DNA of 64,000 nt, from contig NZ_CP119075.1 of NCBI RefSeq assembly GCF_029023725.1, positions 3,839,501-3,903,500 of the forward strand, written 5' to 3'. Positions 1 to 64,000 of the stretch are shown here, piece by piece. A program made the position numbers and the translations under genes. Under the pieces are notes generated by a model that worked only from the letters and a program-made list of their open reading frames with translations, ran no database searches and had not been told where the DNA came from. This DNA is from Synoicihabitans lomoniglobus (lineage in GTDB: Bacteria > Verrucomicrobiota > Verrucomicrobiia > Opitutales > Opitutaceae). How positions within the stretch are numbered: the first letter of the stretch is position 1; each line of letters opens with the position of its first letter.

Positions 1-49
1 GACCAATAGTCCCGCCGTCCTGACCCAACCCGCGCCGCGCCTCGCACGA

Positions 50-80
50 CCGCTCCCCGTTTGACGGGGGCGGTTTTTTT
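50..80 (+). terminator. Intrinsic terminator of an upstream gene
   Basis: A GC-rich stem (arms about 50-60 and 64-73, loop TTG) is followed by seven T residues. It closes a transcription unit that lies before the window. It ends only 37 bases before the ATG of the next gene, so either that gene has a very short promoter region or the hairpin acts as a leader attenuator. Confidence 0.75.
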
Positions 81-117
81 GTTTCGCGCCTTTCTCCCGC
101 TCGTTTTCCCTCTTCCC

Positions 118-1749
118 ATGCGAAAGACCTCCCTTCTGTCCCTCGGCCTCATCGCGGGACTCGTCGCCCTGACTTCCGGCTGCGGCAATCGTGAAACATC
201 CGTCGAATCCGGTAACCGCGATCAAATCCTCCACGTCGGCAATCTCTCCGAGCCGACCGACCTCGATCCGCACATCATCAACAGTCTGCAGGACTTTAAC
301 ATCGTCCTCGCCCTGTTCGAGGGACTCACCCAATACGATCCCAAGGACAGCCACGCCACCCCCGGCGTCGCCACCCACTGGGAAGCCTCGGATGACGTTA
401 AAACCTGGGTCTTTCATCTGCGTCCCGATGCGAAATGGTCCAACGGCGATCCCGTCACCGCGTTTGATTTTGTCTACGCCTACCGGCGCATGCTCTCGCC
501 CGGACTCGCTTCCGAATATGCCTACATGCTCTTCTGCCTCGAGGGCTCCGAAGCCTTCGTGTCCGGCAAATCAACCGACTTTTCCACGGTCGGCGCCAAG
601 GCGCTCGACGCCCACACCCTGGAGCTGAAACTCAGTTACCCGGTGCCCTATCTCGCGGATCTTGTCGCCCATGCTTCCTGGTATCCCGTGCACCAGGCGA
701 CCATCGAAACCTACGGCGCCATGGACCAGCGCGGCTCACGTTGGACCCGCCCCGGCAATCTCGTCGGTAACGGCCCGTTCACCCTCACCGAGTGGAAGCC
801 CAACCAAGTCATCCGCGTCACCAAGTCCGCTACCTACTGGGATGCCGCCGTCGTGCGCCTCAACGAGATTCGGTTCTACCCCATCGAAAGCACGGCCAGC
901 GAGGAAGCCGCCTTCCGTTCCGGTCAGCTGCACGTCACCACCGGCATTCCCATCGACAAGATCGCCGTCTACAAAAACGATCCCGAGCTGAGCAAATTCC
1001 TCTCCCAGGAGACCCAGCTCGCCACCTACTTCTACCGGTTCAATACCCAGAAACCACCCCTCGACGACGTGCGTGTGCGCCGCGCCCTTTCCCTCGCCAT
1101 CGACCGCGAACAGATCGTCAACAAGGTGACCCTCGGCGGTCAACTTCCCGCCCGCAACCTTACCCCGCCCCAGACCGCCGGCTACACGGCCGGTGACCTG
1201 CTCACCGGTGATGTCGCCGAGGCCCAACGCTTGCTGGCCGAAGCCGGCTTCCCCGGCGGCGAAGGCTTCCCGCGACTCGAAATTCTGTTCAATACCAACG
1301 ATGGCCACCGCCGCATCGCCGAGGCCATTCAGCAAATGTGGCGCGTGAACTTGGGCGTCGATATCGGCCTCTACAATCAGGAGTCCAAGGTCCAGTCCGA
1401 CTCCATGCGCAACGGCGACTACGAGATCGCCCGCTACGCCTGGATTGGCGACTACCTCGACGCCTCGACCTTCCTTGAGCTCATGCTCTCCGACAGCGGC
1501 AACAACCAAACCGGTTGGGCCAACGCCGACTACGATCGACTCGTCAACGAAGCCCGCTACGTGCTCGACCCGGCGCAACGTTTCACGCTCTACCGCGAAG
1601 CCGAACGCATCCTCATGGCCGAGTCCCCGATCGCGCCGATTTACTTTTACGTAAACTCCTCACTGCAAGTGCCCGAGCTCAAGGGTTGGTATGGCAATTT
1701 GATCGACATCCACCCCTACAAGCACGTCCACCTCGAAGCGGCGCCGTAG
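118..1749 (+). CDS. Oligopeptide ABC transporter substrate-binding lipoprotein (OppA/SBP_bac_5 family)
   Basis: The 543-aa protein is the extracytoplasmic binding protein of a peptide uptake system. The ATG at 118 is chosen because it gives a short basic N-region, a hydrophobic stretch and a lipobox-like TSGC with Cys22; the longer open frame starts inside the terminator. Family signatures include GNLSEPTDLDPH near residue 40 and the W.F.LR.DAKWSNGDPVTA.DF segment (about residues 98-120), both typical of SBP_bac_5 proteins such as OppA and MppA. No permease or ATPase gene follows, so it is an orphan binding protein here and may serve a transporter encoded elsewhere. Exact ligand (oligopeptide, dipeptide or murein peptide) cannot be read from sequence. 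Confidence 0.92.
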   Translation: MRKTSLLSLGLIAGLVALTSGCGNRETSVESGNRDQILHVGNLSEPTDLDPHIINSLQDFNIVLALFEGLTQYDPKDSHATPGVATHWEASDDVKTWVFHLRPDAKWSNGDPVTAFDFVYAYRRMLSPGLASEYAYMLFCLEGSEAFVSGKSTDFSTVGAKALDAHTLELKLSYPVPYLADLVAHASWYPVHQATIETYGAMDQRGSRWTRPGNLVGNGPFTLTEWKPNQVIRVTKSATYWDAAVVRLNEIRFYPIESTASEEAAFRSGQLHVTTGIPIDKIAVYKNDPELSKFLSQETQLATYFYRFNTQKPPLDDVRVRRALSLAIDREQIVNKVTLGGQLPARNLTPPQTAGYTAGDLLTGDVAEAQRLLAEAGFPGGEGFPRLEILFNTNDGHRRIAEAIQQMWRVNLGVDIGLYNQESKVQSDSMRNGDYEIARYAWIGDYLDASTFLELMLSDSGNNQTGWANADYDRLVNEARYVLDPAQRFTLYREAERILMAESPIAPIYFYVNSSLQVPELKGWYGNLIDIHPYKHVHLEAAP

Positions 1750-1870
1750 GCTGAACTCCGGCGCGCCACGCCGCGAAGGGCCTTAACCGGTCGGTGAGAT
1801 TTGGTAATAATCGAGCGACCGAGAAGATCGGGCGCAACTTTTGCTCCGAACTGGTGTAGTTACTTACATC

Positions 1871-2017
1871 ATGACTCTCCCGCCCGCTTCCACTTACCGC
1901 ACCCGCGCCGTCCTTTGGCTGCGCACGCACGTGCTCTTTGCGTGGCTCGACGATCTCAATGCGGACTACCGCGATTGGAAACCCGAGCCCCCCGTCTACG
2001 AACGGCTGATCCGCTAA
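1871..2017 (+). CDS. Small hypothetical protein (48 aa)
   Basis: An ATG at 1871 opens a 48-codon frame ending at TAA 2015-2017, immediately followed by a good intrinsic terminator. The product starts MTLPPASTYRTRAVLW and ends in an acidic-aromatic tail (DLNADYRDWKPEPPVYERL). Composition is protein-like (five Trp/Tyr in the second half, balanced charge) rather than the Arg/Pro-rich translation seen in wrong frames of this GC-rich DNA. The separate terminator argues that something is transcribed here. No family is recognised; an alternative is that the transcript is a non-coding RNA. Confidence 0.5.
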   Translation: MTLPPASTYRTRAVLWLRTHVLFAWLDDLNADYRDWKPEPPVYERLIR

Positions 2018-2040
2018 TTTAATCGGCCCTGACTATCTGC

Positions 2041-2076
2041 ACCGCCGTGTCCCGCAAGGGCCCGGCGGTTTTTTGT
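2041..2076 (+). terminator. Intrinsic terminator after the 48-codon ORF
   Basis: CCGCC...GGCGG arms with an inner CCC-GCAA-GGG hairpin are followed by a run of six T. It lies 24 bases before the ATG of the YcaQ-like gene. Confidence 0.7.
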
Positions 2077-2099
2077 TTTCGCGCTCGCCTCCCCGCCAA

Positions 2100-3239
2100 A
2101 TGGTTCGACCCGTGCCCCTACCCCCTCCGCTCACGATCGACCCCGCGACCGCCCGCCGCTTCGCCCTGCGGGCCACCGGATTGATCCAGCCCCACGCTTC
2201 CCTCGCCTCCGCGCTCGAACATCAGGGCTTCATTCAGATTGATCCCATTAATGTCTGCGGTCGCATGCATGAGCACATCGCTCGCGTGCGCGTCTCCGGC
2301 TACGAGGAAGGCCATCTTCACCAGCACCTGCATGGGGTGCCGGACGACGCTCCCCTCGACACCACCACTCGGCCGGCGGCGGAACGCACCGCGTTCGAAC
2401 ATTTCCATCCCGGCCGCTGGGTCCTGGCCGCGTTTGGCGTCGAAGCCTGGCCTTACTTGCACGCGGTCATGGCCCAGCGCGCCCGCACGCCCGGTCAATG
2501 GATGGGTCAGCTCACCGCCCCCGAACGCACGCTGGCCCGCCGCATCCTCGCCGAGATCGGCGCCCGCGGCGCCCTCGCGTCCGAACACATCGACCACGAC
2601 GAACGGTCTCACAACGGATGGAATACCTCCCGCACCGTAAAGGTGGTCATGGACAAGCTCTTCGGCCAGGGCCGACTCCTCATCGCCCGCCGTCAAAATG
2701 GTCGCCGCGTCTACGACCTGCCCGAACGCGTGTTGCCCGCCCCGGTTTTGAGCCAACGCAAACCCACGGCCAAGGCGATCGACCGTTGGACCGCTCACCT
2801 CAAACTGCGCCAACACCGCCTGGTGACCCTCAAACGCACCGAACTCCCGCTCGTGTCCGATCTGGTGCAACCGGTGAGCGTCGCAGGATGCCCCTCCCTC
2901 TACTGCTTGCGTAGCGACATCCCCCTGCTGGAGACCGCTGCCGAACCGCCGGTCGAGCCCCGCTTGCTGGCCCCGCTCGATCCACTCATTCTCGACCGCA
3001 CCATCGCCCAAAAGTTGTGGGGATTCGACTACACGTGGGAAGTCTATACGCCGGCCGCCAAACGGAAACGCGGCTACTACGCCCTGCCGCTACTCGCCGG
3101 TGATCGCCTCATCGGCGACATCGACCTCAAGGCGGATCGCGTCGCCGGTCGCCTCCGCGTCGTCTCCCGCCGCTGCGCCCGCGGTCACCGCACCGCCCCC
3201 GCCGTCCGCGCCGTCGCCACCTTTCTCGGCTTGAAATAA
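2100..3239 (+). CDS. YcaQ-like DNA glycosylase / winged-helix protein (HTH_42, DUF1006)
   Basis: The 379-aa protein matches the YcaQ/AlkX family, which in E. coli unhooks interstrand crosslinks and removes bulky N7-alkyl lesions. Visible family features are the N-terminal IQIDPINVCGRMHEHI segment (residues ~39-54; E. coli-type proteins have QIDS..V..RAH), the central winged-helix part, and the C-terminal LAPLDPLILDR ... GFDYTWEVYTPAAKR ... GDRLIGDIDLKADR block. ATG 2100 is preferred over the upstream TTG at 2073, which sits inside the terminator. A catalytic QxQ/QxD-type signature appears as QID in the N-terminal motif. The neighbour is recQ, so this end of the window has a DNA-repair flavour, though they have separate leaders. 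Confidence 0.85.
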   Translation: MVRPVPLPPPLTIDPATARRFALRATGLIQPHASLASALEHQGFIQIDPINVCGRMHEHIARVRVSGYEEGHLHQHLHGVPDDAPLDTTTRPAAERTAFEHFHPGRWVLAAFGVEAWPYLHAVMAQRARTPGQWMGQLTAPERTLARRILAEIGARGALASEHIDHDERSHNGWNTSRTVKVVMDKLFGQGRLLIARRQNGRRVYDLPERVLPAPVLSQRKPTAKAIDRWTAHLKLRQHRLVTLKRTELPLVSDLVQPVSVAGCPSLYCLRSDIPLLETAAEPPVEPRLLAPLDPLILDRTIAQKLWGFDYTWEVYTPAAKRKRGYYALPLLAGDRLIGDIDLKADRVAGRLRVVSRRCARGHRTAPAVRAVATFLGLK

Positions 3240-3284
3240 TCCGCCGCCTCCCCGCGCGGAACCACCGGCCCCCGCACCGCCGGA

Positions 3285-3319
3285 CTCGAAAGTGTAACCA
3301 TAATGGTTACACTTTCGAG
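3285..3319. repeat. Perfect 35-bp palindrome (17-bp arms)
   Basis: CTCGAAAGTGTAACCAT, a single A, then the exact reverse complement ATGGTTACACTTTCGAG. There is no T-run on either side, so it is not a classical terminator. It could be a protein-binding dyad, a processing hairpin, or a transposable-element remnant. It lies in the 344-bp gap between the YcaQ-like gene and recQ. Confidence 0.85.
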
Positions 3320-3513
3320 CCGGGCCGACTGGTCGCCATCGGGATGTCACCTTGCTGCTGCCGTGGCGTCACACAGGTTTCAGCCGGGTGATATCGCGGT
3401 GACGGAACGGCTTTGTCATCGGCAACCGACACCCGCCCCGGAGACTATGGGTTTCCGGCGGTGCTACTTTGGTGGGCGCCAATGGGTTTAGTTGTGTTGT
3501 AATCCCCTAATGA
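3320..3513 (+). other. Unassigned recQ upstream region, possible leader or small RNA
   Basis: About 190 bases without a convincing ORF run from the palindrome to a terminator hairpin located 41 bases before recQ. The stretch contains a TTGGTG/CGCCAA hairpin near 3470-3483. The arrangement is compatible with a small RNA or an attenuated recQ leader, but I recognise no known RNA family (checked by eye for 6S, SRP, tmRNA and cobalamin motifs). Confidence 0.2.
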
Positions 3514-3543
3514 AAGCCGTCGGGACTTCCCGGCGGCTTTTTG
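3514..3543 (+). terminator. Terminator hairpin directly before recQ
   Basis: AAGCCG.CGGGA-CTT-CCCG.CGGCTT followed by TTT forms a compact intrinsic terminator. Only 41 bases separate it from the most plausible recQ start, leaving little room for a separate promoter. Confidence 0.7.
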
Positions 3544-3583
3544 CTTGGTCGCTTCGGCCCGGTCCGGTTCGCTCGGATCAACT

Positions 3584-5422
3584 TTGCCAGAACTTCTCGA
3601 CACGCTCCGCACCACCTTTGGCTACGATCATTTTCGCCCGCTCCAGCGCGAGATCATCGAAGCGCATCTCGCGTCACGTGATGTCTTCGCCCTCCTGCCC
3701 ACGGGGGGCGGCAAGTCGATGTGTTTCCAACTGCCGGCTTTGGTGCGCGCCGATCGGGGACTGACCGTGGTCGTGTCGCCGCTCATTGCTTTGATGAAGG
3801 ACCAGGTGGATCAGTTGCAGGCCGCCGGCGTCGCCGCGACTTATCTCAACTCGTCGCTGTCTTCCGCCGAAGCTCGTTCGCGCATGGCGGGCTTGCACCG
3901 CGGCGAGTTTCGCCTGCTCTACGTCGCGCCGGAGCGACTCATGTTGGACAATTGGCAGCAGAACCTCACCGGCTGGAATGTCGCGGCCATCGCCATCGAC
4001 GAGGCACACTGCGTTTCGGAATGGGGCCATGATTTTCGGCCGGAATACCGGCAGTTGTCCGAGCTGCGGGACATCCTGCCCGAAGTGCCGTTCATGGCCC
4101 TCACCGCCACCGCCACCGAGCGCGTGCGTGAAGACATCGTCTCGCATCTGCAGTTGAAAGAGCCAGCCGTGTTTGTGGCGTCGTTCAACCGGCCCAATCT
4201 CACCTACAAGGTGCTGCCGAAGAACGGACCCGCGCGACAGATCATGGACTTCGTCAAGTCGCGGCCCGACGACAGCGGCATCGTCTACTGCGCCTCCCGT
4301 GCCGCCGCCGAACGGTGTGCCGAAGCACTGGCTGCCCGCGGTTTCGCCGCGAAGCCCTACCACGCCGGTCTGCCGGCCCACGAACGCGCCGAGAACCAGG
4401 AGGCCTTCCTGCGCGACGATGTGCGCATCATCTGCGCCACCATCGCGTTTGGCATGGGCATCAACAAACCCAATGTCCGCTGGGTGATTCACTACGACCT
4501 GCCCAAGAACATCGAAGGCTACTATCAGGAAACCGGTCGGGCCGGCCGCGATGGTTTGCCCGGGGATTGCCTGTTGCTGTTCAGCGCCGGCGACGCCGCC
4601 AAACAAACGCATTTCATCGACGAAATCACCGACGAACACGAACGCAGCGTCGCCCGTTCCCAGTTGCGGCAGATCATGCACTACGCCGAATCCGCCGGTT
4701 GTCGCCGGTCGGAACTCCTCGGCTATTTCGGCGAGTCGTTCACGATCGACGGTTGCAGCGGCTGCGACAACTGCCTCGAACCGCGTGAGACCTACGACGG
4801 CACCATCGTCGCCCAGAAATTTCTATCGTGCGTCTACCGCGTGCGTCGCGCCTCCCAATTCGGCTGCGGCGCCAACCACGTCATCGAAGTGCTCACCGGC
4901 GCCGACACCGACAAAATCCGCCGCTGGGGCCACGATCGCGTGACCACCTACGGCATCGGCACCGAACTTTCCCGCCCCCAGTGGGCGGCCGTCTTCCGTG
5001 AACTGTTGCGGCTCGGCTTTCTCATGCAAACCGAGGGCCAGTATCCCACGGTCGAGCTCACGCAGGAGGGCGTCGACATTCTGCGTGCCCGCACGCCGAT
5101 CACCTTGACCAAGCCCATGATCACGCCCAAGGCCGCCCGGGTGCGCCGCAAGCGCGAGGGCGAGATTGCGTGCGACGAGATTCTCTTCGACCGGCTGCGC
5201 CAGCAACGCAAACGCCTCGCCGACGAACGCGGCGTGCCGGCTTACGTCATCTTCGGCGATGCCACTCTGCGCCAGATGGCTCGCGAGTATCCGGAAAACC
5301 CCGACGCCATGCACGATATCTTCGGCATGGGGGCGAAAAAACACGCCGAGTTCGCCGAAACCTTTGCCGGGATCATCGCTGATTATCTCCGCGAAAATTC
5401 GCGCATGACTTTCAACGACTGA
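3584..5422 (+). CDS. recQ: ATP-dependent DNA helicase RecQ
   Basis: A 612-aa 3'-5' superfamily 2 helicase used in recombination and fork repair. It has every RecQ landmark: FGYDHFRPLQREII (motif 0), Walker A LLPTGGGKSM, the DEAH-type IDEAHCVSEWGHDFRPEY, ALTATA, NKPNVRWVIHYD, QETGRAGRDG, the four-cysteine zinc site (C in ESAGC, then CSGCDNC), the RQC winged helix and a C-terminal HRDC domain (DERGVPAYVIFGDATL...). The frame stays open back to TTG 3545, but that codon abuts the terminator; TTG 3584 gives the usual short N-terminus (MPELLDTLRTTFGY). No ATG is available, so the gene probably uses a TTG start. Confidence 0.97.
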   Translation: MPELLDTLRTTFGYDHFRPLQREIIEAHLASRDVFALLPTGGGKSMCFQLPALVRADRGLTVVVSPLIALMKDQVDQLQAAGVAATYLNSSLSSAEARSRMAGLHRGEFRLLYVAPERLMLDNWQQNLTGWNVAAIAIDEAHCVSEWGHDFRPEYRQLSELRDILPEVPFMALTATATERVREDIVSHLQLKEPAVFVASFNRPNLTYKVLPKNGPARQIMDFVKSRPDDSGIVYCASRAAAERCAEALAARGFAAKPYHAGLPAHERAENQEAFLRDDVRIICATIAFGMGINKPNVRWVIHYDLPKNIEGYYQETGRAGRDGLPGDCLLLFSAGDAAKQTHFIDEITDEHERSVARSQLRQIMHYAESAGCRRSELLGYFGESFTIDGCSGCDNCLEPRETYDGTIVAQKFLSCVYRVRRASQFGCGANHVIEVLTGADTDKIRRWGHDRVTTYGIGTELSRPQWAAVFRELLRLGFLMQTEGQYPTVELTQEGVDILRARTPITLTKPMITPKAARVRRKREGEIACDEILFDRLRQQRKRLADERGVPAYVIFGDATLRQMAREYPENPDAMHDIFGMGAKKHAEFAETFAGIIADYLRENSRMTFND

Positions 5423-5444
5423 TCACCGCGCCGCGCGGCCGATT

Positions 5445-6239
5445 TCACCCAAACATCGTCTGGAGGAGTGCCACCGAGATGATGACCCAGACCACAATGC
5501 TCGCGAGTTTGGCGGCACCGGCCACCGCCACGGCGCGAGGCAGTGAGCTCGCATGCGTGGTCTTCATCAGCGCAATAACCAGGGCGAAGTAGGACAAGGC
5601 GTGGTCGACATGAAAAACCGCAGTCGTGTTGAACCCGAATTCGGCCACGGCCAAAACCACGGCGCGCGTGCCGGCTGAGACGGCGGCGGGCAAAATCATC
5701 TGCCCCCAATCGCCGTGGATGTCCGACCATTTGAACGCGAGTTTCAGGATCACGATCATCACCACCATCGCGATGACCGTTTGTAGCAGCAGCGCCATGA
5801 CGCGCTGCCCGACGGCCGGCTCCTGATATTCGTAAGCGTCCTCGGCTTCCATCTGCTCCACGAGCGCACTGAAATCCGCCGGCTCATCGGTCGCGGCAAC
5901 CGTATCCGCCAACTCGTCGGGCGCCGCGGTTTCCGCCGCCGACGCCAGTGCGTCCGGAGGCACGTCCGTTTCCGTCGCGACGACCGCCGACGGTGCTTCC
6001 GCGACGGCTTCGGCAGCGCCGAAAGTAAACTTATCCACTTTGGCGGCTTTGCCACTCATGAACACGACCCGCCCTCCCTCGGGATAAAGCCAGATCTCAC
6101 TTTCCCCCATCGCCATGGATGATTGCGGAGGCCCCAGCACTTCCCGCACTTCCATCGGTATCATCCCCTTACGCAGAACCTGCGCCCACAAATCTCCGCT
6201 AAACACACTCATGGCAATGAGTAGGAAAACAAGCCGCAT
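5445..6239 (-). CDS. Hypothetical secreted/membrane protein with BamE-like N-domain
   Basis: The 264-aa product begins with a signal peptide (MRLVFLLIAMSVFSGDLWAQ). Residues ~22-70 read as a small SmpA/BamE-like unit: LRKGMIPMEVREVLGPP followed by an aromatic strand and KAAKVDKF. An acidic Ala/Glu linker (~75-140) follows, then three or four hydrophobic helices (residues ~145-264). BamE-like repeats are sensors or scaffolds in other proteins, but this fusion to a membrane bundle is not a family I recognise. Its start faces the DUF2062 gene across a 300-bp divergent gap. Convergent with recQ, 22 bp apart. Confidence 0.7.
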   Translation of the reverse strand: MRLVFLLIAMSVFSGDLWAQVLRKGMIPMEVREVLGPPQSSMAMGESEIWLYPEGGRVVFMSGKAAKVDKFTFGAAEAVAEAPSAVVATETDVPPDALASAAETAAPDELADTVAATDEPADFSALVEQMEAEDAYEYQEPAVGQRVMALLLQTVIAMVVMIVILKLAFKWSDIHGDWGQMILPAAVSAGTRAVVLAVAEFGFNTTAVFHVDHALSYFALVIALMKTTHASSLPRAVAVAGAAKLASIVVWVIISVALLQTMFG

Positions 6240-6541
6240 GCTCGTTTCCTACGTGCACACCGGGGCCCAGACAATGCTTATTGCGAGTAACTAGCGAAAA
6301 CCGTCTCCCCGAAATATCACTCCACCTTCGCGGCTCAGCCGAGCGTCCCCAGCGTGACCCGCCCACGCCACTTCAGCTTCTCCAGATATTGGCTGTTCCC
6401 GCCCCATCACCGCGCAACACACTACCTGTTCACGCCCGCGGCAGAGCGTGGGAACTTTCACCGCCGACGTCGCGAAACGGAAAAGAATAACCGAAAACCA
6501 TTTGCACGCCCTGCGTCGGACCGGCACGTTGCGCGGCCTCC
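6240..6541. other. Divergent intergenic region, no gene seen
   Basis: About 300 bases lie between the divergently transcribed membrane-protein gene and the DUF2062 gene. Frames here are short and Arg/Pro-rich. I see no clear -35/-10 pair, hairpin or RNA. It must hold both promoters. Confidence 0.4.
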
Positions 6542-7213
6542 TTGATTTACGTGGACCAATCCGAACACCCCGAAAACCGCCAACGTCGCTTTGCACGCAT
6601 TCGTCGCGCTAAGTGGATGCTCCGGTATTTGCCGCGCCGGGCCCGTTTTCATCGTTACCCGCTCATCGGACGTTTCGCCGATGCGGCGCGCAAAATGCCC
6701 TATTTGTGGTCGTTTCGCAAAGAGGACGTGCGACCGGCACTGTATGCCGGCGCGATCGTCGCAGTGTTGCCCATCATGGGCGTGCAGGTGCCGGTCGCGT
6801 TTGGGTTGGCCCTGCTGCTGCGCTGCAACGTGATGCTGCTGATCGGCCTGCAGTTCATCACCAATCCGTTTACCGCCGCGTTCATTTACTTTGGCACCTA
6901 CCAGCTCGGGCATTGGATCATCGGAGCCTCGGGCTTCGGCGCGAGCGGAGAGTTTGTGCCCGTCGACGGCGGCACTCCGCTCGAACACACCGGTGCGGCC
7001 GGCATGGAGCCCGTGGATCTGGCGTGGACTCAAACGCTCGGAACCACGGTCAACTCCCTCGTCCTGGGCGGCATCATCGCCGGTGCATTGCTCGGGTTGA
7101 TTCTCGACATCCTGTGGCGCAACGGCGTCGCCCAAGCCGTCGCCCACAAAGCCAAAGTCGAGGAACGCAAACGTCGTTCCGGCTCGACCCCTCCGGTGCC
7201 GCCGACAAAGTGA
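6542..7213 (+). CDS. DUF2062 membrane protein
   Basis: A 223-aa protein of the DUF2062 family: a basic N-terminus, then RFHRYPLIGR ... FRKEDVRPALYAGAIVAVLPIMGVQVPVAFGLALLLRCNV, the conserved FITNPFTAAFIYFGTYQLG helix, and a last membrane helix near residues 178-198. The function of the family is not established; members often sit beside glycosyltransferases or envelope genes. The start is uncertain: TTG 6542 or GTG 6551 are both in frame and neither has a good ribosome binding site. The namZ-like gene starts 10 bases downstream, so they are probably co-transcribed. Confidence 0.82.
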   Translation: MIYVDQSEHPENRQRRFARIRRAKWMLRYLPRRARFHRYPLIGRFADAARKMPYLWSFRKEDVRPALYAGAIVAVLPIMGVQVPVAFGLALLLRCNVMLLIGLQFITNPFTAAFIYFGTYQLGHWIIGASGFGASGEFVPVDGGTPLEHTGAAGMEPVDLAWTQTLGTTVNSLVLGGIIAGALLGLILDILWRNGVAQAVAHKAKVEERKRRSGSTPPVPPTK

Positions 7214-7223
7214 GCCGCGTTTC

Positions 7224-8606
7224 ATGACCGGCTGCACCTCGTCCCGCCCCTCGATTTCTCTGCTTCCCCTTTTAAGCCTGTTGGTCGCCGGATTTTTCGG
7301 CTGTGCCGCCGGCCATCAAAGTGGACCCTCAACTGTCCGGGCCGCGCCCACGGCTCCGTCGAACGAGCCCATGGCCGCGCCCACCGCGGCAGCCGCCCCT
7401 CCCGCATCGGCGTCGGTTTATCCGGTCATGCTGGGCATCGATGTGCTGGAGGCGACCGGCTTCAAACCCTTGCTCGGCAAACGCGTGGGCTTGCTCACTC
7501 ATCCCGCCGGCGTGAATCGTCGCGGCGTGAGCACCGTCGACGTGTTGCGACAGGCTCCGCAGGTGAATCTGGTCGCGTTGTTCGGACCCGAGCACGGCAT
7601 CTACGGGGATGAAAAAGCCAACGTGCCGGTCGACGACCGCATCGACCCCCGCACCGGCCTGCCCGTGTTTTCCCTCTACGGCAAATACCGCACGCCCACC
7701 GCCAAGATGCTTTCCGGACTCGATGTCCTCGTGGTTGATTTGCAGGACATCGGCACGCGCAGCTACACCTACGTGAGTTGTATGCGACTGGCCATGACGG
7801 CGTGCTTCGAGGCGGGCGTGCAATTTATTGTGCTCGATCGCCCCAACCCGCTGGGCGGTCTCAAAGTCGACGGCCCGCCGCTCGACGCCAAATGGAAAAG
7901 CTACGTCGGCGCGTTTCGCGTGCCCTACGTGCATGGCCTCACCATCGGCGAACTCGCCCGCATGGCCAAGCACGCGCCCGGCGTGCTCGATGTCGATGCC
8001 GCCACCCTCGCCGCCGGCGACCTGTTGGTCGTGCCCATGCGCGGTTGGACACGCTCCATGCGCTGGCCGGAGACCGGTCTGAACTGGGTGCCCACGTCGC
8101 CCATGATCCCCGATTTCGCCGCCGTGGTCGGTTACCCGATGGTCGGGCTCGGCGCTGAACTTAACAAATTCAGTCACGGCCTGGGTCCCAACATCTATCC
8201 GTTCCGCGGCATTGCCCACGGGGGCACTCGCATCGACGAATTGGAATCTCTGCTCCGCGCCCTCCATGTCCCCGGAGTCGGCATTCAGCGGGTGCAGGTG
8301 AACGACCGCGCCGGCCGACCCACCGAAGGCCTTTACCTGCAGGTCACCGATTGGTCGCAATGGAACCCGACCGAAATGAACTTCCACCTCATGCGTCTCG
8401 CCTGCGCCTTGGAAAAGCCCAACCCCTACGTCGCGACGCCACGTAGTCGCGCCGAGCTCTTCATCAAACATTTGGGTTCGGAAGCGTTTTTCGATGCCAT
8501 CGCTCGCGACGGCGATCGCGTCGATCTCGATGCGTGGTTGGCCACGTGGAAACAGCAGGCCGCGATCTACCAAAAACAAAGCCAGCGTTTCTGGCTGTAT
8601 CAGTAA
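7224..8606 (+). CDS. Exo-beta-N-acetylmuramidase NamZ-like lipoprotein (DUF1343, GH171)
   Basis: The 460-aa protein carries an N-terminal lipoprotein signal (hydrophobic run ending GFFGC, Cys ~31) and a Ala/Pro-rich linker before the DUF1343 domain. Family blocks are clear: GKRVGLLTHPAGVNRRG, ALFGPEHGIYGDE, SLYGKYRTPTAKM, DVLVVDLQDIGTRSYTY, FIVLDRPNPLGG and NWVPTSPMIP. Characterised members (Bacillus NamZ, Tannerella) release terminal MurNAc from peptidoglycan fragments, so a role in wall recycling outside the inner membrane is expected. The catalytic Glu is likely the one in FGPEHG. Confidence 0.9.
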   Translation: MTGCTSSRPSISLLPLLSLLVAGFFGCAAGHQSGPSTVRAAPTAPSNEPMAAPTAAAAPPASASVYPVMLGIDVLEATGFKPLLGKRVGLLTHPAGVNRRGVSTVDVLRQAPQVNLVALFGPEHGIYGDEKANVPVDDRIDPRTGLPVFSLYGKYRTPTAKMLSGLDVLVVDLQDIGTRSYTYVSCMRLAMTACFEAGVQFIVLDRPNPLGGLKVDGPPLDAKWKSYVGAFRVPYVHGLTIGELARMAKHAPGVLDVDAATLAAGDLLVVPMRGWTRSMRWPETGLNWVPTSPMIPDFAAVVGYPMVGLGAELNKFSHGLGPNIYPFRGIAHGGTRIDELESLLRALHVPGVGIQRVQVNDRAGRPTEGLYLQVTDWSQWNPTEMNFHLMRLACALEKPNPYVATPRSRAELFIKHLGSEAFFDAIARDGDRVDLDAWLATWKQQAAIYQKQSQRFWLYQ

Positions 8607-8759
8607 TTCGTCTGGAAAAGCGGACCCGATCCGCGCCCCTTCACCCCGGAGTGAAGCCGCGGGTTTTTCTGGCGACCCGATGACGGAATCTCGCGCTCGT
8701 CGGGGTTAGGCGTTGGGGTGTCCCTGTCGACCCCCTCCGCGAATTTACCGATCCCTCCC

Positions 8760-9119
8760 ATGTCCGACTCTCCCGATCCGCTCGACGAGCTGCTCAAAAC
8801 CTATCCATCGCCCCCGCCCTTGGCCGCGGACTTCAAGGCGCAGGTCCAACAACGCATCGCCCGATCGATCCCGCCCCATCGGCACGGGTGGTGGGCCAAC
8901 CTCAACACCACCTTCGCCCAACCCGCTTTCGCCGTCGTGTTTGTTTTTGCCTGCACGCTGCTCGGCCTGCTGTTGGCGGAAATCCGCACCAGTGCGGAGC
9001 GCAGCCGCACCCACGCCCGGGTCGTCGACAGCTATCTGCAACTCATCAATCCGCGCATCGAACCCGACGCATTGACGACTCCGCCGCCGCGTCGCGACCA
9101 ACCGGAGGACGCCCGTTGA
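8760..9119 (+). CDS. CnrY-like small membrane protein, candidate anti-sigma factor (module 1)
   Basis: A 119-aa protein with a ~55-residue N-terminal cytoplasmic part (DPLDELLKTYPSPPP...), one membrane helix (about residues 56-75) and a short C-terminal tail (VVDSYLQLINPRIEP). It is clearly related to the protein at 48753 (shared DPLxxLL, xxFxAxVxxRIA, [VM]xDxYxxxIxP). Gene order small-membrane/Spy-like/ECF sigma equals that of cnrY-cnrX-cnrH, where CnrY holds the sigma at the membrane. ATG 8760 is preferred to an upstream GTG. The stop overlaps the next start (TTGA). Anti-sigma function is inferred from context and topology. Confidence 0.7.
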   Translation: MSDSPDPLDELLKTYPSPPPLAADFKAQVQQRIARSIPPHRHGWWANLNTTFAQPAFAVVFVFACTLLGLLLAEIRTSAERSRTHARVVDSYLQLINPRIEPDALTTPPPRRDQPEDAR

Positions 9120-9568
9120 ACCGTGGCGCTCTGGTGATGTTCTTCGGCCTCGCCGCCGGACTGATCGCGTTTCAAGGCTGGAGTTCCTGGCGCAACGCCT
9201 GCGACGGCGACGACTTGAGCTGCCAACTCGCCTGGATGCGACAGGACTTGCGGCTGACCGATGAGCAATTCGCCCGGGTGGTGGAATTGCACGATCGCTC
9301 CAGCACCCGCCTGCAACAGCTCGCCCTCGAGATCAGCCGCATGGAGAACGAATTCGAGGCCTTCGAAGCGGCCCGCCGATCGGAAGGTCGCGTCGACTTT
9401 TTGGAGTTTGCCCGCTTCGTCACCGAACGCCGCCGGATCGAAGCCGCCGCTGATCAATCAGCCCGCTCGCTCATCGCCGCCACCGCCGATGTCATGTCCC
9501 CGCTGCAACGTTCGCGCTACCTCGCCTTGGTGGCACCGGCCAGCCCCTCCGGTGCCTCTCCCGACTAG
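9116..9568 (+). CDS. CnrX/Spy-like membrane-anchored periplasmic sensor (Metal_resist-type, module 1)
   Basis: A 150-aa protein with an N-terminal membrane anchor (residues ~5-22) and a helical periplasmic domain containing LTDEQFARVVELHD (residues 47-60), a long amphipathic helix and a final MSPLQRSRYLALV. This is the helical-hairpin plan of Spy/CpxP/CnrX proteins. Start TTG 9116 is set by an AGGA/GGAGG-type site at 9103-9107 and the 4-base TTGA overlap with the preceding stop. Possible ligands are Cys29, Cys36 and His59; the H-x3-H pair of CnrX is not present. The ligand could be a metal, a redox cue or unfolded protein. Confidence 0.7.
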   Translation: MNRGALVMFFGLAAGLIAFQGWSSWRNACDGDDLSCQLAWMRQDLRLTDEQFARVVELHDRSSTRLQQLALEISRMENEFEAFEAARRSEGRVDFLEFARFVTERRRIEAAADQSARSLIAATADVMSPLQRSRYLALVAPASPSGASPD

Positions 9569-9606
9569 CCGCCCGCCCTCGTCCCCGCTCCCCCATACCC
9601 CGCACG

Positions 9607-10188
9607 ATGGAAGAGACCGACCCGGATCTCGCTGACCTGCCGGATCTCCGTGCAGGCGATCCGGAGGCCTTGCGTCGGGTGATGGACCGGTGGGCCAAGC
9701 GCCTTCACGCCTTTGCCTGGCGCTACCTGCAACACACGACCGACGCGCAGGAAATCGCGATGGAAGCCTTTGTGCGGCTCCACCGCTCCAGCGCGAAACT
9801 CCGCGCCGACACCCGTCTGGGCGCATGGCTTTTCACCACGACCGCCAATCTCTGCCGCAACCGCCTGCGCTGGCGCCGCCGCCATCCCGGCGACAGCTGG
9901 GAGGAGATGACCGAAACCGGCGAGCCCGGCGGAACCCAACCGCTGGGCACGGTAAATCCCGACCCCGCCGCCGCCGCGGAAAAATCGGACCGCGCCGACG
10001 CGCTGGTCGGAGCGATTGAAGGCCTCCCGCATCGGCTCAAAACCGTCGTGCTCCTGCATCATTTCGACGGACTGAGTTATCAGGAAATCGGCGACGTGGT
10101 GGGTTGCTCACCCCGCGGCATCGAAACCCGCCTCTACCGTGCCCGCCAACAACTCCGGGAGAAACTCACCAAGCGCCTGACCGACTAG
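9607..10188 (+). CDS. ECF RNA polymerase sigma factor (module 1)
   Basis: A 193-aa sigma-70 family factor. Region 2 runs from LRAGDPEALRRVMDRW through DAQEIAMEAFVRLHR to LGAWLFTTTANLCRNRLR; region 4 is LPHRLKTVVLLHHFDGLSYQEIGDVVG with the helix-turn-helix continuing into [17 protein letters not shown]. It is last in the three-gene module and lies 38 bases after the CnrX-like gene. By analogy with CnrH it would be released when the periplasmic partner senses its signal, and probably controls its own operon. Paralog: 49498-50049. Confidence 0.92.
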   Translation: MEETDPDLADLPDLRAGDPEALRRVMDRWAKRLHAFAWRYLQHTTDAQEIAMEAFVRLHRSSAKLRADTRLGAWLFTTTANLCRNRLRWRRRHPGDSWEEMTETGEPGGTQPLGTVNPDPAAAAEKSDRADALVGAIEGLPHRLKTVVLLHHFDGLSYQEIGDVVGCSPRGIETRLYRARQQLREKLTKRLTD

Positions 10189-10313
10189 ATTCGCAGGCCC
10201 GTGAAAGGATCAAGCTCCAGCACCGCCCACTCCATTAATTTCCTGCGCACCATGCCTCCGCACTCCCGCGCACGCGCATCGTAGCTTTTCAGTTTTTCAG
10301 CGTTCAGCGTTTA

Positions 10314-10328
10314 GCGTTTTAAAAACGC
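10314..10328 (-). terminator. AT-rich dyad after the TonB gene
   Basis: GCGTTTT-A-AAAACGC directly follows the stop codon of the TonB-like gene and is preceded on the plus strand by imperfect direct repeats of (T)TCAGCGT/TTAGCGT. The stem is short, so termination is only a possibility. Confidence 0.35.
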
Positions 10329-11057
10329 TCACTGCGCTACCGGACTGCCCTCGCGAAAGCGGAACTCCTGCGAGGCCCGCACCGTCACCGCTTTCCCGCC
10401 CCGCATCGGCGGGGCAAACTTCCAGGCCCGCACCGCGTTCAAGGCCAACGTGCCCAACTCCGAATAGGCCTGACTCTCGATCGCCGGCATGCGCACCGCC
10501 CCGGTTTCATCGATGAAAAAATCGATCACCACCGTGCCCACCACACCTTCCCGGGCGAGTTCGGCCGGGAACGGCGGCGGGGCGATTTCCAACGGCACCG
10601 GGATGCCGTCCAACTCGCGCAACGTTGGCAACCGCGACACTTTATTGCGAGGGTGTCCGCCTTGGAGATAGAGATCCACGATCGTCTGAAAATCACTGTT
10701 CACCACGATACCGTCGGTCTTGAATTCGATCGGCACCTGCGCCCGCAAGGGAATGGCCCGTCCTTCGGACCGCGCCGCCTGATAGGTCGACTTCTGCACA
10801 ATCTCCGCCGCCCCTTCCGCAAAATAGGGATGCGACGACTCAATCACCATCCAATCGACCAAGCGGTCGTTTTCATCGACCTCGATCACCACCGTGGCAA
10901 AACCGTCCATGCCACGCAGCTTGGCTTCACGCGGATAGTTCAGGTCCGGAGTCTGGATGATGATTGGCTCGTCACCCGTCGGGCTCGTCTCCGCGCCGCG
11001 CAAAACCAACCCGCCCACGCCGGCCAACCAGCAGCAGATAAAACGAAACCAAAACAT
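10329..11057 (-). CDS. TonB-like energy transducer with two TonB C-terminal domains
   Basis: The 242-aa product starts MFWFRFICCWLAGVGG (signal/anchor). Two TonB_C-like modules follow: residues ~28-110 (PDLNYPREAKLRGMDGFATVVIEVDE...) and ~150-235 (PPPFPAELAREGVVGTVVIDFFIDETGAV ... ALNAVRAWKFAPPMRGGK). Classical TonB has one such domain, an inner-membrane helix and a Pro-rich spacer; here the spacer is missing, so this may be a secreted TonB-box-binding or scaffold protein rather than an ExbBD-driven transducer. No exbB/exbD lies near. ATG 11057 is preferred over TTG 11078. Confidence 0.8.
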   Translation of the reverse strand: MFWFRFICCWLAGVGGLVLRGAETSPTGDEPIIIQTPDLNYPREAKLRGMDGFATVVIEVDENDRLVDWMVIESSHPYFAEGAAEIVQKSTYQAARSEGRAIPLRAQVPIEFKTDGIVVNSDFQTIVDLYLQGGHPRNKVSRLPTLRELDGIPVPLEIAPPPFPAELAREGVVGTVVIDFFIDETGAVRMPAIESQAYSELGTLALNAVRAWKFAPPMRGGKAVTVRASQEFRFREGSPVAQ

Positions 11058-11078
11058 GATGACAGAAAATCGGATCAA

Positions 11079-11318
11079 GGTGAATTAGGGTAAACCCGGC
11101 CCACGTCCAATCCCTTCACCCCCTTTGGCTCAGTCTGTTGACCACGCCGCCCGGGCATCGCGCCACCCGGTCCATCGGGAATCGGTCGATTTATCGGCCT
11201 TATTTTAACGTTTTGACTGAACGGATACTGTCGGAAACAGGTTTCAAGGTTGCGCGTCTGCGCCCACCTCAAAAGATCACGGTTCCCACTTCCCCAGACC
11301 CTTTAACCACCCAAACTT
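11079..11318. promoter_or_regulatory. Divergent promoter region
   Basis: The 240-bp gap separates the TonB-like gene (minus) from the sugar isomerase gene (plus). A TTGACT at about 11213 is followed by GGATACTG, and an ACTGT...ACAG dyad lies at ~11229-11241, a possible regulator site. No ribosome binding site is visible before ATG 11319. Confidence 0.3.
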
Positions 11319-12350
11319 ATGTCGAGACCCGTCACCCTGTTCACCGGCCAATGGGCCGATCTCTCCCTCGAAAAACTCGCCCCCCTCGCCAAGAGCATGG
11401 GCTACGACGGCCTCGAGCTCGCCTGTTGGGGCGACCACTTCGATGTGGATGCCGCCAACGCCAAATACATTAAGGAAAAGTGGGAGCTGCTCGCCGATCA
11501 CGGCCTCGAGTGTTTCGCCCTTTCCAACCACCTCGTCGGTCAGGCCATCTGCGACAACATCGACGAGCGGCACAAAGCCATCCTCTCCCCCGCCGTCTGG
11601 GGCAATGGCGACCCCGAAGGCGTCCGCAAGCGCGCCGCCAAACAACTCACCAAAACCGCCAAGGTCGCCCGCAAGTTCTTCGATGCCAAACCCGGCGCCA
11701 AAAAAGGCGCTCCCGCCGTCGTCAACGGTTTCACCGGCTCCTCCATCTGGCACTCCCTCTACGCCTTCCCGCCCACCTCGATGGAATACTGGCAGGCCGG
11801 CTTCGACGACTTCGCCAAACGCTTCGGCCCGATCATGGACGCCTTCGACAAGGTCAATGTGAACTTCGGCCTCGAGGTCCACCCGACCGAAATCGCCTTC
11901 GACATCGCCTCCGCCCACACCGCGCTCAAGGCCATCAAGAACCACAAGCGCTTCGGCTTCAACTACGACCCCTCCCATCTCGGGTATCAGGGCGTCGACT
12001 ACGTGAAGTTCATCCGCGACTTCGGCAAACGCATCTTCCACGTTCACATGAAGGACGTCTGGTGGGATCACGGCAACGGCGACGTCGGCGTCTTCGGCGG
12101 CCACACCGGCTTCGGTGACGCCCGCCGCTTCTGGGACTTCCGCTCCGTCGGCCGCGGCGACATCAATTTCGAGGAAATCATCGTCGCCCTCAACGACGTC
12201 GGTTACGCCGGCCCTCTTTCCGTCGAGTGGGAAGACATCCGCATGGACCGCGTTCAGGGCGGCACCGAATCCGCCGCGTTCTGCCACGGCATCGACTTCG
12301 CCAAGAGCGCCGTCGCCTTCGACGCCGCCTTCGACAAGGAAAATCAATAG
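11319..12350 (+). CDS. Sugar phosphate isomerase/epimerase family TIM-barrel protein
   Basis: A 343-aa AP_endonuc_2 / xylose-isomerase-like TIM barrel. Residues that would bind the divalent metal are visible in order: Glu in [11 protein letters not shown] (~187), Asp in [15 protein letters not shown] (~213), His in [11 protein letters not shown] (~241) and Glu in [13 protein letters not shown] (~300). The family covers IolE, 3-keto-sugar epimerases and related enzymes. It is the first gene of a block with two Gfo/Idh/MocA dehydrogenases, the usual partners for oxidation and epimerisation of inositols or 3-keto-glycosides. Substrate unknown. Confidence 0.88.
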
Positions 12351-12361
12351 CCCGCCGTTGG

Positions 12362-12472
12362 CGGGATATTTCAAATCTCAAGCTCCAAATCCCAGCGCAA
12401 ATCCGCCGCGCTCCGGTTCCATCCCGTAACGGGAGTGGAGCCATCGGGGTCCATCTGTGGTTAACAACAAAT
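12362..12472 (+). repeat. Intergenic repeat copy 1 (ATCTGTGGTTAA family)
   Basis: The gap holds TCCATCCCGTAACGGGAGTG and then GAGCCATCGGGGTCCATCTG-TGGTTAA. Almost the same block recurs at 13710-13757, and the terminal ATCTGTGGTTAA also at 24139-24150. The inner CCCGTAACGGG is itself a small hairpin. Confidence 0.75.
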
Positions 12473-12503
12473 CCGTCTTTCCGCTCGTTCTCTCTTCCCA
12501 CTC

Positions 12504-13586
12504 ATGAGTAAAAAAATCGCCATCATCGGTGCCGGCGGCATGGCCGCCTACCACATCGCCGGTTTCCGCCAAGCCGGCGCCGAGGTCATCGCCATGGCCG
12601 ACGTCAATCACGACGCCGCCAAGGCCACCGCCGCCAAACAGGGCATCCCGCAAACCTTCGGCGACGTCGCCGAGATGTTCACCGCCCTGCCCGAGCTCGA
12701 CGGCGTGTCCGTCATCGTGCCCAACAAGTTTCACGCCCCGCTCGCCCTCCAAGCCATGCAGGCCGGCAAAAACGTTTTCTGCGAAAAACCGCCCGCCATG
12801 AGCGCCGCCGAGATGGCCGAACTCAAAGCCACGGCCGAGTCGACCGGCCAAACGCTGATGTTCAACTTCAACAACCGCGCCCGCCCCGAAAGCTACGCCA
12901 TGCGCGGCTACGTGACCGACGGCTCCATTGGCACGATCAATACCTGCCAGGCCAAGTGGATCCGCCGCGCCGGCATCCCCGGCTTCGGCGGTTGGTTCAC
13001 CAACAAAGGCCTCGCCGGCGGCGGTCCCCTCATCGACCTCCTCCACATGATCGATCTCGGCATGCATTTCATGGGCTACCCCGAGCCCGCGCACGTCCTC
13101 GCCACGACTTACCACGATCATATCGACAACAAAGCCTTCAAGGGTCCGTGGGGCATCCCCGACAACGCCAAAGGCGTGAACGACGTCGAGGCCGCCGCCC
13201 ACGGTTTTGTCACGTTCAAGACCGGCCAATCCATGTCGTTCCAGGTATCCTGGGCCGAGATGAACCAACGCGAAGAATGCTCCTGCGTCTTCCAAGGTTC
13301 GAAAGCCGGCGGCATGATCCGTCGCCTCTTCGGCGTCGACGGACTCGATGAAACCTCCGTCGATGACTGCGAACTCTACACCGTTGAAAACGGCCTCCAC
13401 GTGAATCGCACCATCAAGGTCGCCGCCGACGAGACCATGGGCCGCGAGCGTTCCGCCGCCAACTTCATCAAGACCCTCGAAGGCACGGAAAAGCCGCTCA
13501 ACACCCCGAGCGAAGCCCTCTCCCTCATGAAGCTCATCGACGGCGCCTACGCCTCCGCCGCCTCCGGCACCCCCGTTGCGCTGTAA
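12504..13586 (+). CDS. Gfo/Idh/MocA family oxidoreductase
   Basis: A 360-aa NAD(P)-dependent sugar dehydrogenase. The Rossmann fold shows IAIIGAGGMAAYHIAGFRQ (residues 4-22), ADVN at the end of strand 2, and the conserved KNVFCEKPPAM (EKP Lys ~93) that places the catalytic lysine. The C-terminal alpha/beta domain contains GGGPLIDLLHMIDLGMHFMG with the catalytic-type D-x3-H pair. It sits between the TIM-barrel enzyme and a second MocA dehydrogenase, all on the same strand. Cytoplasmic: no signal peptide. The preceding isomerase suggests an oxidise-epimerise route for a cyclic polyol or glycoside. Confidence 0.92.
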   Translation: MSKKIAIIGAGGMAAYHIAGFRQAGAEVIAMADVNHDAAKATAAKQGIPQTFGDVAEMFTALPELDGVSVIVPNKFHAPLALQAMQAGKNVFCEKPPAMSAAEMAELKATAESTGQTLMFNFNNRARPESYAMRGYVTDGSIGTINTCQAKWIRRAGIPGFGGWFTNKGLAGGGPLIDLLHMIDLGMHFMGYPEPAHVLATTYHDHIDNKAFKGPWGIPDNAKGVNDVEAAAHGFVTFKTGQSMSFQVSWAEMNQREECSCVFQGSKAGGMIRRLFGVDGLDETSVDDCELYTVENGLHVNRTIKVAADETMGRERSAANFIKTLEGTEKPLNTPSEALSLMKLIDGAYASAASGTPVAL

Positions 13587-13615
13587 GACGAGCAGCCATC
13601 AACCTGCCGTTTTTT

Positions 13616-13757
13616 TTAACCACAGATAAACACAGATTGACACAGATCCGGAGCCATCAGGCTGAAAGTTCTTTCTACTTCAAAAATGACCACGCTACCC
13701 CGCCCAAGGCTCCATCGCGTAACGGTAGTGGAGCCATCGGTGTCCATCTGTGGTTAA
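13616..13757. repeat. Intergenic repeat copy 2 with inverted ends (TTAACCACAGAT...ATCTGTGGTTAA)
   Basis: TTAACCACAGAT at 13616-13627 and its exact reverse complement at 13746-13757 bracket about 142 bp. The left part carries direct short repeats (CACAGAT, CACAGATT, ACACAGAT) and the right part repeats the block seen at 12410-12464. The structure is that of a small non-autonomous palindromic element. Confidence 0.75.
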
Positions 13758-13818
13758 AAAAAAGCAGGCGGAAAACCACCGTCCCATCCGTGGTTAATTA
13801 GAAAACGTATCCCTTTAT

Positions 13819-14988
13819 ATGAAACTGAATCGTAAACTTCGCATGGGCATGGTCGGCGGTGGCCGCGGTGCCTTCATCGGTGCCGTGCACCGCATGGCCG
13901 CCAACCTCGACGGGCAGATCGAACTCGTCGCCGGCTGCTTTTCGTCCGACCCCAAAAAGTCCCGACTCTCCGGCCAGGACTTCTACCTCGATCTGGCCCG
14001 CGTCTACGCGAGTTACGAGGACATGGCCGCCGCCGAGGCCGCGCTGCCCGCTGATCAACGCATCGATTTCGTCTCCATCGTCACGCGCAACAACACCCAC
14101 TTCGCCGTCGCCAAAACCTTTCTCGAAGCCGGCATCCACGTCATCTGCGACAAGCCCCTCTGCCTCACGGTCAAAGAAGCCCGCGCCCTCAAAAAGGTCG
14201 TCGAAAAAACCGGCCAGGTTTTCGCACTCACCCACAACTACACCGGCTACCCCATGGTGAAGGAAGCCCGCGACTGGATCACCTCCGGCAAGCTTGGTAA
14301 AATTCTCAAAATCGTCGTCGAGTATCCCCAAGGCTACGCGGTCACCGCCTTCGAGGAAAAGGGCGACGGAGCCATCTCCAACTGGCGCATGGATCCCTCT
14401 ACCTCGGGAATCTCCAACTGCATGGGCGACATCGGCACGCACGCTCACAACCTCGCCCACTACATCACCGGGCTCGAAATCGAGGAAATCTGCGCCGAGC
14501 TCTCCACCTTCATCCCCGGCCGCCCGCTCGACGACGACGGCAACTGCCTCATCCGCTTCGAAGGCGGGGCCAAAGGCATCCTCTTCGCCTCGCAGATTTC
14601 CAACGGCGACGAGAACAACCTCAACATCCGCGTCTACGGCACCAAAGGCGGACTCGAGTGGCACCAGGAGAATCCCAACGAACTCACCTTCAAGTGCGCC
14701 GACGCCCCGCCCGTCGTGCACCGCCGCGGCAACAGCTACCTCGGGGCCGCGGCCCAAGGCGCGACCCGCACGCCCTTCGCCCACCCCGAAGGATTCATCG
14801 AAGCCTTCGCCAACGTTTACGCCGCCGCCGCGACCGCCATCGCCGACGCCGTGGCCGGCCGCAAGGCGCCCAAAAAAGGCTACGATTTCCCCACGATCGA
14901 CGACGGCATCGCCGGTATGCTCTTCATCGAGACCGTGGTGAAAAGCTCCAACAAAGGCGCCCGCTGGACCAAGTTCCCCAAGGTGTGA
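13819..14988 (+). CDS. Gfo/Idh/MocA family oxidoreductase
   Basis: A 389-aa dehydrogenase of the same superfamily as its neighbour but a distinct subfamily. The nucleotide site is RMGMVGGGRGAFIGAVHR; the usual EKP motif is replaced by HVICDKPLCLTVKEA (DKP), and THNYTGYPMVKEARDWI and MGDIGTHAHNLAHYITG follow, matching the active-site D-x3-H arrangement. The 230-bp gap before it contains a palindromic repeat, so co-transcription with the upstream dehydrogenase is not certain. Probably oxidises the same class of sugar as its neighbours. Confidence 0.92.
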   Translation: MKLNRKLRMGMVGGGRGAFIGAVHRMAANLDGQIELVAGCFSSDPKKSRLSGQDFYLDLARVYASYEDMAAAEAALPADQRIDFVSIVTRNNTHFAVAKTFLEAGIHVICDKPLCLTVKEARALKKVVEKTGQVFALTHNYTGYPMVKEARDWITSGKLGKILKIVVEYPQGYAVTAFEEKGDGAISNWRMDPSTSGISNCMGDIGTHAHNLAHYITGLEIEEICAELSTFIPGRPLDDDGNCLIRFEGGAKGILFASQISNGDENNLNIRVYGTKGGLEWHQENPNELTFKCADAPPVVHRRGNSYLGAAAQGATRTPFAHPEGFIEAFANVYAAAATAIADAVAGRKAPKKGYDFPTIDDGIAGMLFIETVVKSSNKGARWTKFPKV

Positions 14989-15561
14989 GGCAACAGCGGT
15001 AAGCGATCAGCTTTCAGCGGTCAGCCGAAAAGGCGACCGCTGAAGCCCCCCCCGACGCAACCGCTCACTCGCCACAACCGGCGTAGGCCGCCTGCTCGCA
15101 GGCGCTCCCATACCTCGGGCTTTTCTTACAGGAGAGAACCTTGGATAAGGGAGTCTGGATACACCGCGCAGCGACGTAGGCCGTTTGCTCGCAAACGCTC
15201 CCGACCGATCGTGACAGCGGGCGGCGCTCCCAATGAAAGACCACTCCGCAGGTTTTACTTACAGGAGGAAACAGAGATAAACAGAGCCCGAATCCCTAGC
15301 CCAGCGACGTAGGCTATTCAGGCCAATCCGACGAGGTCAGCCGAGTTTTTGGAGGCGCTTATTCGGGTTAATCCGCGCCCTAAATTCACCTGTCACCGCC
15401 TGACGCCATTCAAAACGCGCGGAAAACTCGCTACCTGAATAAATGGGTCAAAGAGCAGGTGATGGACAACATTCTGAGAATCCATTCGGCCTTTCGGACC
15501 TCCTACCATTAGATGCCGATGGTCGCCTCAGCTGACTTCAATCCATCCGCAAACTCAGGTC
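14989..15561. repeat. 570-bp repeat-rich intergenic region (GTAGGCC hairpin array)
   Basis: No convincing gene is present. Two 27-bp copies of a hairpin element lie at 15083-15109 and 15176-15202 (GTAGGCCG-stem-TC-stem-CGCTCCC); a degenerate third begins at 15309. Between them recur TTTT(A)CTTACAGGAG blocks (15120 and 15253). The stem in copy 1 is GCCTGC/GCAGGC and in copy 2 GTTTGC/GCAAAC, so pairing is kept by compensatory changes. The start region also has CAGCGGT/ACCGCTG dyads. Confidence 0.7.
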
Positions 15562-16005
15562 ATGAAAACTATCGCCAGCTTCTCAAAGCCGGAGGAAGCA
15601 TTTTTGGTTCGAGCACGATTGCAGGGCAACGGCGTGAACGCATCCATTCGCGATGAACACATCGTGAGTGCTTACTGGTATTATTCGAATGCCATCGGTG
15701 GGGTCCGAGTTGAAGTCGAGGATGATGACGTTGAACGCGCTCGAGAGATTCTGGAACGACCGCCTTGCGAAACAGGGATCTTGATTTGTCCGCAGTGTGG
15801 CTCGGGCACCGTGCGAATCAGAGAATTAAACGTCTGGACTGCCGTCGCGCTTACCATTGGGTTTCCACTTCCAGTGAAGTCGCGCAGAGCCGACTGCCTG
15901 AGTTGCAAACGCTCGCTTTTTCTAGCGGATTGTCTCATGGAAGAGGGCGATCAAAGATCACTTAGCCGGTCAATCCCCCCACGAGCCAAGCCAGCGAAAC
16001 AATGA
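15562..16005 (+). CDS. DUF2007-type signal-transducing protein with zinc-ribbon
   Basis: A 147-aa cytoplasmic protein. Residues 1-68 match the DUF2007/GlnB-like ferredoxin fold (MKTIASFSKPEEAFLVRARL ... GVRVEVEDDDVERAREILE). A four-Cys ribbon follows: CPQC near residue 75 and CLSC near residue 113, interrupted by a hydrophobic segment (WTAVALTIGFPLPV). The role of the domain is unknown; it may be a protein-interaction or ligand-binding module. The next small membrane-protein gene starts 4 bases later, so they form a pair. Confidence 0.75.
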   Translation: MKTIASFSKPEEAFLVRARLQGNGVNASIRDEHIVSAYWYYSNAIGGVRVEVEDDDVERAREILERPPCETGILICPQCGSGTVRIRELNVWTAVALTIGFPLPVKSRRADCLSCKRSLFLADCLMEEGDQRSLSRSIPPRAKPAKQ

Positions 16006-16009
16006 CCCC

Positions 16010-16315
16010 TTGAAATTCGACCGCGCTAGAAATTCCGCCGAATTCCGAGAACTGTTCGATTGTCTCATGGGGATCGCCATCGGAGTGGCGGCGGCTGAAA
16101 TCATTGGCATCCCATGGGCGGTGGCGGCACTCGCTGCCGTGTATGCGTTGAGACGTTTAAAGAACCATAACCATGCATTGAACCAACGTCTGCGCGTCTT
16201 CGCAGTGGTCACATGCTTCGGCCTCCTGTTGCACGGAAACTGGTCTGCATTTGTCGAAGGAATATCTGTCGGTTACGATGCCGTCGTAGACGTGGGAAAC
16301 AGGTCGGCAAACTAA
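16010..16315 (+). CDS. Small hypothetical membrane protein
   Basis: A 101-aa ORF starting at TTG 16010 (or ATG 16067). It has hydrophobic segments at about residues 20-45 (GIAIGVAAAEIIGIPWAVAA) and 64-76. It lies 4 bases after the DUF2007 gene on the same strand, which is the main support. No known family. Confidence 0.5.
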   Translation: MKFDRARNSAEFRELFDCLMGIAIGVAAAEIIGIPWAVAALAAVYALRRLKNHNHALNQRLRVFAVVTCFGLLLHGNWSAFVEGISVGYDAVVDVGNRSAN

Positions 16316-16601
16316 TCGACGCTTTCACCGGTGATCATCACCACAATCCGCGTAGGCCAGACGAAAACTTCTCGGTAGATTGCCTACGAGAAAACGCTCT
16401 CCCACCCCAGTCGCCCGACTTAAAATGAAGGTTCGTATCACGCAGTCCGCGCCCCGACAAGGCGCATGGCGCGGGCAAGCTGGTAGTTTACGTTTCGGAA
16501 TCCCGTCATTTTTTGCGATTTCCCGGCGAGGGTTTTGGTGAATGCTCGGGTCCCGAGTCCGTCCGTCTCAGGTTCTATCTTAGTTCATCTTTCCCTACCC
16601 C
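16316..16601. other. Intergenic region with a diverged GTAGGCC-type palindrome
   Basis: GCGTAGGCC at about 16350 resembles the repeats at 15083-15320, and TTCTCGGTAG-ATTG-CCTACGAGAA forms a hairpin near 16369-16392. The remainder must contain the promoter of the Tat-exported dehydrogenase. No gene seen. Confidence 0.45.
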
Positions 16602-17960
16602 ATGAATCGTCGCAAATTTGTCTCCAACCTCGCCGTGGCCGGTGCCGCCGTTGCCGCCTCTTCTCGTCTCCGCGCCGTCGATACCAAGAAACGTCCGACG
16701 ATCGGCCTGATCGGCAGCGGTTGGTATGGCGGGGTAAATCTCGAGGTGTTTGCCCGCTGCACCGATGTTGAGGTCGTCGCACTGTGCGACGTCAACACGC
16801 GCAACCTGACCAAGACACTCGCGCTCGTCGCCAAGCACCAAACCCGCGCCCCGCAAACCTACACCGATCACCGCGCCATGCTCGCGGCCGGCGCGCCCGA
16901 CATCGTGATCATCGCCTCGCCGGATCACTGGCACGCGTTGCAGACCATCGATGCCATCCAAGCCGGTTGTGACGTGTATCTCGAAAAGCCCATCGGGGTC
17001 GACGTCATCGAGGGCGAGGCCATGGTCGCCGCCGCGCGCAAATACGACCGCGTCGTGCAGGTCAACACGCAGCGTCGCAGCAACCCGCTCTACCTCGAAG
17101 CCCGCGACCACTACATGCGCAACGGCCGCATGGGTAAAATCTCCCTCGTCGAGACCTACAGCTATCTCGGCATTGAGGGATGGAGCGACGGGCCGATTCC
17201 CGACGCCGAGGTTCCCGCTCACCTCGACTACGAGCGCTACGCCGGCCCCGCACCGAAAGTGCCCTACAAAGCCATCATCGAAGACCGCGGCTGGCGGTCG
17301 TTCATGGCCTACGGCAACGGCATCATTGGCAACCTCGGGGTGCACATGCTCGATAAAGTCCGCATGTTGCTCGATCTGGGCTGGCCGGAGACGATCCACT
17401 CCACCGGCGGCATCTACGTGCACAAAAACTCGTTCTCCGACGTCTCGGATACTCAGCACAGCACGTTCCATTATCCCGATCTCGACATCAGTTGGGAGCA
17501 CCGCATGTGGGGTGCTTCACCGATTCCACAGCGCAATTGGAGCGATCAGTGGGGTGCCCGTTTTCTGGGCGAACACGGCACGCTCAACCTCACCATGTAT
17601 GAGTATGTGTTCACTCCGGCCGACGGCGGACCACGCGAGGGTCGGCACATGATGTCGACCAGCGGTGATCTGGAGAACGTCGACTTCGGCCAAGCGGGAG
17701 AGGTGTTTCAAGAAACCGAAAACCGCCATGTGCTCGACTTCATGGCGGCCCGCGAACAGCGCTCCCGTCCGCTCGCTGACATCGAAGAGGGTCACATTTC
17801 GAGCGCCATGTGCGAACTGGCCAATCTTTCCATCGACCTCGGTCGCCCGTTGGCCTACGACCCGGCCTCGCGCACGGTCCCGGGCGACGCCGAAGCCACC
17901 GGCCACCTCGCCCGCGCTTATCGCGCCCCATGGGTGCATCCGGATCCGACCACGGTGTAA
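16602..17960 (+). CDS. Tat-exported Gfo/Idh/MocA family oxidoreductase
   Basis: A 452-aa dehydrogenase with an N-terminal twin-arginine signal (MNRRKFVSNLAVAGAAVAAS), so it is exported folded with its cofactor. The Rossmann part shows IGLIGSGWYGGVNLEVFARC and CDVN; the EKP motif is present (VYLEKPIGVDV, ~126), and the C-terminal part has GIIGNLGVHMLDKVRML. Such secreted MocA proteins, frequent in Bacteroidota, Planctomycetes and Verrucomicrobiota, have been linked to glycoside modification and retaining glycosidase chemistry, but the substrate is not readable here. Confidence 0.92.
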   Translation: MNRRKFVSNLAVAGAAVAASSRLRAVDTKKRPTIGLIGSGWYGGVNLEVFARCTDVEVVALCDVNTRNLTKTLALVAKHQTRAPQTYTDHRAMLAAGAPDIVIIASPDHWHALQTIDAIQAGCDVYLEKPIGVDVIEGEAMVAAARKYDRVVQVNTQRRSNPLYLEARDHYMRNGRMGKISLVETYSYLGIEGWSDGPIPDAEVPAHLDYERYAGPAPKVPYKAIIEDRGWRSFMAYGNGIIGNLGVHMLDKVRMLLDLGWPETIHSTGGIYVHKNSFSDVSDTQHSTFHYPDLDISWEHRMWGASPIPQRNWSDQWGARFLGEHGTLNLTMYEYVFTPADGGPREGRHMMSTSGDLENVDFGQAGEVFQETENRHVLDFMAAREQRSRPLADIEEGHISSAMCELANLSIDLGRPLAYDPASRTVPGDAEATGHLARAYRAPWVHPDPTTV

Positions 17961-17967
17961 CTGAACC

Positions 17968-18053
17968 AGGTAGGGCCGGCCTCGCCGAGGCGACCGCCGC
18001 GATGCCATCGGTCCCACTCCAACGCGGAGTGGCTCGGTGGGCCGTCGCTACCC
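17968..18053. repeat. GGTAGGG-type palindromic element, diverged copy
   Basis: GGTAGGGCCGGCCTCGCCGAGGCG opens the element and GGGCCGTCGCTACCC closes it; the right end supplies the stop codon of the neighbouring minus-strand gene. The GGCCTCG-C-CGAGG hairpin matches the GCTCGCCGAGC hairpin of copies at 39261 and 45978. Confidence 0.55.
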
Positions 18054-19340
18054 CTCCACCAGCAAAGCAATCTTCACCCGCACAACCGTTGAAGCGGTCG
18101 CTTCCGTGATCGTAAAGGCAAAGTCCGCATCACGGACGGATTCACCTTTGTGCGGGATGCGTTGCATCAACTCCGTGATGTAGCCCGCCACCGTATCGGC
18201 CTCGGTTTCGCGCGGTGGCAGGTTGAACGCGCGACAGAGGTGGTCGATGGGGCAAGATCCGCGCGCTTCGGCCTCCTGCGCATTGAGCAGAGTGATGAAA
18301 CCGACCTCGTGATCGAACTCATCCTCAATCGCGCCAACCACCTCCTCCAGCACGTTCTCGATCGTGATGATACCCGATACGCTGCCGAACTCGTCGACGA
18401 GCAACACCAGATGCTCCTTCTTCTTTTGAAAGTGGGCGAGCAGCGCCTGCAGTTTGATCGTCTCGGGCAACAAGCTGACGGGCCGGGCCAGCGCCCGCAG
18501 GTCATGGGGCGTCTTTTGCTCGGCGAGCTGTTGGAACAGATCCTTCACGTGAATCACCCCGACGCACTTGTCCAAGCCGCCATCGCAGAGCGGCAATCGC
18601 GTGTGCTGGGAACGGTTGGCCACCGCCAGGTTTTCGGCGAATGATTCGTTCAAATCGAGGAAGACGACCGTGTGCCGCGGCACCGCGTAGCGGCGCGCGG
18701 ACTTCGCCTCCAGATCGAGCACATTCACAATCATTTTGTGCTCCTTGTTGGAGACGTGGCCGCCGTCCTTGGACTCACGCAGGAGCAGCTTGAGCTCGGC
18801 CGCGTTCAGCGCCCCGCCGTGCAACTCCTCGGTATCAAAACCGATGACCCGCAGCATGCTGTTACTGAGGGCATTGAGCGCCCAGATGAAGGGTTTGAAC
18901 GCGACCGTAAACCAATGAAGCGGATGGGACACGTGCAGCGTCACCGCGTGGGATTTGGCGATCGCATAAATCTTGGGCACCTGCTCGCCCAGCGTGATGT
19001 GCAAAAAGGTAATCGCCGTGAACGCCACGGGGAACGCGATGTAATGGTGCCACTCGATCGCGATGCCAAGTTGCAGCAAAAGCGGCTCCAGCGAACTCGC
19101 CACCATCGGCTCGCCCACCCAACCGAGACCCAGACTCGCCAGCGTGATGCCAAGTTGGCAGGCCGACAGGTAAGTATCCAGATTCTGATGAATCGACAAA
19201 GCGCGCACGGCCTTGCCGTGGCCGCCCGCAGCCTGGGCCTTGAGTTCCCCTACTCGAACTTTGACGAGAGCGAACTCGGCGGCGACGAAGAATCCGTTGG
19301 CTACGACCAGAGCCGCGACGACGATAAGATTGAGAAGCAT
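18048..19340 (-). CDS. CorC/HlyC-type membrane protein (CNNM/DUF21 + CBS + CorC_HlyC)
   Basis: The 430-aa protein has the CNNM transmembrane domain (residues 1-~195: MLLNLIVVAALVVANGFFVAAEFALVKVR ... LSACQLGITLASLGLGWVGEP), two CBS repeats (~200-330, with LPLCDGGLDKCVGVIHVKDL and EHLVLLVDEFGSVSGIITIEN) and a C-terminal CorC_HlyC domain. Family members are associated with Mg2+/Co2+ efflux or homeostasis; the haemolysin name is historical. It is a monocistronic-looking gene flanked by a palindromic repeat. Confidence 0.93.
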   Translation of the reverse strand: MLLNLIVVAALVVANGFFVAAEFALVKVRVGELKAQAAGGHGKAVRALSIHQNLDTYLSACQLGITLASLGLGWVGEPMVASSLEPLLLQLGIAIEWHHYIAFPVAFTAITFLHITLGEQVPKIYAIAKSHAVTLHVSHPLHWFTVAFKPFIWALNALSNSMLRVIGFDTEELHGGALNAAELKLLLRESKDGGHVSNKEHKMIVNVLDLEAKSARRYAVPRHTVVFLDLNESFAENLAVANRSQHTRLPLCDGGLDKCVGVIHVKDLFQQLAEQKTPHDLRALARPVSLLPETIKLQALLAHFQKKKEHLVLLVDEFGSVSGIITIENVLEEVVGAIEDEFDHEVGFITLLNAQEAEARGSCPIDHLCRAFNLPPRETEADTVAGYITELMQRIPHKGESVRDADFAFTITEATASTVVRVKIALLVEG

Positions 19341-19559
19341 GACAAAAGAGCGGTTGGTTGATGGCGGCCCCGGAACGAAACGAGCATCATCACGCTCTCC
19401 CTCGGCCTTCGGGCAACGCTCGCTTTTGAGCGGAACCGGTGCACAGGGTCGAGAGGAATCAGCCCGTGCGCAATCGGGATAATCCGGTGCTCATCCGCGA
19501 ACACCACTCGGGATCGCCGCGCACACGATGGTCATTCCGGGTCGCCGACCGCGTCCATG

Positions 19560-20276
19560 CTACTCCGTCTGCGCCACCGCCCCGGCATTGAGGATCAACT
19601 GAGCGATGCCCGCCACATTGTCGGGATCGCGCGCGACCGCCGCCTCACACCAGGAGACGACACTGCGATGTTCCGCCGCCGCACACGCCAGCCACCAACG
19701 TTCCTTGATTCCGATATCCGGCAGGGTATCCGCCGCCGCCAGCACATCGATGAGCACCGCCTCGTCGCCGGTGGCAAGAAACACGCCCCACTGCAGATAG
19801 AGCGAACTCAGGGACCGGATTTCCACCTCCTCGAAACTCACCGGACGCGTCATCACGGTGCGCAGGCGCGTGGCCATCTCGGCATCGACGATATTTTCCG
19901 CGTAGTAGTCCAAATAGGACTCGCCCTTGGGATGACCGGCATACCACAACGCCGCGATCAGGAGGCGACGCTCCGACTCCGGCAACGGCCGGCATTGCAA
20001 CATCCAGTCGTCGATCCGATCCGGATTCTGGCGCAGCACGCTCGCGATGAAACCGATGCCGAGCGTGGTGTGCCCGGGCATGGCAAAGTAGTTGTTGCGA
20101 CTCAGTTCGAAGATCGCGGGCACGAACTGATCAGGGGCGGGTTTTTCGTAATAGTGGCACAGCCACTGGCGGCCGCGATAAACCGGCCAACTGGCGGCGA
20201 CCGAAGCACTGCCGACGATCATCAAAAGACACGTGACCGCCCCGCGCCGCAGCGCGGTCGAGCATGAAATCGACAT
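19560..20276 (-). CDS. Hypothetical secreted protein
   Basis: A 238-aa protein with a signal peptide (RRGAVTCLLMIVGSASVAAS). The mature part is helical, Trp/Tyr/Cys-containing (YRGRQWLCHYYEKPAPD, FAMPGHTTLGIGF, ALWYAGHPKGESYLDYY) and resembles a short helical-repeat fold. The GHTTLGIGFIASVLRQNP stretch looks conserved-like but I cannot name a family. It is divergent from the kinase-TPR gene across about 240 bp. Confidence 0.65.
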   Translation of the reverse strand: MSISCSTALRRGAVTCLLMIVGSASVAASWPVYRGRQWLCHYYEKPAPDQFVPAIFELSRNNYFAMPGHTTLGIGFIASVLRQNPDRIDDWMLQCRPLPESERRLLIAALWYAGHPKGESYLDYYAENIVDAEMATRLRTVMTRPVSFEEVEIRSLSSLYLQWGVFLATGDEAVLIDVLAAADTLPDIGIKERWWLACAAAEHRSVVSWCEAAVARDPDNVAGIAQLILNAGAVAQTE

Positions 20277-20513
20277 GGATGGAGAAAACTGAGGGTTTGA
20301 GGCGGAAGGGGTGCCGCCGGGGGTTTGACTGACGCGCCGAAACTACGCCGCGAGCATTCCTTCGTAAACGAGAATCTCTGTCCTAATCACCGCATTACCA
20401 TTTGATGTCGCGTCCCGCTTGGCGCCGAATCACTTCCTTCGCTCCGCCGCGTTTTCACTGTCCTTTTCCCTGGCGGCATTTCGCACGAAGTGCCGCCCGC
20501 CCTCCCATTACTC

Positions 20514-23513
20514 ATGCCCGAAGACGATCAAATTTTTGCCGACGCTCTCGAACTCGACCCCACCGCACGGACTGCCTTTGTCGACCGCGTCTGCGCGGAG
20601 AATCTCCCCCAGCGCCAACGCGTCCTGGCGTTGCTGGCTTCCCACGACGCCGCCACGAGTTTCCTCCAACAACCGCTGGTCAATCGCCCCACCACCGCGA
20701 CCGCCGCCCAAGTGGGCGACGTGATCGACCACTACGTGCTGCAACGCAAGATCGGCGAAGGCGGTTGCGGCACGGTGTATCTCGCGGAACAAACCGCGCC
20801 GGTGCGCCGTCTCGTCGCCCTGAAGATCATCAAACTCGGCATGGACACCGTGGAGGTCATTCGCCGGTTCGAAGCCGAACGCCAGGCGCTGGCCCTCATG
20901 GAGCACCCGGACATCGCCCGGGTTTTCGACGCCGGCGCCACCGCCGAGGGCCGCCCCTTCTTCGTGATGGAATTCGTCGATGGCCAACCGATCACGACGT
21001 TTGCCGATGAACACGACCTGCCCCTGGCTGCTCGCTTGGAGCTCTTCCGGCGCGTCTGCCTCGCCGTGCAGCACGCGCACCAAAAGGGGGTGATTCATCG
21101 TGACCTCAAACCATCCAATGTGCTGGTGACCATGCACGACGGCGTCCCCTGCCCCAAGGTCATCGACTTCGGCATCGCCAAAGCCACGGAGTCCCGCCAC
21201 GCCGACGCGGCGGTGCTGACGACCGTGGAACAATTCATGGGCACCCCCGCCTACATGAGTCCGGAACAGACCGGCGCAGGTAGTGATGATATTGATACGC
21301 GCAGCGACATCTACAGTCTCGGCGTTCTGCTGTATGAATTGCTCACCGGGCAACCCCCGTTCGAGGCGCCGACCCTGGTCAAGATCGGGCTGGATGAGAT
21401 GCGTCGGCACATTCGCGAAGTCGAGCCGCCGCGTCCATCCACCCGCCTGCACACCCTCGCACCCGATACACTGGCCACGACGGCCCGCCACCGTCACATC
21501 ACCGTGCCTTCGTTGATCAATCTCGTGAAAGGCGATCTCGACTGGATCGTCATGCGCTGCCTGGAAAAAAACCGGGACCGGCGCTATGACTCGGCGATCG
21601 GTCTCGCGCAGGATCTGCAACGCCACCTCAACCACGAACCCGTGGAGGCCCGGCCGGCCAGCACCGCCTATCGGTTGAAGAAAATGGTGCGCCGCCACCG
21701 CCTCGCCGTGGGGGCGACCGCCGCGATTGTTGCGACCATGATACTCGGCACGGTGATCAGCGTGAACCAGGCGGTTCGCGCCGGTCGCGCCGAACGTCTG
21801 GCCCGGGATGAGGCGGCGATTTCCCGAGCGGTAAACGATTTCCTGGTGTCGGATCTCCTCCGCCAAGCCGACAGTTTTTTCCAGGCCGACGGCGGCGAAA
21901 CCGCCGATCCCGATCTACGCGTGCGCGACGCCCTCGATCGCGCCGCCGCCACGGTTGGCGAGCGCTTCGCTGATCAGCCTCTGGTGGAGGCGGCGGTGCG
22001 CACGGCGATCGCGGTGTCGTATCTCGGACTCAACCTCACCAGCCTGGCGGAGCCCCACGCCACCCGGGCGTGGGAATTGCGCCGCGATCTGCTCGGTCCC
22101 GAACATCCGGATACATGCGAGGCTCGTTCGGCCATGGGCCGTGTGCACATGGGGCACGATGAATACCCTGAGGCCGCGGCGGTGTTTCAGCACCTACTCT
22201 CGGTGCAGATGGCGCGGCACGGTCCGACCGCCGACGAGGTGCTCGATACCCGCAACTATCTGGCGAGCTCGCTGCAAGGTGCCGGCCGCGAAGCCGAAGC
22301 CGAGGCGGTGCTGCAGGAAGGGTTGGACCAGGTCCGCCGTGCCTCGCGTCCCGAAGACAAACAGGTGCTCTCCCTGATGCACAATCTGGCGCACAGTTAC
22401 GGACAACAAGGTCGACCGGCCGAAGCTGAAGCTGCCAACCGGGAGATCATTGCCATCGCTCGTCGCGTGCTGGGACCGGACCATCCCGAAACCATCAACA
22501 CGATGAACAACCTCGCGTCGAACTACCTCGATCAGGGCAAGTTCGAACAGGCGGTCACGCTCAATCGGGACGTGTGGGAAAAGGTCACCCGTATTCTGGG
22601 GCCCGACCACTATCGTTCGATTGTATCCATGGCCAACCTCTCCCTGGCACTCAAGAAAACGGGGGAACGCGAGGAAGCGGAGCAACTCGAATCCACGGCG
22701 CTGGCCAACGCGAGTCGCGTGCTTGGGTCCGAGCACTCTCTCACGCTCACCCTGACGAACAATCTCGCGTCGTCACTTCTCCATCGCGGCAAAGTCGACG
22801 AAGCCATTGCCCTGCGCGAAACATTACTCGAGGTATTCACCCGCACCCTGGGTGATCAACATCCCTCCACGCTCACGATTCTCGCCAACCTCGGTCACAA
22901 CTACCGGGAGCAGGGCCGCTACGAGGACGCCGAACGCGTCATGCTCCGCGCCATCGAAGGGATGAACCTCGTGCTCGGTCCGGAGCACCCCACCACCCTC
23001 ATCATCCAAGGCAATCTCGCCGGCAACTACAGCAGAATGAATCAATGGGATGACGCGGCCCGCATCTGGCGCTGGAAACTCGACATCCAGGAAGCCACGC
23101 TCGCGCCCGACCATCAACAGCGCCTCCTCACGATGCGCGATTTGGCGTGGGCTTACCAACAGCTCAAACACTACGACAAGGCCGTGCCGCTGTGGACGGC
23201 TTTGTTTGCGTTGGATAAAACTCGCGACGGCCCGGCCCATCCGAAGACCACACTCGTCAGCATGTCCAACCTCGCCTTTGACCTCATCGAGCTGAAGGAC
23301 TTCGCCACGGCCGAGCCGCTGCTACTGGACACCTACGCGACCCTCTCAACCTTGCCCGAATCCGAAACTCCGCCCGATGTCCCGCGGCACCTTCGCGCCA
23401 CGGTGGAACGTCTCATCAAACTCTATGGGCAAACGAACCAACCGGACGAAACCGCCCATTGGCAGAGCGTGCTCGACGCCCTGCCCGCCGCGGAACCGGA
23501 TGTCGGAGCCTAG
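20514..23513 (+). CDS. Ser/Thr protein kinase with membrane helix and TPR array
   Basis: A 999-aa protein with four parts: a short N-terminal helical segment (EDDQIFADALELDPTARTAFVD, a pattern seen in PVC kinases), a complete Hanks-type kinase (IGEGGCGTVY, VALKIIKLG, HRDLKPSNVL, IDFGIAK, GTPAYMSPEQ, DIYSLGVLLYELLTG; about residues 65-370), one membrane helix (~residues 395-420, AVGATAAIVATMILG), and roughly ten kinesin-light-chain-like TPRs to the end (motif LGPDHPxTxxxxxNLA). Topology puts the TPRs outside the membrane, a sensory or scaffold arm. ATG 20514 gives the standard start. Substrate unknown. Confidence 0.93.
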   Translation: MPEDDQIFADALELDPTARTAFVDRVCAENLPQRQRVLALLASHDAATSFLQQPLVNRPTTATAAQVGDVIDHYVLQRKIGEGGCGTVYLAEQTAPVRRLVALKIIKLGMDTVEVIRRFEAERQALALMEHPDIARVFDAGATAEGRPFFVMEFVDGQPITTFADEHDLPLAARLELFRRVCLAVQHAHQKGVIHRDLKPSNVLVTMHDGVPCPKVIDFGIAKATESRHADAAVLTTVEQFMGTPAYMSPEQTGAGSDDIDTRSDIYSLGVLLYELLTGQPPFEAPTLVKIGLDEMRRHIREVEPPRPSTRLHTLAPDTLATTARHRHITVPSLINLVKGDLDWIVMRCLEKNRDRRYDSAIGLAQDLQRHLNHEPVEARPASTAYRLKKMVRRHRLAVGATAAIVATMILGTVISVNQAVRAGRAERLARDEAAISRAVNDFLVSDLLRQADSFFQADGGETADPDLRVRDALDRAAATVGERFADQPLVEAAVRTAIAVSYLGLNLTSLAEPHATRAWELRRDLLGPEHPDTCEARSAMGRVHMGHDEYPEAAAVFQHLLSVQMARHGPTADEVLDTRNYLASSLQGAGREAEAEAVLQEGLDQVRRASRPEDKQVLSLMHNLAHSYGQQGRPAEAEAANREIIAIARRVLGPDHPETINTMNNLASNYLDQGKFEQAVTLNRDVWEKVTRILGPDHYRSIVSMANLSLALKKTGEREEAEQLESTALANASRVLGSEHSLTLTLTNNLASSLLHRGKVDEAIALRETLLEVFTRTLGDQHPSTLTILANLGHNYREQGRYEDAERVMLRAIEGMNLVLGPEHPTTLIIQGNLAGNYSRMNQWDDAARIWRWKLDIQEATLAPDHQQRLLTMRDLAWAYQQLKHYDKAVPLWTALFALDKTRDGPAHPKTTLVSMSNLAFDLIELKDFATAEPLLLDTYATLSTLPESETPPDVPRHLRATVERLIKLYGQTNQPDETAHWQSVLDALPAAEPDVGA

Positions 23514-23588
23514 GCATGTCTGGTCAAGAGGCGAAGCCGGTTCGAACGAGTGCTAGAATCAGGGCAGAGTCGCCTCCATTGAAACAAC

Positions 23589-23657
23589 GCCGGGCGTAAA
23601 ACCCGCCCCGCCGGGATAACCGCGTAATCCAATTTTGGTTCGGGCTTTACGCCCGGC
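23589..23657. repeat. CGGGCGTAAA palindromic element copy 1
   Basis: A 17-bp arm at 23589-23605 and its reverse complement at 23641-23657 match with one mismatch. The core GGGCGTAAA...TTTACGCCC is the same as in the element at 38111-38181. It lies between two convergent genes. Confidence 0.75.
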
Positions 23658-23672
23658 TTTCTCAGACGTGCG

Positions 23673-24047
23673 CTAGCCCACGTGTTGGTCGATCAGAATG
23701 GGATTACCGTCCGGATCAATCATCGTGATGCTCGCGGGTCCCGTGCCAGACTCGTCCGCCTCCTGATTGAGCCCGACCCCGTTGGCTTTGAGCTGACGCT
23801 GGATCGCCCGCACGTCGTCAAAGTTTTCGAGAGTTTCGCCCTGGCTGTTCCAGCCTGGATTAAAAGTCAGACAGTTCCGTTCAAACATGCCTTGAAACAG
23901 ACCGATGGTGGTCTCGCCACTGCGCATGATCAGCCAGTTTTGCGATTGCTCGCCGCCGACCTGAGTGAACCCCAGTTTCTCATAAAAAGCGCGCGATGCG
24001 GCGATGTCCTTGACGGCGAGGCTGAGGGAAAAGGTTCCGAGTTTCAT
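23673..24047 (-). CDS. VOC (glyoxalase/bleomycin-resistance/dioxygenase) family protein
   Basis: A 124-aa single-module vicinal oxygen chelate protein: [21 protein letters not shown] at the N-terminus and [18 protein letters not shown] at the C-terminus are the two signature beta-alpha-beta ends. The DPDGN turn and the surrounding strands place the metal ligands at the typical His/Glu positions, but His at strand 1 is Ser here (FSLSLAV), so the metal centre may be absent. A small-molecule binding role is equally possible. Confidence 0.85.
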
Positions 24048-24138
24048 AGTTTTGGCGAGGATCTGGTGGACGGTGAAAATAATGCCCCACGGGCACAGTT
24101 AATGGAGTCCAAATTCTTATCGGTGTATATCTATGTCC

Positions 24139-24150
24139 ATCTGTGGTTAA
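24139..24150. repeat. ATCTGTGGTTAA repeat end, third copy
   Basis: TATGTCCATCTGTGGTTAA matches the right end of the repeats at 12453-12464 and 13746-13757. The rest of the element is not obvious here, so this looks like a fragment. It lies in the intergenic upstream of the AraC gene. Confidence 0.5.
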
Positions 24151-24205
24151 ATGATCACGAGACGATTCACTCTAACCGATCGCGCCCCGATCCGCTTTAC
24201 AAATC

Positions 24206-25144
24206 TTGCGAAACGTTCCCGGTAAATCCGCCCCGCCTCCGCTGGCCTATGTCGAACGCATCAACCGCGCGGTCGACTTTGTCCTACAACACTGGGATGA
24301 AACACTGCGGCTAGATGCCGTGGCGCGCGCGGCCGGGTTTTCGCCGTTTCATTTTCACCGCGTCTTCTCCGTCCTCATGGGCGAATCGCTTAATACGTTC
24401 GTCAAACGCGTGCGTTTGGAACGCGCCTTGAAACTGATGTCGCAAAAGGACTGGTCCACGCGCCGATCCCCTTCCCTCACCGACATTGCCTTCTCCTGCG
24501 GCTTCGAATCCCCGGCCGACTTTTCGCGGTGTTTCAAACAACAATACGGCGTGCCACCGAGTCGGTTCGACGTGGATGCGTTTCGGGCCACGCGTCGCGA
24601 CGATTGGCAGACGGCGGTGGCCGGTCCCGCTCAACGTCACCTGCTCGACGGTCTGCCGCCGGGCCAAAACCCGGACGGTTTCGCGGTCACTTTTCGACCG
24701 CTGCCACCGCGGATCGTCGCCTATATTCGGATCGCAAACTCGTATCGCGAAGGCGTGGTGCCCGCGGCCGCAGACCGACTCATGGCCTGGGCCGAAGCGC
24801 ACGGCTGCGCCGACCGGCAATGGCTGGGTTACGCCTGGGATGACCCGGAAATCGTCGACGTTGAGAAGTGTCGCTACGATGTGGGGGTTGAGGTGGACGA
24901 TGTCACACCGACCGGCGAGATCGGTCGCTTCGAATTTCCCGCCATGCGCGTGGCCGAGCTTGAAATCCGCGGAGGCATTGATCTCGAGATGCGGGCGCTG
25001 GACTGGCTCTTCGCGACGTGGTTGCCAACGAGTGGCTACGTGCCCACCGATCAACCGTGTTTCGAAGCGTGGATCGGGCGGCCTTTCGCCCACGGTCAGG
25101 AACACTTCGAACTGCGTCTGCAACTGCCCGTCGAGCGCGGATGA
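24206..25144 (+). CDS. AraC-family regulator with GyrI-like effector domain
   Basis: A 312-aa protein with an N-terminal AraC DNA-binding domain (residues ~15-120: INRAVDFVLQHWDETLRLDAVA ... AGFSPFHFHRVF ... ALKLM ... SLTDIAFSCGFESPADFSRCFKQQYGVPPSRF) followed by a GyrI/SbmC-like ligand-binding domain (~145-310: VTFRPLPPRIVAYIRI ... PAMRVAELEIRGG). This order is shared with Rob and similar drug- or stress-responsive regulators. Start: TTG 24206 is the only in-frame start-like codon near the homologous N-terminus. Targets unknown; the adjacent VOC gene is convergently placed behind it. Confidence 0.88.
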   Translation: MRNVPGKSAPPPLAYVERINRAVDFVLQHWDETLRLDAVARAAGFSPFHFHRVFSVLMGESLNTFVKRVRLERALKLMSQKDWSTRRSPSLTDIAFSCGFESPADFSRCFKQQYGVPPSRFDVDAFRATRRDDWQTAVAGPAQRHLLDGLPPGQNPDGFAVTFRPLPPRIVAYIRIANSYREGVVPAAADRLMAWAEAHGCADRQWLGYAWDDPEIVDVEKCRYDVGVEVDDVTPTGEIGRFEFPAMRVAELEIRGGIDLEMRALDWLFATWLPTSGYVPTDQPCFEAWIGRPFAHGQEHFELRLQLPVERG

Positions 25145-25197
25145 TTCATTCCGTTTAAGTTTGATACCCCGGAGCGGGCCCCTGGCTTGGCCGAAAC

Positions 25198-25284
25198 GTA
25201 GGAGCGTGCGGGCGCGCGATGAGCACGCTCATTCGGGAGCTGGCAGCGAGAGCCAGGTGTCATCGCGTGCCCGCACGCTCCTAC
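25198..25284. repeat. GTAGGAGCGTGCGGGC inverted-repeat element
   Basis: An 87-bp unit with 25-bp inverted ends (25198-25222 and 25260-25284) differing at one base. A smaller CTGGC...GCCAG hairpin sits in the middle, so the whole unit folds into a long stem-loop. It occupies the space just before the next gene. Confidence 0.85.
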
Positions 25285-25306
25285 GCATTTGAATCGAAGC
25301 TTCGAA

Positions 25307-26491
25307 ATGGTCCGGAGTTTGCGCCCAGGGATCTTCACTTTCCCGCGAGTAAAAAATAGCGCACCAAACGCCGATATCGTTGTCCATGGGAGCTTGAAAA
25401 AGAAGTCTCAGCGCTCCCCGGGTCGCTTCAGCGTGGGTCGCGCGCTGGGATGGCTGGGCCGTGCCTCGGTGACAATGTTGAGCAGTTCCGTTTGCCTCGG
25501 CCTGCTGTTGGCTCTCTACGGATTGGCCACCCACTACGTCGCGTCGATGCGCCACTACGCCCCGCTCAAGATCGCCGGTTGGTTCGACGTAAAATCCCAG
25601 GTGGGCAATGTTTTCTACGCCGCCGCGGCCAATGCGGCGGAGTTCTTTCCCCATCTGGCGCAGGGGAAGTTCAGCGATGCCATCGGTAACCTCACCAACA
25701 TGGCGGGCATCCGCGCCGACATTTACACCCGCCTGCTGCACGCCGGTGCGACCAACAACGCCGAGTCATTCACCGTGGCGGCCCCGATCATCATCTTTGT
25801 CCTGCTCGCCACTCGCTTGGTCGTCGCATTGATCCGACAACGGGAAAATTTCCAGCGTCTTCGTCAATGCGCCGCAGCCTACGTGCGCATGAAACTGCGG
25901 CGCGGCCGTCGGACACCATCGGCCCGCCTGTTGACCAACGCTCGGGACGCCCTGCAACAGGAGTGGCGCGTGCTGCAGTTTTCCTTTGATCAGATCCTGG
26001 TCTACATCGCCCGCCTCGGGGTGTGGTCCGCGCTGTTCACCGCGTTGCTTCTCAATACCATCGAATACTATCAGGGTCTCTCCGGCATGACGGGTTATCT
26101 CGGCTACGTGGGTTCCGGCATCGCCACCGCCATCGACGCAACCGTTGCGACCGGAGCCGCCGTCGTGAAGGAAATCTCCTGGCACGTGTTCTACCTGCTC
26201 ACCGACGGCAAGGAGAAGACCTTTGGCTGGCTCACGCGGAGTCAGGAGCTGGAATACGTCAGTCACTATCTCGCCAAATTCCCCTTGGCTAAAATTCCGT
26301 CGGCGCTGCACACCGCGATTTATCAAGCCATCTGCGCCGGTGCGGCCTGGGGCTTGGCTCACTACCTACAAGGTCGCATCGCTCGCGACTTCGTCGGCAT
26401 ATACGAATCCCTGCCGCCCCACATGCGTCGCTACCTGGCGCAACGGCGCCCGCGCCGCGCGCGTCGCAGGCAGCGCACTCCGGGCGCGTAA
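25307..26491 (+). CDS. Hypothetical multi-span membrane protein
   Basis: A ~394-aa protein (ATG 25307; an in-frame TTG at 25289 abuts the repeat). Hydrophobic helices appear around residues 55-75, 155-175, 220-245 and 300-320, with loops rich in Arg. The C-terminus is strongly basic (RRYLAQRRPRRARRRQR). No family recognised. Convergent neighbour is the sigma-membrane fusion gene, whose stop lies 8 bases away. Confidence 0.65.
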   Translation: MVRSLRPGIFTFPRVKNSAPNADIVVHGSLKKKSQRSPGRFSVGRALGWLGRASVTMLSSSVCLGLLLALYGLATHYVASMRHYAPLKIAGWFDVKSQVGNVFYAAAANAAEFFPHLAQGKFSDAIGNLTNMAGIRADIYTRLLHAGATNNAESFTVAAPIIIFVLLATRLVVALIRQRENFQRLRQCAAAYVRMKLRRGRRTPSARLLTNARDALQQEWRVLQFSFDQILVYIARLGVWSALFTALLLNTIEYYQGLSGMTGYLGYVGSGIATAIDATVATGAAVVKEISWHVFYLLTDGKEKTFGWLTRSQELEYVSHYLAKFPLAKIPSALHTAIYQAICAGAAWGLAHYLQGRIARDFVGIYESLPPHMRRYLAQRRPRRARRRQRTPGA

Positions 26492-26499
26492 CCACGGCG

Positions 26500-28137
26500 T
26501 TACCGGGGCCGTGTGAGTTTCATGCGACGACGCACGGCGCGCGCGTAAATCGCCGTGGGGACCAGCGCCAGAGTCACCATCACAATGCAAAATATCAGGC
26601 CGTCCCGCTCGGCGTGGGGATTGGCCAACATAGCCAGAGCGGATTCGTCGTTGGCATGCGGTGCGATCGCCACCTTGCCCACGGCGATAAACCGGGAGAT
26701 CGCCAATATCGCACTCTGCGCGCTCAGCCACGCCGTGGCCGAAATCGAGGCCACCGCGTGATAGCCGACCGATACGGCCCCCAGCGCGATGCCGCCGAAC
26801 GCGACGGCACCCAATCCGATCACGCCAAAACTCACCGCCCCAAAGGACACCAATCCAAAGCTCACGGCCCCGCCACTGAAGCAGCCGACCGCCCAACCGC
26901 CCCAGGCAAACAACAGGCCGATGGCGCGGTCTCCTCCCGCCACCCAGCCGAACACCGGCGGTTGTCCCACATCGGCCGCACCAAAGCGAATGTGCACCAG
27001 CGGCACACCCAAAAATTTGCGTTTGCTCCGATACTCCGACGCCGCCGATCCGACCTGATCTCGCGGATCCGCAAATGCCTCCCGATCACGCACGCGTTCG
27101 GCTGAACGCAACTCGCGTTGCTGCCGCAGCATGCGCCCAATCAGCACCGTCCAAACCACCGCAAAGCTCACGACGCCCGCATGGTGAAGCGGCACCGCCC
27201 ATCCCACGTGCTGCGGATACGCTCTCATCCCCATCGCGCCGCCCAGCACCAGCAGCATGAACGTGACCGCCGAGCCCAGCAACACGACCGTCATGCGCAC
27301 GACGGTGCGGCGTTCCGCCGGGGTGCGCGCCTGGTCCAGGTTCATGCGCAACGTCATGACCGAGGCGATGAATCCGCTGACCGAGGCCAACACCGCCGCC
27401 AACAGCGTCGTCTTTGCCACGCTTCCCACGCCCTTGGTCGCCGCCGCTGCCGCCGCCCCGATGCCCGCCGCTTTCGCCGGGGGGGCGAGAACCGGCAGCG
27501 ACGCCAGCACTCCGATCGTGAACACCTTGCCGGGGGTGCTGCGCGAGAGAGCGCCCTCCACAAATGCCAGCGCCTGGTCTTTCAACATTTTGCGCCCCCG
27601 GGACAACCGTTGCTTCACGTTGTCCTCCGACAGATCAAGTTCGACCGCCACGTGCTCGATCGAACGGTGCTCGCGATAGTATAGCACGAGGGGCTCGCGG
27701 TAGCGGGCGGGCACGCGCTCGAGGGCATGCCACAGAATCGCTTGTTCCTCGGCGTGAATCGTGTGATCGGGCGCCGATGTTTCCGCCGAGGGGATCTGGT
27801 CCGCCAACTCCGGGTCCACCGCGTGATTGACCGGCTCTTGATGGGCGCGCCGCCGGGAACGTCCGACTTTGTGACGGAGGATGCCACACAACCACGACCG
27901 TAGTTTCTCGGGGTCGCGCAAGCCGCGCAGCTGTTGCCAGGCTTCAACAAACGCCTCCTGCGCAATGTCTTCGCTTTCGCTCAGGCTTCCCACCGCAGAG
28001 TAAGCCAGCGAGCACAGCAGCCGTTGGTAACGTTCCACGATGCGACCAAAGGCGGCCCGATCGCCTGCCAGGGTGGCAGCGACCAAGTCTGCGTCGCTCG
28101 TGGTTTCAGTCAGGATCATGGCGTCGGGCGTTCTCAT
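26500..28137 (-). CDS. ECF sigma factor fused to a membrane domain with glycine pentad repeat
   Basis: A 545-aa fusion. Residues ~15-200 are a complete ECF sigma: region 2 (GDRAAFGRIVERYQRLLCSL ... EDIAQEAFVEAWQQL ... LRSWLCGILRHKVGR) and region 4 (LERVPARYREPLVLYYREHR ... DLSEDNVKQRLSRGRKML). After ~200 come membrane segments (about 245-265, 283-305, 320-335, 515-535). At residues ~412-461 there is a ten-fold pentad of the form phi-G-x-phi-[SAG] (for example FGAVSFGVIGLGAVAFGGIA). The fusion suggests a membrane-tethered sigma that may need cleavage or a conformational switch to act. Confidence 0.88.
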   Translation of the reverse strand: MRTPDAMILTETTSDADLVAATLAGDRAAFGRIVERYQRLLCSLAYSAVGSLSESEDIAQEAFVEAWQQLRGLRDPEKLRSWLCGILRHKVGRSRRRAHQEPVNHAVDPELADQIPSAETSAPDHTIHAEEQAILWHALERVPARYREPLVLYYREHRSIEHVAVELDLSEDNVKQRLSRGRKMLKDQALAFVEGALSRSTPGKVFTIGVLASLPVLAPPAKAAGIGAAAAAATKGVGSVAKTTLLAAVLASVSGFIASVMTLRMNLDQARTPAERRTVVRMTVVLLGSAVTFMLLVLGGAMGMRAYPQHVGWAVPLHHAGVVSFAVVWTVLIGRMLRQQRELRSAERVRDREAFADPRDQVGSAASEYRSKRKFLGVPLVHIRFGAADVGQPPVFGWVAGGDRAIGLLFAWGGWAVGCFSGGAVSFGLVSFGAVSFGVIGLGAVAFGGIALGAVSVGYHAVASISATAWLSAQSAILAISRFIAVGKVAIAPHANDESALAMLANPHAERDGLIFCIVMVTLALVPTAIYARAVRRRMKLTRPR

Positions 28138-28250
28138 CGTGGGCGACGGAGTAGTGCCCGCAAAGCCTCAACCGGTGACAAACTTTCGAAACTATTTTTC
28201 GCCCGCCTCTCTCACGTGATCCTTGGGTCGCGCCCGCTGGGACCGACCGG

Positions 28251-29234
28251 TCATCCCGCCGAGACCTCGCCGCCGACGCCGCGGGGCCAGGCCTGCGGTG
28301 ATCGGGTCGGTCCTCGTAACGATAACCGCCCCGTGTCTGGATCGCTGTCCAATCGATCGATGTAAACCACCCGCCGATCGGACGGTTGAGTCGGATCCGC
28401 ATGCGCGTGATAGACCATGAAGCGCTCCGACCGGTCCGGGGACCACACGATCGAATTATGGCCGGGGCCCGAAGCTCCCACCGCCGGATCACTGCTCACG
28501 ATCGGATTGGCCGGGTCTTTGGTCCAGGGACCCAAGGGGTGCGGCGCGGTGGCTGCCCCGATGCCGTAGGAAGCATGCATGTAGTGATTTGCAGAATACG
28601 TCATGGCATAGTGCGAACCCACACGAATGACCGCGGCGCCTTCGTTGCAACGGTTCCAATCGCGAATCTCCGTTTCCCACGGTTGATCGGCCTCCATCAA
28701 TCGAATCGGTTCGCCCACCGGAGTGAGTAAGTCTTCCGACAATCGCACGCCGTAAAGTATGCCGTAGTCGTAGCCGTCCCGCGAACCGTTGCGGCTGAAA
28801 TACAAATACGGCGTGTCGTCGTCGTCGATGAAGAGGTGCCCGTCGATGGTCGAATAACCCGGGTCAAACCACGGCGTGCGCAGATCGCGGTAAGGGCCCT
28901 CGGGATGGTCACTCACGGCCAACCCCATCAGCATGCGCATCGGCGCAACTCCGCGGAGCGTGCCGCTGTAGGTCAGATAAAACTTCCCCCGCCACGCACA
29001 GACTTCCGGGGCCCACAACCGGCCATCCACCCAGGAATCCGGCTGGCGCCGCCACAACCATCCCGTCTCGGTCCAATCGACAAGATTGGCCGATCGGTAA
29101 CCGCGAAATCCCGCTTCGGGATCGGTGGTGCCGGTCAGATAATAGTTGCCCGCATGCTGCCACGCAAACGGATCACCCATCACGATGGGCTTCGCTCCGA
29201 CCGGGTTGACGTAGGTGCGGGAGGTCAGCGCCAT
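28251..29234 (-). CDS. Glycoside hydrolase family 43 enzyme
   Basis: A 327-aa five-bladed beta-propeller glycosidase. The Asp general base is in NPVGAKPIVMGDPFAWQHAG (~residue 21), the WAPEVCAWRGKFYLTYSG block follows, the transition-state Asp is in STIDGHLFIDDDD, and the acid Glu is in RCNEGAAVIR. GH43 enzymes remove arabinose or xylose side chains or cut arabinan/xylan. There is no signal peptide in this frame, so it is probably cytoplasmic or the start is longer. The start overlaps the end of the bicupin gene by 10 bases, so both are co-transcribed. Confidence 0.9.
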   Translation of the reverse strand: MALTSRTYVNPVGAKPIVMGDPFAWQHAGNYYLTGTTDPEAGFRGYRSANLVDWTETGWLWRRQPDSWVDGRLWAPEVCAWRGKFYLTYSGTLRGVAPMRMLMGLAVSDHPEGPYRDLRTPWFDPGYSTIDGHLFIDDDDTPYLYFSRNGSRDGYDYGILYGVRLSEDLLTPVGEPIRLMEADQPWETEIRDWNRCNEGAAVIRVGSHYAMTYSANHYMHASYGIGAATAPHPLGPWTKDPANPIVSSDPAVGASGPGHNSIVWSPDRSERFMVYHAHADPTQPSDRRVVYIDRLDSDPDTGRLSLRGPTRSPQAWPRGVGGEVSAG

Positions 29235-29983
29235 TGGAAGGCGAAATACATGCAGGTGCCGTCGCCCGTGTTGCGGATGCCATGCGGCACCATCGCGTCG
29301 AGAAACACCAGTTCACCGGTCTTCAAGGCATAGGGTTCGCCGTTGATGAGTTCCTCGGCTTCGCCGTGAATCATGAGAATGATTTCCTCCGCCGTGTGCG
29401 TGTGCGGCGGATGGCTGGTGATGCCGCGATTGAGCGTCGTCACATGCATTTCAAAATTGGAGGTCATCGCCGTCGGGCGATCGAAGTAACTGCGCAATCC
29501 GCCGCGATCATGCGGTTGAAATTCCAGCGCCCCGAAATCGACCACCAACGAACCACCGCCCTCTCCGCCGCGCGCCCGATTCACCGGCGCCTTGGACTGG
29601 TAACGCAGGCGATAAACCGTGCCCGACTCGTCGCCGTGATTCGTCAACCTGCAGGCATCGCCGGGCATGACCAACACAATGCTACCCGGACCCACCACCC
29701 GCTCCGCGTCGTCGCCCAACTCCACCAAAAACTCGCCCCGTTGCACCAGCCAAAGAGACTCTTGGTTCGTCGTTCCCGGCATGGTTTGGCCAGCCGCCAC
29801 CGTCACCAAATCCATTTCCACGGAAGCCAGCAGCGTGGATTCACCCTGGAAGAGGCGCTCTTCGCCGGCGGACCACGCCGCGACGGGAGCATATTTGATT
29901 GATGCGACGGGCGCGGCGGTCAGCGCCGTGCAACCCAAACCAGTGCAGAGAGCCCAAAATGGAAGTCGGGGTAAGCGATACAT
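29225..29983 (-). CDS. Secreted bicupin protein
   Basis: A 252-aa protein with a signal peptide (MYRLPRLPFWALCTGLGC...; lipobox-like LGC at ~17-19 is possible). Two cupin barrels follow: residues ~50-130 (the weaker one: ESLWLVQRGEFLVELGDD ... GSIVLVMPGD) and ~165-250 (SHPPHTHTAEEIILMIHGEAEE ... GELVFLDAMVPHGIRNTG), the latter with a HxH...E...H metal set. Bicupins of this plan include ureidoglycine aminohydrolase and sugar-acid binding proteins; pairing with GH43 suggests a carbohydrate-related role. Confidence 0.85.
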   Translation of the reverse strand: MYRLPRLPFWALCTGLGCTALTAAPVASIKYAPVAAWSAGEERLFQGESTLLASVEMDLVTVAAGQTMPGTTNQESLWLVQRGEFLVELGDDAERVVGPGSIVLVMPGDACRLTNHGDESGTVYRLRYQSKAPVNRARGGEGGGSLVVDFGALEFQPHDRGGLRSYFDRPTAMTSNFEMHVTTLNRGITSHPPHTHTAEEIILMIHGEAEELINGEPYALKTGELVFLDAMVPHGIRNTGDGTCMYFAFQWR

Positions 29984-30181
29984 GATTGTCAGCGACCATT
30001 CACCGCCGATCGGTGAGATGCAACGTCCGGGCTTCCAACCGTTAATCTTCCCTCACTTCGCGCCGACCCCCCACCGGAATCATCACCCCAGGAGTTCAGA
30101 ATTGACGTCTAGGGTGTTTTACCTATTTCGTGATTTATCCTCCGCCCCCCTTCGGGACCGCCGTTCTGCTCTGTTATCGTC
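29984..30181. promoter_or_regulatory. Divergent gap before the FecR gene
   Basis: About 200 bases separate the bicupin (minus) and FecR-domain (plus) starts. A TTGACGTCTAGG sequence at ~30099 is followed by TTTTACCTATTTCG, a candidate -35/-10 context for the FecR gene. No ORF of note. Confidence 0.35.
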
Positions 30182-31147
30182 ATGAAAATTCCACGCCATA
30201 TTTGCCGGGGTCTCCTGCTCCTCTCCGCCGGCGTCGCCGCCTTGCCGGCCCAACCCGTCGCGGAGCATCGCGCCCACGTATTGGCGATGAGCGGAGACCA
30301 AATCGCGACCATGGTATTGGCGGACACCGGCACCGCAATGGTATTGATTCCTAAACTCCATGTGCCCAATGGGGCCACGATCACGGTGGGTCCCTACACG
30401 CGTCTTCATCTGCAAACCTTCGAGGGTGCGATTACCACGGCGGAGCCCGGCACGACCTTTAAGCTCGAGTCGGCCGATGTGGTGATCACGCCGGATAAAA
30501 AACGCATCGAGCGCACGACGTTGACCCTGCGCAGCGGCAATCTCGTCGCGAATTTGGACCCCAAGAAACGTGAAAAATCACGCTACGGCGTGCGCACGCC
30601 CAAAGGCACCGCCGGTGCCCGCGGCACCAATTACGCGGTCAGCGTGGAGGCAGCCGCCGCCGGAGCCGACAGCCTCACCGTCGTCACCGTGTTGGATGGA
30701 ACCGTGGCCTTCGGTGACCGCGGAAGAGGACCGACCATCGCGTTGCCGCCGGGCACGGGCAGCAACGGAGACTCCAACGCGGTGAAATTGGCGGCGCTCT
30801 ACGAGGATTCCCGCACCGCCGCGTTGGCCGATCGAGGTATGCAGGCCACCGCTGGTTCCGTGGCCGTGCTCATGGATAGCGAGCGTTCGGGCGTAAATAC
30901 CGGCACGCTTAACCGCGTGTTCACTTCCGCCGCCGTCGGCACCGGCGACGTTGCCGTCATCGACCGTATGGCAAGCGCCGCCGTCGCCGCCAATCCCTCC
31001 GCCAGCGACCGTGTCGCCGACGCCCGCAACGCCGCCCTGGCCGCAATCCCTCCGCCGCCCCCGGCGCCCGTCCCGCCCCCGGTGGTCGAACCCGAAGAGC
31101 CACCACCTCCGGCACGTTTGCGTCACCGACGACCCGGCCGCAATTAG
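30182..31147 (+). CDS. FecR-domain secreted protein
   Basis: A 321-aa protein with a signal peptide (MKIPRHICRGLLLLSAGVAA). Residues ~50-170 are a FecR domain: LIPKLHVPNGATITVGPYTRLHLQTFEG, GTTFKLESADVVI, LRSGNLVANLD and GVRTPKGTAGARGTNYAV (the classical R-T-P-x-G-x-x-x-x-x-R-G-T core). A Pro-rich C-terminus (PPPPPAPVPPP) resembles wall or outer-membrane spanning linkers. Classical FecR is inner-membrane and regulates an ECF sigma; this one lacks a membrane helix and a short cytoplasmic part, so it is probably a periplasmic binding scaffold. Neighbours: beta-barrel, ECF sigma, anti-sigma. Confidence 0.85.
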   Translation: MKIPRHICRGLLLLSAGVAALPAQPVAEHRAHVLAMSGDQIATMVLADTGTAMVLIPKLHVPNGATITVGPYTRLHLQTFEGAITTAEPGTTFKLESADVVITPDKKRIERTTLTLRSGNLVANLDPKKREKSRYGVRTPKGTAGARGTNYAVSVEAAAAGADSLTVVTVLDGTVAFGDRGRGPTIALPPGTGSNGDSNAVKLAALYEDSRTAALADRGMQATAGSVAVLMDSERSGVNTGTLNRVFTSAAVGTGDVAVIDRMASAAVAANPSASDRVADARNAALAAIPPPPPAPVPPPVVEPEEPPPPARLRHRRPGRN

Positions 31148-31300
31148 GCTCCCACTCGCCCGCGGCGGCGGCGATGACTCAAGCCGCTGCAGCTATTTTT
31201 GCTTTAATTTTCCGGCGACTGACTCCGTGCGGACATGGCGCGCGTATCCTTGGTAGAAGACCCACTGACGGGTCGAAATTATACCAAAGACATCTGCACC

Positions 31301-31993
31301 ATGAAATCTGTTTTCGTTTCGCTTCTGTCCCTGCTCACCGGGGTATCCGCGTGGGCTCAGACGGGATTTTTCGCCGAAGCCGGCGTCGGACACCTTTCGC
31401 TCAGCGGAGCGAAGTATTCGATCGCCAATGTCGCCCTGAGCTCGAGTGGCGGCAACACCGTCCCGGGCACCGCCGGGCCGTTCACCACCAATGATTCGTT
31501 CTCCCGCGAGGACGACCACGCCACCGTGCCGTTCATCGCGGCGGGTTACACGTTTTCCGAAAACCTCGGATTGCGCTTCACCTATCATCACATCGGCGAC
31601 CTCACGACGATCGCCGACTACGATGTGATCATCGGTGGCGATGCGGTCGCCGGTTCGGTTCACACCGTCTTCCAGGACACCACGCGGCTGTTCACCCTGT
31701 CGCCCGAGTTTTCGTGGTCGGTGAATCAGACGATCGAGCTGACGGTGTCCCCGGAGCTCAACCTGGTCCTCAACCGTGCCACGATCACGACCACCACCGA
31801 CGATGTCTCGATCATGATCGTGCCGACTTCACCCTATTCGGACGAATCGGTCACCTTCGGAGGTTCGGCCGATGTGAAGTTCCATCTGTCGCCTCAAGCC
31901 TCGCTGGTCGTGCGCTACAAATACACCGACCTGAAGCCCAGCCGCGACCGCACCGGCCACCTCATCTCCGCTTCCCTGCGATGGCACTTCTGA
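31301..31993 (+). CDS. Outer-membrane beta-barrel protein (OmpA/Opa-like small barrel)
   Basis: A 230-aa protein with signal peptide (MKSVFVSLLSLLTGVSAWAQ) and alternating beta strands typical of an eight-stranded barrel: TGFFAEAGVGHLSLSG, YTFSENLGLRFTYHHIG, VNQTIELTVSPELNLVL, QASLVVRYKYTDL, ending in the strand SASLRWHF with terminal Phe, the BAM signal. ATG 31301 is chosen since it opens the signal peptide. It sits between the FecR gene and the sigma gene on the same strand. Confidence 0.85.
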   Translation: MKSVFVSLLSLLTGVSAWAQTGFFAEAGVGHLSLSGAKYSIANVALSSSGGNTVPGTAGPFTTNDSFSREDDHATVPFIAAGYTFSENLGLRFTYHHIGDLTTIADYDVIIGGDAVAGSVHTVFQDTTRLFTLSPEFSWSVNQTIELTVSPELNLVLNRATITTTTDDVSIMIVPTSPYSDESVTFGGSADVKFHLSPQASLVVRYKYTDLKPSRDRTGHLISASLRWHF

Positions 31994-32049
31994 CAAAATC
32001 TCCCGCCCGCGCGGGAACAAATATCGCCCCCCACCGGCCACAGTAGTCC

Positions 32050-32607
32050 GTGGCTCCGTTCGATGCAGACGCGCTCGAAGCGCACCGTCGTCTGGTCGCC
32101 CGCCTCTGCGCGGGCGACACCGATGCCATGCGTCTGCTTTATCTGGAGCTGTCGCCCATTGTCCACGGCGTGGTGCGCCGCACGCTCGAGGATCCCGAAG
32201 ACGCCCGCGAGGCCGTGCAGGACACGTTCATCAAAGTCTGGCGGCAGGCTTCGCGCTACCGCGCCGATCGCGGCGAAGTCGTTTCCTGGGTGGTGTTCAT
32301 CGCGCGCAACGCCGCCATCGATCGGGTGCGCCAGGGGGCCCGGCGACGTCAACTCCTGGAGCAGTGGACCCCCACGGACGACGCCACCACCTCGCCCGCC
32401 TCCACCGCCTCGGAACAGACCGATCTGCTCGACACCCACCTCGCCCGTTTGTCCGCCCCGCAACGTCGCGCGCTGCAACTCGCGTTTTTTGCGGGCTGCA
32501 CCCAAACGGAAATTTCCTCCACCATGAAAATCCCGGTGGGTAACGTTAAGAATCACCTGCGCCGCGGACTTTCGAAACTGCGTCAATGGGTCGCCAGCCA
32601 TGAATAA
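32050..32607 (+). CDS. ECF RNA polymerase sigma factor (with RskA-type anti-sigma)
   Basis: A 185-aa sigma with region 2 (LCAGDTDAMRLLYLELS ... DAREAVQDTFIKVWRQA ... VVSWVVFIARNAAIDRVR) and region 4 (LSAPQRRALQLAFFAGCTQTEISSTMKIPVGNVKNHLRRGL). This resembles the SigK/ECF group with an RskA partner. GTG 32050 is the start; the anti-sigma gene overlaps the end by 8 bases (ATGAATAA), indicating coupled translation. Confidence 0.92.
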   Translation: MAPFDADALEAHRRLVARLCAGDTDAMRLLYLELSPIVHGVVRRTLEDPEDAREAVQDTFIKVWRQASRYRADRGEVVSWVVFIARNAAIDRVRQGARRRQLLEQWTPTDDATTSPASTASEQTDLLDTHLARLSAPQRRALQLAFFAGCTQTEISSTMKIPVGNVKNHLRRGLSKLRQWVASHE

Positions 32608-33820
32608 GGATCTGGAAACCACCGCCCTGCACTACCTGCTCGACGAGCTGGATCCGACCGAGCGCACCGCGTTCGAACACCGCCTGGCCAACGACCCCGC
32701 TGCGGCCGCCATGCTCAAATCCTGCAGCGCCGCCCTCACTCATTTCGCGCGCCAGGAAGCCCCCGCCGAAACGCTGCCCGCAGCGGCGCAACGCGACACC
32801 CTCCAGCACATTCTCGGCACCATCGCCGCCGAACCACCACGGCGGTCGCGGCGATCCACCCTGCTCCGCCGCTGGGCTTGGCCCCTGGCCGCCTGCCTCC
32901 TGCTGGGCCTCAATCTCGTTCAACTCTCCTCACCCGATTCGCGGATCAGCGACGGCCCCCAAACCGCCGCCTCACCGGCGACCGGATCATCGACCGCGTC
33001 GACGCCGGAACCGACATCCGCAACCGCAGCCGTCATCGGCGGACAGGAAACCACCATCGACCAACTCGATCTCGGCACCCTCATCGCCGCGCTGACCGAG
33101 GGTTACGCCGACGGTGCCGAACCGCCCATCATTCAAGAGCTGCGCCGGCTGAAATCAATCCGGTTGCAGTATGGCAAACTGCAGGAGGATCACGAAGCAC
33201 TGCGGGAACAACACCTCGCCGTCATCCAACAAATCGCACAGCTCGCCCTCGTCGATCAGGGAGTGGGCCGACTCGCCGCCATGGAACTGGTCGACCCCAC
33301 CAGCTACGAACTCGGCCAACGCAAGGGGTTGCTCGATCTGGCCCTCGATTTGCTGACCGAACCCGGCATCGTGGCCTTGGAACCCCAGACCCCCGACCCT
33401 GAATTTCCCGACGGCGAAGAGCCCAATGTGGCCTCGCCGGATGAGCCCGCCAATGAAGTTCCCGACCCCACCGATCCGGCGACTCCAGACGACGGCACCG
33501 GTGACCCGACCAACGTCACCCCGGAAGATCCCTATGCATGGTCCGTCTTCGACGAGAGCAACCACCGTGGCTACCTGAACCTCTACAACCTGCCCTTCCC
33601 GGCCGCGGAAACGTCGCTCCAACTTTGGGTGAAACCCTCCGCCACCAGCCCCTACCAACGCGTCGGCGAAGTGCCGTCCCAATTCTACGGCGGCGACGGT
33701 AGTCTCTTCTACACCCTCCCGGGCGCCACTCAACCGCCGACCGAAATTCTCATCACCCAGGAACCCGTGGGCAGCGAGCCTCCTCAACCCACCGGACCAA
33801 CCGTGCTGCGCGGACCGTAG
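32600..33820 (+). CDS. RskA-like anti-sigma factor
   Basis: A 406-aa protein. The N-terminal anti-sigma part (ALHYLLDELDPTERTAFEHRLANDPAAA, residues ~8-35) would hold the sigma; a membrane helix is at about residues 93-110; a long Thr/Pro/Asp-rich periplasmic linker with a heptad-like coiled coil (~180-215) follows; the C-terminal RskA_C domain is at ~305-406 (AWSVFDESNHRGYLNLYNLP ... SLQLWVK). The signal is presumably sensed outside the membrane and the factor cleaved, as for RskA. Longer than typical RskA (about 230-260 aa) because of the linker. Confidence 0.9.
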   Translation: MNKDLETTALHYLLDELDPTERTAFEHRLANDPAAAAMLKSCSAALTHFARQEAPAETLPAAAQRDTLQHILGTIAAEPPRRSRRSTLLRRWAWPLAACLLLGLNLVQLSSPDSRISDGPQTAASPATGSSTASTPEPTSATAAVIGGQETTIDQLDLGTLIAALTEGYADGAEPPIIQELRRLKSIRLQYGKLQEDHEALREQHLAVIQQIAQLALVDQGVGRLAAMELVDPTSYELGQRKGLLDLALDLLTEPGIVALEPQTPDPEFPDGEEPNVASPDEPANEVPDPTDPATPDDGTGDPTNVTPEDPYAWSVFDESNHRGYLNLYNLPFPAAETSLQLWVKPSATSPYQRVGEVPSQFYGGDGSLFYTLPGATQPPTEILITQEPVGSEPPQPTGPTVLRGP

Positions 33821-33965
33821 AGTCCACCAATCCGGCCGGGAAGGAGGGGACGGCTCGCCGAGTCGTCCGCGTTTGGCACGGCCATCGACATGGAGTCCTT
33901 CCCTTCAAAAAACGAACAACAGGGATTCGCAATCCCGCGCATGTTCCGATAGTGCTGGGGGGCCG
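33821..33965. other. Short gap with a diverged GGCTCGCCGAG hairpin
   Basis: GGAGGGGACGGCTCGCCGAGTCGTCC (about 33845-33868) carries the GGCTCGCCGAG core shared with the elements at 17968, 39261 and 45978. No gene. Confidence 0.45.
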
Positions 33966-34700
33966 ATGAAGAGTCGTTTCCTACTCACCGTGATTGCTTC
34001 CCTCGTGGCGTTGGCTCGCATGTGGGTGCTGCTGCGGCGGAAAGGTTACCGGGCGTTTCCGCTCTACTTTCTCGGCTTCTCGTTGGGCCTGTTCTTGATG
34101 AACTTTGGCCTGACCCGCTTCACGGTGGGAGACGAAACGCTTCGGCATAGTGGCAAGGGCGGCGGCATTGGTTGGTATCAGGAAATCGGCATGGGAATCA
34201 CCTTCATGCTCATGGCGGTATCGAGCTCATGGGCGTATCTCGAAGCCCGTCGGGTGATCAAACTACCTCCGGACGGGATCCCGGTGAAAACTGCCGAAAT
34301 CGAACCCGAAACTACCCCGCTACCCGCTGCTCGGTCTGCCCCGGTCCCCCGCGCTGATCAACGCCGCGTGATCCACACCTACGACCCCGCGCTTTCGAAC
34401 CGGGTGGAAACCGTTTTTCGAGACAACCAATTGTCTTTTGGCAGGCAGACCATCGATGACCCCAGCGGCCTGACCGGCATAGAAATTTGGGTCGATACCG
34501 CACAGACAGATGTCGCTACCAAACTCGCCCGGGACGAGGAGCTGAATTACATCGAAGAAAACGCGACCATTCGTTGCCAAGGGTGCAATCAGGGGATGAT
34601 CGAAACGGGCGAATTGGCGGATTCACCCGGCGAGGAGCGAGCGTATCTCGAGTTCGTGTGTCGAAAATGCGGAGCCAAGCAGCTTCACAATTTCGCCTAA
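33966..34700 (+). CDS. Hypothetical membrane protein with C-terminal zinc-ribbon
   Basis: A 244-aa protein starting at ATG 33966 (MKSRFLLTVIASLVALARM). Three hydrophobic helices (residues ~5-20, 34-48, 76-90) are followed by a soluble domain and CQGC...CRKC (residues ~206-238), a four-Cys zinc ribbon. The arrangement is unusual; I cannot name a family. It lies alone between the anti-sigma and the amidohydrolase genes. Confidence 0.6.
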   Translation: MKSRFLLTVIASLVALARMWVLLRRKGYRAFPLYFLGFSLGLFLMNFGLTRFTVGDETLRHSGKGGGIGWYQEIGMGITFMLMAVSSSWAYLEARRVIKLPPDGIPVKTAEIEPETTPLPAARSAPVPRADQRRVIHTYDPALSNRVETVFRDNQLSFGRQTIDDPSGLTGIEIWVDTAQTDVATKLARDEELNYIEENATIRCQGCNQGMIETGELADSPGEERAYLEFVCRKCGAKQLHNFA

Positions 34701-34713
34701 AAACACGTCCGCC

Positions 34714-36012
34714 TTATTCAGCGTGGCGCGCCAGATACTCGACCGCCATGGTCGCCATCGCGCGCACGCCGGTGACGAGCGCGGCATCATCGACCACGAA
34801 TCGCGGCGAATGATTCGACGCCGCCGTGGCGGGATCGATGTCGGGCGGACACACGCCGAGGCTGAAATACAACCCCGGCACTTTTTCCTGATAGAACGAA
34901 AAATCCTCCGCCGGGGTGACCATGGGAGCCGTCTTCACGTTCTCCGCGCCGACCACCTGCGTGAACACGTCGGCCATGGCCGCCGTGAGTTCGGGGTCGT
35001 TGATGGTCGGAGAGTATCCGGTGTCGGATCCGATGTAGACTTCGGCCGTCGCGCCCGACGCCGCCGCGATGCTTTCCGCGGTGGTTTTGATCCGCTCGTG
35101 ATAGGCGGCACGCACGTCGGGGTCGAACGTCCGGATGGTGCCGGTCATGACGACTTCGTCGGGAATGATGTTATTGCGCTCGCCGCCTGAAATCGTGCCG
35201 ATCGACACCAGCGACGGTCCCGCCAAAATATTGACCTGACGGCTGGCGATGGTCTGCAGCCCGAGCACGATCTGCGCCGACACCGTGATCGGATCGATGC
35301 CGCCCCACGGCCGCGCGGCGTGCGTCTGCCGTCCCGTCACCGTGATGCGCAGAAAGTCACTGCTGGCCATGAACGGACCCGACCGGAAACTCAGCGTGCC
35401 GCTGGGCTCGCCCGACCACACGTGCAGACCAAAGATCGCATCGACGGTGGGCTGCTCCAACACGCCTTCCTCGATCATCAATTTCGCGCCCCACTTGGGC
35501 GCGGGATAAGCGCCTTCTTCCGCCGGTTGGAAAATCAACTTCACCGAACCCGTGAGCTCGTCGCGCATGCCGGCCAAGACCTCCGCCGCGCCGAGTAGGA
35601 TCGCGACGTGTGCATCATGCCCGCAGGCGTGCATCACCCCCACTTCCTTGCCGCCGTAATTGGCGCGAACGGTGGATGCATAAGGCAGCCCCGTTTGCTC
35701 GGTCACCGGCAACGCATCCATATCAGCACGCAACGCGACCACCGGACCGGGTTTGGTGCCTTTGATCAACGCGACCACGCCGTGCCCGGCCACCCCGGTT
35801 TTGAGTTCATCGACGCCGATACGCTCCAGACGTTGAGCGATGTAAGCGGCCGTTTCTTTCTCCTCGTTCGAGAGTTCGGGGTGCGCGTGTAAATGATGCC
35901 GCCACGCAATTACGTCGGCTTCGATCGCCTCCGCGCGACGGTCCACCGTCGGCGATGCCGCCACGATCAAACCGGAACCTCCCAGAGCCAACCAAAAGAG
36001 CAATCGAGTCAT
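34714..36012 (-). CDS. M20D-type metallo-amidohydrolase (secreted)
   Basis: A 432-aa protein with a signal peptide (MTRLLFWLALGGSGLIVAAS). M20 signatures: WRHHLHAHPELSNEE near residue 37, ALRADMDALPVTE, HACGHDAHVAILLGAA (metal His/Asp), FQPAEEG (catalytic Glu pair) and the C-terminal MVTPAEDFSFY. M20D members hydrolyse N-acyl amino acids, hippurate or aryl amides. ATG 36012 opens the signal peptide; a longer frame begins at 36030. Divergent with the cytochrome gene across 90 bp. Confidence 0.92.
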   Translation of the reverse strand: MTRLLFWLALGGSGLIVAASPTVDRRAEAIEADVIAWRHHLHAHPELSNEEKETAAYIAQRLERIGVDELKTGVAGHGVVALIKGTKPGPVVALRADMDALPVTEQTGLPYASTVRANYGGKEVGVMHACGHDAHVAILLGAAEVLAGMRDELTGSVKLIFQPAEEGAYPAPKWGAKLMIEEGVLEQPTVDAIFGLHVWSGEPSGTLSFRSGPFMASSDFLRITVTGRQTHAARPWGGIDPITVSAQIVLGLQTIASRQVNILAGPSLVSIGTISGGERNNIIPDEVVMTGTIRTFDPDVRAAYHERIKTTAESIAAASGATAEVYIGSDTGYSPTINDPELTAAMADVFTQVVGAENVKTAPMVTPAEDFSFYQEKVPGLYFSLGVCPPDIDPATAASNHSPRFVVDDAALVTGVRAMATMAVEYLARHAE

Positions 36013-36105
36013 GCGTCCCATCCAAACCATTCCCCGCGATTTGGAAATGCCGGAATCACCGTCGTGCGATGGTTAAAATACAGCAGGCCGCGTCTACGCT
36101 GATCT

Positions 36106-37032
36106 TTGACTCCACGGGAAAACCCGTGCGCAATCGCTGCCGTGTCCCCCGTTGCCCGCCGTTGCTCCTTGCTGATCGTTCCTGTCGTGATCGGTTTCGC
36201 CGCCGCTCTCACCTTCTACCAATACGAGCGCAGCCCGGAATCCTCCCCCGTCTCCCGGGGTGGCCATTTAGCCCAAACCGCGGGTTGCTTCGCGTGCCAC
36301 GGCCAAAGCGAGAACGATCCGCGCGTCAATTTCCGCAGTGGTCGCGCCCGCGGTATCGATGTGATTTGGGAGGACGGTCAACTCGAAGCCGCCGAGGTCA
36401 TCGAGTGGATCACGCACGGGGTGCCCGAGGCGCAACGCGAACGCCACGGCCGTCTGCTCGTGCAAATGCCAGCCTACGGTGATGACGGCTATCTGACCAC
36501 CGCCGAGATCGATGACATCGCCGCCTGGGCGCTCGCCGAGGGCGTGCGTCGCACCAATGGGGTCGGCAACGGAGATCGGGCCATGCCGACCATCGACGCG
36601 GACTTCATCGGCGCGCTCACGCCCGAGCGAACCCTCGTCTTTGGTGACCGACTCGCCCGTCAAACCGGTTGTTACCAATGCCACGGCGAACTCGGCCAAG
36701 GCGCGGTCGCCAATCTGGCTTCGTTCAAAGGCTACATCCCCGGCTTTCAGGGCCGTGATTTCCGTGAGCTCACCGCCGACGGGGATCGGGCGGAAATCCA
36801 TCATTGGATTGATGACGGCCACGGCCGCGCGATTGAATCCGGACCGTTCGCCGGACTCGCAAAACACTTCTTCGACGCCCAAGCGATCCCGATGCCGGCC
36901 TACGCCGAGATCCTCACCGATCCGGAAATCGATCTCTTGGTCGAGTTCTTGCTTTTGTTGAATAACAAGGGCCCGTTGGATTCCGCTGCGGTGGAAGCCA
37001 TTGCTGAAACCCTAGCTTCGACCTCTGAATAA
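36106..37032 (+). CDS. Di-haem cytochrome c, membrane-anchored or secreted
   Basis: A 308-aa protein with two class-I c-type haem motifs, GCFACHG (~residue 60) and GCYQCHG (~residue 190), each followed by a distal Met candidate (LVQMPAYGDDG and AIPMPAYAEIL). A single hydrophobic N-terminal segment (LLIVPVVIGFAAALTFY) works as signal or anchor. The start is TTG 36106 or GTG 36142. It is an electron carrier in the periplasm; the monohaem gene follows 27 bases later. Confidence 0.85.
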   Translation: MTPRENPCAIAAVSPVARRCSLLIVPVVIGFAAALTFYQYERSPESSPVSRGGHLAQTAGCFACHGQSENDPRVNFRSGRARGIDVIWEDGQLEAAEVIEWITHGVPEAQRERHGRLLVQMPAYGDDGYLTTAEIDDIAAWALAEGVRRTNGVGNGDRAMPTIDADFIGALTPERTLVFGDRLARQTGCYQCHGELGQGAVANLASFKGYIPGFQGRDFRELTADGDRAEIHHWIDDGHGRAIESGPFAGLAKHFFDAQAIPMPAYAEILTDPEIDLLVEFLLLLNNKGPLDSAAVEAIAETLASTSE

Positions 37033-37059
37033 AAAACCCTTTCGATCGTCACGCTTTCA

Positions 37060-37473
37060 ATGACCTTATTCCGAAATATCGCCGTTCTCACCACCTTCAT
37101 TGCCACGTCCACCATGGCTTGGGCCGAAAACTCGGTCGATGCGCTGCTGCCCCTTCCCGCCGAAATCCGCACGATCTTCAACAACCGCTGCGTGATGTGT
37201 CACGGTGAGGTGATCGAAGGCGAAGCCGAAGTGCGCGAAGATCTGATCATGGTTACGGATGATGACATTCGCGATACGCTAAGCGATGCCACGACTCTCT
37301 ACGAAATGATCCGGGACGACGAAATGCCGCAGGAAGCTCGCCTTTCATTCCGTCTCCGTCGCAACACCGAGATGCGCGCCCGCCTCAAGCAAATCCAGGA
37401 CGACTACGAATCAAAGGGCGAAAAGGCCGTGCTGATCAAGTGGCTCGAAACCGCGCTGCAAATCGAGAAATAA
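37060..37473 (+). CDS. Monohaem cytochrome-like secreted protein
   Basis: A 137-aa protein with a signal peptide (MTLFRNIAVLTTFIATSTMAWA) and one haem-binding motif CVMCHG (~residue 44). Following segments (IEGEAEVREDLIMVTDDDIRD, MIRDDEMPQEARLSF) match planctomycete cytochrome (PSCyt1-like) proteins with a distal Met in DDEMPQ. Co-directional with the di-haem gene, so they probably act in one electron-transfer route. Confidence 0.8.
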   Translation: MTLFRNIAVLTTFIATSTMAWAENSVDALLPLPAEIRTIFNNRCVMCHGEVIEGEAEVREDLIMVTDDDIRDTLSDATTLYEMIRDDEMPQEARLSFRLRRNTEMRARLKQIQDDYESKGEKAVLIKWLETALQIEK

Positions 37474-37546
37474 TCCGGTCGCATCACCGGCCCCGGCGCG
37501 CCGGAGGATCTTGCCAAATCAAGCCGACCGGTTAACCTGTGAAGTC

Positions 37547-38080
37547 ATGAACAACACAGGCTATACGGTAAATCACTCTCGATTAATGAGCCGTTGCCGA
37601 CGGCTCTTCGTCACCGCGACCATTGCGGCGACTACCGCGCTCACCAGCAGCGCGGTCGACATCTCCGGCACCTACGACGACAAGGGCACACAAGTCCGGG
37701 GCAGCACGCCGATCACAGCGTCGTTTCACGGTCTGTTGGCGCAGGAATTCGACCCCGAACTGGCGACGCTGAAGTTTGCCGGCACCGCCCGCGTCCAACT
37801 GCTCGATCACGACGGAACGCTCGTCGTCAAAATCTACTCGGAGACGAACGAACAGCTTTGGAGCAGTCGTTGGAGTGCCCGCGAGGGCTACTCCCATGAG
37901 GGCGAACTCGCCGTCGTGCGCATGAAGCTGGGCGAAGCTCAGGACAAACGCTGGGTGCTCGTTATGCAGCCGGTTGAAAACGGCAAACTCCTCGAGGTAA
38001 AAGCCTACCGCGTCCTACCCAGCTACATCGGTCCTCGCGGTGAACCCGTGGGCACCTACTTGTTCAACAAACTGGACTGA
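37547..38080 (+). CDS. Hypothetical secreted beta-sandwich-like protein
   Basis: A 177-aa protein. ATG 37547 (or Met at 37586) precedes a hydrophobic stretch (RLFVTATIAATTALTSSAV) that looks like a signal peptide. The mature part alternates strands (GTYDDKGTQVRGSTPITASFHGL ... ARVQLLDHDGTLVVKIY) and ends RGEPVGTYLFNKLD. No family recognised. It follows the two cytochrome genes at 73 bp. Confidence 0.55.
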   Translation: MNNTGYTVNHSRLMSRCRRLFVTATIAATTALTSSAVDISGTYDDKGTQVRGSTPITASFHGLLAQEFDPELATLKFAGTARVQLLDHDGTLVVKIYSETNEQLWSSRWSAREGYSHEGELAVVRMKLGEAQDKRWVLVMQPVENGKLLEVKAYRVLPSYIGPRGEPVGTYLFNKLD

Positions 38081-38110
38081 GTAACCTACCACGCCCCGGC
38101 GCACGGGGGG

Positions 38111-38181
38111 AGTCGGGCGTAAAGCCCGACCCACGGCCAAGCGATCGGCACCACCACGTGGGTCGGGCTTTACGCCCGACT
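38111..38181. repeat. CGGGCGTAAA palindromic element copy 2
   Basis: Perfect 25-bp inverted arms at 38111-38135 and 38157-38181 around a 21-bp loop. It is longer and less diverged than copy 1 at 23589-23657 and again sits between convergent genes. Confidence 0.85.
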
Positions 38182-38196
38182 TCTTGGTAGTTGCGC

Positions 38197-39225
38197 TTAT
38201 TTCGCGTCTTCCGCCCAGAGCCACCGGATGACCTCCGGCAACATCGATCCGCCGTGCTTGTCGCTGTGGGAACCGTCCGTCCACACGTGCTTTTCGCCGT
38301 AGCGGAGTCCCTCGACGTAACCTTTGGGCTCGGGTCCATACGGGTTCCATCTCAGTTCGCCGGCTTCGAATTTTTCGGCCTGAGAATTGGCAAAATTGAG
38401 CGCGCTCACCATCGACTGATTGGCGAGGAACCAGTTGCCCCACGGGTTATCGAGATCGTTGGAACCGTCCTGGAAAAAGATGCGCAGGGGCTTGATCGGC
38501 GTGCGACGGATCATGGCGGGATAATCCTGTCCGCCTGGTGACCACGCGCCGTTCGGGTCGCCCTCGGGCGGACGCGAGCCGATCGACACATAACTGCCGA
38601 TGAAGCTGATCACTTTGCGAAATTCATCCGGGTAATTCCACGCCACGGTGAACGCGCAGATCGCCCCACTGCTGGTGCCGCCGATGGCACGCTGCTCGGG
38701 ATCGTCGGTGAGGTTGTAGGACTCGCCCACGAGCGGGAGCATCTCCTCGATAATGAAGCGGGCGTAGTCGGTGGTGAGCACGTCATACTCCTGCCACCGG
38801 TGGTTGGGGTTGCCCCAGCCCAGATCCTGCGGGAACTCCTCCCGGGTGTCGCCAGGTGTGATGAAAATACCGATGGTCGGCGGGATGGCACCTTCGTGTA
38901 TCAGGTTTGTGAGCACGTTTTGCACGCGCAGGGAACCTTCCGGGTGGGTGGCGCGGTGACCGTCCTGAAACACCAGCACGCTGGCCGGAGTCGCGGGGTC
39001 GTATTGCGCGGGCACGAAGAGCCAATACTGGCGAATGGTGCCGGTGATGATCTGGCTGCGAAACTCGAACGGGCCCAACAGCTCGCCTTGCGGCACGCCT
39101 GCCTGGACCAGAGAATCGGGGCCGAGTTCGAAGTCGCCGGTGACGACTTCGGCCGGCTCATGGGCCAACACACAGGACGCGCTGGCAAAAGCCAGACCCG
39201 CGAGAAACAGAGAACGGAAGGACAT
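38197..39225 (-). CDS. Secreted carbohydrate-esterase-1-like / enterochelin-esterase-like hydrolase
   Basis: A 342-aa alpha/beta hydrolase. Signal peptide MSFRSLFLAGLAFASASCVLAH from ATG 39225; the longer frame runs into a palindromic repeat and is rejected. The nucleophile elbow is GTSSG (GGTSSGAICAF, residues ~160-170); Asp in FFQDGSNDLDN and His in DGSHSDKHGG complete the triad. Related Esterase_D proteins cut feruloyl, acetyl or siderophore esters. Its C-terminus lies beside the repeat at 38111. Confidence 0.85.
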   Translation of the reverse strand: MSFRSLFLAGLAFASASCVLAHEPAEVVTGDFELGPDSLVQAGVPQGELLGPFEFRSQIITGTIRQYWLFVPAQYDPATPASVLVFQDGHRATHPEGSLRVQNVLTNLIHEGAIPPTIGIFITPGDTREEFPQDLGWGNPNHRWQEYDVLTTDYARFIIEEMLPLVGESYNLTDDPEQRAIGGTSSGAICAFTVAWNYPDEFRKVISFIGSYVSIGSRPPEGDPNGAWSPGGQDYPAMIRRTPIKPLRIFFQDGSNDLDNPWGNWFLANQSMVSALNFANSQAEKFEAGELRWNPYGPEPKGYVEGLRYGEKHVWTDGSHSDKHGGSMLPEVIRWLWAEDAK

Positions 39226-39259
39226 GGGGTATGGGGTTGGGGCTGGAATAAAAAACGAG

Positions 39260-39345
39260 CAGGTAGGGCGTGCTCGCCGAGCGCGTCGAGCCGAACCGAC
39301 CGGCGGCACGTCAGCGGCGGGTTCGGCGAACCCGACCGCCCCGGC
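39260..39345. repeat. GGTAGGGCG palindromic element, partial copy
   Basis: The left end AGGTAGGGCGTGCTCGCCGA is identical for 20 bases to the 45978 copy (shifted by one base); the right half is a GGTTCGGCGAACC hairpin followed by CGACCGCCCC. The terminal inverted ends are no longer matched. It lies between the esterase and DUF1552 genes. Confidence 0.7.
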
Positions 39346-39349
39346 GAGA

Positions 39350-40741
39350 TCAGATGTTGGCGAGACGGCCGGTGGAATCACCGAACCGCTCCAGGTTCTT
39401 CACGCCGACTTGATCGGCGAGTGAGAGGTAGAGGTTGGTCATCGGTTGATTGGAGTGTTTCACGAAGCGGCCCGGCTTGAGCATGCCCCCGCCGCCACCG
39501 GCGAGCAGCACCGGCAGATCGTGGTGCGTGTGACGATTGCCGTCGGCGTTGCCGCTGCCGTAAACGATGCGCGAGTTGTGCAGGAGGGAATTGCCGTCGA
39601 CATCCTCGGTCTCGTCCATGCGTTGGAGGAAGTTGGCAAATTGCTCGACATACCAGCGATCGATCGTGGCCACCTTGTCGACGCGTTCGGCGTTGTTCTG
39701 GTGATGCGAGAGATCGTGATGACCTTCGCTGATACCGATTTCACTGAAGGAGCGGTTGTCGCCGTCGTGACCGAGCACGAACGTGCAGACGCGAGTGGAA
39801 TCGGTCTTAAACGCGAGCAGCATCATGTCATACATGACTTGCACGTAGTCCGCGTGGCTTTCGGGAATGCCCTCGGGTGTCTTGCGCGCCGGATCGACGT
39901 TGGGGCCGAATTTTTCCGCCCGTTGGATACGCGATTCGACGTCACGCACGCCCGTAAGATACTGGTCGAGTTTCTCGCGATCGTCGTGCGCCAGCCGGCG
40001 CTGGAGGCTGCGGGCGTCGTCCATGACAAAGTCGAGCACGGAGCGCCGGTTCTCCATGCGCTGCTGCGCGTTGGCCTGACGGTGCCCCTGCTCGCCGGCC
40101 CCGAAGAGGCGCTCGAAAACGAGTCGGGGGTTGTTTTCCGGCGTCATCGGCGTGGTGGGCGATTTCCACGAAATATTGTATTGGTAGGCGCAGGAGTAAC
40201 CGGAATCGCAACCGGAGGATTTGCGGTTCGCATCGCACGTGAGTTCCAACGACGGGAAGCGGGTGAGGTCGCCGATCTCGCGCGCGATGACTTGGTCGAT
40301 CGAGATGCCGGCCTGCACGTCGGTGGCGCTCTTCTTGAGACGGACTCCGGTGAGGAACACACCGTTGCCGCGAGCGTGGTCGCCGCCGCCGTCGTTGCCG
40401 GGGTTGGCGTTGAGGTGATCGAGACCGCCGAGAACCTGAAAGCGGTCACGCAGGCCCTGCAGCGGCGACAGGGTTTCACCAAAGGCAAAGTCGCTCATGC
40501 CGCCGGTGGGCCACCAGCGATCGGGAATGGCGCCGTTCGGAAACGCGACGAAGGCGGTGCGCAAGGGTGCACCGGTCGGGGTGGTGGCGGTCTCCAGAGC
40601 CTGCGTGGCGGCGAGCAGCTTGCTCGGCATCATCGAGGCGAAGGTCGGGAGGGCGAGGGTCGCACCGATCCCGCGCAAAAAATTGCGACGATTCATGGAC
40701 CGGAGGTGTTGGCGGAGTTCGGTTTCGGCTGCGTTGGGCAT
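39350..40741 (-). CDS. DUF1552 protein (Tat-exported)
   Basis: A 463-aa protein with a twin-arginine motif (MNRRNFLRGIGATLALPTF at residues 16-34). DUF1552 features: GGMSDFAFGETLSPLQGLRD, HARGNGVFLTGVRLKKS, the FGPNVDPARKTPEGIPESHADY region, and RIVYGSGNADGNRHTHHDLPVLLAGG (residues ~393-418). DUF1552 genes pair with DUF1592-type cytochromes in planctomycetes and Verrucomicrobiota; role unknown. Start 40741 overlaps the stop of the upstream gene region (TGATCATG), while ATG 40696 would place Tat at the exact N-terminus. Confidence 0.9.
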   Translation of the reverse strand: MPNAAETELRQHLRSMNRRNFLRGIGATLALPTFASMMPSKLLAATQALETATTPTGAPLRTAFVAFPNGAIPDRWWPTGGMSDFAFGETLSPLQGLRDRFQVLGGLDHLNANPGNDGGGDHARGNGVFLTGVRLKKSATDVQAGISIDQVIAREIGDLTRFPSLELTCDANRKSSGCDSGYSCAYQYNISWKSPTTPMTPENNPRLVFERLFGAGEQGHRQANAQQRMENRRSVLDFVMDDARSLQRRLAHDDREKLDQYLTGVRDVESRIQRAEKFGPNVDPARKTPEGIPESHADYVQVMYDMMLLAFKTDSTRVCTFVLGHDGDNRSFSEIGISEGHHDLSHHQNNAERVDKVATIDRWYVEQFANFLQRMDETEDVDGNSLLHNSRIVYGSGNADGNRHTHHDLPVLLAGGGGGMLKPGRFVKHSNQPMTNLYLSLADQVGVKNLERFGDSTGRLANI

Positions 40742-40743
40742 GA

Positions 40744-43428
40744 TCAGCGGCGGTTGGCGACGAGGCGGTCGGTTTCTTCGATCGACTCGTCAGGTGTGGA
40801 TGAAAGCAGGGTTTCGGGTGGACGGGTTTTCTGGAAAGCGGCGGATTCGATGATGCCCATGATGAGGGCGGAGGGGCGGGCGTCGGCGGCTTCGACCTGG
40901 GCCACGAGTTGGTCCAAAGTCTCAGTGTCGTAATACTCCATGCCACGCCCGAGGGCGTAGGTCAGCATCTTTTCCGTGAGCGTGTGCAGGAACTGTTCCC
41001 GGTGATCGGTGAGGAGGATCTGCTTCAGCTCCTGCACGTTTGAGAATTTCTGACCGGTGATGAGCTCGCCGTCGGGCTCGATGGGTTTGCCCATCTCGGC
41101 ATCGCGCCAGCGGCCCATGGCGTTGAAATTTTCCAGAGCGAGGCCGAGCGGATCCATACGGCTGTGGCAGGACGCACACATCTTGTTGCTGGCGTGGAGC
41201 GCAAGGGTTTCGCGCAGGGAAAGCTTCGCGAGCTCTTCTTCACTGGCCACGTCCTCGAGGGCGGGAATGTTGGGCGGGGGCGGCGGGGGCGGCGTGCCGA
41301 GGATGTTATCCAAAATGAAGACCCCGCGCTTCACCGGCGAGGTGCGCGTGGGATTGGAGGTCACGGCCAGCACAGTGCCCTGGGTCAGCACGCCGCCGCG
41401 CGGACTGTCGGGCGGCAGCATGACTTTGCGCATCTTTGCCCCCTTGATGTCATCGGTCGGGATTTCGTAGTGCGCCGCCAGCTCCTCGTTGAGGAACGTG
41501 TAGTCACTGTCGATGAGTTCGAGCAGACTGCGGTCTTCGCGCAGGATGTGATCAAAATACATCTCCGTCTCGCGCTTCATGGCCCACCGCACGTCGCCGT
41601 TGAGGTCGGGTTTGGGTTGCCGGAAAAAGGCGAAGAACGTCTGCCGCGCTTCCGCCAGTTCGGCGGCTTGTTCTTCGGTGCGATCTTCTTCCTCGATCCG
41701 GCGCAGGCGGACAAAGGTCTCACGCGCCTTGGCGACTTCGGGATCGGGATTTTCCCGCAGGAACACGACGAAACTGCTGATGTTGACGTTGGGAATATCG
41801 CGCGCCTGCAGCCATTGGCCGGTGAAGTTGTTGACGAATTCCTCCGAGCGTTCGTCGGCCAACATGCGTTTGACCTGCTCCGGCAGATGTGCGCGCAGCG
41901 CGCCTTTTTCCGCCAGATTAAAGAGCTCCTGGTCCGGCATGGTCGACCACAGGAAATAGGACAGCCGCGACGCCAACGCATATTCGTCGACCAGCGGATA
42001 TTTCTCCCCTTCGGCCGCAGCCATGGCCTCTTCCTCGCGAAACAGGAATCGAGGCGAAGCCAGCACCGCGACCATCGCTTGGGAAATGCCGGCCTCGAAA
42101 GTCGATTCCGGCTGCTCCGAGACGTGGATGGCTACATCCACGAGCCGATCAATCGTCGACGGGCCGACCGGGCGGCGAAACGCCCGGAACGTGAAATCGG
42201 TCAGCAGCTCGCGGGCATACTCGCGCCGCTCGGCCACGGATTCCGGCACCGGTCGGGGAAAACGCTCGGCGTAGTTTGCCGGGGGGACCCAGTGCTCCGG
42301 AGCCATGGGACCGCGCACCACCACATCATCCAACCTGATCCGCAGCTGGCGGATTTGCTCGACGGCGGGTTCGAGCGGATGAATTTCCACCAAAAACTCG
42401 TGTTCCCCGGCCTCCCACTGCTGCGGGAATGTGTAGGAAAATTCGCGACCGTAACCTTCGCGCACCATCTCTTTGGCGAGCAATTCCTCGCCATCGACTT
42501 TCAGCACGATCCGGCACTTGTTGAGATCAAACTGGTTGTCCACGTAGCGCTCGAGCGCGCGAAAATTGAGCACGACTTCATAATTCCCGGCATGCTCCGC
42601 GGTGTGCGTCGCTCGCAAGGAAGCGGGTGAATAATAAAGCAGATCGCGCGCATCGCCCGCAAGCTCCCCCGCCTGCCACACCTCGGACGACGGCGGCGGC
42701 GCGGGCGCCTCTTCGCCTTCCACCACCGCGGTTGGCGTGGGCGGCTCGACGATGGCGACGGTCGATTCGAAGCGTTTGCCCGGCAATGCCCGCTCCGCCA
42801 CGACGAGTGGTTGGCTCGGCATGGCTTCGTCGATGATGGCCTGCGCGGCATCGAGATACTTCTCGAGCAACATGGGCGAAATCGTCAGCACGTCGGCGAT
42901 GTTATCGAACCCGTGTCCCGTATCATCGGCGGGGAACTCGATCGCGGTATCGTAGTCGACGCCGATCAAGTCACGGATCGTATTGCGATACTCGACGCGA
43001 TTGAGGCGCCGGACCGTGACGCGACCAGGATCGGGCTGCAGGGGGTCGAGTTGAAACGCCTTTTCCTTGATCCAGTGGATGATCGCTTCCTTTTGCTCCG
43101 GGTCGAGTTGGGCCTCGTCGGCCGGCGGCATGATGCCGGAACGCACATTGCGCAACACGCGCAACCACAGTTCGTGATCGAGGAGGTCATCGTCGCTTTC
43201 CCAGCCGTCGAGCACCACCCCACCCTTGTCGCCGCCGTATCCGTGGCAATCGTAACAAAACTCATCCATCGTGAGTTCGATCTGATCGCGAAAACTCGTA
43301 AGCACCGCGTCGGGGCCGGTTTTGGCCGCGATGGACCCGGGCACCGCCGCGCCTACACCGAGCATCAAAAACGCCGATAAACGGCCGACCAGTCGAGAAC
43401 GGAGGGGTGCTTGAAAAGCAGAAAGCAT
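40744..43428 (-). CDS. Planctomycete-type cytochrome / DUF1587-1595-1592-1588-1585 protein
   Basis: An 894-aa secreted multidomain protein. From ATG 43428: signal peptide, a c-type haem motif CYDCHG (~residue 58) in the PSCyt1-like part, then DUF1587 (VTVRRLNRVEYRNTIRDLIG), a beta-sandwich insertion, DUF1595 (FRAFRRPVG), DUF1592 (LASRLSYFLWSTMPDQEL), DUF1588 (second CASCHSRMDPLGLALENF) and DUF1585 (MLTYALGRGMEYYD). Such proteins are c-type multi-domain oxidoreductase or transport candidates; the function is not established. Partner DUF1552 gene follows at 2 bp. Confidence 0.93.
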   Translation of the reverse strand: MLSAFQAPLRSRLVGRLSAFLMLGVGAAVPGSIAAKTGPDAVLTSFRDQIELTMDEFCYDCHGYGGDKGGVVLDGWESDDDLLDHELWLRVLRNVRSGIMPPADEAQLDPEQKEAIIHWIKEKAFQLDPLQPDPGRVTVRRLNRVEYRNTIRDLIGVDYDTAIEFPADDTGHGFDNIADVLTISPMLLEKYLDAAQAIIDEAMPSQPLVVAERALPGKRFESTVAIVEPPTPTAVVEGEEAPAPPPSSEVWQAGELAGDARDLLYYSPASLRATHTAEHAGNYEVVLNFRALERYVDNQFDLNKCRIVLKVDGEELLAKEMVREGYGREFSYTFPQQWEAGEHEFLVEIHPLEPAVEQIRQLRIRLDDVVVRGPMAPEHWVPPANYAERFPRPVPESVAERREYARELLTDFTFRAFRRPVGPSTIDRLVDVAIHVSEQPESTFEAGISQAMVAVLASPRFLFREEEAMAAAEGEKYPLVDEYALASRLSYFLWSTMPDQELFNLAEKGALRAHLPEQVKRMLADERSEEFVNNFTGQWLQARDIPNVNISSFVVFLRENPDPEVAKARETFVRLRRIEEEDRTEEQAAELAEARQTFFAFFRQPKPDLNGDVRWAMKRETEMYFDHILREDRSLLELIDSDYTFLNEELAAHYEIPTDDIKGAKMRKVMLPPDSPRGGVLTQGTVLAVTSNPTRTSPVKRGVFILDNILGTPPPPPPPNIPALEDVASEEELAKLSLRETLALHASNKMCASCHSRMDPLGLALENFNAMGRWRDAEMGKPIEPDGELITGQKFSNVQELKQILLTDHREQFLHTLTEKMLTYALGRGMEYYDTETLDQLVAQVEAADARPSALIMGIIESAAFQKTRPPETLLSSTPDESIEETDRLVANRR

Positions 43429-43678
43429 GGGGGAGAAACCGAAGGGGTGAAAGGGAGATTGCCGCCGACGACCCCACGGTCCCGCATGGGCCACCGGACA
43501 ACAACCGCATCACTACACCCTATTTTTTACGAGTTCTCAACTCATCGTGCCGCTCTCGCACCGTGATTGTTAACTGATATTTCATCCGCGCTCCCCGGAC
43601 CACGAAATCGTTGCACTGCGGGCGCGGGATTTGTCTGCTGCATCTCCGCCCCCCTCGGACCTTTCTTATCGTTTTCCC
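43429..43678. promoter_or_regulatory. Divergent promoter region between DUF1592 and GH31 genes
   Basis: 250 bp. A GAGTT-CTC-AACTC dyad lies at about 43532-43544 and CGTGATTGTTAACTGATATTTC at 43561-43583 is AT-rich and promoter-like. Both starts lack clear ribosome binding sites. Confidence 0.35.
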
Positions 43679-45913
43679 ATGCCATTCCCCGGTTGTTTCC
43701 GCCTGTTTGCGTGTCCTCGACTCGCCCTCACTCTTTTCACCGCCGTATCGCTTTCCGTGGGATCGCTGGCCGCCGCCGAACTGACGGTGCCGGGTGGTCG
43801 CCTCGAAGTCGTTGATAACGAGGTGCTGATCCATCGCCACGGTCGGGTCATCGTCCATCTGACCGACGTGAAATTCGACTACCACTCGCCGCTGGCCTGG
43901 GCAGTCGCTCAAACCACGCCCGACCGGATTGAGATCAAACTCACCTACCCGGCGTCGGTCGATTACGCGCATCGCGGTCCCACCACGCCCGGACTCGACG
44001 CGACCCTCACCATCAGCACCCACGGCGACGGGTTCCGTCTTCACGCCACACCGGAGTGGGCCGATCAGACCACGCTGGAATTCGCTCATACGGGCGATCA
44101 CTTCTTCGGCCTGTCCTCACCGTTGCAGCCCGACAACCAACACTCGCCCGACCTGACCGGCTCGACCGTGCGCGTCGAGGTCACCAATCACGGTGAGGAT
44201 ATTGTCGAAAATTACGCTTCGGCCTTTTCCTCATTCTACATGAGCAGCGCGGGCTATGGCGCATTCTTCGATACTTTTGGCGTCGGGCGCTACCAGTTCG
44301 CGCTCAATGGTCGCAACCAGATCCATCACGAGACCGGCACGCTCGATTGGTATGTGTTGCTTGGTGACGACGGTCCGACCATTCATCGCGCTTATTTCGA
44401 CCTCATCGGCGCGCCCAAGCACGTGCCCCTCTGGGCGCTTGGCCCCATCGGGTGGCGCGACCAAAACGATGGCGGCGCGGCCGAAATCCTCGATGACATC
44501 AAACGCTTCGCCGACCTGCGCCTGCCTCTGACCGGTTGGTTCGTGGACCGTCCCTACAGCGACGGCGCGCACGCCTGGTCGCACATGAATTTTTCCGCCG
44601 CGTTTGCCGAACCCGAAAAATGGATACGCGAAATCCGCGAGCAACACGGCCTCGAATTCATGACGTGGACCGCCACTGCGTTCTTCGGCGATACTCCGCT
44701 GAACCGCCACCTCCCCGGCGGTTTCACCTACGCCGATCTGAGCGACCCGGAAACAGTCGCACAGTTTCAACAAAAACTCACCGACCTACAGCACTCGATC
44801 GGGGTGAAAGGCCACAAGATGGACCGCGCCGACGAAAAATTCCCGGAGTGGGAAGCCTGGGCCGACGAGACCGTGCCGCGCGGAGCCAAGCGCAACACGT
44901 ATACTTACCTGTTCATCAAAACCCACGACGAAGCGCTACGCCGGACGTGGGGCGACGATCAGTTCACCTTCGCTCGCGCCGCCATTCACCGCAGCCAACC
45001 CTACCTCAGCGCCATCTGGGGCGGCGACCCGCGCAGCAGCTGGGCAGGCTTGCAGGGCAACGCCGCCAACGCGATTCGCGCGTCCTTCATGGGGTTTCCC
45101 GTTTGGGGCACCGACGTCGGCGGCTACATCGGCGAGGGGCTGATCGACGAAGAACTCTACCTGCGCTGGATGCAGTTCGGCGTCATGAGCGGATTGCTTG
45201 AAATCAAACTCGACGGCTCCGGCGGCGATGGCCGCGACCGCATGCCCTGGCGTTACGACGAAGCCTTCCAGGCCGAATACCGTGATCTCCTCGAACTTCG
45301 GATGGATCTGTTGCCCTACCTGTATTCACTAGCCAACGACGCCGCCGAAAGCGGCACCATGATGCAGCCCCTCGCGTATCGGCACCTGGACGACCCCCGC
45401 ACGCACGCCATCTGGGATCAGTTCTACCTCGGCGCCGGCTTGATGGTGGCGCCCATGGTCACCCCGGGTTCCGTGCGCGACGTCTACCTCCCCGCCGGAC
45501 GCTGGTATCGCTACAACTTTGACCGCGGCATCGAATCCAGTCTGGTCGGCGGTCACGCCGTGGTCACCCAGGTCGAGCGCAACGAGATCCCCCTGTTCGT
45601 GCGCGCCAACAGTCTCCTGATCACCGGCAACGTCTACGCCGGCAACGCTCGCACGTGGGACGCAGATTCCCCCCCTCGCCTCAAGATCCACGCCTTCCCG
45701 GGCGAGGTCGGTGAGTCGACCTCGTTCACCTACATCGACTCGGCCGATGGCGATGCCGCCAAGGTTATCCACCTGGAGCACGACGAAACCGGAATTTCGC
45801 TCACGGCACCCGCGCTCGATGCCGCCGTGAGCCTGAAAATCTTTCGGCGCAACGGCGTGTCGGTGACCAACATTCCCGCCGGCGAACCCATTCACTACCG
45901 TATCGATGACTAA
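43679..45913 (+). CDS. Glycoside hydrolase family 31 enzyme
   Basis: A 744-aa secreted alpha-glycosidase (signal peptide ...LTLFTAVSLSVGSLAAAE). It has the N-terminal beta-sandwich, then the (beta/alpha)8 barrel: PLWALGPIGWRDQNDGG, LTGWFVDRPYSDG and the probable nucleophile Asp in GHKMDRADE (~residue 388); the probable acid/base is in IWGGDPRSSWAGLQGN. The -W-x-DMNE- form is not used. The closest subgroups by this motif are alpha-xylosidase or sulfoquinovosidase types, but specificity is uncertain. Its stop overlaps the next gene by 8 bases. Confidence 0.93.
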   Translation: MPFPGCFRLFACPRLALTLFTAVSLSVGSLAAAELTVPGGRLEVVDNEVLIHRHGRVIVHLTDVKFDYHSPLAWAVAQTTPDRIEIKLTYPASVDYAHRGPTTPGLDATLTISTHGDGFRLHATPEWADQTTLEFAHTGDHFFGLSSPLQPDNQHSPDLTGSTVRVEVTNHGEDIVENYASAFSSFYMSSAGYGAFFDTFGVGRYQFALNGRNQIHHETGTLDWYVLLGDDGPTIHRAYFDLIGAPKHVPLWALGPIGWRDQNDGGAAEILDDIKRFADLRLPLTGWFVDRPYSDGAHAWSHMNFSAAFAEPEKWIREIREQHGLEFMTWTATAFFGDTPLNRHLPGGFTYADLSDPETVAQFQQKLTDLQHSIGVKGHKMDRADEKFPEWEAWADETVPRGAKRNTYTYLFIKTHDEALRRTWGDDQFTFARAAIHRSQPYLSAIWGGDPRSSWAGLQGNAANAIRASFMGFPVWGTDVGGYIGEGLIDEELYLRWMQFGVMSGLLEIKLDGSGGDGRDRMPWRYDEAFQAEYRDLLELRMDLLPYLYSLANDAAESGTMMQPLAYRHLDDPRTHAIWDQFYLGAGLMVAPMVTPGSVRDVYLPAGRWYRYNFDRGIESSLVGGHAVVTQVERNEIPLFVRANSLLITGNVYAGNARTWDADSPPRLKIHAFPGEVGESTSFTYIDSADGDAAKVIHLEHDETGISLTAPALDAAVSLKIFRRNGVSVTNIPAGEPIHYRIDD

Positions 45914-48242
45914 GATTTTCCTGAGACCAGCTTGGGAAAGGCTGAAGGCGATGAGGCTCCCCTTTCCTTATCTGCTAGAGGTAGGGCGTGCTCGCCGAGC
46001 GCGCCGCGAAGAACGTCCAACAGCACATGTGGCGAGGCCAACGATCCCAGCGGTTTCGGCGAAACCGCCCTACCTCAAACCCTCCGCAATCCTGCTCGGC
46101 GTGGTTTTTTCCAGCCTGCTCTGCGCCGCCGCGCCGATCGATCGCGAAGCCCTCGTCACGCGCCACCATCCGAGCGTGACGAGCGTCGACCCATGGTCGC
46201 CCTTTACCGTCGGCAACGGCGGCTTCGCCATGACGGTCGACGTCACCGGCCTGCAGAGTTTCCCGGAAGCCTACCGCGACGGCATTCCGCTGAGCATCCA
46301 AAGCGACTGGGGCTGGCACAGCTTTTCCAACCCCGAGGGCTACCAACTTTCGGATACGCTCGAGGACTTTTCCACAGGCGACCGCGACGTTTCCTATCCC
46401 ACCAATCAGACGACTGCCGCCGGTCAATGGCTCCGCAGCAATCCCCACCGGCTCGGCCTCGGCCGTATCGGTTTCGAATTCACTTTGGAGGACGGCTCAA
46501 TCGCCGCGCTCGAAGACATCACTGAAATCCACCAGGAGTTGAATCTCTGGACGGGGGAAATTCACAGCACCTACCAGGTCGGTGGAAAGCCCGTTAAGGT
46601 CATCACTGCCGTGCACCCCGATCGAGATGAAATCGCGGTGCAGATCGACTCTGAGTTAATGACCCGAGGTGCGATCCGGGTGCGAATCGGTTTCCCCTAC
46701 GGCAGCGATGCGTGGGGAATCGAACCGGAGGATTGGACGCAATCCACGCGGCACCAATCCGCTGCTTTCGAACACACCGGGGCGGTTGATTTAATCACGA
46801 CCGGTGGGCCCGATAAATCGCGGCAGCGGCTTCCCCAAAGCGTAACCTTCACGCACACCCTGGACGAAAACGAATACCGGGTTTACGCCGCGAGCGACGG
46901 AGAACTAGCGACCCGACGCGAAGCACCCCACCAATGGATTTTGCAACTGCAGCCCCAGGACGGAAACCACTGGAGCGGAAAATTCCTGTTCACTTTGCCC
47001 CGATTCGAGAATGGACGGCCCGAACACCAACTATCGGACAATGCGCAGCCCGTCCTCCAAGCCAGTCGACAATTTTGGCGCCGGTTCTGGACCGACGGTG
47101 CCGCCGTCGATTTCTCCGGCAGCACCGACCCCCGCGCGGCTGAACTCGAACGCCGCATCATCCTTTCGCAATACCTCACCGCCGTGCAATGCGCCGGCGA
47201 TATGCCGCCGCAGGAAACCGGACTCACGTTTAATTCCTGGTATGGTGTGGCGCACTTGGAAATGCACTGGTGGCACGGCACGCACTTTGCGCAGTGGGGT
47301 CGTTTCGAGCTGCTGGAACGCAGTCTCCCGTGGTATCAAACCATCCTGCCGCAAGCGCGCGCCATCGCGGAGCGTCAGGGTTACGCCGGGGTGCGTTGGC
47401 CCAAGATGGTCGATCGCGCGGGCCACGAAAAACCATCCGCGATCGCTCCGTTGCTCCTGTGGCAACAGCCCCACGCCATCTACTTTGCTGAGCTGGCGTG
47501 GCGACAAAACCCGACGCCCGCCACCTTGGCCACCTATCGCGAAATCGTCGCGGAGACAGCCGCCTTCATGGCCGATTTTCCGCTGCTCAACCCCGCGACC
47601 GGTCAACTCGATCTGGGCCCGCCCATGATCCCGGCGCAGGAAAGTTACGATCCCCGCACGACCAAGAATCCGCCCTTCGAACTCGCTTACTGGCAATGGG
47701 GGCTGCGCACCGCCCAAGCCTGGCGCGAACGCCTCGGGCAGGAGCGCGATCCGCACTGGGATGTCGTCCTCGCACAGCTCGCGCCGTATCCGGAATACGA
47801 GGACGTTTACGCCACCGCCGACGGCGCGTGGAACATGATCGACCATCCCAGCGTGCTCGGTGCGTTCGGCATGTTGCCCGGCGACGACATCGACCGTGAA
47901 CGCATGCGTCGCACCCTGCATCGCGTCATGCAAGAGCAGGATTGGGGACACACGTGGGGCTGGGACTATCCCCTCATCGCTCTGACCGCCGCCCGTCTCG
48001 GCGAAACCGCGCTGGCCATCGATGCCCTGCTCCTCGACCAGCCCAAAAACACCTACCTCCCCAACGGTCACAACTATCAGGATGATCGCCTCCGCATCTA
48101 TCTCCCGGGCAATGGCGCCCTGCTCACCGCCGTCGCCCTGATGGCCGGCGGTTGGGATGGCGCGCCCGCCGGCAACGCCCCCGGTTTCCCGGCCGACGGC
48201 ACCTGGGTCGTGCGCGCCGAGGGTTTCCATCGGCTGCCTTGA
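45906..48242 (+). CDS. Six-hairpin (alpha/alpha)6 glycosidase-like protein
   Basis: A large open frame (778 codons). The mature part contains TVGNGGFAMTVDVTGLQSFPE and the NSWYGVAHLEMHWWHGTHFA block (residues ~442-461) with the probable catalytic acid, like GH65/GH95-type six-hairpin enzymes. ATG 45906 overlaps the GH31 stop, supporting coupling, but then the signal-like segment (AILLGVVFSSLLCAAAP) starts only at residue ~61. A palindromic repeat lies within the first 57 codons; GTG 46029 inside it gives a normal signal-peptide position and may be the true start. GH31 is the likely partner enzyme. Confidence 0.82.
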   Translation: MTKIFLRPAWERLKAMRLPFPYLLEVGRARRARREERPTAHVARPTIPAVSAKPPYLKPSAILLGVVFSSLLCAAAPIDREALVTRHHPSVTSVDPWSPFTVGNGGFAMTVDVTGLQSFPEAYRDGIPLSIQSDWGWHSFSNPEGYQLSDTLEDFSTGDRDVSYPTNQTTAAGQWLRSNPHRLGLGRIGFEFTLEDGSIAALEDITEIHQELNLWTGEIHSTYQVGGKPVKVITAVHPDRDEIAVQIDSELMTRGAIRVRIGFPYGSDAWGIEPEDWTQSTRHQSAAFEHTGAVDLITTGGPDKSRQRLPQSVTFTHTLDENEYRVYAASDGELATRREAPHQWILQLQPQDGNHWSGKFLFTLPRFENGRPEHQLSDNAQPVLQASRQFWRRFWTDGAAVDFSGSTDPRAAELERRIILSQYLTAVQCAGDMPPQETGLTFNSWYGVAHLEMHWWHGTHFAQWGRFELLERSLPWYQTILPQARAIAERQGYAGVRWPKMVDRAGHEKPSAIAPLLLWQQPHAIYFAELAWRQNPTPATLATYREIVAETAAFMADFPLLNPATGQLDLGPPMIPAQESYDPRTTKNPPFELAYWQWGLRTAQAWRERLGQERDPHWDVVLAQLAPYPEYEDVYATADGAWNMIDHPSVLGAFGMLPGDDIDRERMRRTLHRVMQEQDWGHTWGWDYPLIALTAARLGETALAIDALLLDQPKNTYLPNGHNYQDDRLRIYLPGNGALLTAVALMAGGWDGAPAGNAPGFPADGTWVVRAEGFHRLP
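45978..46076. repeat. GAGGTAGGGCG inverted-end element inside the glycosidase frame
   Basis: Perfect 11-bp inverted ends (GAGGTAGGGCG at 45978-45988, CGCCCTACCTC at 46066-46076) bracket 99 bp with two internal hairpins (GCTCG-C-CGAGC and GGTTTC-GGC-GAAACC). It is the best preserved member of the family, and its reading frame stays open. Confidence 0.85.
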
Positions 48243-48252
48243 TTTCTCCCCC

Positions 48253-48702
48253 ATGCGACGGCCACGACTCTATCCTCCGGTTTGGTTTGTCGCGAATGTC
48301 ATGCTGGTAGTCGCGCTGCATTACTTCGCCCCGATTTCCGTGCCGATGCCGCCGCTGCACATGGCCGCCGGTTCGTTTCTGATCACGGTGGGCATCGTGA
48401 TGACTTTGGTCGCCATATTCACCTTTTCCCGCCACCACACGCCGGTGCTGCCCTTCCGCCAACCGGAAACCCTCCTGTGCCACGGCGTGTTCCGGTGGTC
48501 GCGCAACCCGATCTACCTGGGCGAAACGTTTATCCTGGCGGGTATCGCACTCCGGGTCGGTGAACTACTGCCGTGGCTGGTCGTGCTACTGTTCATCGTC
48601 GGTCTCAACCGCGGCCCGATCGCCTGGGAGGAACGAGCTCTACGTGAAAAATTCGGCGCCGACTTCGATCGCTACTGTCACCGCACGCGGCGCTGGCTCT
48701 GA
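48253..48702 (+). CDS. Isoprenylcysteine-carboxyl-methyltransferase-like membrane methyltransferase
   Basis: A 149-aa protein with four hydrophobic segments and the ICMT/PEMT signature: CHGVFRWSRNPIYLGETF (AdoMet-binding region) and EERALREKFGADFDRYCHR at the C-terminus. Bacterial members methylate lipids or unknown small molecules. It follows the glycosidase stop by 10 bases, probably in the same transcript. Confidence 0.88.
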   Translation: MRRPRLYPPVWFVANVMLVVALHYFAPISVPMPPLHMAAGSFLITVGIVMTLVAIFTFSRHHTPVLPFRQPETLLCHGVFRWSRNPIYLGETFILAGIALRVGELLPWLVVLLFIVGLNRGPIAWEERALREKFGADFDRYCHRTRRWL

Positions 48703-48752
48703 ATCCCCTAAAATTCCCGAGGGTTTGCCGCTCCGCCAACGTAACACTCCGC

Positions 48753-49058
48753 ATGACTCAACGTGATCCGCTTTCCGATCTGCTCACGCAGTGGCAACCC
48801 GCACCCGATGCCGCGCCGGAATTCGCCGCCCGCGTGCATGCCCGTCTGGCCTCCGCCGCGCCTGCCCCGGGGGTGATCACGCGTATCCTGCAGTTTCCCG
48901 CCACCCTCCCGCTCGCGGCGGCATTTGCAGTGATGATCGGGGTGGCATCCGCGCTGGCGATCAGTCGGACCCAAAATCAAAACCTCATGGCCGATGCCTA
49001 CGCCCGCAGCATTGATCCCGTGCAACTCACGGCCTCGACCCACGTGCATCAGCCCTAG
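48753..49058 (+). CDS. CnrY-like small membrane protein, candidate anti-sigma factor (module 2)
   Basis: A 101-aa protein, paralog of 8760-9119: DPLSDLLTQWQPAPD at the N-terminus, EFAARVHARLA, one membrane helix (residues ~52-70) and a short C-terminal MADAYARSIDPVQ. Topology (N-terminus in) and gene order match CnrY. The CnrX-like gene starts 11 bases downstream. Anti-sigma role inferred. Confidence 0.7.
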   Translation: MTQRDPLSDLLTQWQPAPDAAPEFAARVHARLASAAPAPGVITRILQFPATLPLAAAFAVMIGVASALAISRTQNQNLMADAYARSIDPVQLTASTHVHQP

Positions 49059-49069
49059 CCCGCTCGATC

Positions 49070-49501
49070 ATGAAACCAGTGATCCGACTCATCTTAGTGG
49101 CCCTGGTCGCCGGCGTGGTGGCCTTTGGCATCACCAAACAATTGACCCCGGATGCGACCACGACGAGCGAGGTGGCCTGGCTTGAGTCCGAGTTCGCGCT
49201 CACCCCCGAACAAGCGGCCAAAATCACGGCCCTGCACGACGCCTACCGCCCGGTGTGCGCTGCACATTGCGAAGCGATCATGACCACCCGCGAGGCGCTG
49301 GCCGCCGCCACCGCTCCCTCCGAACGCGCCGCCACCGAATCCCAACTCCAATCCCTCATCGCGACCTGCCACGCCAATACCCGGGAGCATCTCCGCGCCG
49401 TCGCCGCCGCCATGTCTTCGGACCAGGGGCAACGCTACCTCGATATGATCGGGCCCCGCCTCACCGCGCATCAACACGCCCAGCCGTTCGGCCTCCGATG
49501 A
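49070..49501 (+). CDS. CnrX/Spy-like periplasmic sensor (module 2)
   Basis: A 143-aa protein with an N-terminal membrane anchor (residues ~4-20) and a helical periplasmic domain: EFALTPEQAAKITALHDAYR matches the module-1 motif, and MSSDQGQRYLDMIGP matches its C-terminal motif. Candidate ligand residues Cys63, His66, Cys67, Cys100, His101 and His107 are more Cys/His-rich than in the module-1 protein. Its stop overlaps the sigma start by four bases (ATGA). Confidence 0.75.
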   Translation: MKPVIRLILVALVAGVVAFGITKQLTPDATTTSEVAWLESEFALTPEQAAKITALHDAYRPVCAAHCEAIMTTREALAAATAPSERAATESQLQSLIATCHANTREHLRAVAAAMSSDQGQRYLDMIGPRLTAHQHAQPFGLR

Positions 49502-50049
49502 GCGAAACTGCGGCCGACACCGCCGACATGCTCGCCCTGCAGGCGGGTGATTCCACCGCACTTGATCGCCTCATGCGCCGCTGGGAGGTGCGGCTGCGTT
49601 CGTTTCTACTGCGCCACCTCGTGTCGCAGACCGACGCCCTCGATCTCGCCCAGGAAACCTTCGTCCGCATCTATCGTCATCGCGACCGGTTCGACGACCG
49701 CCGCCGGTTTTCGACCTGGATGTTTCAAATCGCCCTCAACCTTGTGCGCGACCAAGCCCGTCGTCAGGCCCGGCGGCCCACCACCACCCTGGACGATGCC
49801 CCCGAACTCTCGTCCGAGGTCACACCGCACCACGGCGCGGAAGCGAGCGAAACCGCCACCGCGGTCCGCACCGCGATCGCCGAGCTCCCCGCGCCCTTGC
49901 GCGAAGTGATCGTGCTGTTTGAATACGAACACCTGTCCCACGCGGAAATCGCGGAGATCATCGGCGCCACCCCCAAAGCCGTGGAAACCCGACTCTACCG
50001 CGCGAGATCGCAACTGCGCACCTCCCTCGCCCGTTGGCTGGAACCGTAG
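49498..50049 (+). CDS. ECF RNA polymerase sigma factor (module 2)
   Basis: A 183-aa ECF sigma starting with ATG 49498 overlapping the previous stop. Region 2: [16 protein letters not shown] ... [16 protein letters not shown] ... [18 protein letters not shown]; region 4: [44 protein letters not shown]. Paralog of 9607-10188. Expected to be controlled by the two upstream products. Confidence 0.93.
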
Positions 50050-50167
50050 CCGCGGAACGCGGGTCCACCCTCGCGTCTCGCCTCGCGATTGTTACAACTC
50101 GGCGGGATCATCCAAAAAACTGGTTTCAGGCGTGCTGACTGCTAGGTTCTTGGTTTTCCCTCCTGCC

Positions 50168-52366
50168 ATGCCGCGTTCGTCCTCCCCATCCCCCGCCTCC
50201 ATCGCACCGCCTCCGGTCGATCGCAGCGGGGTGACCATGCCGCATCGGGAACACGAACCAGTGGTGCGCGTCAACCGCCCCCTCAAGTCGGCGTATTTCA
50301 ATCGCGAGCTCTCGTGGCTGGCGTTTAACCGTCGCGTCCTCGAGCAGGCGCGCCACGCCGCCACCCCGTTGCTCGAGCGCGTCAAGTTTCTCGCCATCGT
50401 GTGCTCCAATCTCGACGAATTCTTCGAGATTCGCGTCGCGGGTTTGATCCAACAAGTCGAAGGTGGCGTCGAAAAATCGGGCTTCGACGGACTCGGTCCC
50501 CGCGAACAGTTGCGTCGCATCCACTCCGTCGTCGCATCGCTGGTCGACGATCAATACCGCATCTGGCACGACGATCTGGTGCCCTCGTTGGCAGATGAAG
50601 GCGTGCTCTTCAAATCGGCGGAGGAACTTTCCGCCCCTGAGCTTATTTGGGTGCGGCAATACTTCGAGGAACAGGTGTTTCCCGTGCTCACACCGCTGGG
50701 CCTCGACCAATCACATCCCTTTCCCCAACTCGGCAACAAGACCCTCAACGTCATCGTCTCCCTCGACGATCCCGACACGACCGAAAACGAGCACCAGGCG
50801 GCCATGCTGCCCGTGCCCCGCATCCTGCCGCGGCTCGTGCGCATCGATTCCGACGGCACCGGCAAACAGACCTACATTTTCCTCACCGAGATCATCAAAC
50901 TCTGCGCCGGCGAGTTTTTCCCCGGCTACAAGATCAACGGGGCCTGGGCTTTCCGCGTGACGCGCAACAGCGATCTCTACATCGACGACGAAGAAGCGGA
51001 AAACCTGCTCAAAGCCATCGAAGAGGAACTGCGCAACCGGCACCGCGGCGCGGCGGTGCGCCTCGAGATCGAGGAAGGCGTCGATGAGGGAATTTTCAAA
51101 ACCCTCTGCGAGCACCTCGACCTTTCCCACGAATACGTCTTCCGCCTCGCGGGCCCGATCAATCTGCTGCGCCTGATGAGCCTGACCGACATCGATCGGC
51201 CCGACCTCAAATACCGCCCGTTCACGCCGGTCATGTCCTCGCCGCTCAAACCGGGGATGTCGCCGTTCGACACCTTGCGTGAACAGGACGTGCTGCTGCA
51301 TCACCCCTACGACAGTTTCGATCCAGTGGTGGATTTCGTGACCCAGGCCGCCCACGATCCCAAAGTCTTCGCCCTCAAGCAGACGCTGTATCGCACCAGC
51401 GGCGACTCTCCCATCGTGAAGGCGTTGATCGAAGCCTCCCGCAACGGCAAACAAGTCACCGCGCTGGTCGAACTCAAAGCCCGTTTCGACGAGGCCAACA
51501 ACATCCAGTGGGCCCGCCAGTTGGAGGAAGCCGGCGTGCATGTCGTCTACGGACTCGTCGGCCACAAGACCCATTGCAAGTGCTCCCTCGTGGTGCGCCA
51601 GGAGGGCAAAAAAATGCGTCGCTACGTGCACCTCGGCACCGGCAACTACAACCCCAAGACCGCCCGGCTCTACACCGACCTGAGCCTGCTCACGGCCCGC
51701 GACGACATCACCGAGGACGTCGCCAATATTTTCAACACCCTCACCGGATTCAGCCGCAAGCCGGTGTTTCAGCGCTTGCTCGTCGCTCCCGTCAACCTGC
51801 ACAGCCGCATGCTCGAGTTGATCGACCGCGAGGCCACCAACGCCCAAGCCGGTAAACCCGCCCGCATCATGGCCAAGATGAACTCCCTCATCGACAAAGC
51901 CGTGATCGATCGCCTCTACGCCGCGTCGCAGGTCGGGGTCAAAGTCGACCTCATCGTGCGCGGCATCTGCGGCCTCGTTCCGGGCGTGCGCGGGCTCAGC
52001 GAAAACATCCGTGTGCGCAGTATTGTGGGACGTTATCTGGAACACGCTCGCGTGATCTATTTTCAGAACGCCGACGGCCAACCCGACATCTACGCCGGCA
52101 GCGCGGACTGGATGCCGCGCAACTTTTTCCGCCGCATCGAAGTCGTCTTCCCCATCGACGATCCCGCGCTGCGCGCCTGGTTCATCGACGAATTTTTCCC
52201 GCTCGAACTGCAGGACAACGTCAACGCCCGCGAACTGCACTCCAACGGCGCCTATTCGCCCATTGCACGCCAAGGCGACGAGCCGTCCTTCTCGGTGCAG
52301 AACTACTTCATGGCCGCCGCCACCCAGCGCGCGCGGGTGAAAACGCCGAGCGAACTCGGGCGTTAA
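50168..52366 (+). CDS. ppk: Polyphosphate kinase 1
   Basis: A 732-aa enzyme that reversibly polymerises the gamma-phosphate of ATP into inorganic polyphosphate. Domains in order: N-terminal domain ([19 protein letters not shown]), head domain, and two phospholipase-D-like C-domains. Key segments: [52 protein letters not shown] with the phospho-His, and the late HARVIYFQN...GSADWMPRN with the second His. ATG 50168 or ATG 50237 could be the start; the longer frame runs into the sigma gene. It lies beside a sigma module, with polyphosphate a common stress effector. Confidence 0.96.
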
Positions 52367-52400
52367 TTCGTAAAGCCGTTTCCGGTTTGAAAGTGGCGGA
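52364..52400 (+). repeat. Direct repeat A of the ppk/tRNA junction
   Basis: Starting at the ppk stop codon: TAATTCGTAAAGCCGTTTCC then GGTTTGAAAGTGGCGGA. Almost the same 38 bases recur at 52591-52628 and run into the 3' end of tRNA-Ser. About 227 bp lie between the two copies. Confidence 0.8.
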
Positions 52401-52590
52401 ACCTCCTTCGCCCAGGCTTCGGCGGTCACGGAGGGTGGGATTGGCGGACCTCACCGGTCCGGTGCTTCGCACTCGCGCTGCGCGCGCCCCTTCTTCGCTT
52501 CGCTACGTCGTCTACGACCAGCGGGAGTGGCCTGACACCTGCGGTTCTCATCCCACCCACGGGAGGGCTGTTCGTGGCGCTCAGGCTCGG
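52401..52590. other. Sequence between the direct repeats, tRNA-like remnant?
   Basis: 190 bases with no ORF. GGAGGGTGGGATT (about 52431-52443) resembles the T-arm of the neighbouring tRNA-Ser in the same orientation, and CTCATCCCACCC near 52549 is its inverted counterpart. It may be a degraded tRNA copy or a small mobile insert. Confidence 0.4.
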
Positions 52591-52628
52591 TAATTCGTAA
52601 AACCTGTTTTCGGTTTGAAAGTGGCGGA
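52591..52628 (+). repeat. Direct repeat B of the ppk/tRNA junction
   Basis: Second copy of the repeat starting at 52364; it includes the CCA end and the first acceptor-stem bases of tRNA-Ser (complementary strand). Confidence 0.8.
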
Positions 52629-52709
52629 GAGGGTGGGATTCGAACCCACGTTACCTTGCGGTAAACCGCATTTCGAGTGCGGCGCGTTCGACCACTCTGC
52701 CACCTCTCC
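52622..52709 (-). tRNA. tRNA-Ser(CGA)
   Basis: Read on the minus strand: acceptor GGAGAGG paired with CCTCTCC, discriminator G and an encoded CCA (52622-52624). The anticodon stem is CCGCA/TGCGG with loop CTCGAAA, giving anticodon CGA for the UCG codon. A long variable arm (TTTACCGCAAGGTAA) is the class II hallmark, and the T-arm is GTGGG-TTCGAAT-CCCAC. Length 88 nt. Confidence 0.96.
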
Positions 52710-52998
52710 GGGTGTTTTGCCTCCGCCTCGAAAATCGGGGCGTCGGTCGACGGGAAGGGGGAACGTAGGACTCAACTCAGAAAACGGAAGCCGAAAGTTA
52801 GAACCTCACCTCAACGATTTTGTCGATGCCAGAGTAGCGGCATGAAATCGCGACGGCATTTCACGGCTGCCTCCCGCTTAGGTCGCGCGGATTCGGCCGC
52901 GCTCGTCCGGGCTACACACGAACAAGCCGCCAAGGTAACGCCCTAGCGGCTTGTGAAAGGTAACCCGTCTCCAACATGGTGAGGGGGTGTGGAAAGCT
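52710..52998. other. Gap with an ACAAGCCGC stem-loop
   Basis: ACAAGCCGC (52922-52930) and GCGGCTTGT (52946-52954) are perfectly complementary. There is no T-run on the minus strand, so it is a weak terminator for the DUF983 gene at best. Otherwise nothing is seen. Confidence 0.45.
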
Positions 52999-53406
52999 CT
53001 ACGTGTTGGCGTCTTCGTCGGGGGCGAGTTCGCGTTGATTCTTCGGCAGGTGGTGCGGCAGGAACACGTAGTAGTTCATGAGCCACCAACTGCGTGAGGA
53101 GCGGTAAAACAACACCGGAACGAGCACGGCGCCGATTCCTGCAATCAGGCTCGCCACGAGGCCCGACAGCGCGCCCGCCAGATACAACAGCAGCACCGGC
53201 ACGAGAAAGACGACCAACGTCACCCCGTAATTGAGCGACATGGACCCGAGAAATGAGCCCTCATCACGTTCGAGCTGCAGGTCGCAGGTCGGACAATGGC
53301 GGTTCAACTCAAAAACGCGGCCTTCCTTGAAGAGCGCATGTTCGCCGCAGTTGGGGCAGCGGTTGGTGAGTCCGCGTGCGATGATTTGTCCCCGGGTAAC
53401 CTTCAT
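52999..53406 (-). CDS. DUF983 zinc-ribbon membrane protein
   Basis: A 135-aa protein: a four-Cys ribbon NRCPNCGEHALF ... HCPTCDLQ (residues ~16-43) followed by two membrane helices (~62-78 and 84-100), the DUF983 pattern. The role is unknown; it resembles small envelope or chaperone-like factors. Co-directional with tsf/rpsB but separated by their terminator. Confidence 0.85.
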   Translation of the reverse strand: MKVTRGQIIARGLTNRCPNCGEHALFKEGRVFELNRHCPTCDLQLERDEGSFLGSMSLNYGVTLVVFLVPVLLLYLAGALSGLVASLIAGIGAVLVPVLFYRSSRSWWLMNYYVFLPHHLPKNQRELAPDEDANT

Positions 53407-53441
53407 GTGGTTTTCGAACTAGCGTGTCGGGCCGCCGGGCG

Positions 53442-53476
53442 AAAACAAAAACGCCTCCCAGAACCGGGAGGCGTTG
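53442..53476 (-). terminator. Intrinsic terminator of the rpsB-tsf unit
   Basis: On the minus strand AACGCCTCCC-GGTTCT-GGGAGGCGTT is followed by TTTGTTTTC. A perfect 10-bp stem. Confidence 0.9.
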
Positions 53477-53512
53477 CAAAAGTAGGAAGCGTAATTCGGT
53501 GAATCTTTTCGC

Positions 53513-54106
<594 letters not shown>

Positions 54107-54159
54107 TTCTTGGAAATTTCTTTGCTTGGTTGGGTTACAGGAATGATCGATCAGGGGAT

Positions 54160-54195
54160 CAAAACAAACTGCCCGGCGGGTTAAGGGCCGGGCAG
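54160..54195 (-). terminator. Intercistronic hairpin between rpsB and tsf
   Basis: On the minus strand CTGCCCGGC, a 9-base loop, GCCGGGCAG, then TTTGTTTTGATCC. It resembles an intrinsic terminator and would lower tsf transcription relative to rpsB. Confidence 0.75.
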
Positions 54196-54213
54196 CAGCT
54201 AAAGCGGAAAGGC

Positions 54214-55188
54214 TTACTCAGCGGCCTTGGGCTCGGTTTCCTCCGTGGCGGCGGGAGCGGCCTCGGGCTCGGCGGCAGGGACGGCAGCCTCCGCGGCGGC
54301 GGGAGCTTCGTCGTCCTTGGGGGCGGCGATCTTCTTGCGCGGAGCGGCTTCGGGAATGACCACATCACCGGTCGCCTCGGCGGCGACGATCGTCGGCACG
54401 GGCTCGGCATCGGCTTCGGCGTCAGCCCCGGCGGCGGCGGCCACAGCAGCGGTGGCGGCCTTGAGGTCGGCTTGACCACGGGCGATGCGACGTGCGTCGC
54501 GTTGACCCAGACCGTTTTGGATGGCCTCGACGGCGGCATCAACGATGACGCGAATGGACTTCACGGCGTCGTCGTTACCCGGGATCGGGTAGGTCACGTT
54601 GCTCGGGTCGGAGTTGGTGTCGACCAAGGCGACGGTCGGAATGTTGCAACGCACGCCTTCGGCGACGGCGATGTCCTCGTGAGCGACGTCGATGATGAAC
54701 ATGGCCTTCGGCAGGTCGGTCATCTCGGAGATGCCGGAAAAGTTCTTCTGCATGCGCACCATCTCACGACGGATGGCGGCTTGTTCCTTGCCGCCGAGCT
54801 TCTGCAGGTCGCCATTGGTGTCCATGGCCTGATACTTCTTATACTTGGCGATGGAGCCCTTGACGGTGGCGAAGTTGGTCAGCGTGCCGCCGAGCCAGCG
54901 ATCCACACAGTAAGGCATGTTAACGGAAGCGGCGGCCTCGCGGATGATTTCCTGGGCTTGGCGCTTGGTGCCGACGAACAGCACGTTGCCGCCGTTGGCG
55001 ACAAGTTCGGTGAGGGCGTCACAGGCCTTTTCCAGGGCGGCGAACGACTTGCCGAGATCGATGATGGTGATACCTTGACGGTGATCGAAAACGAATGGCT
55101 TGGAACGCGGGTTCCAACGCTTGGTTTGGTGGCCGAAGTGGACACCGGCGTCGAGGAGGTCGCGAACGGTAATGCTGAGATTGCTCAT
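54214..55188 (-). CDS. rpsB: 30S ribosomal protein S2
   Basis: A 324-aa S2 (E. coli 241). The core is complete: LLDAGVHFGHQTKRWNPRS, FVFDHRQGITIIDLGKS, FVGTKRQAQEIIREAA, YCVDRWLGGTLTNFATVKGS, IIDVAHEDIAVAEG, PTVALVDTNSDP and IPGNDDA. Residues ~235-324 form an Ala/Glu/Pro-rich acidic extension with few constraints. The start lies 320 bp from an upstream tRNA-Met in the opposite orientation. Confidence 0.97.
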   Translation of the reverse strand: MSNLSITVRDLLDAGVHFGHQTKRWNPRSKPFVFDHRQGITIIDLGKSFAALEKACDALTELVANGGNVLFVGTKRQAQEIIREAAASVNMPYCVDRWLGGTLTNFATVKGSIAKYKKYQAMDTNGDLQKLGGKEQAAIRREMVRMQKNFSGISEMTDLPKAMFIIDVAHEDIAVAEGVRCNIPTVALVDTNSDPSNVTYPIPGNDDAVKSIRVIVDAAVEAIQNGLGQRDARRIARGQADLKAATAAVAAAAGADAEADAEPVPTIVAAEATGDVVIPEAAPRKKIAAPKDDEAPAAAEAAVPAAEPEAAPAATEETEPKAAE

Positions 55189-55510
55189 GATGTGATCTAT
55201 GTATGTGACACAGGTCGGCCAATGGGCCGCCTTGCGATCGAACTAACTTAATGGTTGTAGGTAATGATTAAACGAACGGTCCTTTCCGGGGAAAGAGCGG
55301 TCGAACACAGAGACCCGCCAAGGGGGAGGCAAGTGCAGATTTAGGAATTTTCAAAAACCCTGTTGACACGTGACCTTAGTGTTTCATTCCTCTGCCTCCC
55401 TTCACGACGCCGTGGAGCGATTGGGAGCCATCCGGCCCCGGTCACGTTCTCTTTCAGATTCGATTTTTCGACTCCGCGCCACGTTTAAACACGTTCCGCG
55501 TCCCACTTGT
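55189..55510. promoter_or_regulatory. rpsB/tRNA-Met divergent upstream region
   Basis: About 320 bp with no gene. A TTGACA at 55363-55368 points towards the tRNA, but the -10 candidate is poor. On the rpsB side, GGCGGCCCATTGGCCGACC forms a small hairpin about 40-20 bases before the start, where S2 autoregulatory structures usually lie. Confidence 0.4.
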
Positions 55511-55587
<77 letters not shown>

Positions 55588-55591
55588 ATTT

Positions 55592-55624
55592 AAACCCGGT
55601 TGGCCTTGGCCCGCCGGGTTTTTT
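55592..55624 (+). terminator. Terminator of the tRNA-Met gene
   Basis: AACCCGG pairs with CCGGGTT around a GC-rich loop (TTGGCCTTGGCC) and is followed by T6. Confidence 0.8.
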
Positions 55625-55760
55625 GTGCCTCGGTCCCCGCGGACGTTTTTCGCCGGTATGGTTTGGCGCAGCAACTCTGCCATGTGTCGATCCGCCACGG
55701 ACCGCACTGCCCCGTTCGCACTCCCCCGCTGGATGCGGACTTAAGAAAATATCACTAATT

Positions 55761-55794
55761 TTGAGTTCGGACTTGTTTTTGACTAATTCGTCAA
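55761..55794 (+). promoter_or_regulatory. tetR promoter with palindromic operator
   Basis: TTGAGT (55761-55766), 17 bases, TAATTC (55784-55789). The dyad TTGAC-TAATTC-GTCAA at 55779-55794 covers the -10. Transcription would begin within a few bases of the ATGs at 55799 and 55811, giving a near-leaderless message. A close match lies before the efflux genes at 56488-56503, so this is the probable TetR-family operator. Confidence 0.6.
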
Positions 55795-55810
55795 CTACAT
55801 GAATTGCATC

Positions 55811-56422
55811 ATGGGACGACCCTCTGACGCCAAAGAACGCTTAATGACCTCCGCGATCGATCTGATCTGGGAGGGAAGCTACGGCGCGGTCACCATCGAT
55901 GACATCTGCCGCGGAGCCGACGTGCGCAAGGGCAGTTTCTACTACTTCTTCCCGGGTAAAGCCGAACTGGCGGTCGCCGCCATCGAGCGCATGTGGGAAA
56001 TCAAGTGGAAGCCCTTTCTGGACAAAAACTTCTCGGCCGATCTCGAGCCCTTGGAACGCTTCACCGGCTACTTCCAAGCTCTGGTGCAAAACCAAAAGGA
56101 ACTCTTCGCCGAGCATGGCAAAGTGCTGGGCTGTCCCGTCGCTTCGGTGGGCACAGAGGTGTCCGTTTGCCAGGCTGCCGTTTCGGACGCGATTCGCGAC
56201 GTGATCACGCGTAAGAAACGGTTCTACGAATCGGCCATTCGCGACGCCGTCGCCGCCGGCGCGATCGAACCTTGCGACCCGGCTGTCAAAGCCACCGCGC
56301 TGTTTTGCCTGATTGATGGCATGATGGGCCAGTCCCGGATGATGAACGATGTCAGCGTCTTCGATAACCTGACTTCCATGGCCTGCGACCTTCTGCGTTT
56401 TAAAACGCCCGTCACCGCCTAA
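55811..56422 (+). CDS. TetR/AcrR-family repressor of the RND efflux operon
   Basis: A 203-aa regulator (ATG 55811; an in-frame ATG 55799 adds four residues). DNA-binding helix-turn-helix: AIDLIWEGSYGAVTIDDICR followed by ADVRKGSFYYFFPGKAELAV (residues ~15-55); the C-terminal part is a TetR_C-like ligand domain with several Cys (GCPVASVG, VSVCQAAV, EPCDPAV). It sits upstream of and in the same orientation as an RND pump whose upstream region repeats its own operator, so it probably represses itself and the pump. Confidence 0.92.
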   Translation: MGRPSDAKERLMTSAIDLIWEGSYGAVTIDDICRGADVRKGSFYYFFPGKAELAVAAIERMWEIKWKPFLDKNFSADLEPLERFTGYFQALVQNQKELFAEHGKVLGCPVASVGTEVSVCQAAVSDAIRDVITRKKRFYESAIRDAVAAGAIEPCDPAVKATALFCLIDGMMGQSRMMNDVSVFDNLTSMACDLLRFKTPVTA

Positions 56423-56449
56423 GACGTTTTCGCACCCTTTTTCACTCTC

Positions 56450-56476
56450 CGCGCAGTATCAGCTGCGCGTTTTTTT
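56450..56476 (+). terminator. Terminator of the tetR gene
   Basis: CGCGCAG-TATCAG-CTGCGCG followed by T7. Its T-tract may supply the weak -35 position of the next promoter. Confidence 0.85.
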
Positions 56477-56487
56477 AAATCTCATTG

Positions 56488-56503
56488 TTTACTATTTCGT
56501 CAA
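56488..56503 (+). promoter_or_regulatory. Operator before the efflux operon
   Basis: TTTAC-TATTTC-GTCAA matches the tetR operator TTGAC-TAATTC-GTCAA in 14 of 16 positions and the flanking CTAC is shared. TATTTC is the candidate -10 and the first ATG lies at 56512. Confidence 0.6.
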
Positions 56504-56511
56504 CTACTAAG

Positions 56512-56721
56512 ATGACCACGCCCTCGCTCTCTCCAAAACCGATTCGTCACCAATCCGCTTCAACTGCTCGTCGATTGAAGTTCCGCTCCACCCATCGTCG
56601 CCCCGGGATCACTTCGTCCCCCGACGAAACCACCATCATCCGGTCGGCCACGAGCCCCACCGTTGCTTGGACCGACTTCCTTTACGCCGCCCCTCGAACC
56701 CTCTCTCGCTACCACGAGTGA
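56512..56721 (+). CDS. Possible 69-aa leader ORF of the efflux operon
   Basis: ATG 56512 lies 9 bases after the operator and opens 69 codons (MTTPSLSPKPIRHQ...) ending TGA 56719-56721. It is Ser/Thr/Arg-rich and lacks a recognisable domain; the periplasmic adaptor starts 59 bases later. Codon use is not clearly coding-like. It could be a translated leader, a small protein or just a chance frame. Confidence 0.3.
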   Translation: MTTPSLSPKPIRHQSASTARRLKFRSTHRRPGITSSPDETTIIRSATSPTVAWTDFLYAAPRTLSRYHE

Positions 56722-56779
56722 GTTCGATGACGCGCCCGCACACCCTTCCCGCCAAACCTGACTCCTTCGCCCACTCTCG

Positions 56780-57949
56780 ATGAAATCCGTCACACTCCGC
56801 CGCACCGCCGTTGTCGCCACCGTCCTGGCTGTCGCCACGACCGCCACCCTCTTTGCCCTTACCGAGGACGAAGCCGAATCCGTTTCCGCCGCCGCCGTCG
56901 CTCCGCCTGCTCCCGCGGTGACGGTGTCGTCACCCCGCCAACGCACGTTGGTCGAAGCCGCCGAAATCACCGGACGTATCCACGCGCTGGAAATGGTGGA
57001 TCTGCGCGCCGAGGTTCCCGGCCGCCTCGACGCGGTCCATTTCCAATCCGGCCAGGTCGTCCAACAAGGCGACCTGTTGTTCACCCTCGACGCCCGCACC
57101 TACGCCGCCGCGCACGCCGCCGCCGCCGCCGCCGTAGTGCGGGCCGAAGCCACCGCCACCACCGCCCGCCGCGACGCCGACCGTGCCGACCTGCTGCTCT
57201 CACGTGAAGCCATCAGCACCGAGGAGGCCGACACCCGCCGCGCCCGCGCCGCCGAAGCCGAAGCCAATCTCCTCGTGGCTCGCGCCGAACGCGACCGCAC
57301 CGCTGTCGATCTCGAACGCACCTCCGTCCGCGCCCCCATTACCGGACGGGTCTCCCGCGCCCTCGTCACCACCGGCAACCTCGTGTCTCCCGCGACACCG
57401 CTGACCACGCTCGTTTCCGTCGGCGACGCCTACGTGCACGCCGATGTGGACGAAGCCACCGTGCTGCGTCTGCAGCGACTCCTCCGCGAGGGGCAAGTGC
57501 AACTCGATGACGTCGGCCGTATCCCCGTCGACATGCAACTGGCCGATGAAGCGGGCTTCCCGCGCCACGGCTTCGTGGAGAGCCTCGACAACCATCTCGA
57601 TCCCACCACAGGCAGCCTGACCGTTCGTATGGTGTTTCCCAATACCGGCGACGCGCTCACGCCCGGTCTGTTCGCCCGGGTTCGCCTCCCGCTGGGCTCT
57701 CCCGAACCCGCGCTGCTCATCAGTGAACGCGCCATCGGCACCGACCAAAGCCAGAAATTCGTTCTCGTCGTCGGTGACGACAACACGGTCGCCTACCGCC
57801 CCATCACCCTCGGTCCCGTGGTCGATGGTGAACGGGTGATTCGCACCGGCTTGCAACCCGAGGACCGCGTGATCGTCAACGGACTCCAACGCGTCCGGCC
57901 CGGCACCAGCGTGACGGTGGAAACCGCCGCACTCGCCCGTTCGAGCTAA
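56780..57949 (+). CDS. RND efflux periplasmic adaptor (membrane-fusion protein)
   Basis: A 389-aa AcrA/MexE-type adaptor. After a signal-like N-terminus (AVVATVLAVATTATLFAL; no lipobox Cys), the lipoyl half (GRIHALEMVDLRAEVPGRL ... GQVVQQGDLLFTLDARTY), an alpha-helical hairpin (~115-175, Ala/Glu-rich), the second lipoyl half (VRAPITGRVSRALVTTGNLV) and the beta-barrel/MP domains (TTGSLTVRMVFPNTGDALTPGLFARVRLP) follow. It joins the inner-membrane pump to the outer-membrane channel. The pump gene starts 124 bp later. Confidence 0.95.
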   Translation: MKSVTLRRTAVVATVLAVATTATLFALTEDEAESVSAAAVAPPAPAVTVSSPRQRTLVEAAEITGRIHALEMVDLRAEVPGRLDAVHFQSGQVVQQGDLLFTLDARTYAAAHAAAAAAVVRAEATATTARRDADRADLLLSREAISTEEADTRRARAAEAEANLLVARAERDRTAVDLERTSVRAPITGRVSRALVTTGNLVSPATPLTTLVSVGDAYVHADVDEATVLRLQRLLREGQVQLDDVGRIPVDMQLADEAGFPRHGFVESLDNHLDPTTGSLTVRMVFPNTGDALTPGLFARVRLPLGSPEPALLISERAIGTDQSQKFVLVVGDDNTVAYRPITLGPVVDGERVIRTGLQPEDRVIVNGLQRVRPGTSVTVETAALARSS

Positions 57950-58073
57950 GCTCCGCCCTCCGCCCTCGCCTCCCTCCAACTCCGCCGCGTCGGCGCGGCC
58001 ATGGCTACTGCCTTGCCCGCGCCCGACGCCCTCCCGTCTTCGCTTCCCGTCCGCTTCCCGCCGCCGTTCCATC

Positions 58074-61000
58074 ATGAACTTCTCCGACTTCTTCATCAAA
58101 CGCCCGATCTTCGCGGGCGTGCTGTCGATCATCATCTTCCTCGTGGGCGCCATCGCCCTCTTCAAACTACCGATCTCGGAATATCCCGAAGTCGTGCCGC
58201 CCACGGTCGTGGTGCGCGCGACCTACCCGGGCGCCAATCCCAAGACGATCGCCGACACCGTCGCCGCGCCGCTCGAACAGGCCATCAACGGCGTGGAGCA
58301 CTCGCTCTACATGTATTCGCAGGCGACCAGCGACGGCGTGATGACCCTCACCATCACCTTTGAACTCGGCACCAATCTGGATACGGCCCAGGTGCAGGTG
58401 CAAAACCGCGTCTCGCAGGCCTTGCCCAAACTGCCCGAAGAGGTCCGCCGTCTCGGCGTCGTCACGGCCAAGACCTCTCCCGACCTGCTCATGGTCGTTC
58501 ACCTCTTCAGTCCCAATGGCCGCTACGACGACATCTACGTGCGCAACTACGCCACCCTGCAGGTGCGCGACGTGCTCGCCCGGCTGAACGGCGTGGGTGA
58601 CGTGCGGTTGTTTGGCTCCGGCGACTACGCCATGCGGGTCTGGCTGGATCCGGAAAAAATGGCCGCGCGCGGCCTCATCCCCTCCGACGTCGTCGCCGCC
58701 ATCCGCGAGCAGAACGTGCAAGTCGCCGCCGGTTCCGTCGGCCAACAACCGCTCGAACACCCCAACGACACCCAGCTCCTCATCAACACGCAGGGACGCC
58801 TGATCGATGCGGACCAATTTGCCGACATCATCGTCAAGACCGGGACCCACGGTGAGACCGTTCAGCTCTCCGACGTCGCCCGCCTCGAACTCGGCGCATC
58901 GCAATACTCTCTGCGCTCGCTGCTCAACAACCAGCGCGCCGTCGCCATCCCGATCTCCCAATTGCCCGGCTCCAACGCCATCGCCGTCTCCGACGCCGTG
59001 CGCGCCACCATGCAGGAATTGTCGGCTTCGTTCCCCGAAGGCCTCGACTACGACATCGTTTACGACCCGACCATCTTCGTGCGCAGCTCCATCAAGGCCG
59101 TCGTGCACACCCTGCTCGAAGCCATCGTGCTCGTGGTCATCGTAGTGATTTTGTTCCTACAAACCTGGCGCGCGTCGCTCATCCCTCTCGCCGCCGTGCC
59201 GGTGTCGCTCGTCGGCACGTTCGCCGTCATGCTGGCCCTCGGTTTTTCGATCAACGCGCTGTCGCTCTTCGGTCTCGTGCTCGCCATCGGCATCGTGGTG
59301 GACGACGCCATCGTGGTGGTCGAAAACGTCGAACGTAACATCGCCCTCGGCCTCTCGCCCGTCGACGCCACCAAGCGTGCCATGCGCGAAGTCACCGGCC
59401 CGATCGTCGCGACCACTCTGGTGCTCGCCGCCGTGTTCATTCCCACCGCATTCATCGCCGGGCTGACCGGACAATTCTACAAGCAGTTCGCCATCACGAT
59501 CGCGATCTCGACCTTCATCTCGACGATCAACTCGCTCACGCTGTCGCCCGCTCTCAGCGCCCTCCTGCTCAAGAGTCACCACGCGCCCAAAGACTTGCCC
59601 TCGCGTATCCTCGATCGCGGCCTCGGTTGGTTCTTCCGTCCCTTCAACCGCTTCTTCGACTGGGCGGCCGGTCGCTACACCGCCGGTGTTTCCCGGCTGA
59701 TTCGGTTCTCCGCCATCACGCTCATCCTCTACGGCGGTCTGCTCGCGCTCACCGGTTGGGGCTTCAAATCCACGCCCACCGGTTTCGTGCCGACCCAGGA
59801 CAAGGGTTACCTCGTCGCCTTTGCCCAACTCCCCGACGCTGCTTCGCTCGACCGCACCGACGATGTCATCCGTCGCATGGGTGACATCGCCCTCGCCCAC
59901 CCGGGTGTCGCCAACGCCATCGCATTCCCCGGCTTGTCGATCAACGGCTTCACCAACTCCACCAACAGCGGCATCGTCTTCGTGGCGCTCAAGGATTTCG
60001 AGGAACGCCACGGGGCGGGCATGTCCGGTCAGGAGATCGCGGCCACGTTGCAAGGCGAGTTCGGCGCCATTCAGGACGCCTACATCGCCATCTTCCCGCC
60101 GCCCCCCGTGCAAGGTCTGGGCACCACGGCCGGTTTCAAGCTCTACATCGAGGACCGCGCCGATCTCGGCATCGACGCCCTCTACGACGCCGTGCAGCAG
60201 CTCGTCGGCGCCGGCTACGCCAGTGGGCAACTCGGGGGGCTGTATTCCAGCTTCACCATCAACACCCCGCAGTTGCAGGCCGATGTCGATCGCACCAAGG
60301 CCAAACAACAGGGCGTCGCCCTCAACGATCTCTACGACACGATGCAGACCTACCTCGGTTCAGCCTACGTCAACGACTTCAATCGCTTCGGCCGCACCTA
60401 CCAGGTGGTCGCGCAGGCCGACGCGGAGTTTCGGAACGACGCCTCCGATATTGCCCGCCTCAAAACCCGCAACCGGGCCGGCGAAATGGTGCCGCTCGGC
60501 TCGTTCATGAGTGTATCCGAAACTTACGGACCGGATCGGGTGATGCGCTACAACGGCTACCCCGCCGCCGAGGTCAACGGCGCCCCCCTGCCCGGCGTGA
60601 GCACCGGCACGGCGCAGGCGGTCATTACCAGACTCGCCAACCAAACCCTGCCCGCCGGTATGGCGTTTGAATGGACCGAGCTCACCTACCAGCAGGTCCT
60701 CGCGGGCAACGCCGGGCTCTTCGTATTCCCCATTTCGATACTCCTGGTCTTCCTCGTCCTCGCCGCCCAATACGAAAGTTTCCGCCTGCCGTTCGCGGTG
60801 ATTCTCATCGTGCCAATGGCGCTGCTCGCCGCCATCACCGGCCTCTGGCTGACCGACGGCGACAACAACATCTTCACCCAGATCGGGCTCATCGTGCTCA
60901 TCGGTCTGGCGGCCAAAAACGCCATCCTCATCGTCGAATTCGCCGCCCAGCGCCGCAGTGAAGGAGCCTCGCCCGTCGAGGCCGCCCTCGACGCCGCCCG

Positions 61001-61265
61001 CCTGCGCCTGCGCCCGATTCTCATGACGAGTATCGCGTTTATCGCCGGTGTCTTCCCGCTCGTGGCGTCGACCGGTGCCGGCGCCGAGATGCGCCATGCC
61101 ATGGGCGTCGCGGTCTTCTCCGGCATGATCGGTGTCACCTTCTTTGGCCTGTTCCTCACGCCCGTCTTTTACGTGGTGCTGGAGCGCCTCGGCCTGCGCG
61201 AACCACAACCGCAACCCGCGGCCGATTCCGTCGCAGCCGACGATGCGTCCACTCAATCCGCCTAA
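58074..61265 (+). CDS. RND multidrug efflux pump (HAE1 family, MexF/AcrB-like)
   Basis: A 1063-aa inner-membrane pump. It begins MNFSDFFIKRPIFAGVLSI, has the paired periplasmic porter domains (AxPLEQAINGVE; QVQNRVSQALPKLPEEVRR), TM4 proton-relay Asp pair in GIVVDDAIVVVENVERNI, and the second half with GDNNIFTQIGLIVLIGLAAKNAILIVEF. Length equals HAE1 pumps. Substrates are likely hydrophobic drugs or toxic metabolites. The outer-membrane gene follows after 19 bp. Confidence 0.97.
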   Translation: MNFSDFFIKRPIFAGVLSIIIFLVGAIALFKLPISEYPEVVPPTVVVRATYPGANPKTIADTVAAPLEQAINGVEHSLYMYSQATSDGVMTLTITFELGTNLDTAQVQVQNRVSQALPKLPEEVRRLGVVTAKTSPDLLMVVHLFSPNGRYDDIYVRNYATLQVRDVLARLNGVGDVRLFGSGDYAMRVWLDPEKMAARGLIPSDVVAAIREQNVQVAAGSVGQQPLEHPNDTQLLINTQGRLIDADQFADIIVKTGTHGETVQLSDVARLELGASQYSLRSLLNNQRAVAIPISQLPGSNAIAVSDAVRATMQELSASFPEGLDYDIVYDPTIFVRSSIKAVVHTLLEAIVLVVIVVILFLQTWRASLIPLAAVPVSLVGTFAVMLALGFSINALSLFGLVLAIGIVVDDAIVVVENVERNIALGLSPVDATKRAMREVTGPIVATTLVLAAVFIPTAFIAGLTGQFYKQFAITIAISTFISTINSLTLSPALSALLLKSHHAPKDLPSRILDRGLGWFFRPFNRFFDWAAGRYTAGVSRLIRFSAITLILYGGLLALTGWGFKSTPTGFVPTQDKGYLVAFAQLPDAASLDRTDDVIRRMGDIALAHPGVANAIAFPGLSINGFTNSTNSGIVFVALKDFEERHGAGMSGQEIAATLQGEFGAIQDAYIAIFPPPPVQGLGTTAGFKLYIEDRADLGIDALYDAVQQLVGAGYASGQLGGLYSSFTINTPQLQADVDRTKAKQQGVALNDLYDTMQTYLGSAYVNDFNRFGRTYQVVAQADAEFRNDASDIARLKTRNRAGEMVPLGSFMSVSETYGPDRVMRYNGYPAAEVNGAPLPGVSTGTAQAVITRLANQTLPAGMAFEWTELTYQQVLAGNAGLFVFPISILLVFLVLAAQYESFRLPFAVILIVPMALLAAITGLWLTDGDNNIFTQIGLIVLIGLAAKNAILIVEFAAQRRSEGASPVEAALDAARLRLRPILMTSIAFIAGVFPLVASTGAGAEMRHAMGVAVFSGMIGVTFFGLFLTPVFYVVLERLGLREPQPQPAADSVAADDASTQSA

Positions 61266-61284
61266 CTCTCCCGCCGTTCCCATC

Positions 61285-62634
61285 ATGAAAGCATCCTTTC
61301 GGCTTCTCCCACTTCTGCCTTCGGCCCTCCTCCTTCTTACGGTCCAACTCAGCGCCCGCGCCGAGCCGGATCTCACGACCGCTGCGTTCGGCGATTCCAC
61401 GCTCGATGCGCTGGTTGCCACCGCATTCGAAAACAATGTCGATCTGCAAGCCGCCGCCGCCCGCGTTGACCAGGCGCTCGCCGCCGCCGGCGCGACCCGC
61501 GCCGACTTCTGGCCGCAACTCAGCCTGAACGGCTCGGCCCGTCGTCACAGCAATCTGGAAAACGGCTACCTCGCGAGCGACTATGCCAGTCTGCCCGGCA
61601 CCGCCACCTGGGAACTCGATCTCTGGGGTCGCATTCGCAAAGGGACCCAGGCCGCCCGCGCCGACGCCGGCACCTCTGCCGCCCTGCACGATGCGGCCCG
61701 CGTCAGTCTCGCCGCCGAGGTCACCCAGACCTACTACACCTTGCGCGCCCTCCAGCTGGAATCGGCCATCGTCACCCGCAGTGTGACGACGCGCCGCGAC
61801 GCTCGCCGCATCGTGGCCGACCGCGTGGAGATCGGCAGCAGCAATCCCCTCGACCTCGCCCGCGCCGACACCGAACTCGCGCTCGCCGAAGCCGACGCCG
61901 CCGCCGTCGCGCATCGCACCGCCAACCTCGAACACGCGCTCGCCGTGCTCCTCGGCGAACAACCCGGCCCGACCACCGGCACCCACGTCAGCACGACCGC
62001 GCTGCCTTCGCCGCCGCGCGTGCCATCCGACCTCCCGGCGGAGCTCCTCCAACGTCGCCCCGACATCGCCGCCGCCGAACAATCACTCGCCGCGTCGTCC
62101 GCCCGCATCGGTGTCGCCAAGACAGCGTTCTTCCCGACCATTCGGCTCACGGGCAGCGCGGGATGGGAAAGCGCCGACTTCAATAACTTCTTCTCCGGCG
62201 ACAACCGCGTGTGGAGTTTCGGACCAAGTCTCTACCTACCGTTGTTCCAAGGAGGCCGCAACCGCGCCAACCTCAATCGCGCGGAAGCCGCCTTCGCTGA
62301 ACAATCCGCCCGTTATCGCGGGGCCGTGTTGCGCGCCTTCCAGGACGTCTCCGACGCGCTTGCCGCGAATCGTTTCCTCGCCGAGCAAACCGCAGCGACC
62401 GAGCGCGCCGCGACTGCCGCCCGACGGGCCGCCAATCTCTCCCATGTCCGCTACGACGCGGGGGTGGTGAGTTACCTCGAAGTCGTCGACGCCGAACGCA
62501 GCGCCCTCGACGCCGAACGCGCCACGGTGCGACTCCAAGGCCAACGTCTCGTCGCTGCGGCCAGTCTCATCCGCGCCCTCGGCGGTGGCTGGCAACGCGT
62601 GGCTGAATCTTCCGTCCCGGAACCCGCCCTATGA
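61285..62634 (+). CDS. Outer-membrane efflux channel (NodT/TolC family)
   Basis: A 449-aa channel. It has a signal peptide (PLLPSALLLLTVQLSARAE) and the two OEP repeats: NNVDLQAAAARVDQALAAAGATRADFWPQLS at the start of the first, and the RRPDIAAAEQSLAASSARIGVAKTAFFPTI signature of the second. A lipid-anchor Cys is not obvious. The stop codon overlaps the micro-peptide start (ATGA). ATG 61285 is chosen as the first codon of the signal peptide; the frame stays open into the pump gene. Confidence 0.95.
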   Translation: MKASFRLLPLLPSALLLLTVQLSARAEPDLTTAAFGDSTLDALVATAFENNVDLQAAAARVDQALAAAGATRADFWPQLSLNGSARRHSNLENGYLASDYASLPGTATWELDLWGRIRKGTQAARADAGTSAALHDAARVSLAAEVTQTYYTLRALQLESAIVTRSVTTRRDARRIVADRVEIGSSNPLDLARADTELALAEADAAAVAHRTANLEHALAVLLGEQPGPTTGTHVSTTALPSPPRVPSDLPAELLQRRPDIAAAEQSLAASSARIGVAKTAFFPTIRLTGSAGWESADFNNFFSGDNRVWSFGPSLYLPLFQGGRNRANLNRAEAAFAEQSARYRGAVLRAFQDVSDALAANRFLAEQTAATERAATAARRAANLSHVRYDAGVVSYLEVVDAERSALDAERATVRLQGQRLVAAASLIRALGGGWQRVAESSVPEPAL

Positions 62635-62705
62635 TCACCGCGACTCTCATCCTCATCGCGCTCGCCTTACTGGTAGCCACCGACTCCGCCGAATCGGGCA
62701 ACTGA
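62631..62705 (+). CDS. 24-aa membrane micro-peptide at the end of the RND operon
   Basis: ATG 62631 overlaps the channel stop (ATGA), so translation is coupled. The peptide has one hydrophobic helix (ITATLILIALALLVAT) and the tail DSAESGN. Small single-helix proteins that bind RND or other pumps (for example AcrZ) are known, so a regulator of the pump is an attractive idea; chance cannot be excluded at this length. Confidence 0.45.
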   Translation: MITATLILIALALLVATDSAESGN

Positions 62706-62772
62706 CCCCGGGGCCGCGGCGCTCCCGGAATAGGGTTCTTGAGATCGAAGCAACACCGCTTAGGCCATCTTG

Positions 62773-63675
62773 GTGCCTTACGAGAACCGTATTCCTTGCC
62801 ATCATTTGAAAGCCGCCGGCCTCCACGAATTGGGGGAAGGTCCCATGTGGGACGACCGCCGTAATGCGTTTCGGTGGGTGGACATCACCGCAGGGCTCAT
62901 TCACGCGCTCGACGAAAAAAGCGACTGCCCTCGCTCCATCGCTACCGGGGGAACCTGCGGCTTCGTCGTCCCCACCGATGCGCCCGACACTCTGGTGGCG
63001 ACCCACGGGGCGGACTTGGTGTTGGTGGACGACGCGACCGGAGCGATCACACCATTCCAATCGGGAGACGCGACCGGAAAACTCCGTTGCAACGACGGCA
63101 AATGTGATCCGACCGGCCGGTTGTGGTGGGGCACCATGCCGTATGAATGGGGCGAGTTCACCGGGACGCTTTACTCGAAAGTCGGTGCGCTAGCTCCACA
63201 GTCCCGCATTGAACGCCTGGGCTGTTCCAACGGCTTGGCCTGGCACGTCGCAACCGGCAGTTTCTATTTCATCGATAGTTTGAAACGCCGCCTCGACCGC
63301 TTCGATTGGGATCCGACCTCGGGAGACATCGTGTTCGACCGCACCATCTTGTCGCTCGCGGAGGAACAAGGTCTGCCCGACGGCATGTGCATCGACGCGG
63401 AGGGAATGCTCTGGGTCGCATGCTGGGGGGGAGCCTGCGTGCGCCGCATCGACCCCTCCTCCGGCGCAGAGCTCGCACGCGTCGACCTCCCCGCCACCCA
63501 AGTCACATCGTGCGCATTTGGTGGTCCGGAACTGGATACGCTCTACATCACGACGGCATGGAGTGGCATGACCGACGAAGAGCGCGCCGCGCAACCCCTC
63601 GCCGGCGGCATCTTCTACGCCAAGCCCGGCGTGCGCGGCCTGCCCGTGGACCGATTCCGCCTGAACCAACCATAA
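62773..63675 (+). CDS. SMP-30/gluconolactonase/LRE family protein
   Basis: A 300-aa six-bladed beta-propeller hydrolase. Metal-binding positions are visible: Glu in LGEGPMWDD (~residue 22), Asn in RLGCSNGLAW (~155) and Asp in LPDGMCIDAEGMLWVACWGG (~205). DPTGRLWWGTM is also typical. It likely opens sugar lactones (1,4- or 1,5-gluconolactone-like) made by dehydrogenases such as those elsewhere in the window. The start is GTG 62773 (TTG 62770 also possible). Confidence 0.92.
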   Translation: MPYENRIPCHHLKAAGLHELGEGPMWDDRRNAFRWVDITAGLIHALDEKSDCPRSIATGGTCGFVVPTDAPDTLVATHGADLVLVDDATGAITPFQSGDATGKLRCNDGKCDPTGRLWWGTMPYEWGEFTGTLYSKVGALAPQSRIERLGCSNGLAWHVATGSFYFIDSLKRRLDRFDWDPTSGDIVFDRTILSLAEEQGLPDGMCIDAEGMLWVACWGGACVRRIDPSSGAELARVDLPATQVTSCAFGGPELDTLYITTAWSGMTDEERAAQPLAGGIFYAKPGVRGLPVDRFRLNQP

Positions 63676-63729
63676 GCCTCTCCCCCCGACGGTCAGCTCC
63701 AGCCCACATACGAAACGACTGGTCCGAGA

Positions 63730-64000
63730 TCAGTCAGTCTCCTGTGCTGTGCTATTCCGGCAGCATCCTCGATCGGCCCCGCGTCGCCATTGACCGGGGG
63801 TGACACCGAAAGCGCGGCGAAACTGGGTGCCGAAATGCTGCGAGGAGCTGAACCCAAAATGCTGCGCGGTATTGGTCACATCAAACGCGGGCTGGCGCAG
63901 TGCCAGTCGGGCGGCCTCCAACCGTGCCTGCAAGTGGTAGGCGGCCGGAGACACGCCCACCTCGCGTTGAAACTGCGCGCAAAAATGCGGCACGCTGCGC
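63730..64000 (-). CDS. AraC-family regulator, 5' end beyond the window
   Basis: The C-terminal AraC DNA-binding domain in at least 90 codons: RSVPHFCAQFQREVGVSPAA (first helix-turn-helix end), YHLQARLEAARLAL, and FGFSSSQHFGTQFRRAFGVT with PGQWRR at the end. The upstream ligand domain is cut off by the window edge. It converges on the SMP-30 gene. Confidence 0.88.
   Translation of the reverse strand, partial: RSVPHFCAQFQREVGVSPAAYHLQARLEAARLALRQPAFDVTNTAQHFGFSSSQHFGTQFRRAFGVTPGQWRRGADRGCCRNSTAQETD

Follow-up and report, generated by a model that had tools for sequence, protein, structure and literature searches.

CnrYXH is a well-studied system in which an ECF sigma factor is released by a periplasmic sensor of nickel and cobalt. 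The window examined here, a 64-kb stretch of DNA (bases 3839501-3903500 of a single-contig 5.93 Mb genome), contains at 48753-50049 a three-gene module (module 2) in the same order, and the question is which signal this module conveys across the membrane and which genes it controls. It is probable that module 2 conveys a Cu(I)/Ag(I) signal across the membrane in the manner of CnrYXH, and that its sigma factor (S2) drives a cus-copA efflux operon as well as its own operon.

Gene content of module 2

The genes of Y2 (48753..49058), X2 (49070..49501) and S2 (49498..50049) are consecutive on the + strand, in agreement with the sequence-only reading. Y2 is a predicted anti-sigma factor of 101 aa with one membrane helix at approximately residues 52-70, judged by hydropathy; X2 is a membrane-anchored periplasmic sensor of 143 aa with a C63xxHC67...C100...H107 motif, a match to LTXXQ and a CnrX-like AlphaFold model; and S2 is an ECF sigma factor of 183 aa with both Pfam sigma regions (Sigma70_r2, 1.7e-15; Sigma70_r4_2, 2.7e-16). 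Y2 is separated from X2 by 11 bases, X2 and S2 overlap by four bases (ATGA), and the open frame upstream of the ATG of X2 offers no earlier start codon. A predicted ECF-type promoter of Y2 (48708..48745, + strand), with -35 region AAAATTnnnGAGGG and -10 region CGTAA, ends 7 bases before the Y2 start.

No copper gene adjoins module 2 in the 64-kb window. The flanking genes, both on the + strand, encode a PEMT/ICMT-like membrane methyltransferase directly upstream (48157..48702; PEMT 4.8e-11), the real start of which is perhaps further downstream, and a polyphosphate kinase directly downstream (50168..52366; Pfam PP_kinase domains, PP_kinase_C_1 5.8e-78), the start codon of which was picked by eye. 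The methyltransferase gene is a neighbour of X2-family modules at four of 43 sites and the polyphosphate kinase gene at seven. The RskA-like and FecR-domain proteins from which the sequence-only reading had set the module apart are present in the window, the RskA_C match (28.6 bits) being just below its cut-off of 29.4.

Relationship of module 2 to module 1

The window contains a paralogous module (module 1) with the same order of Y, X and sigma genes at 8760-10188 on the + strand: Y1 (8760..9119, 119 aa), X1 (9116..9568, 150 aa), which is a sensor without the Cys/His set, and S1 (9607..10188, 193 aa), an ECF sigma factor. It had been claimed that both translational overlaps occur in each module, but each has only one: X2-S2 (ATGA) in module 2 and Y1-X1 in module 1, where the TTG start of X1 overlaps the stop of Y1 (TTGA) and 38 bases separate X1 from S1. 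Both overlaps together are found in six relatives (L005, L007, L008, L009, L024 and L028).

X1 has no Pfam family at E 0.1. Pairwise comparison of the two modules gave Z = 8.3, 12.3 and 51 for the Y, X and S pairs, with none of 1000 shuffles reaching the observed score for any pair; the X proteins, a lack of similarity between which had been named as grounds for abandoning the paralogy, are thus significantly similar, and the LTxEQ...LHD and MSxxQ...YL motifs occur in both. Of the proposal that the modules were duplicated, the paralogy stands and a recent event does not. The sigma-factor tree (60 rows, to which the X1 locus L050 contributed none) separates 43 X2-type sigmas from 17 X1-type or fused sigmas with branch support of 96/97, and each type is found repeatedly in the family, so that the split is old and recent local duplication is ruled out. 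The X1 of the window is 77-79% identical to the X1 of two genomes of the same genus. Judged from these sequences, modules 1 and 2 belong to families that are old and have been inherited separately. The further suggestion that they were tuned to different ligands is plausible and can be sharpened, because X2 has a Cys/His set and copper neighbours (below), whereas X1-type sensors have neither the set nor a neighbouring CusA-like pump. Among 20 X1-type or fused sensors, Cys63, His66 and His107 are found in none, Cys occupies column 67 in one (the fusion L059), and many keep Cys100.

Conserved residues and distribution of the X2 sensor

The residues of X2 that had been singled out from the sequence are numbered correctly (Cys63, His66, Cys67, Cys100 and His101), and the first four are conserved, but His101 is kept in only 4 of 29 aligned X homologs and is ruled out as a ligand. 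The counts for the others in these 29 rows, three of which are X1-type, are 26 for C63, 25 for H66, 25 for C67 and 28 for C100; three further residues that had gone unnamed are also well kept, namely His56 (26), His107 (23) and His136 (25). The alignment leaves out the contig-end fragments L018 and L031, the unrelated matches L002 and L004, and nine weaker X2 matches without a locus, one of which is the L002 place. Among the 26 homologs that are not X1-type, C63 and C100 are present in all 26, and H66 and C67 in 25, the sole exception being L032, which has CxxxW instead of CxxHC and adjoins a cus operon; because L032 was left out of alignment A1, the four residues are invariant there in 25 of 25. 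The Cys/His set is conserved in the window's own clade.

With X2 as query, 26 of 57 related genomes gave matches at E 0.001, and with a profile, 54 of 387 genomes of the phylum did so at E 1e-5, X1-type sensors being included in both cases. The named relatives of X2 are from two Opitutaceae MAGs and one Luteolibacter MAG. Classification of 68 sensors by motif, in which L029 and L049 are one site, gave 35 with CxxHC, eight with CxxMC, three with CxxLC, one with CxxFC and 21 with no Cys pair; the last group consists of 15 X1-type sensors, five Y-X fusions and L032, and 13 of the 21 keep Cys100. In the 35 CxxHC-type sensors, C100 is present in 35, M115 in 33, H107 in 31 and H56 in 30. No clear correlation was seen between His, Met or Leu at position 66 and the type of pump in the few cases available.

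Predicted fold of X2

X2 narrowly passes the LTXXQ (PF07813) cut-off, with 24.7 bits against 24.3, and does not pass that of Metal_resist (PF13801; E 0.0011, 19.6 against 29.2), the family that CnrX itself matches. Among 25 X2 orthologs at E <= 0.01, Metal_resist is found in 15 and LTXXQ in nine; sharing the Metal_resist family with CnrX supports the relationship independently of the fold comparison. The AlphaFold2 model of X2 (mean pLDDT 79.8, with ten-residue blocks from 31 to 130 at 86 to 97) consists of a membrane helix (3-24) and a four-helix hooked hairpin (31-42, 46-79, 83-113 and 117-133). The best PDB match of this model by Foldseek is CnrX (2y3b; probability 0.99, TM 0.68 by target, with an E of only 0.27), the chaperone Skp being in third place. 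The first eight rows reported by VIA are all CnrX, with Z of 8.6-9.1 (4wwf_A at the top with 9.1), a value near 9 being in the range of unrelated helical bundles, for which approximately 13 is asked; ZraP (Z 7.9) and NccX (4clv, Z 7.3) are also listed. Only the fold search pointed X2 to CnrX: a profile of the 25 orthologs compared with solved structures returned bicaudal D coiled coils and two weak matches to a DUF6827 protein and no CnrX, and hhalign of the X2 family with CnrX gave a probability of 12%.

When CnrX, the sequence of which was confirmed from the PDB, was added to the alignment of the X2 family, all three MAFFT modes aligned E63, H119 and Y135 with H56, H107 and Y123 of X2, and H42, H46 and M123 with V35, E39 and V111. 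The metal ligands of CnrX (H42, H46, E63, H119 and M123) are therefore represented in X2 by one identical residue of five (H107) and one swap for another type of ligand (E63 to H56). From the helix boundaries, residues whose numbers sum to near 162 should face each other across the hairpin, which would pair Cys63 with Cys100 and His56 with His107; the pairs are deduced from the boundaries of the modelled helices rather than from measured distances. In the model, X2 looks like a CnrX hairpin in which the Ni/Co site has been partly dismantled and a new Cys-rich site has arisen approximately two helix turns away.

The Y and S proteins

Y2 has a short cytoplasmic N-terminus, its single membrane helix and a short periplasmic tail with ...SIDP..., and contains no Cys, which rules out a class I zinc-binding anti-sigma factor (Hx3Cx2C). 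No Pfam family matches Y2 above cut-off, and the CnrY family (PF17524) does not match it at E 1, whereas CnrY itself scores 175 bits. The probability given by hhalign for Y versus CnrY is 0.2%, and a Y profile returned nothing meaningful among solved structures. Its position and topology, together with the existence of Y-X fusions, nevertheless indicate that Y2 is presumably an anti-sigma factor: at five loci a single protein consists of Y followed by an X1-like sensor domain, each with an ECF sigma gene after it, which suggests that Y and X function together as a unit.

S2 likewise contains no Cys and ends a few residues past region 4; a CorE-type sigma factor, which would have a Cys-rich C-terminal extension, is ruled out. 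In a comparison of S2 with solved sigma factors, CnrH (4cxf) came sixth with 63.8 bits, after SigW (70.4), SigH, another sigma factor and two RpoE/SigE, and the differences are small. The description of module 2 as CnrYXH-like, made from the sequence, is thus supported for the architecture and for the sensor (CnrX structures are the best PDB matches, and Metal_resist is found in 15 of 25 orthologs) but not for Y.

Genomic neighbourhood of X2-family modules

Gene context was counted at 43 X2-family sites by all-against-all comparison of open reading frames with gene midpoints within 7 kb, some of the regions being cut by contig ends. At all 43 sites X is followed on its own strand by an ECF sigma gene of one cluster, in the extreme case approximately 6 kb away. 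A CusA-like RND pump is encoded at 19 sites, a YHS-like small Cys protein at 18 (a soft count, since the protein counted at L107 is a frame of 825 residues from another reading), a CusB-like adaptor at 15, polyphosphate kinase at seven, a P-type ATPase at six, htpG at five and a multicopper oxidase-type cluster at four. At least one copper-type gene is present within approximately 7 kb at 25 of the 43 sites and none at 18. Pfam domains of the neighbour representatives are ACR_tran, HlyD_D23 with HMBD, E1-E2_ATPase with HMBD, and Cu-oxidase domains with CopB; the oxidase cluster is identified (multicopper oxidase plus CopB) from one representative, and its L093 member comprises the CopB-like part only.

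A direct DNA search of 44 X2 regions found CusA in 20 (the match in the window being weak), CusB in 17, YHS in 20 (those of L118 and L121 being inside the pump gene in another frame), the ATPase in 10 and the oxidase in five. The same search of 14 X1-type control regions (L134-L146, the last of which is a Y-X fusion, and module 1 of the window) found no CusA, CusB, YHS or oxidase and one weak P-ATPase match; L147 was not counted as an X1 control because it is of the L032 type with a cus operon. The difference between 19 of 43 X2-family sites and none of 14 X1-type regions with a CusA-like pump gives a Fisher p of 0.0013.

The metal specificity of the linked transporters was judged from motifs. 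Among the 21 neighbouring RND pumps, the three positions of the Met triad of E. coli CusA are all occupied by Met in 15; one pump is truncated and five do not have the full triad (L093, L108, one of two in L118, L123 and one of two in L128). The neighbouring P-type ATPases have both CPC and MxxSS in six of six, motifs taken as a guide to their metal.

A promoter motif and the cus-copA operon

A 38-base promoter motif was built from eight orthologs with the window left out. The held-out site upstream of Y2 scored 27.0, and with the final motif 48708..48745 is the only site above 11 on either strand of the 64-kb window. At 14 sites the copper-type gene closest to Y on its upstream side is divergent. 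Eight of these (L103, L105, L110, L111, L112, L114, L115 and L118) have a facing motif site that scores above 11 within approximately 60 bases of the first copper-type gene, and L132 has one approximately 400 bases upstream of the divergent gene, none of these sites having served to derive the motif; the other five (L101, L106, L107, L109 and L131) have none. As background, 579,328 positions (13 X1-type regions and the window) contain seven further matches above 11 in five places, two of which precede X1-type modules (L143, up to 26.5; L145, 17.3), so that the two types of sigma factor may share promoter features.

The pattern RRGGG-N16-CGTAWNA alone is not enriched genome-wide, because it has six matches in this genome versus 12 for the reversed control. 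One match is the promoter of Y2, and another is located approximately 9 bases before an operon of YHS-like, cusB, cusA and P-type ATPase genes (cus-copA), approximately 260 kb from module 2. By Pfam this operon encodes HlyD_D23 plus HMBD and E1-E2_ATPase, and its CusA matches E. coli CusA with 864 bits versus 524 bits for ZneA. Other matches are at 729692 and 1878502; at 5363438, where no copper gene is found among the open reading frames of the locus; and at 3437886, where an adaptor gene ends ahead of an RND gene, a match that was discounted as probably due to chance.

Relatives of cusB are present in 12 of 18 genomes with X2 and in eight of 12 without X2 (that is, with no match in the 57-genome search, four of the 12 being less than 90% complete), which implies that X2 is not required for cus. 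A motif site above 7 was found upstream of unlinked cusB at six of 12 loci in X2-bearing genomes versus none of nine in genomes without X2 (Fisher p = 0.017; second fragments L192 and L194 are left out of the scan), and the other six loci in X2-bearing genomes have no upstream site. The scores are 13.7 (G000), 18.8 (G001), 16.8 (G003), 21.5 (G028), 11.6 (G226) and 8.4 (G005), the last being weak, with a higher site (13.6) inside cusB; 1.4% of random 450-base stretches reach a score of 9. G004 and G007, of the window's own genus, have no motif before their unlinked cus operons.

Proposed signalling and alternatives

The reading of module 2 as a probable copper/silver signalling unit draws on the gene content and homology of the module, the residues kept in X2, a predicted fold resembling that of CnrX, the linkage of its relatives to Cu/Ag efflux and the common promoter motif; the metal, its set of ligands, the contacts of Y with X and with S and the direction of regulation are predicted from these. 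The metal is read jointly as copper or silver, two that the evidence does not tell apart, and the link of the window's own module to copper rests on its relatives and the common motif. In the proposed mechanism, without metal, the short cytoplasmic N-terminus of Y2 would hold S2 at the inner membrane, and X2 would stand beside Y2, its helical hairpin extending into the periplasm. When copper or silver is in excess there, it would be bound by Cys63, His66 and Cys67 on one long helix of X2 and by Cys100, opposite them on the second, probably together with the C-terminal His136 and the pair formed by His56 and His107. The hairpin would change shape, the change would be passed through Y2, and S2 would be released to start transcription at GAGGG-N16-CGTA promoters, namely that of its own operon (48708-48745) and that of the YHS-like/cusB/cusA/copA efflux operon, at a distance of approximately 260 kb.

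The three conserved Cys of X2 in an oxidizing compartment could instead make it a periplasmic thiol/redox sensor, which would respond to disulfide formation or copper-generated oxidants so that the module answers envelope oxidative stress, with copper as one cause. General-stress genes near X2-family modules (htpG and polyphosphate kinase, at the frequencies given above) would suit such a role, and a metal-stress anti-sigma factor, NrsF, is described in the available text of PMC3511200 as controlled by conserved periplasmic Cys. This is nevertheless judged unlikely, since the conserved His66 (Met or Leu in other classes) and, in most sensors, His107 and His136 fit a soft-metal site better than a disulfide, and the linked genes are those of Cu/Ag-type efflux and oxidase. 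Sensing of another thiophilic or borderline metal (Zn, Cd, Hg or Co/Ni), with the cus linkage reflecting general metal-resistance islands, would be in keeping with the response of CnrX to Ni/Co (as stated in the available text of PMC7689651) and with the five of 21 neighbouring RND pumps that do not have the full Met triad; it is distinctly unlikely given the full triad in 15 pumps, CPC and MxxSS in every ATPase, the multicopper oxidase/CopB identity of one scanned neighbour, and the far higher score of the CusA of the motif-bearing operon against E. coli CusA than against ZneA.

It is conceivable, too, that the module is no longer part of copper control in this genus and mainly serves polyphosphate metabolism through the downstream kinase gene, which lies on the same strand in the window and in several close relatives (within the seven of 43) that have no linked cus. 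The motif nevertheless precedes unlinked cus operons in G000, G001, G003 and, weakly, G005 of this genus, although not in G004 and G007, and the conservation of the Cys/His set in the clade also speaks against it, making this explanation highly improbable.

The copper/silver reading can be widened beyond the window, and here the balance tilts only slightly in favour: module 2 may belong to a previously undescribed copper/silver-responsive ECF class across Verrucomicrobiota, with a rebuilt site on the CnrX hairpin (a soft-metal site in which Cys-x-x-His/Met/Leu-Cys is joined by Cys and His from the facing helix), a cus-copA regulon reached through GAGGG-N16-CGTA, and a ligand-less sister class, including the Y-X fusions, that senses something else. 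If true, a copper/silver version on the CnrX hairpin would let the acquisition of metal specificity by a single scaffold be compared directly, and copper export in Verrucomicrobiota would gain a candidate regulator whose promoters and target operons are predicted; the ligand-less sister modules and the Y-X fusions would be natural controls for the crossing of the membrane by the signal.

Comparison with known systems

Spy and CpxP are periplasmic proteins of the LTXXQ family, to which X2 is related by its passing match, as it is to ZraP by the VIA comparison; unlike Spy, CpxP and ZraP, X2 carries a membrane helix at its N-terminus, and its gene is flanked by those of an anti-sigma-like protein and a sigma factor. 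CnrYXH of Cupriavidus metallidurans, which responds to Ni/Co, resembles module 2 in its Y-X-sigma order, in the membrane anchoring of Y and X, and in the hooked helical hairpin of X (predicted for X2). It differs in that X2 has a new Cys/His set, with H42, H46 and M123 of CnrX replaced by V35, E39 and V111 and E63 by His, in that Y2 has no similarity to CnrY, in that the linked pumps are mostly of Cu/Ag type, and in phylum. The available text of PMC7689651 describes the CnrYXH mechanism and the need for Met123 of CnrX in signalling, and that of PMC7406223 terms CnrY a class II anti-sigma factor. NccX of NccYXH (PDB 4clv) is likewise a membrane-anchored sensor that VIA matches to the X2 model, but is named a nickel-cobalt-cadmium resistance protein; because it is a close homolog of CnrX, its ligands are expected to differ from those of X2 as those of CnrX do.

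Two copper-responsive ECF systems were compared by description. SigAb-AabA-AabB of Acinetobacter baumannii is, in the available text of PMC12153292, a copper-stimulated ECF system with a small membrane anti-sigma factor, for which CnrY-like binding is predicted, and a further partner in the periplasm; it differs from module 2 in having the order sigma-AabA-AabB and metal genes in its indirect regulon, and that text describes no metal-binding sensor residues. CorE of Myxococcus xanthus is also a copper-responsive ECF sigma factor, but according to the available text of PMC10141476 it senses copper through its own Cys-rich C-terminal extension rather than through an anti-sigma factor, whereas S2 has no Cys. 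The literature searched, which was mostly without subscription papers and does not prove absence, yielded no description of a Y-X-sigma module linked to copper in Verrucomicrobia or Opitutaceae. On the best reading, module 2 works like CnrYXH, and of its three proteins X2 is the one that can be placed with its counterpart, in the CnrX superfamily.

Predicted promoters and neighboring genes

The 38-base predicted ECF-type promoter preceding the predicted anti-sigma factor gene Y2 (window 48708-48745) ends 7 bases 5' of the start codon, and that preceding the cus-copA operon of the same genome (locus L163, 8078-8115) ends 9 bases 5' of the start codon; because of these short distances, the mRNAs from both predicted promoters would be leaderless or nearly so. 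Many cus operons begin with a gene for a small exported Cys-rich protein (L163 8125-8463 and L106 10707-11093, among other examples) with the pattern YPLxxCVVSxExLGxMG ... CCxxC ... PxKYL, and a Pfam search of two representatives at E 0.001 matched zero families. In a Luteolibacter MAG (L093), an outer-membrane/adaptor/RND efflux operon is directly followed by the module, and nearby genes encode small proteins that are exported and carry paired Cys motifs (these features lie at 1446-8420, 10115-10603 and 14511-15131); a motif site (14632-14669) precedes the gene of one such protein.

A polyphosphate kinase gene lies downstream of the module on the same strand at seven of the 43 sites compared (window 50168-52366; L091, L092, L094, L095, L116 and L119), and htpG lies upstream at five. 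These neighbors suggest a possible link of the module's sigma factor to polyphosphate or protein stress.

Related and other sigma systems

At five loci (L055, L056, L057, L059 and L060, each at about 1080-1900 of its coding strand), an anti-sigma-like Y domain and an X1-like sensor domain, the type without the Cys/His set, form one polypeptide, with DPxYRL at the joint in four; an ECF sigma factor gene follows every fusion. The window also contains a full-length RND pump gene (58074-61265; ACR_tran) with only distant likeness to CusA. In agreement with the sequence-only reading, which had placed RskA and FecR sigma systems in the window, the window encodes an ECF sigma factor paired with an RskA_C-like protein (32050-33820), as well as a FecR-domain protein (30182-31147).
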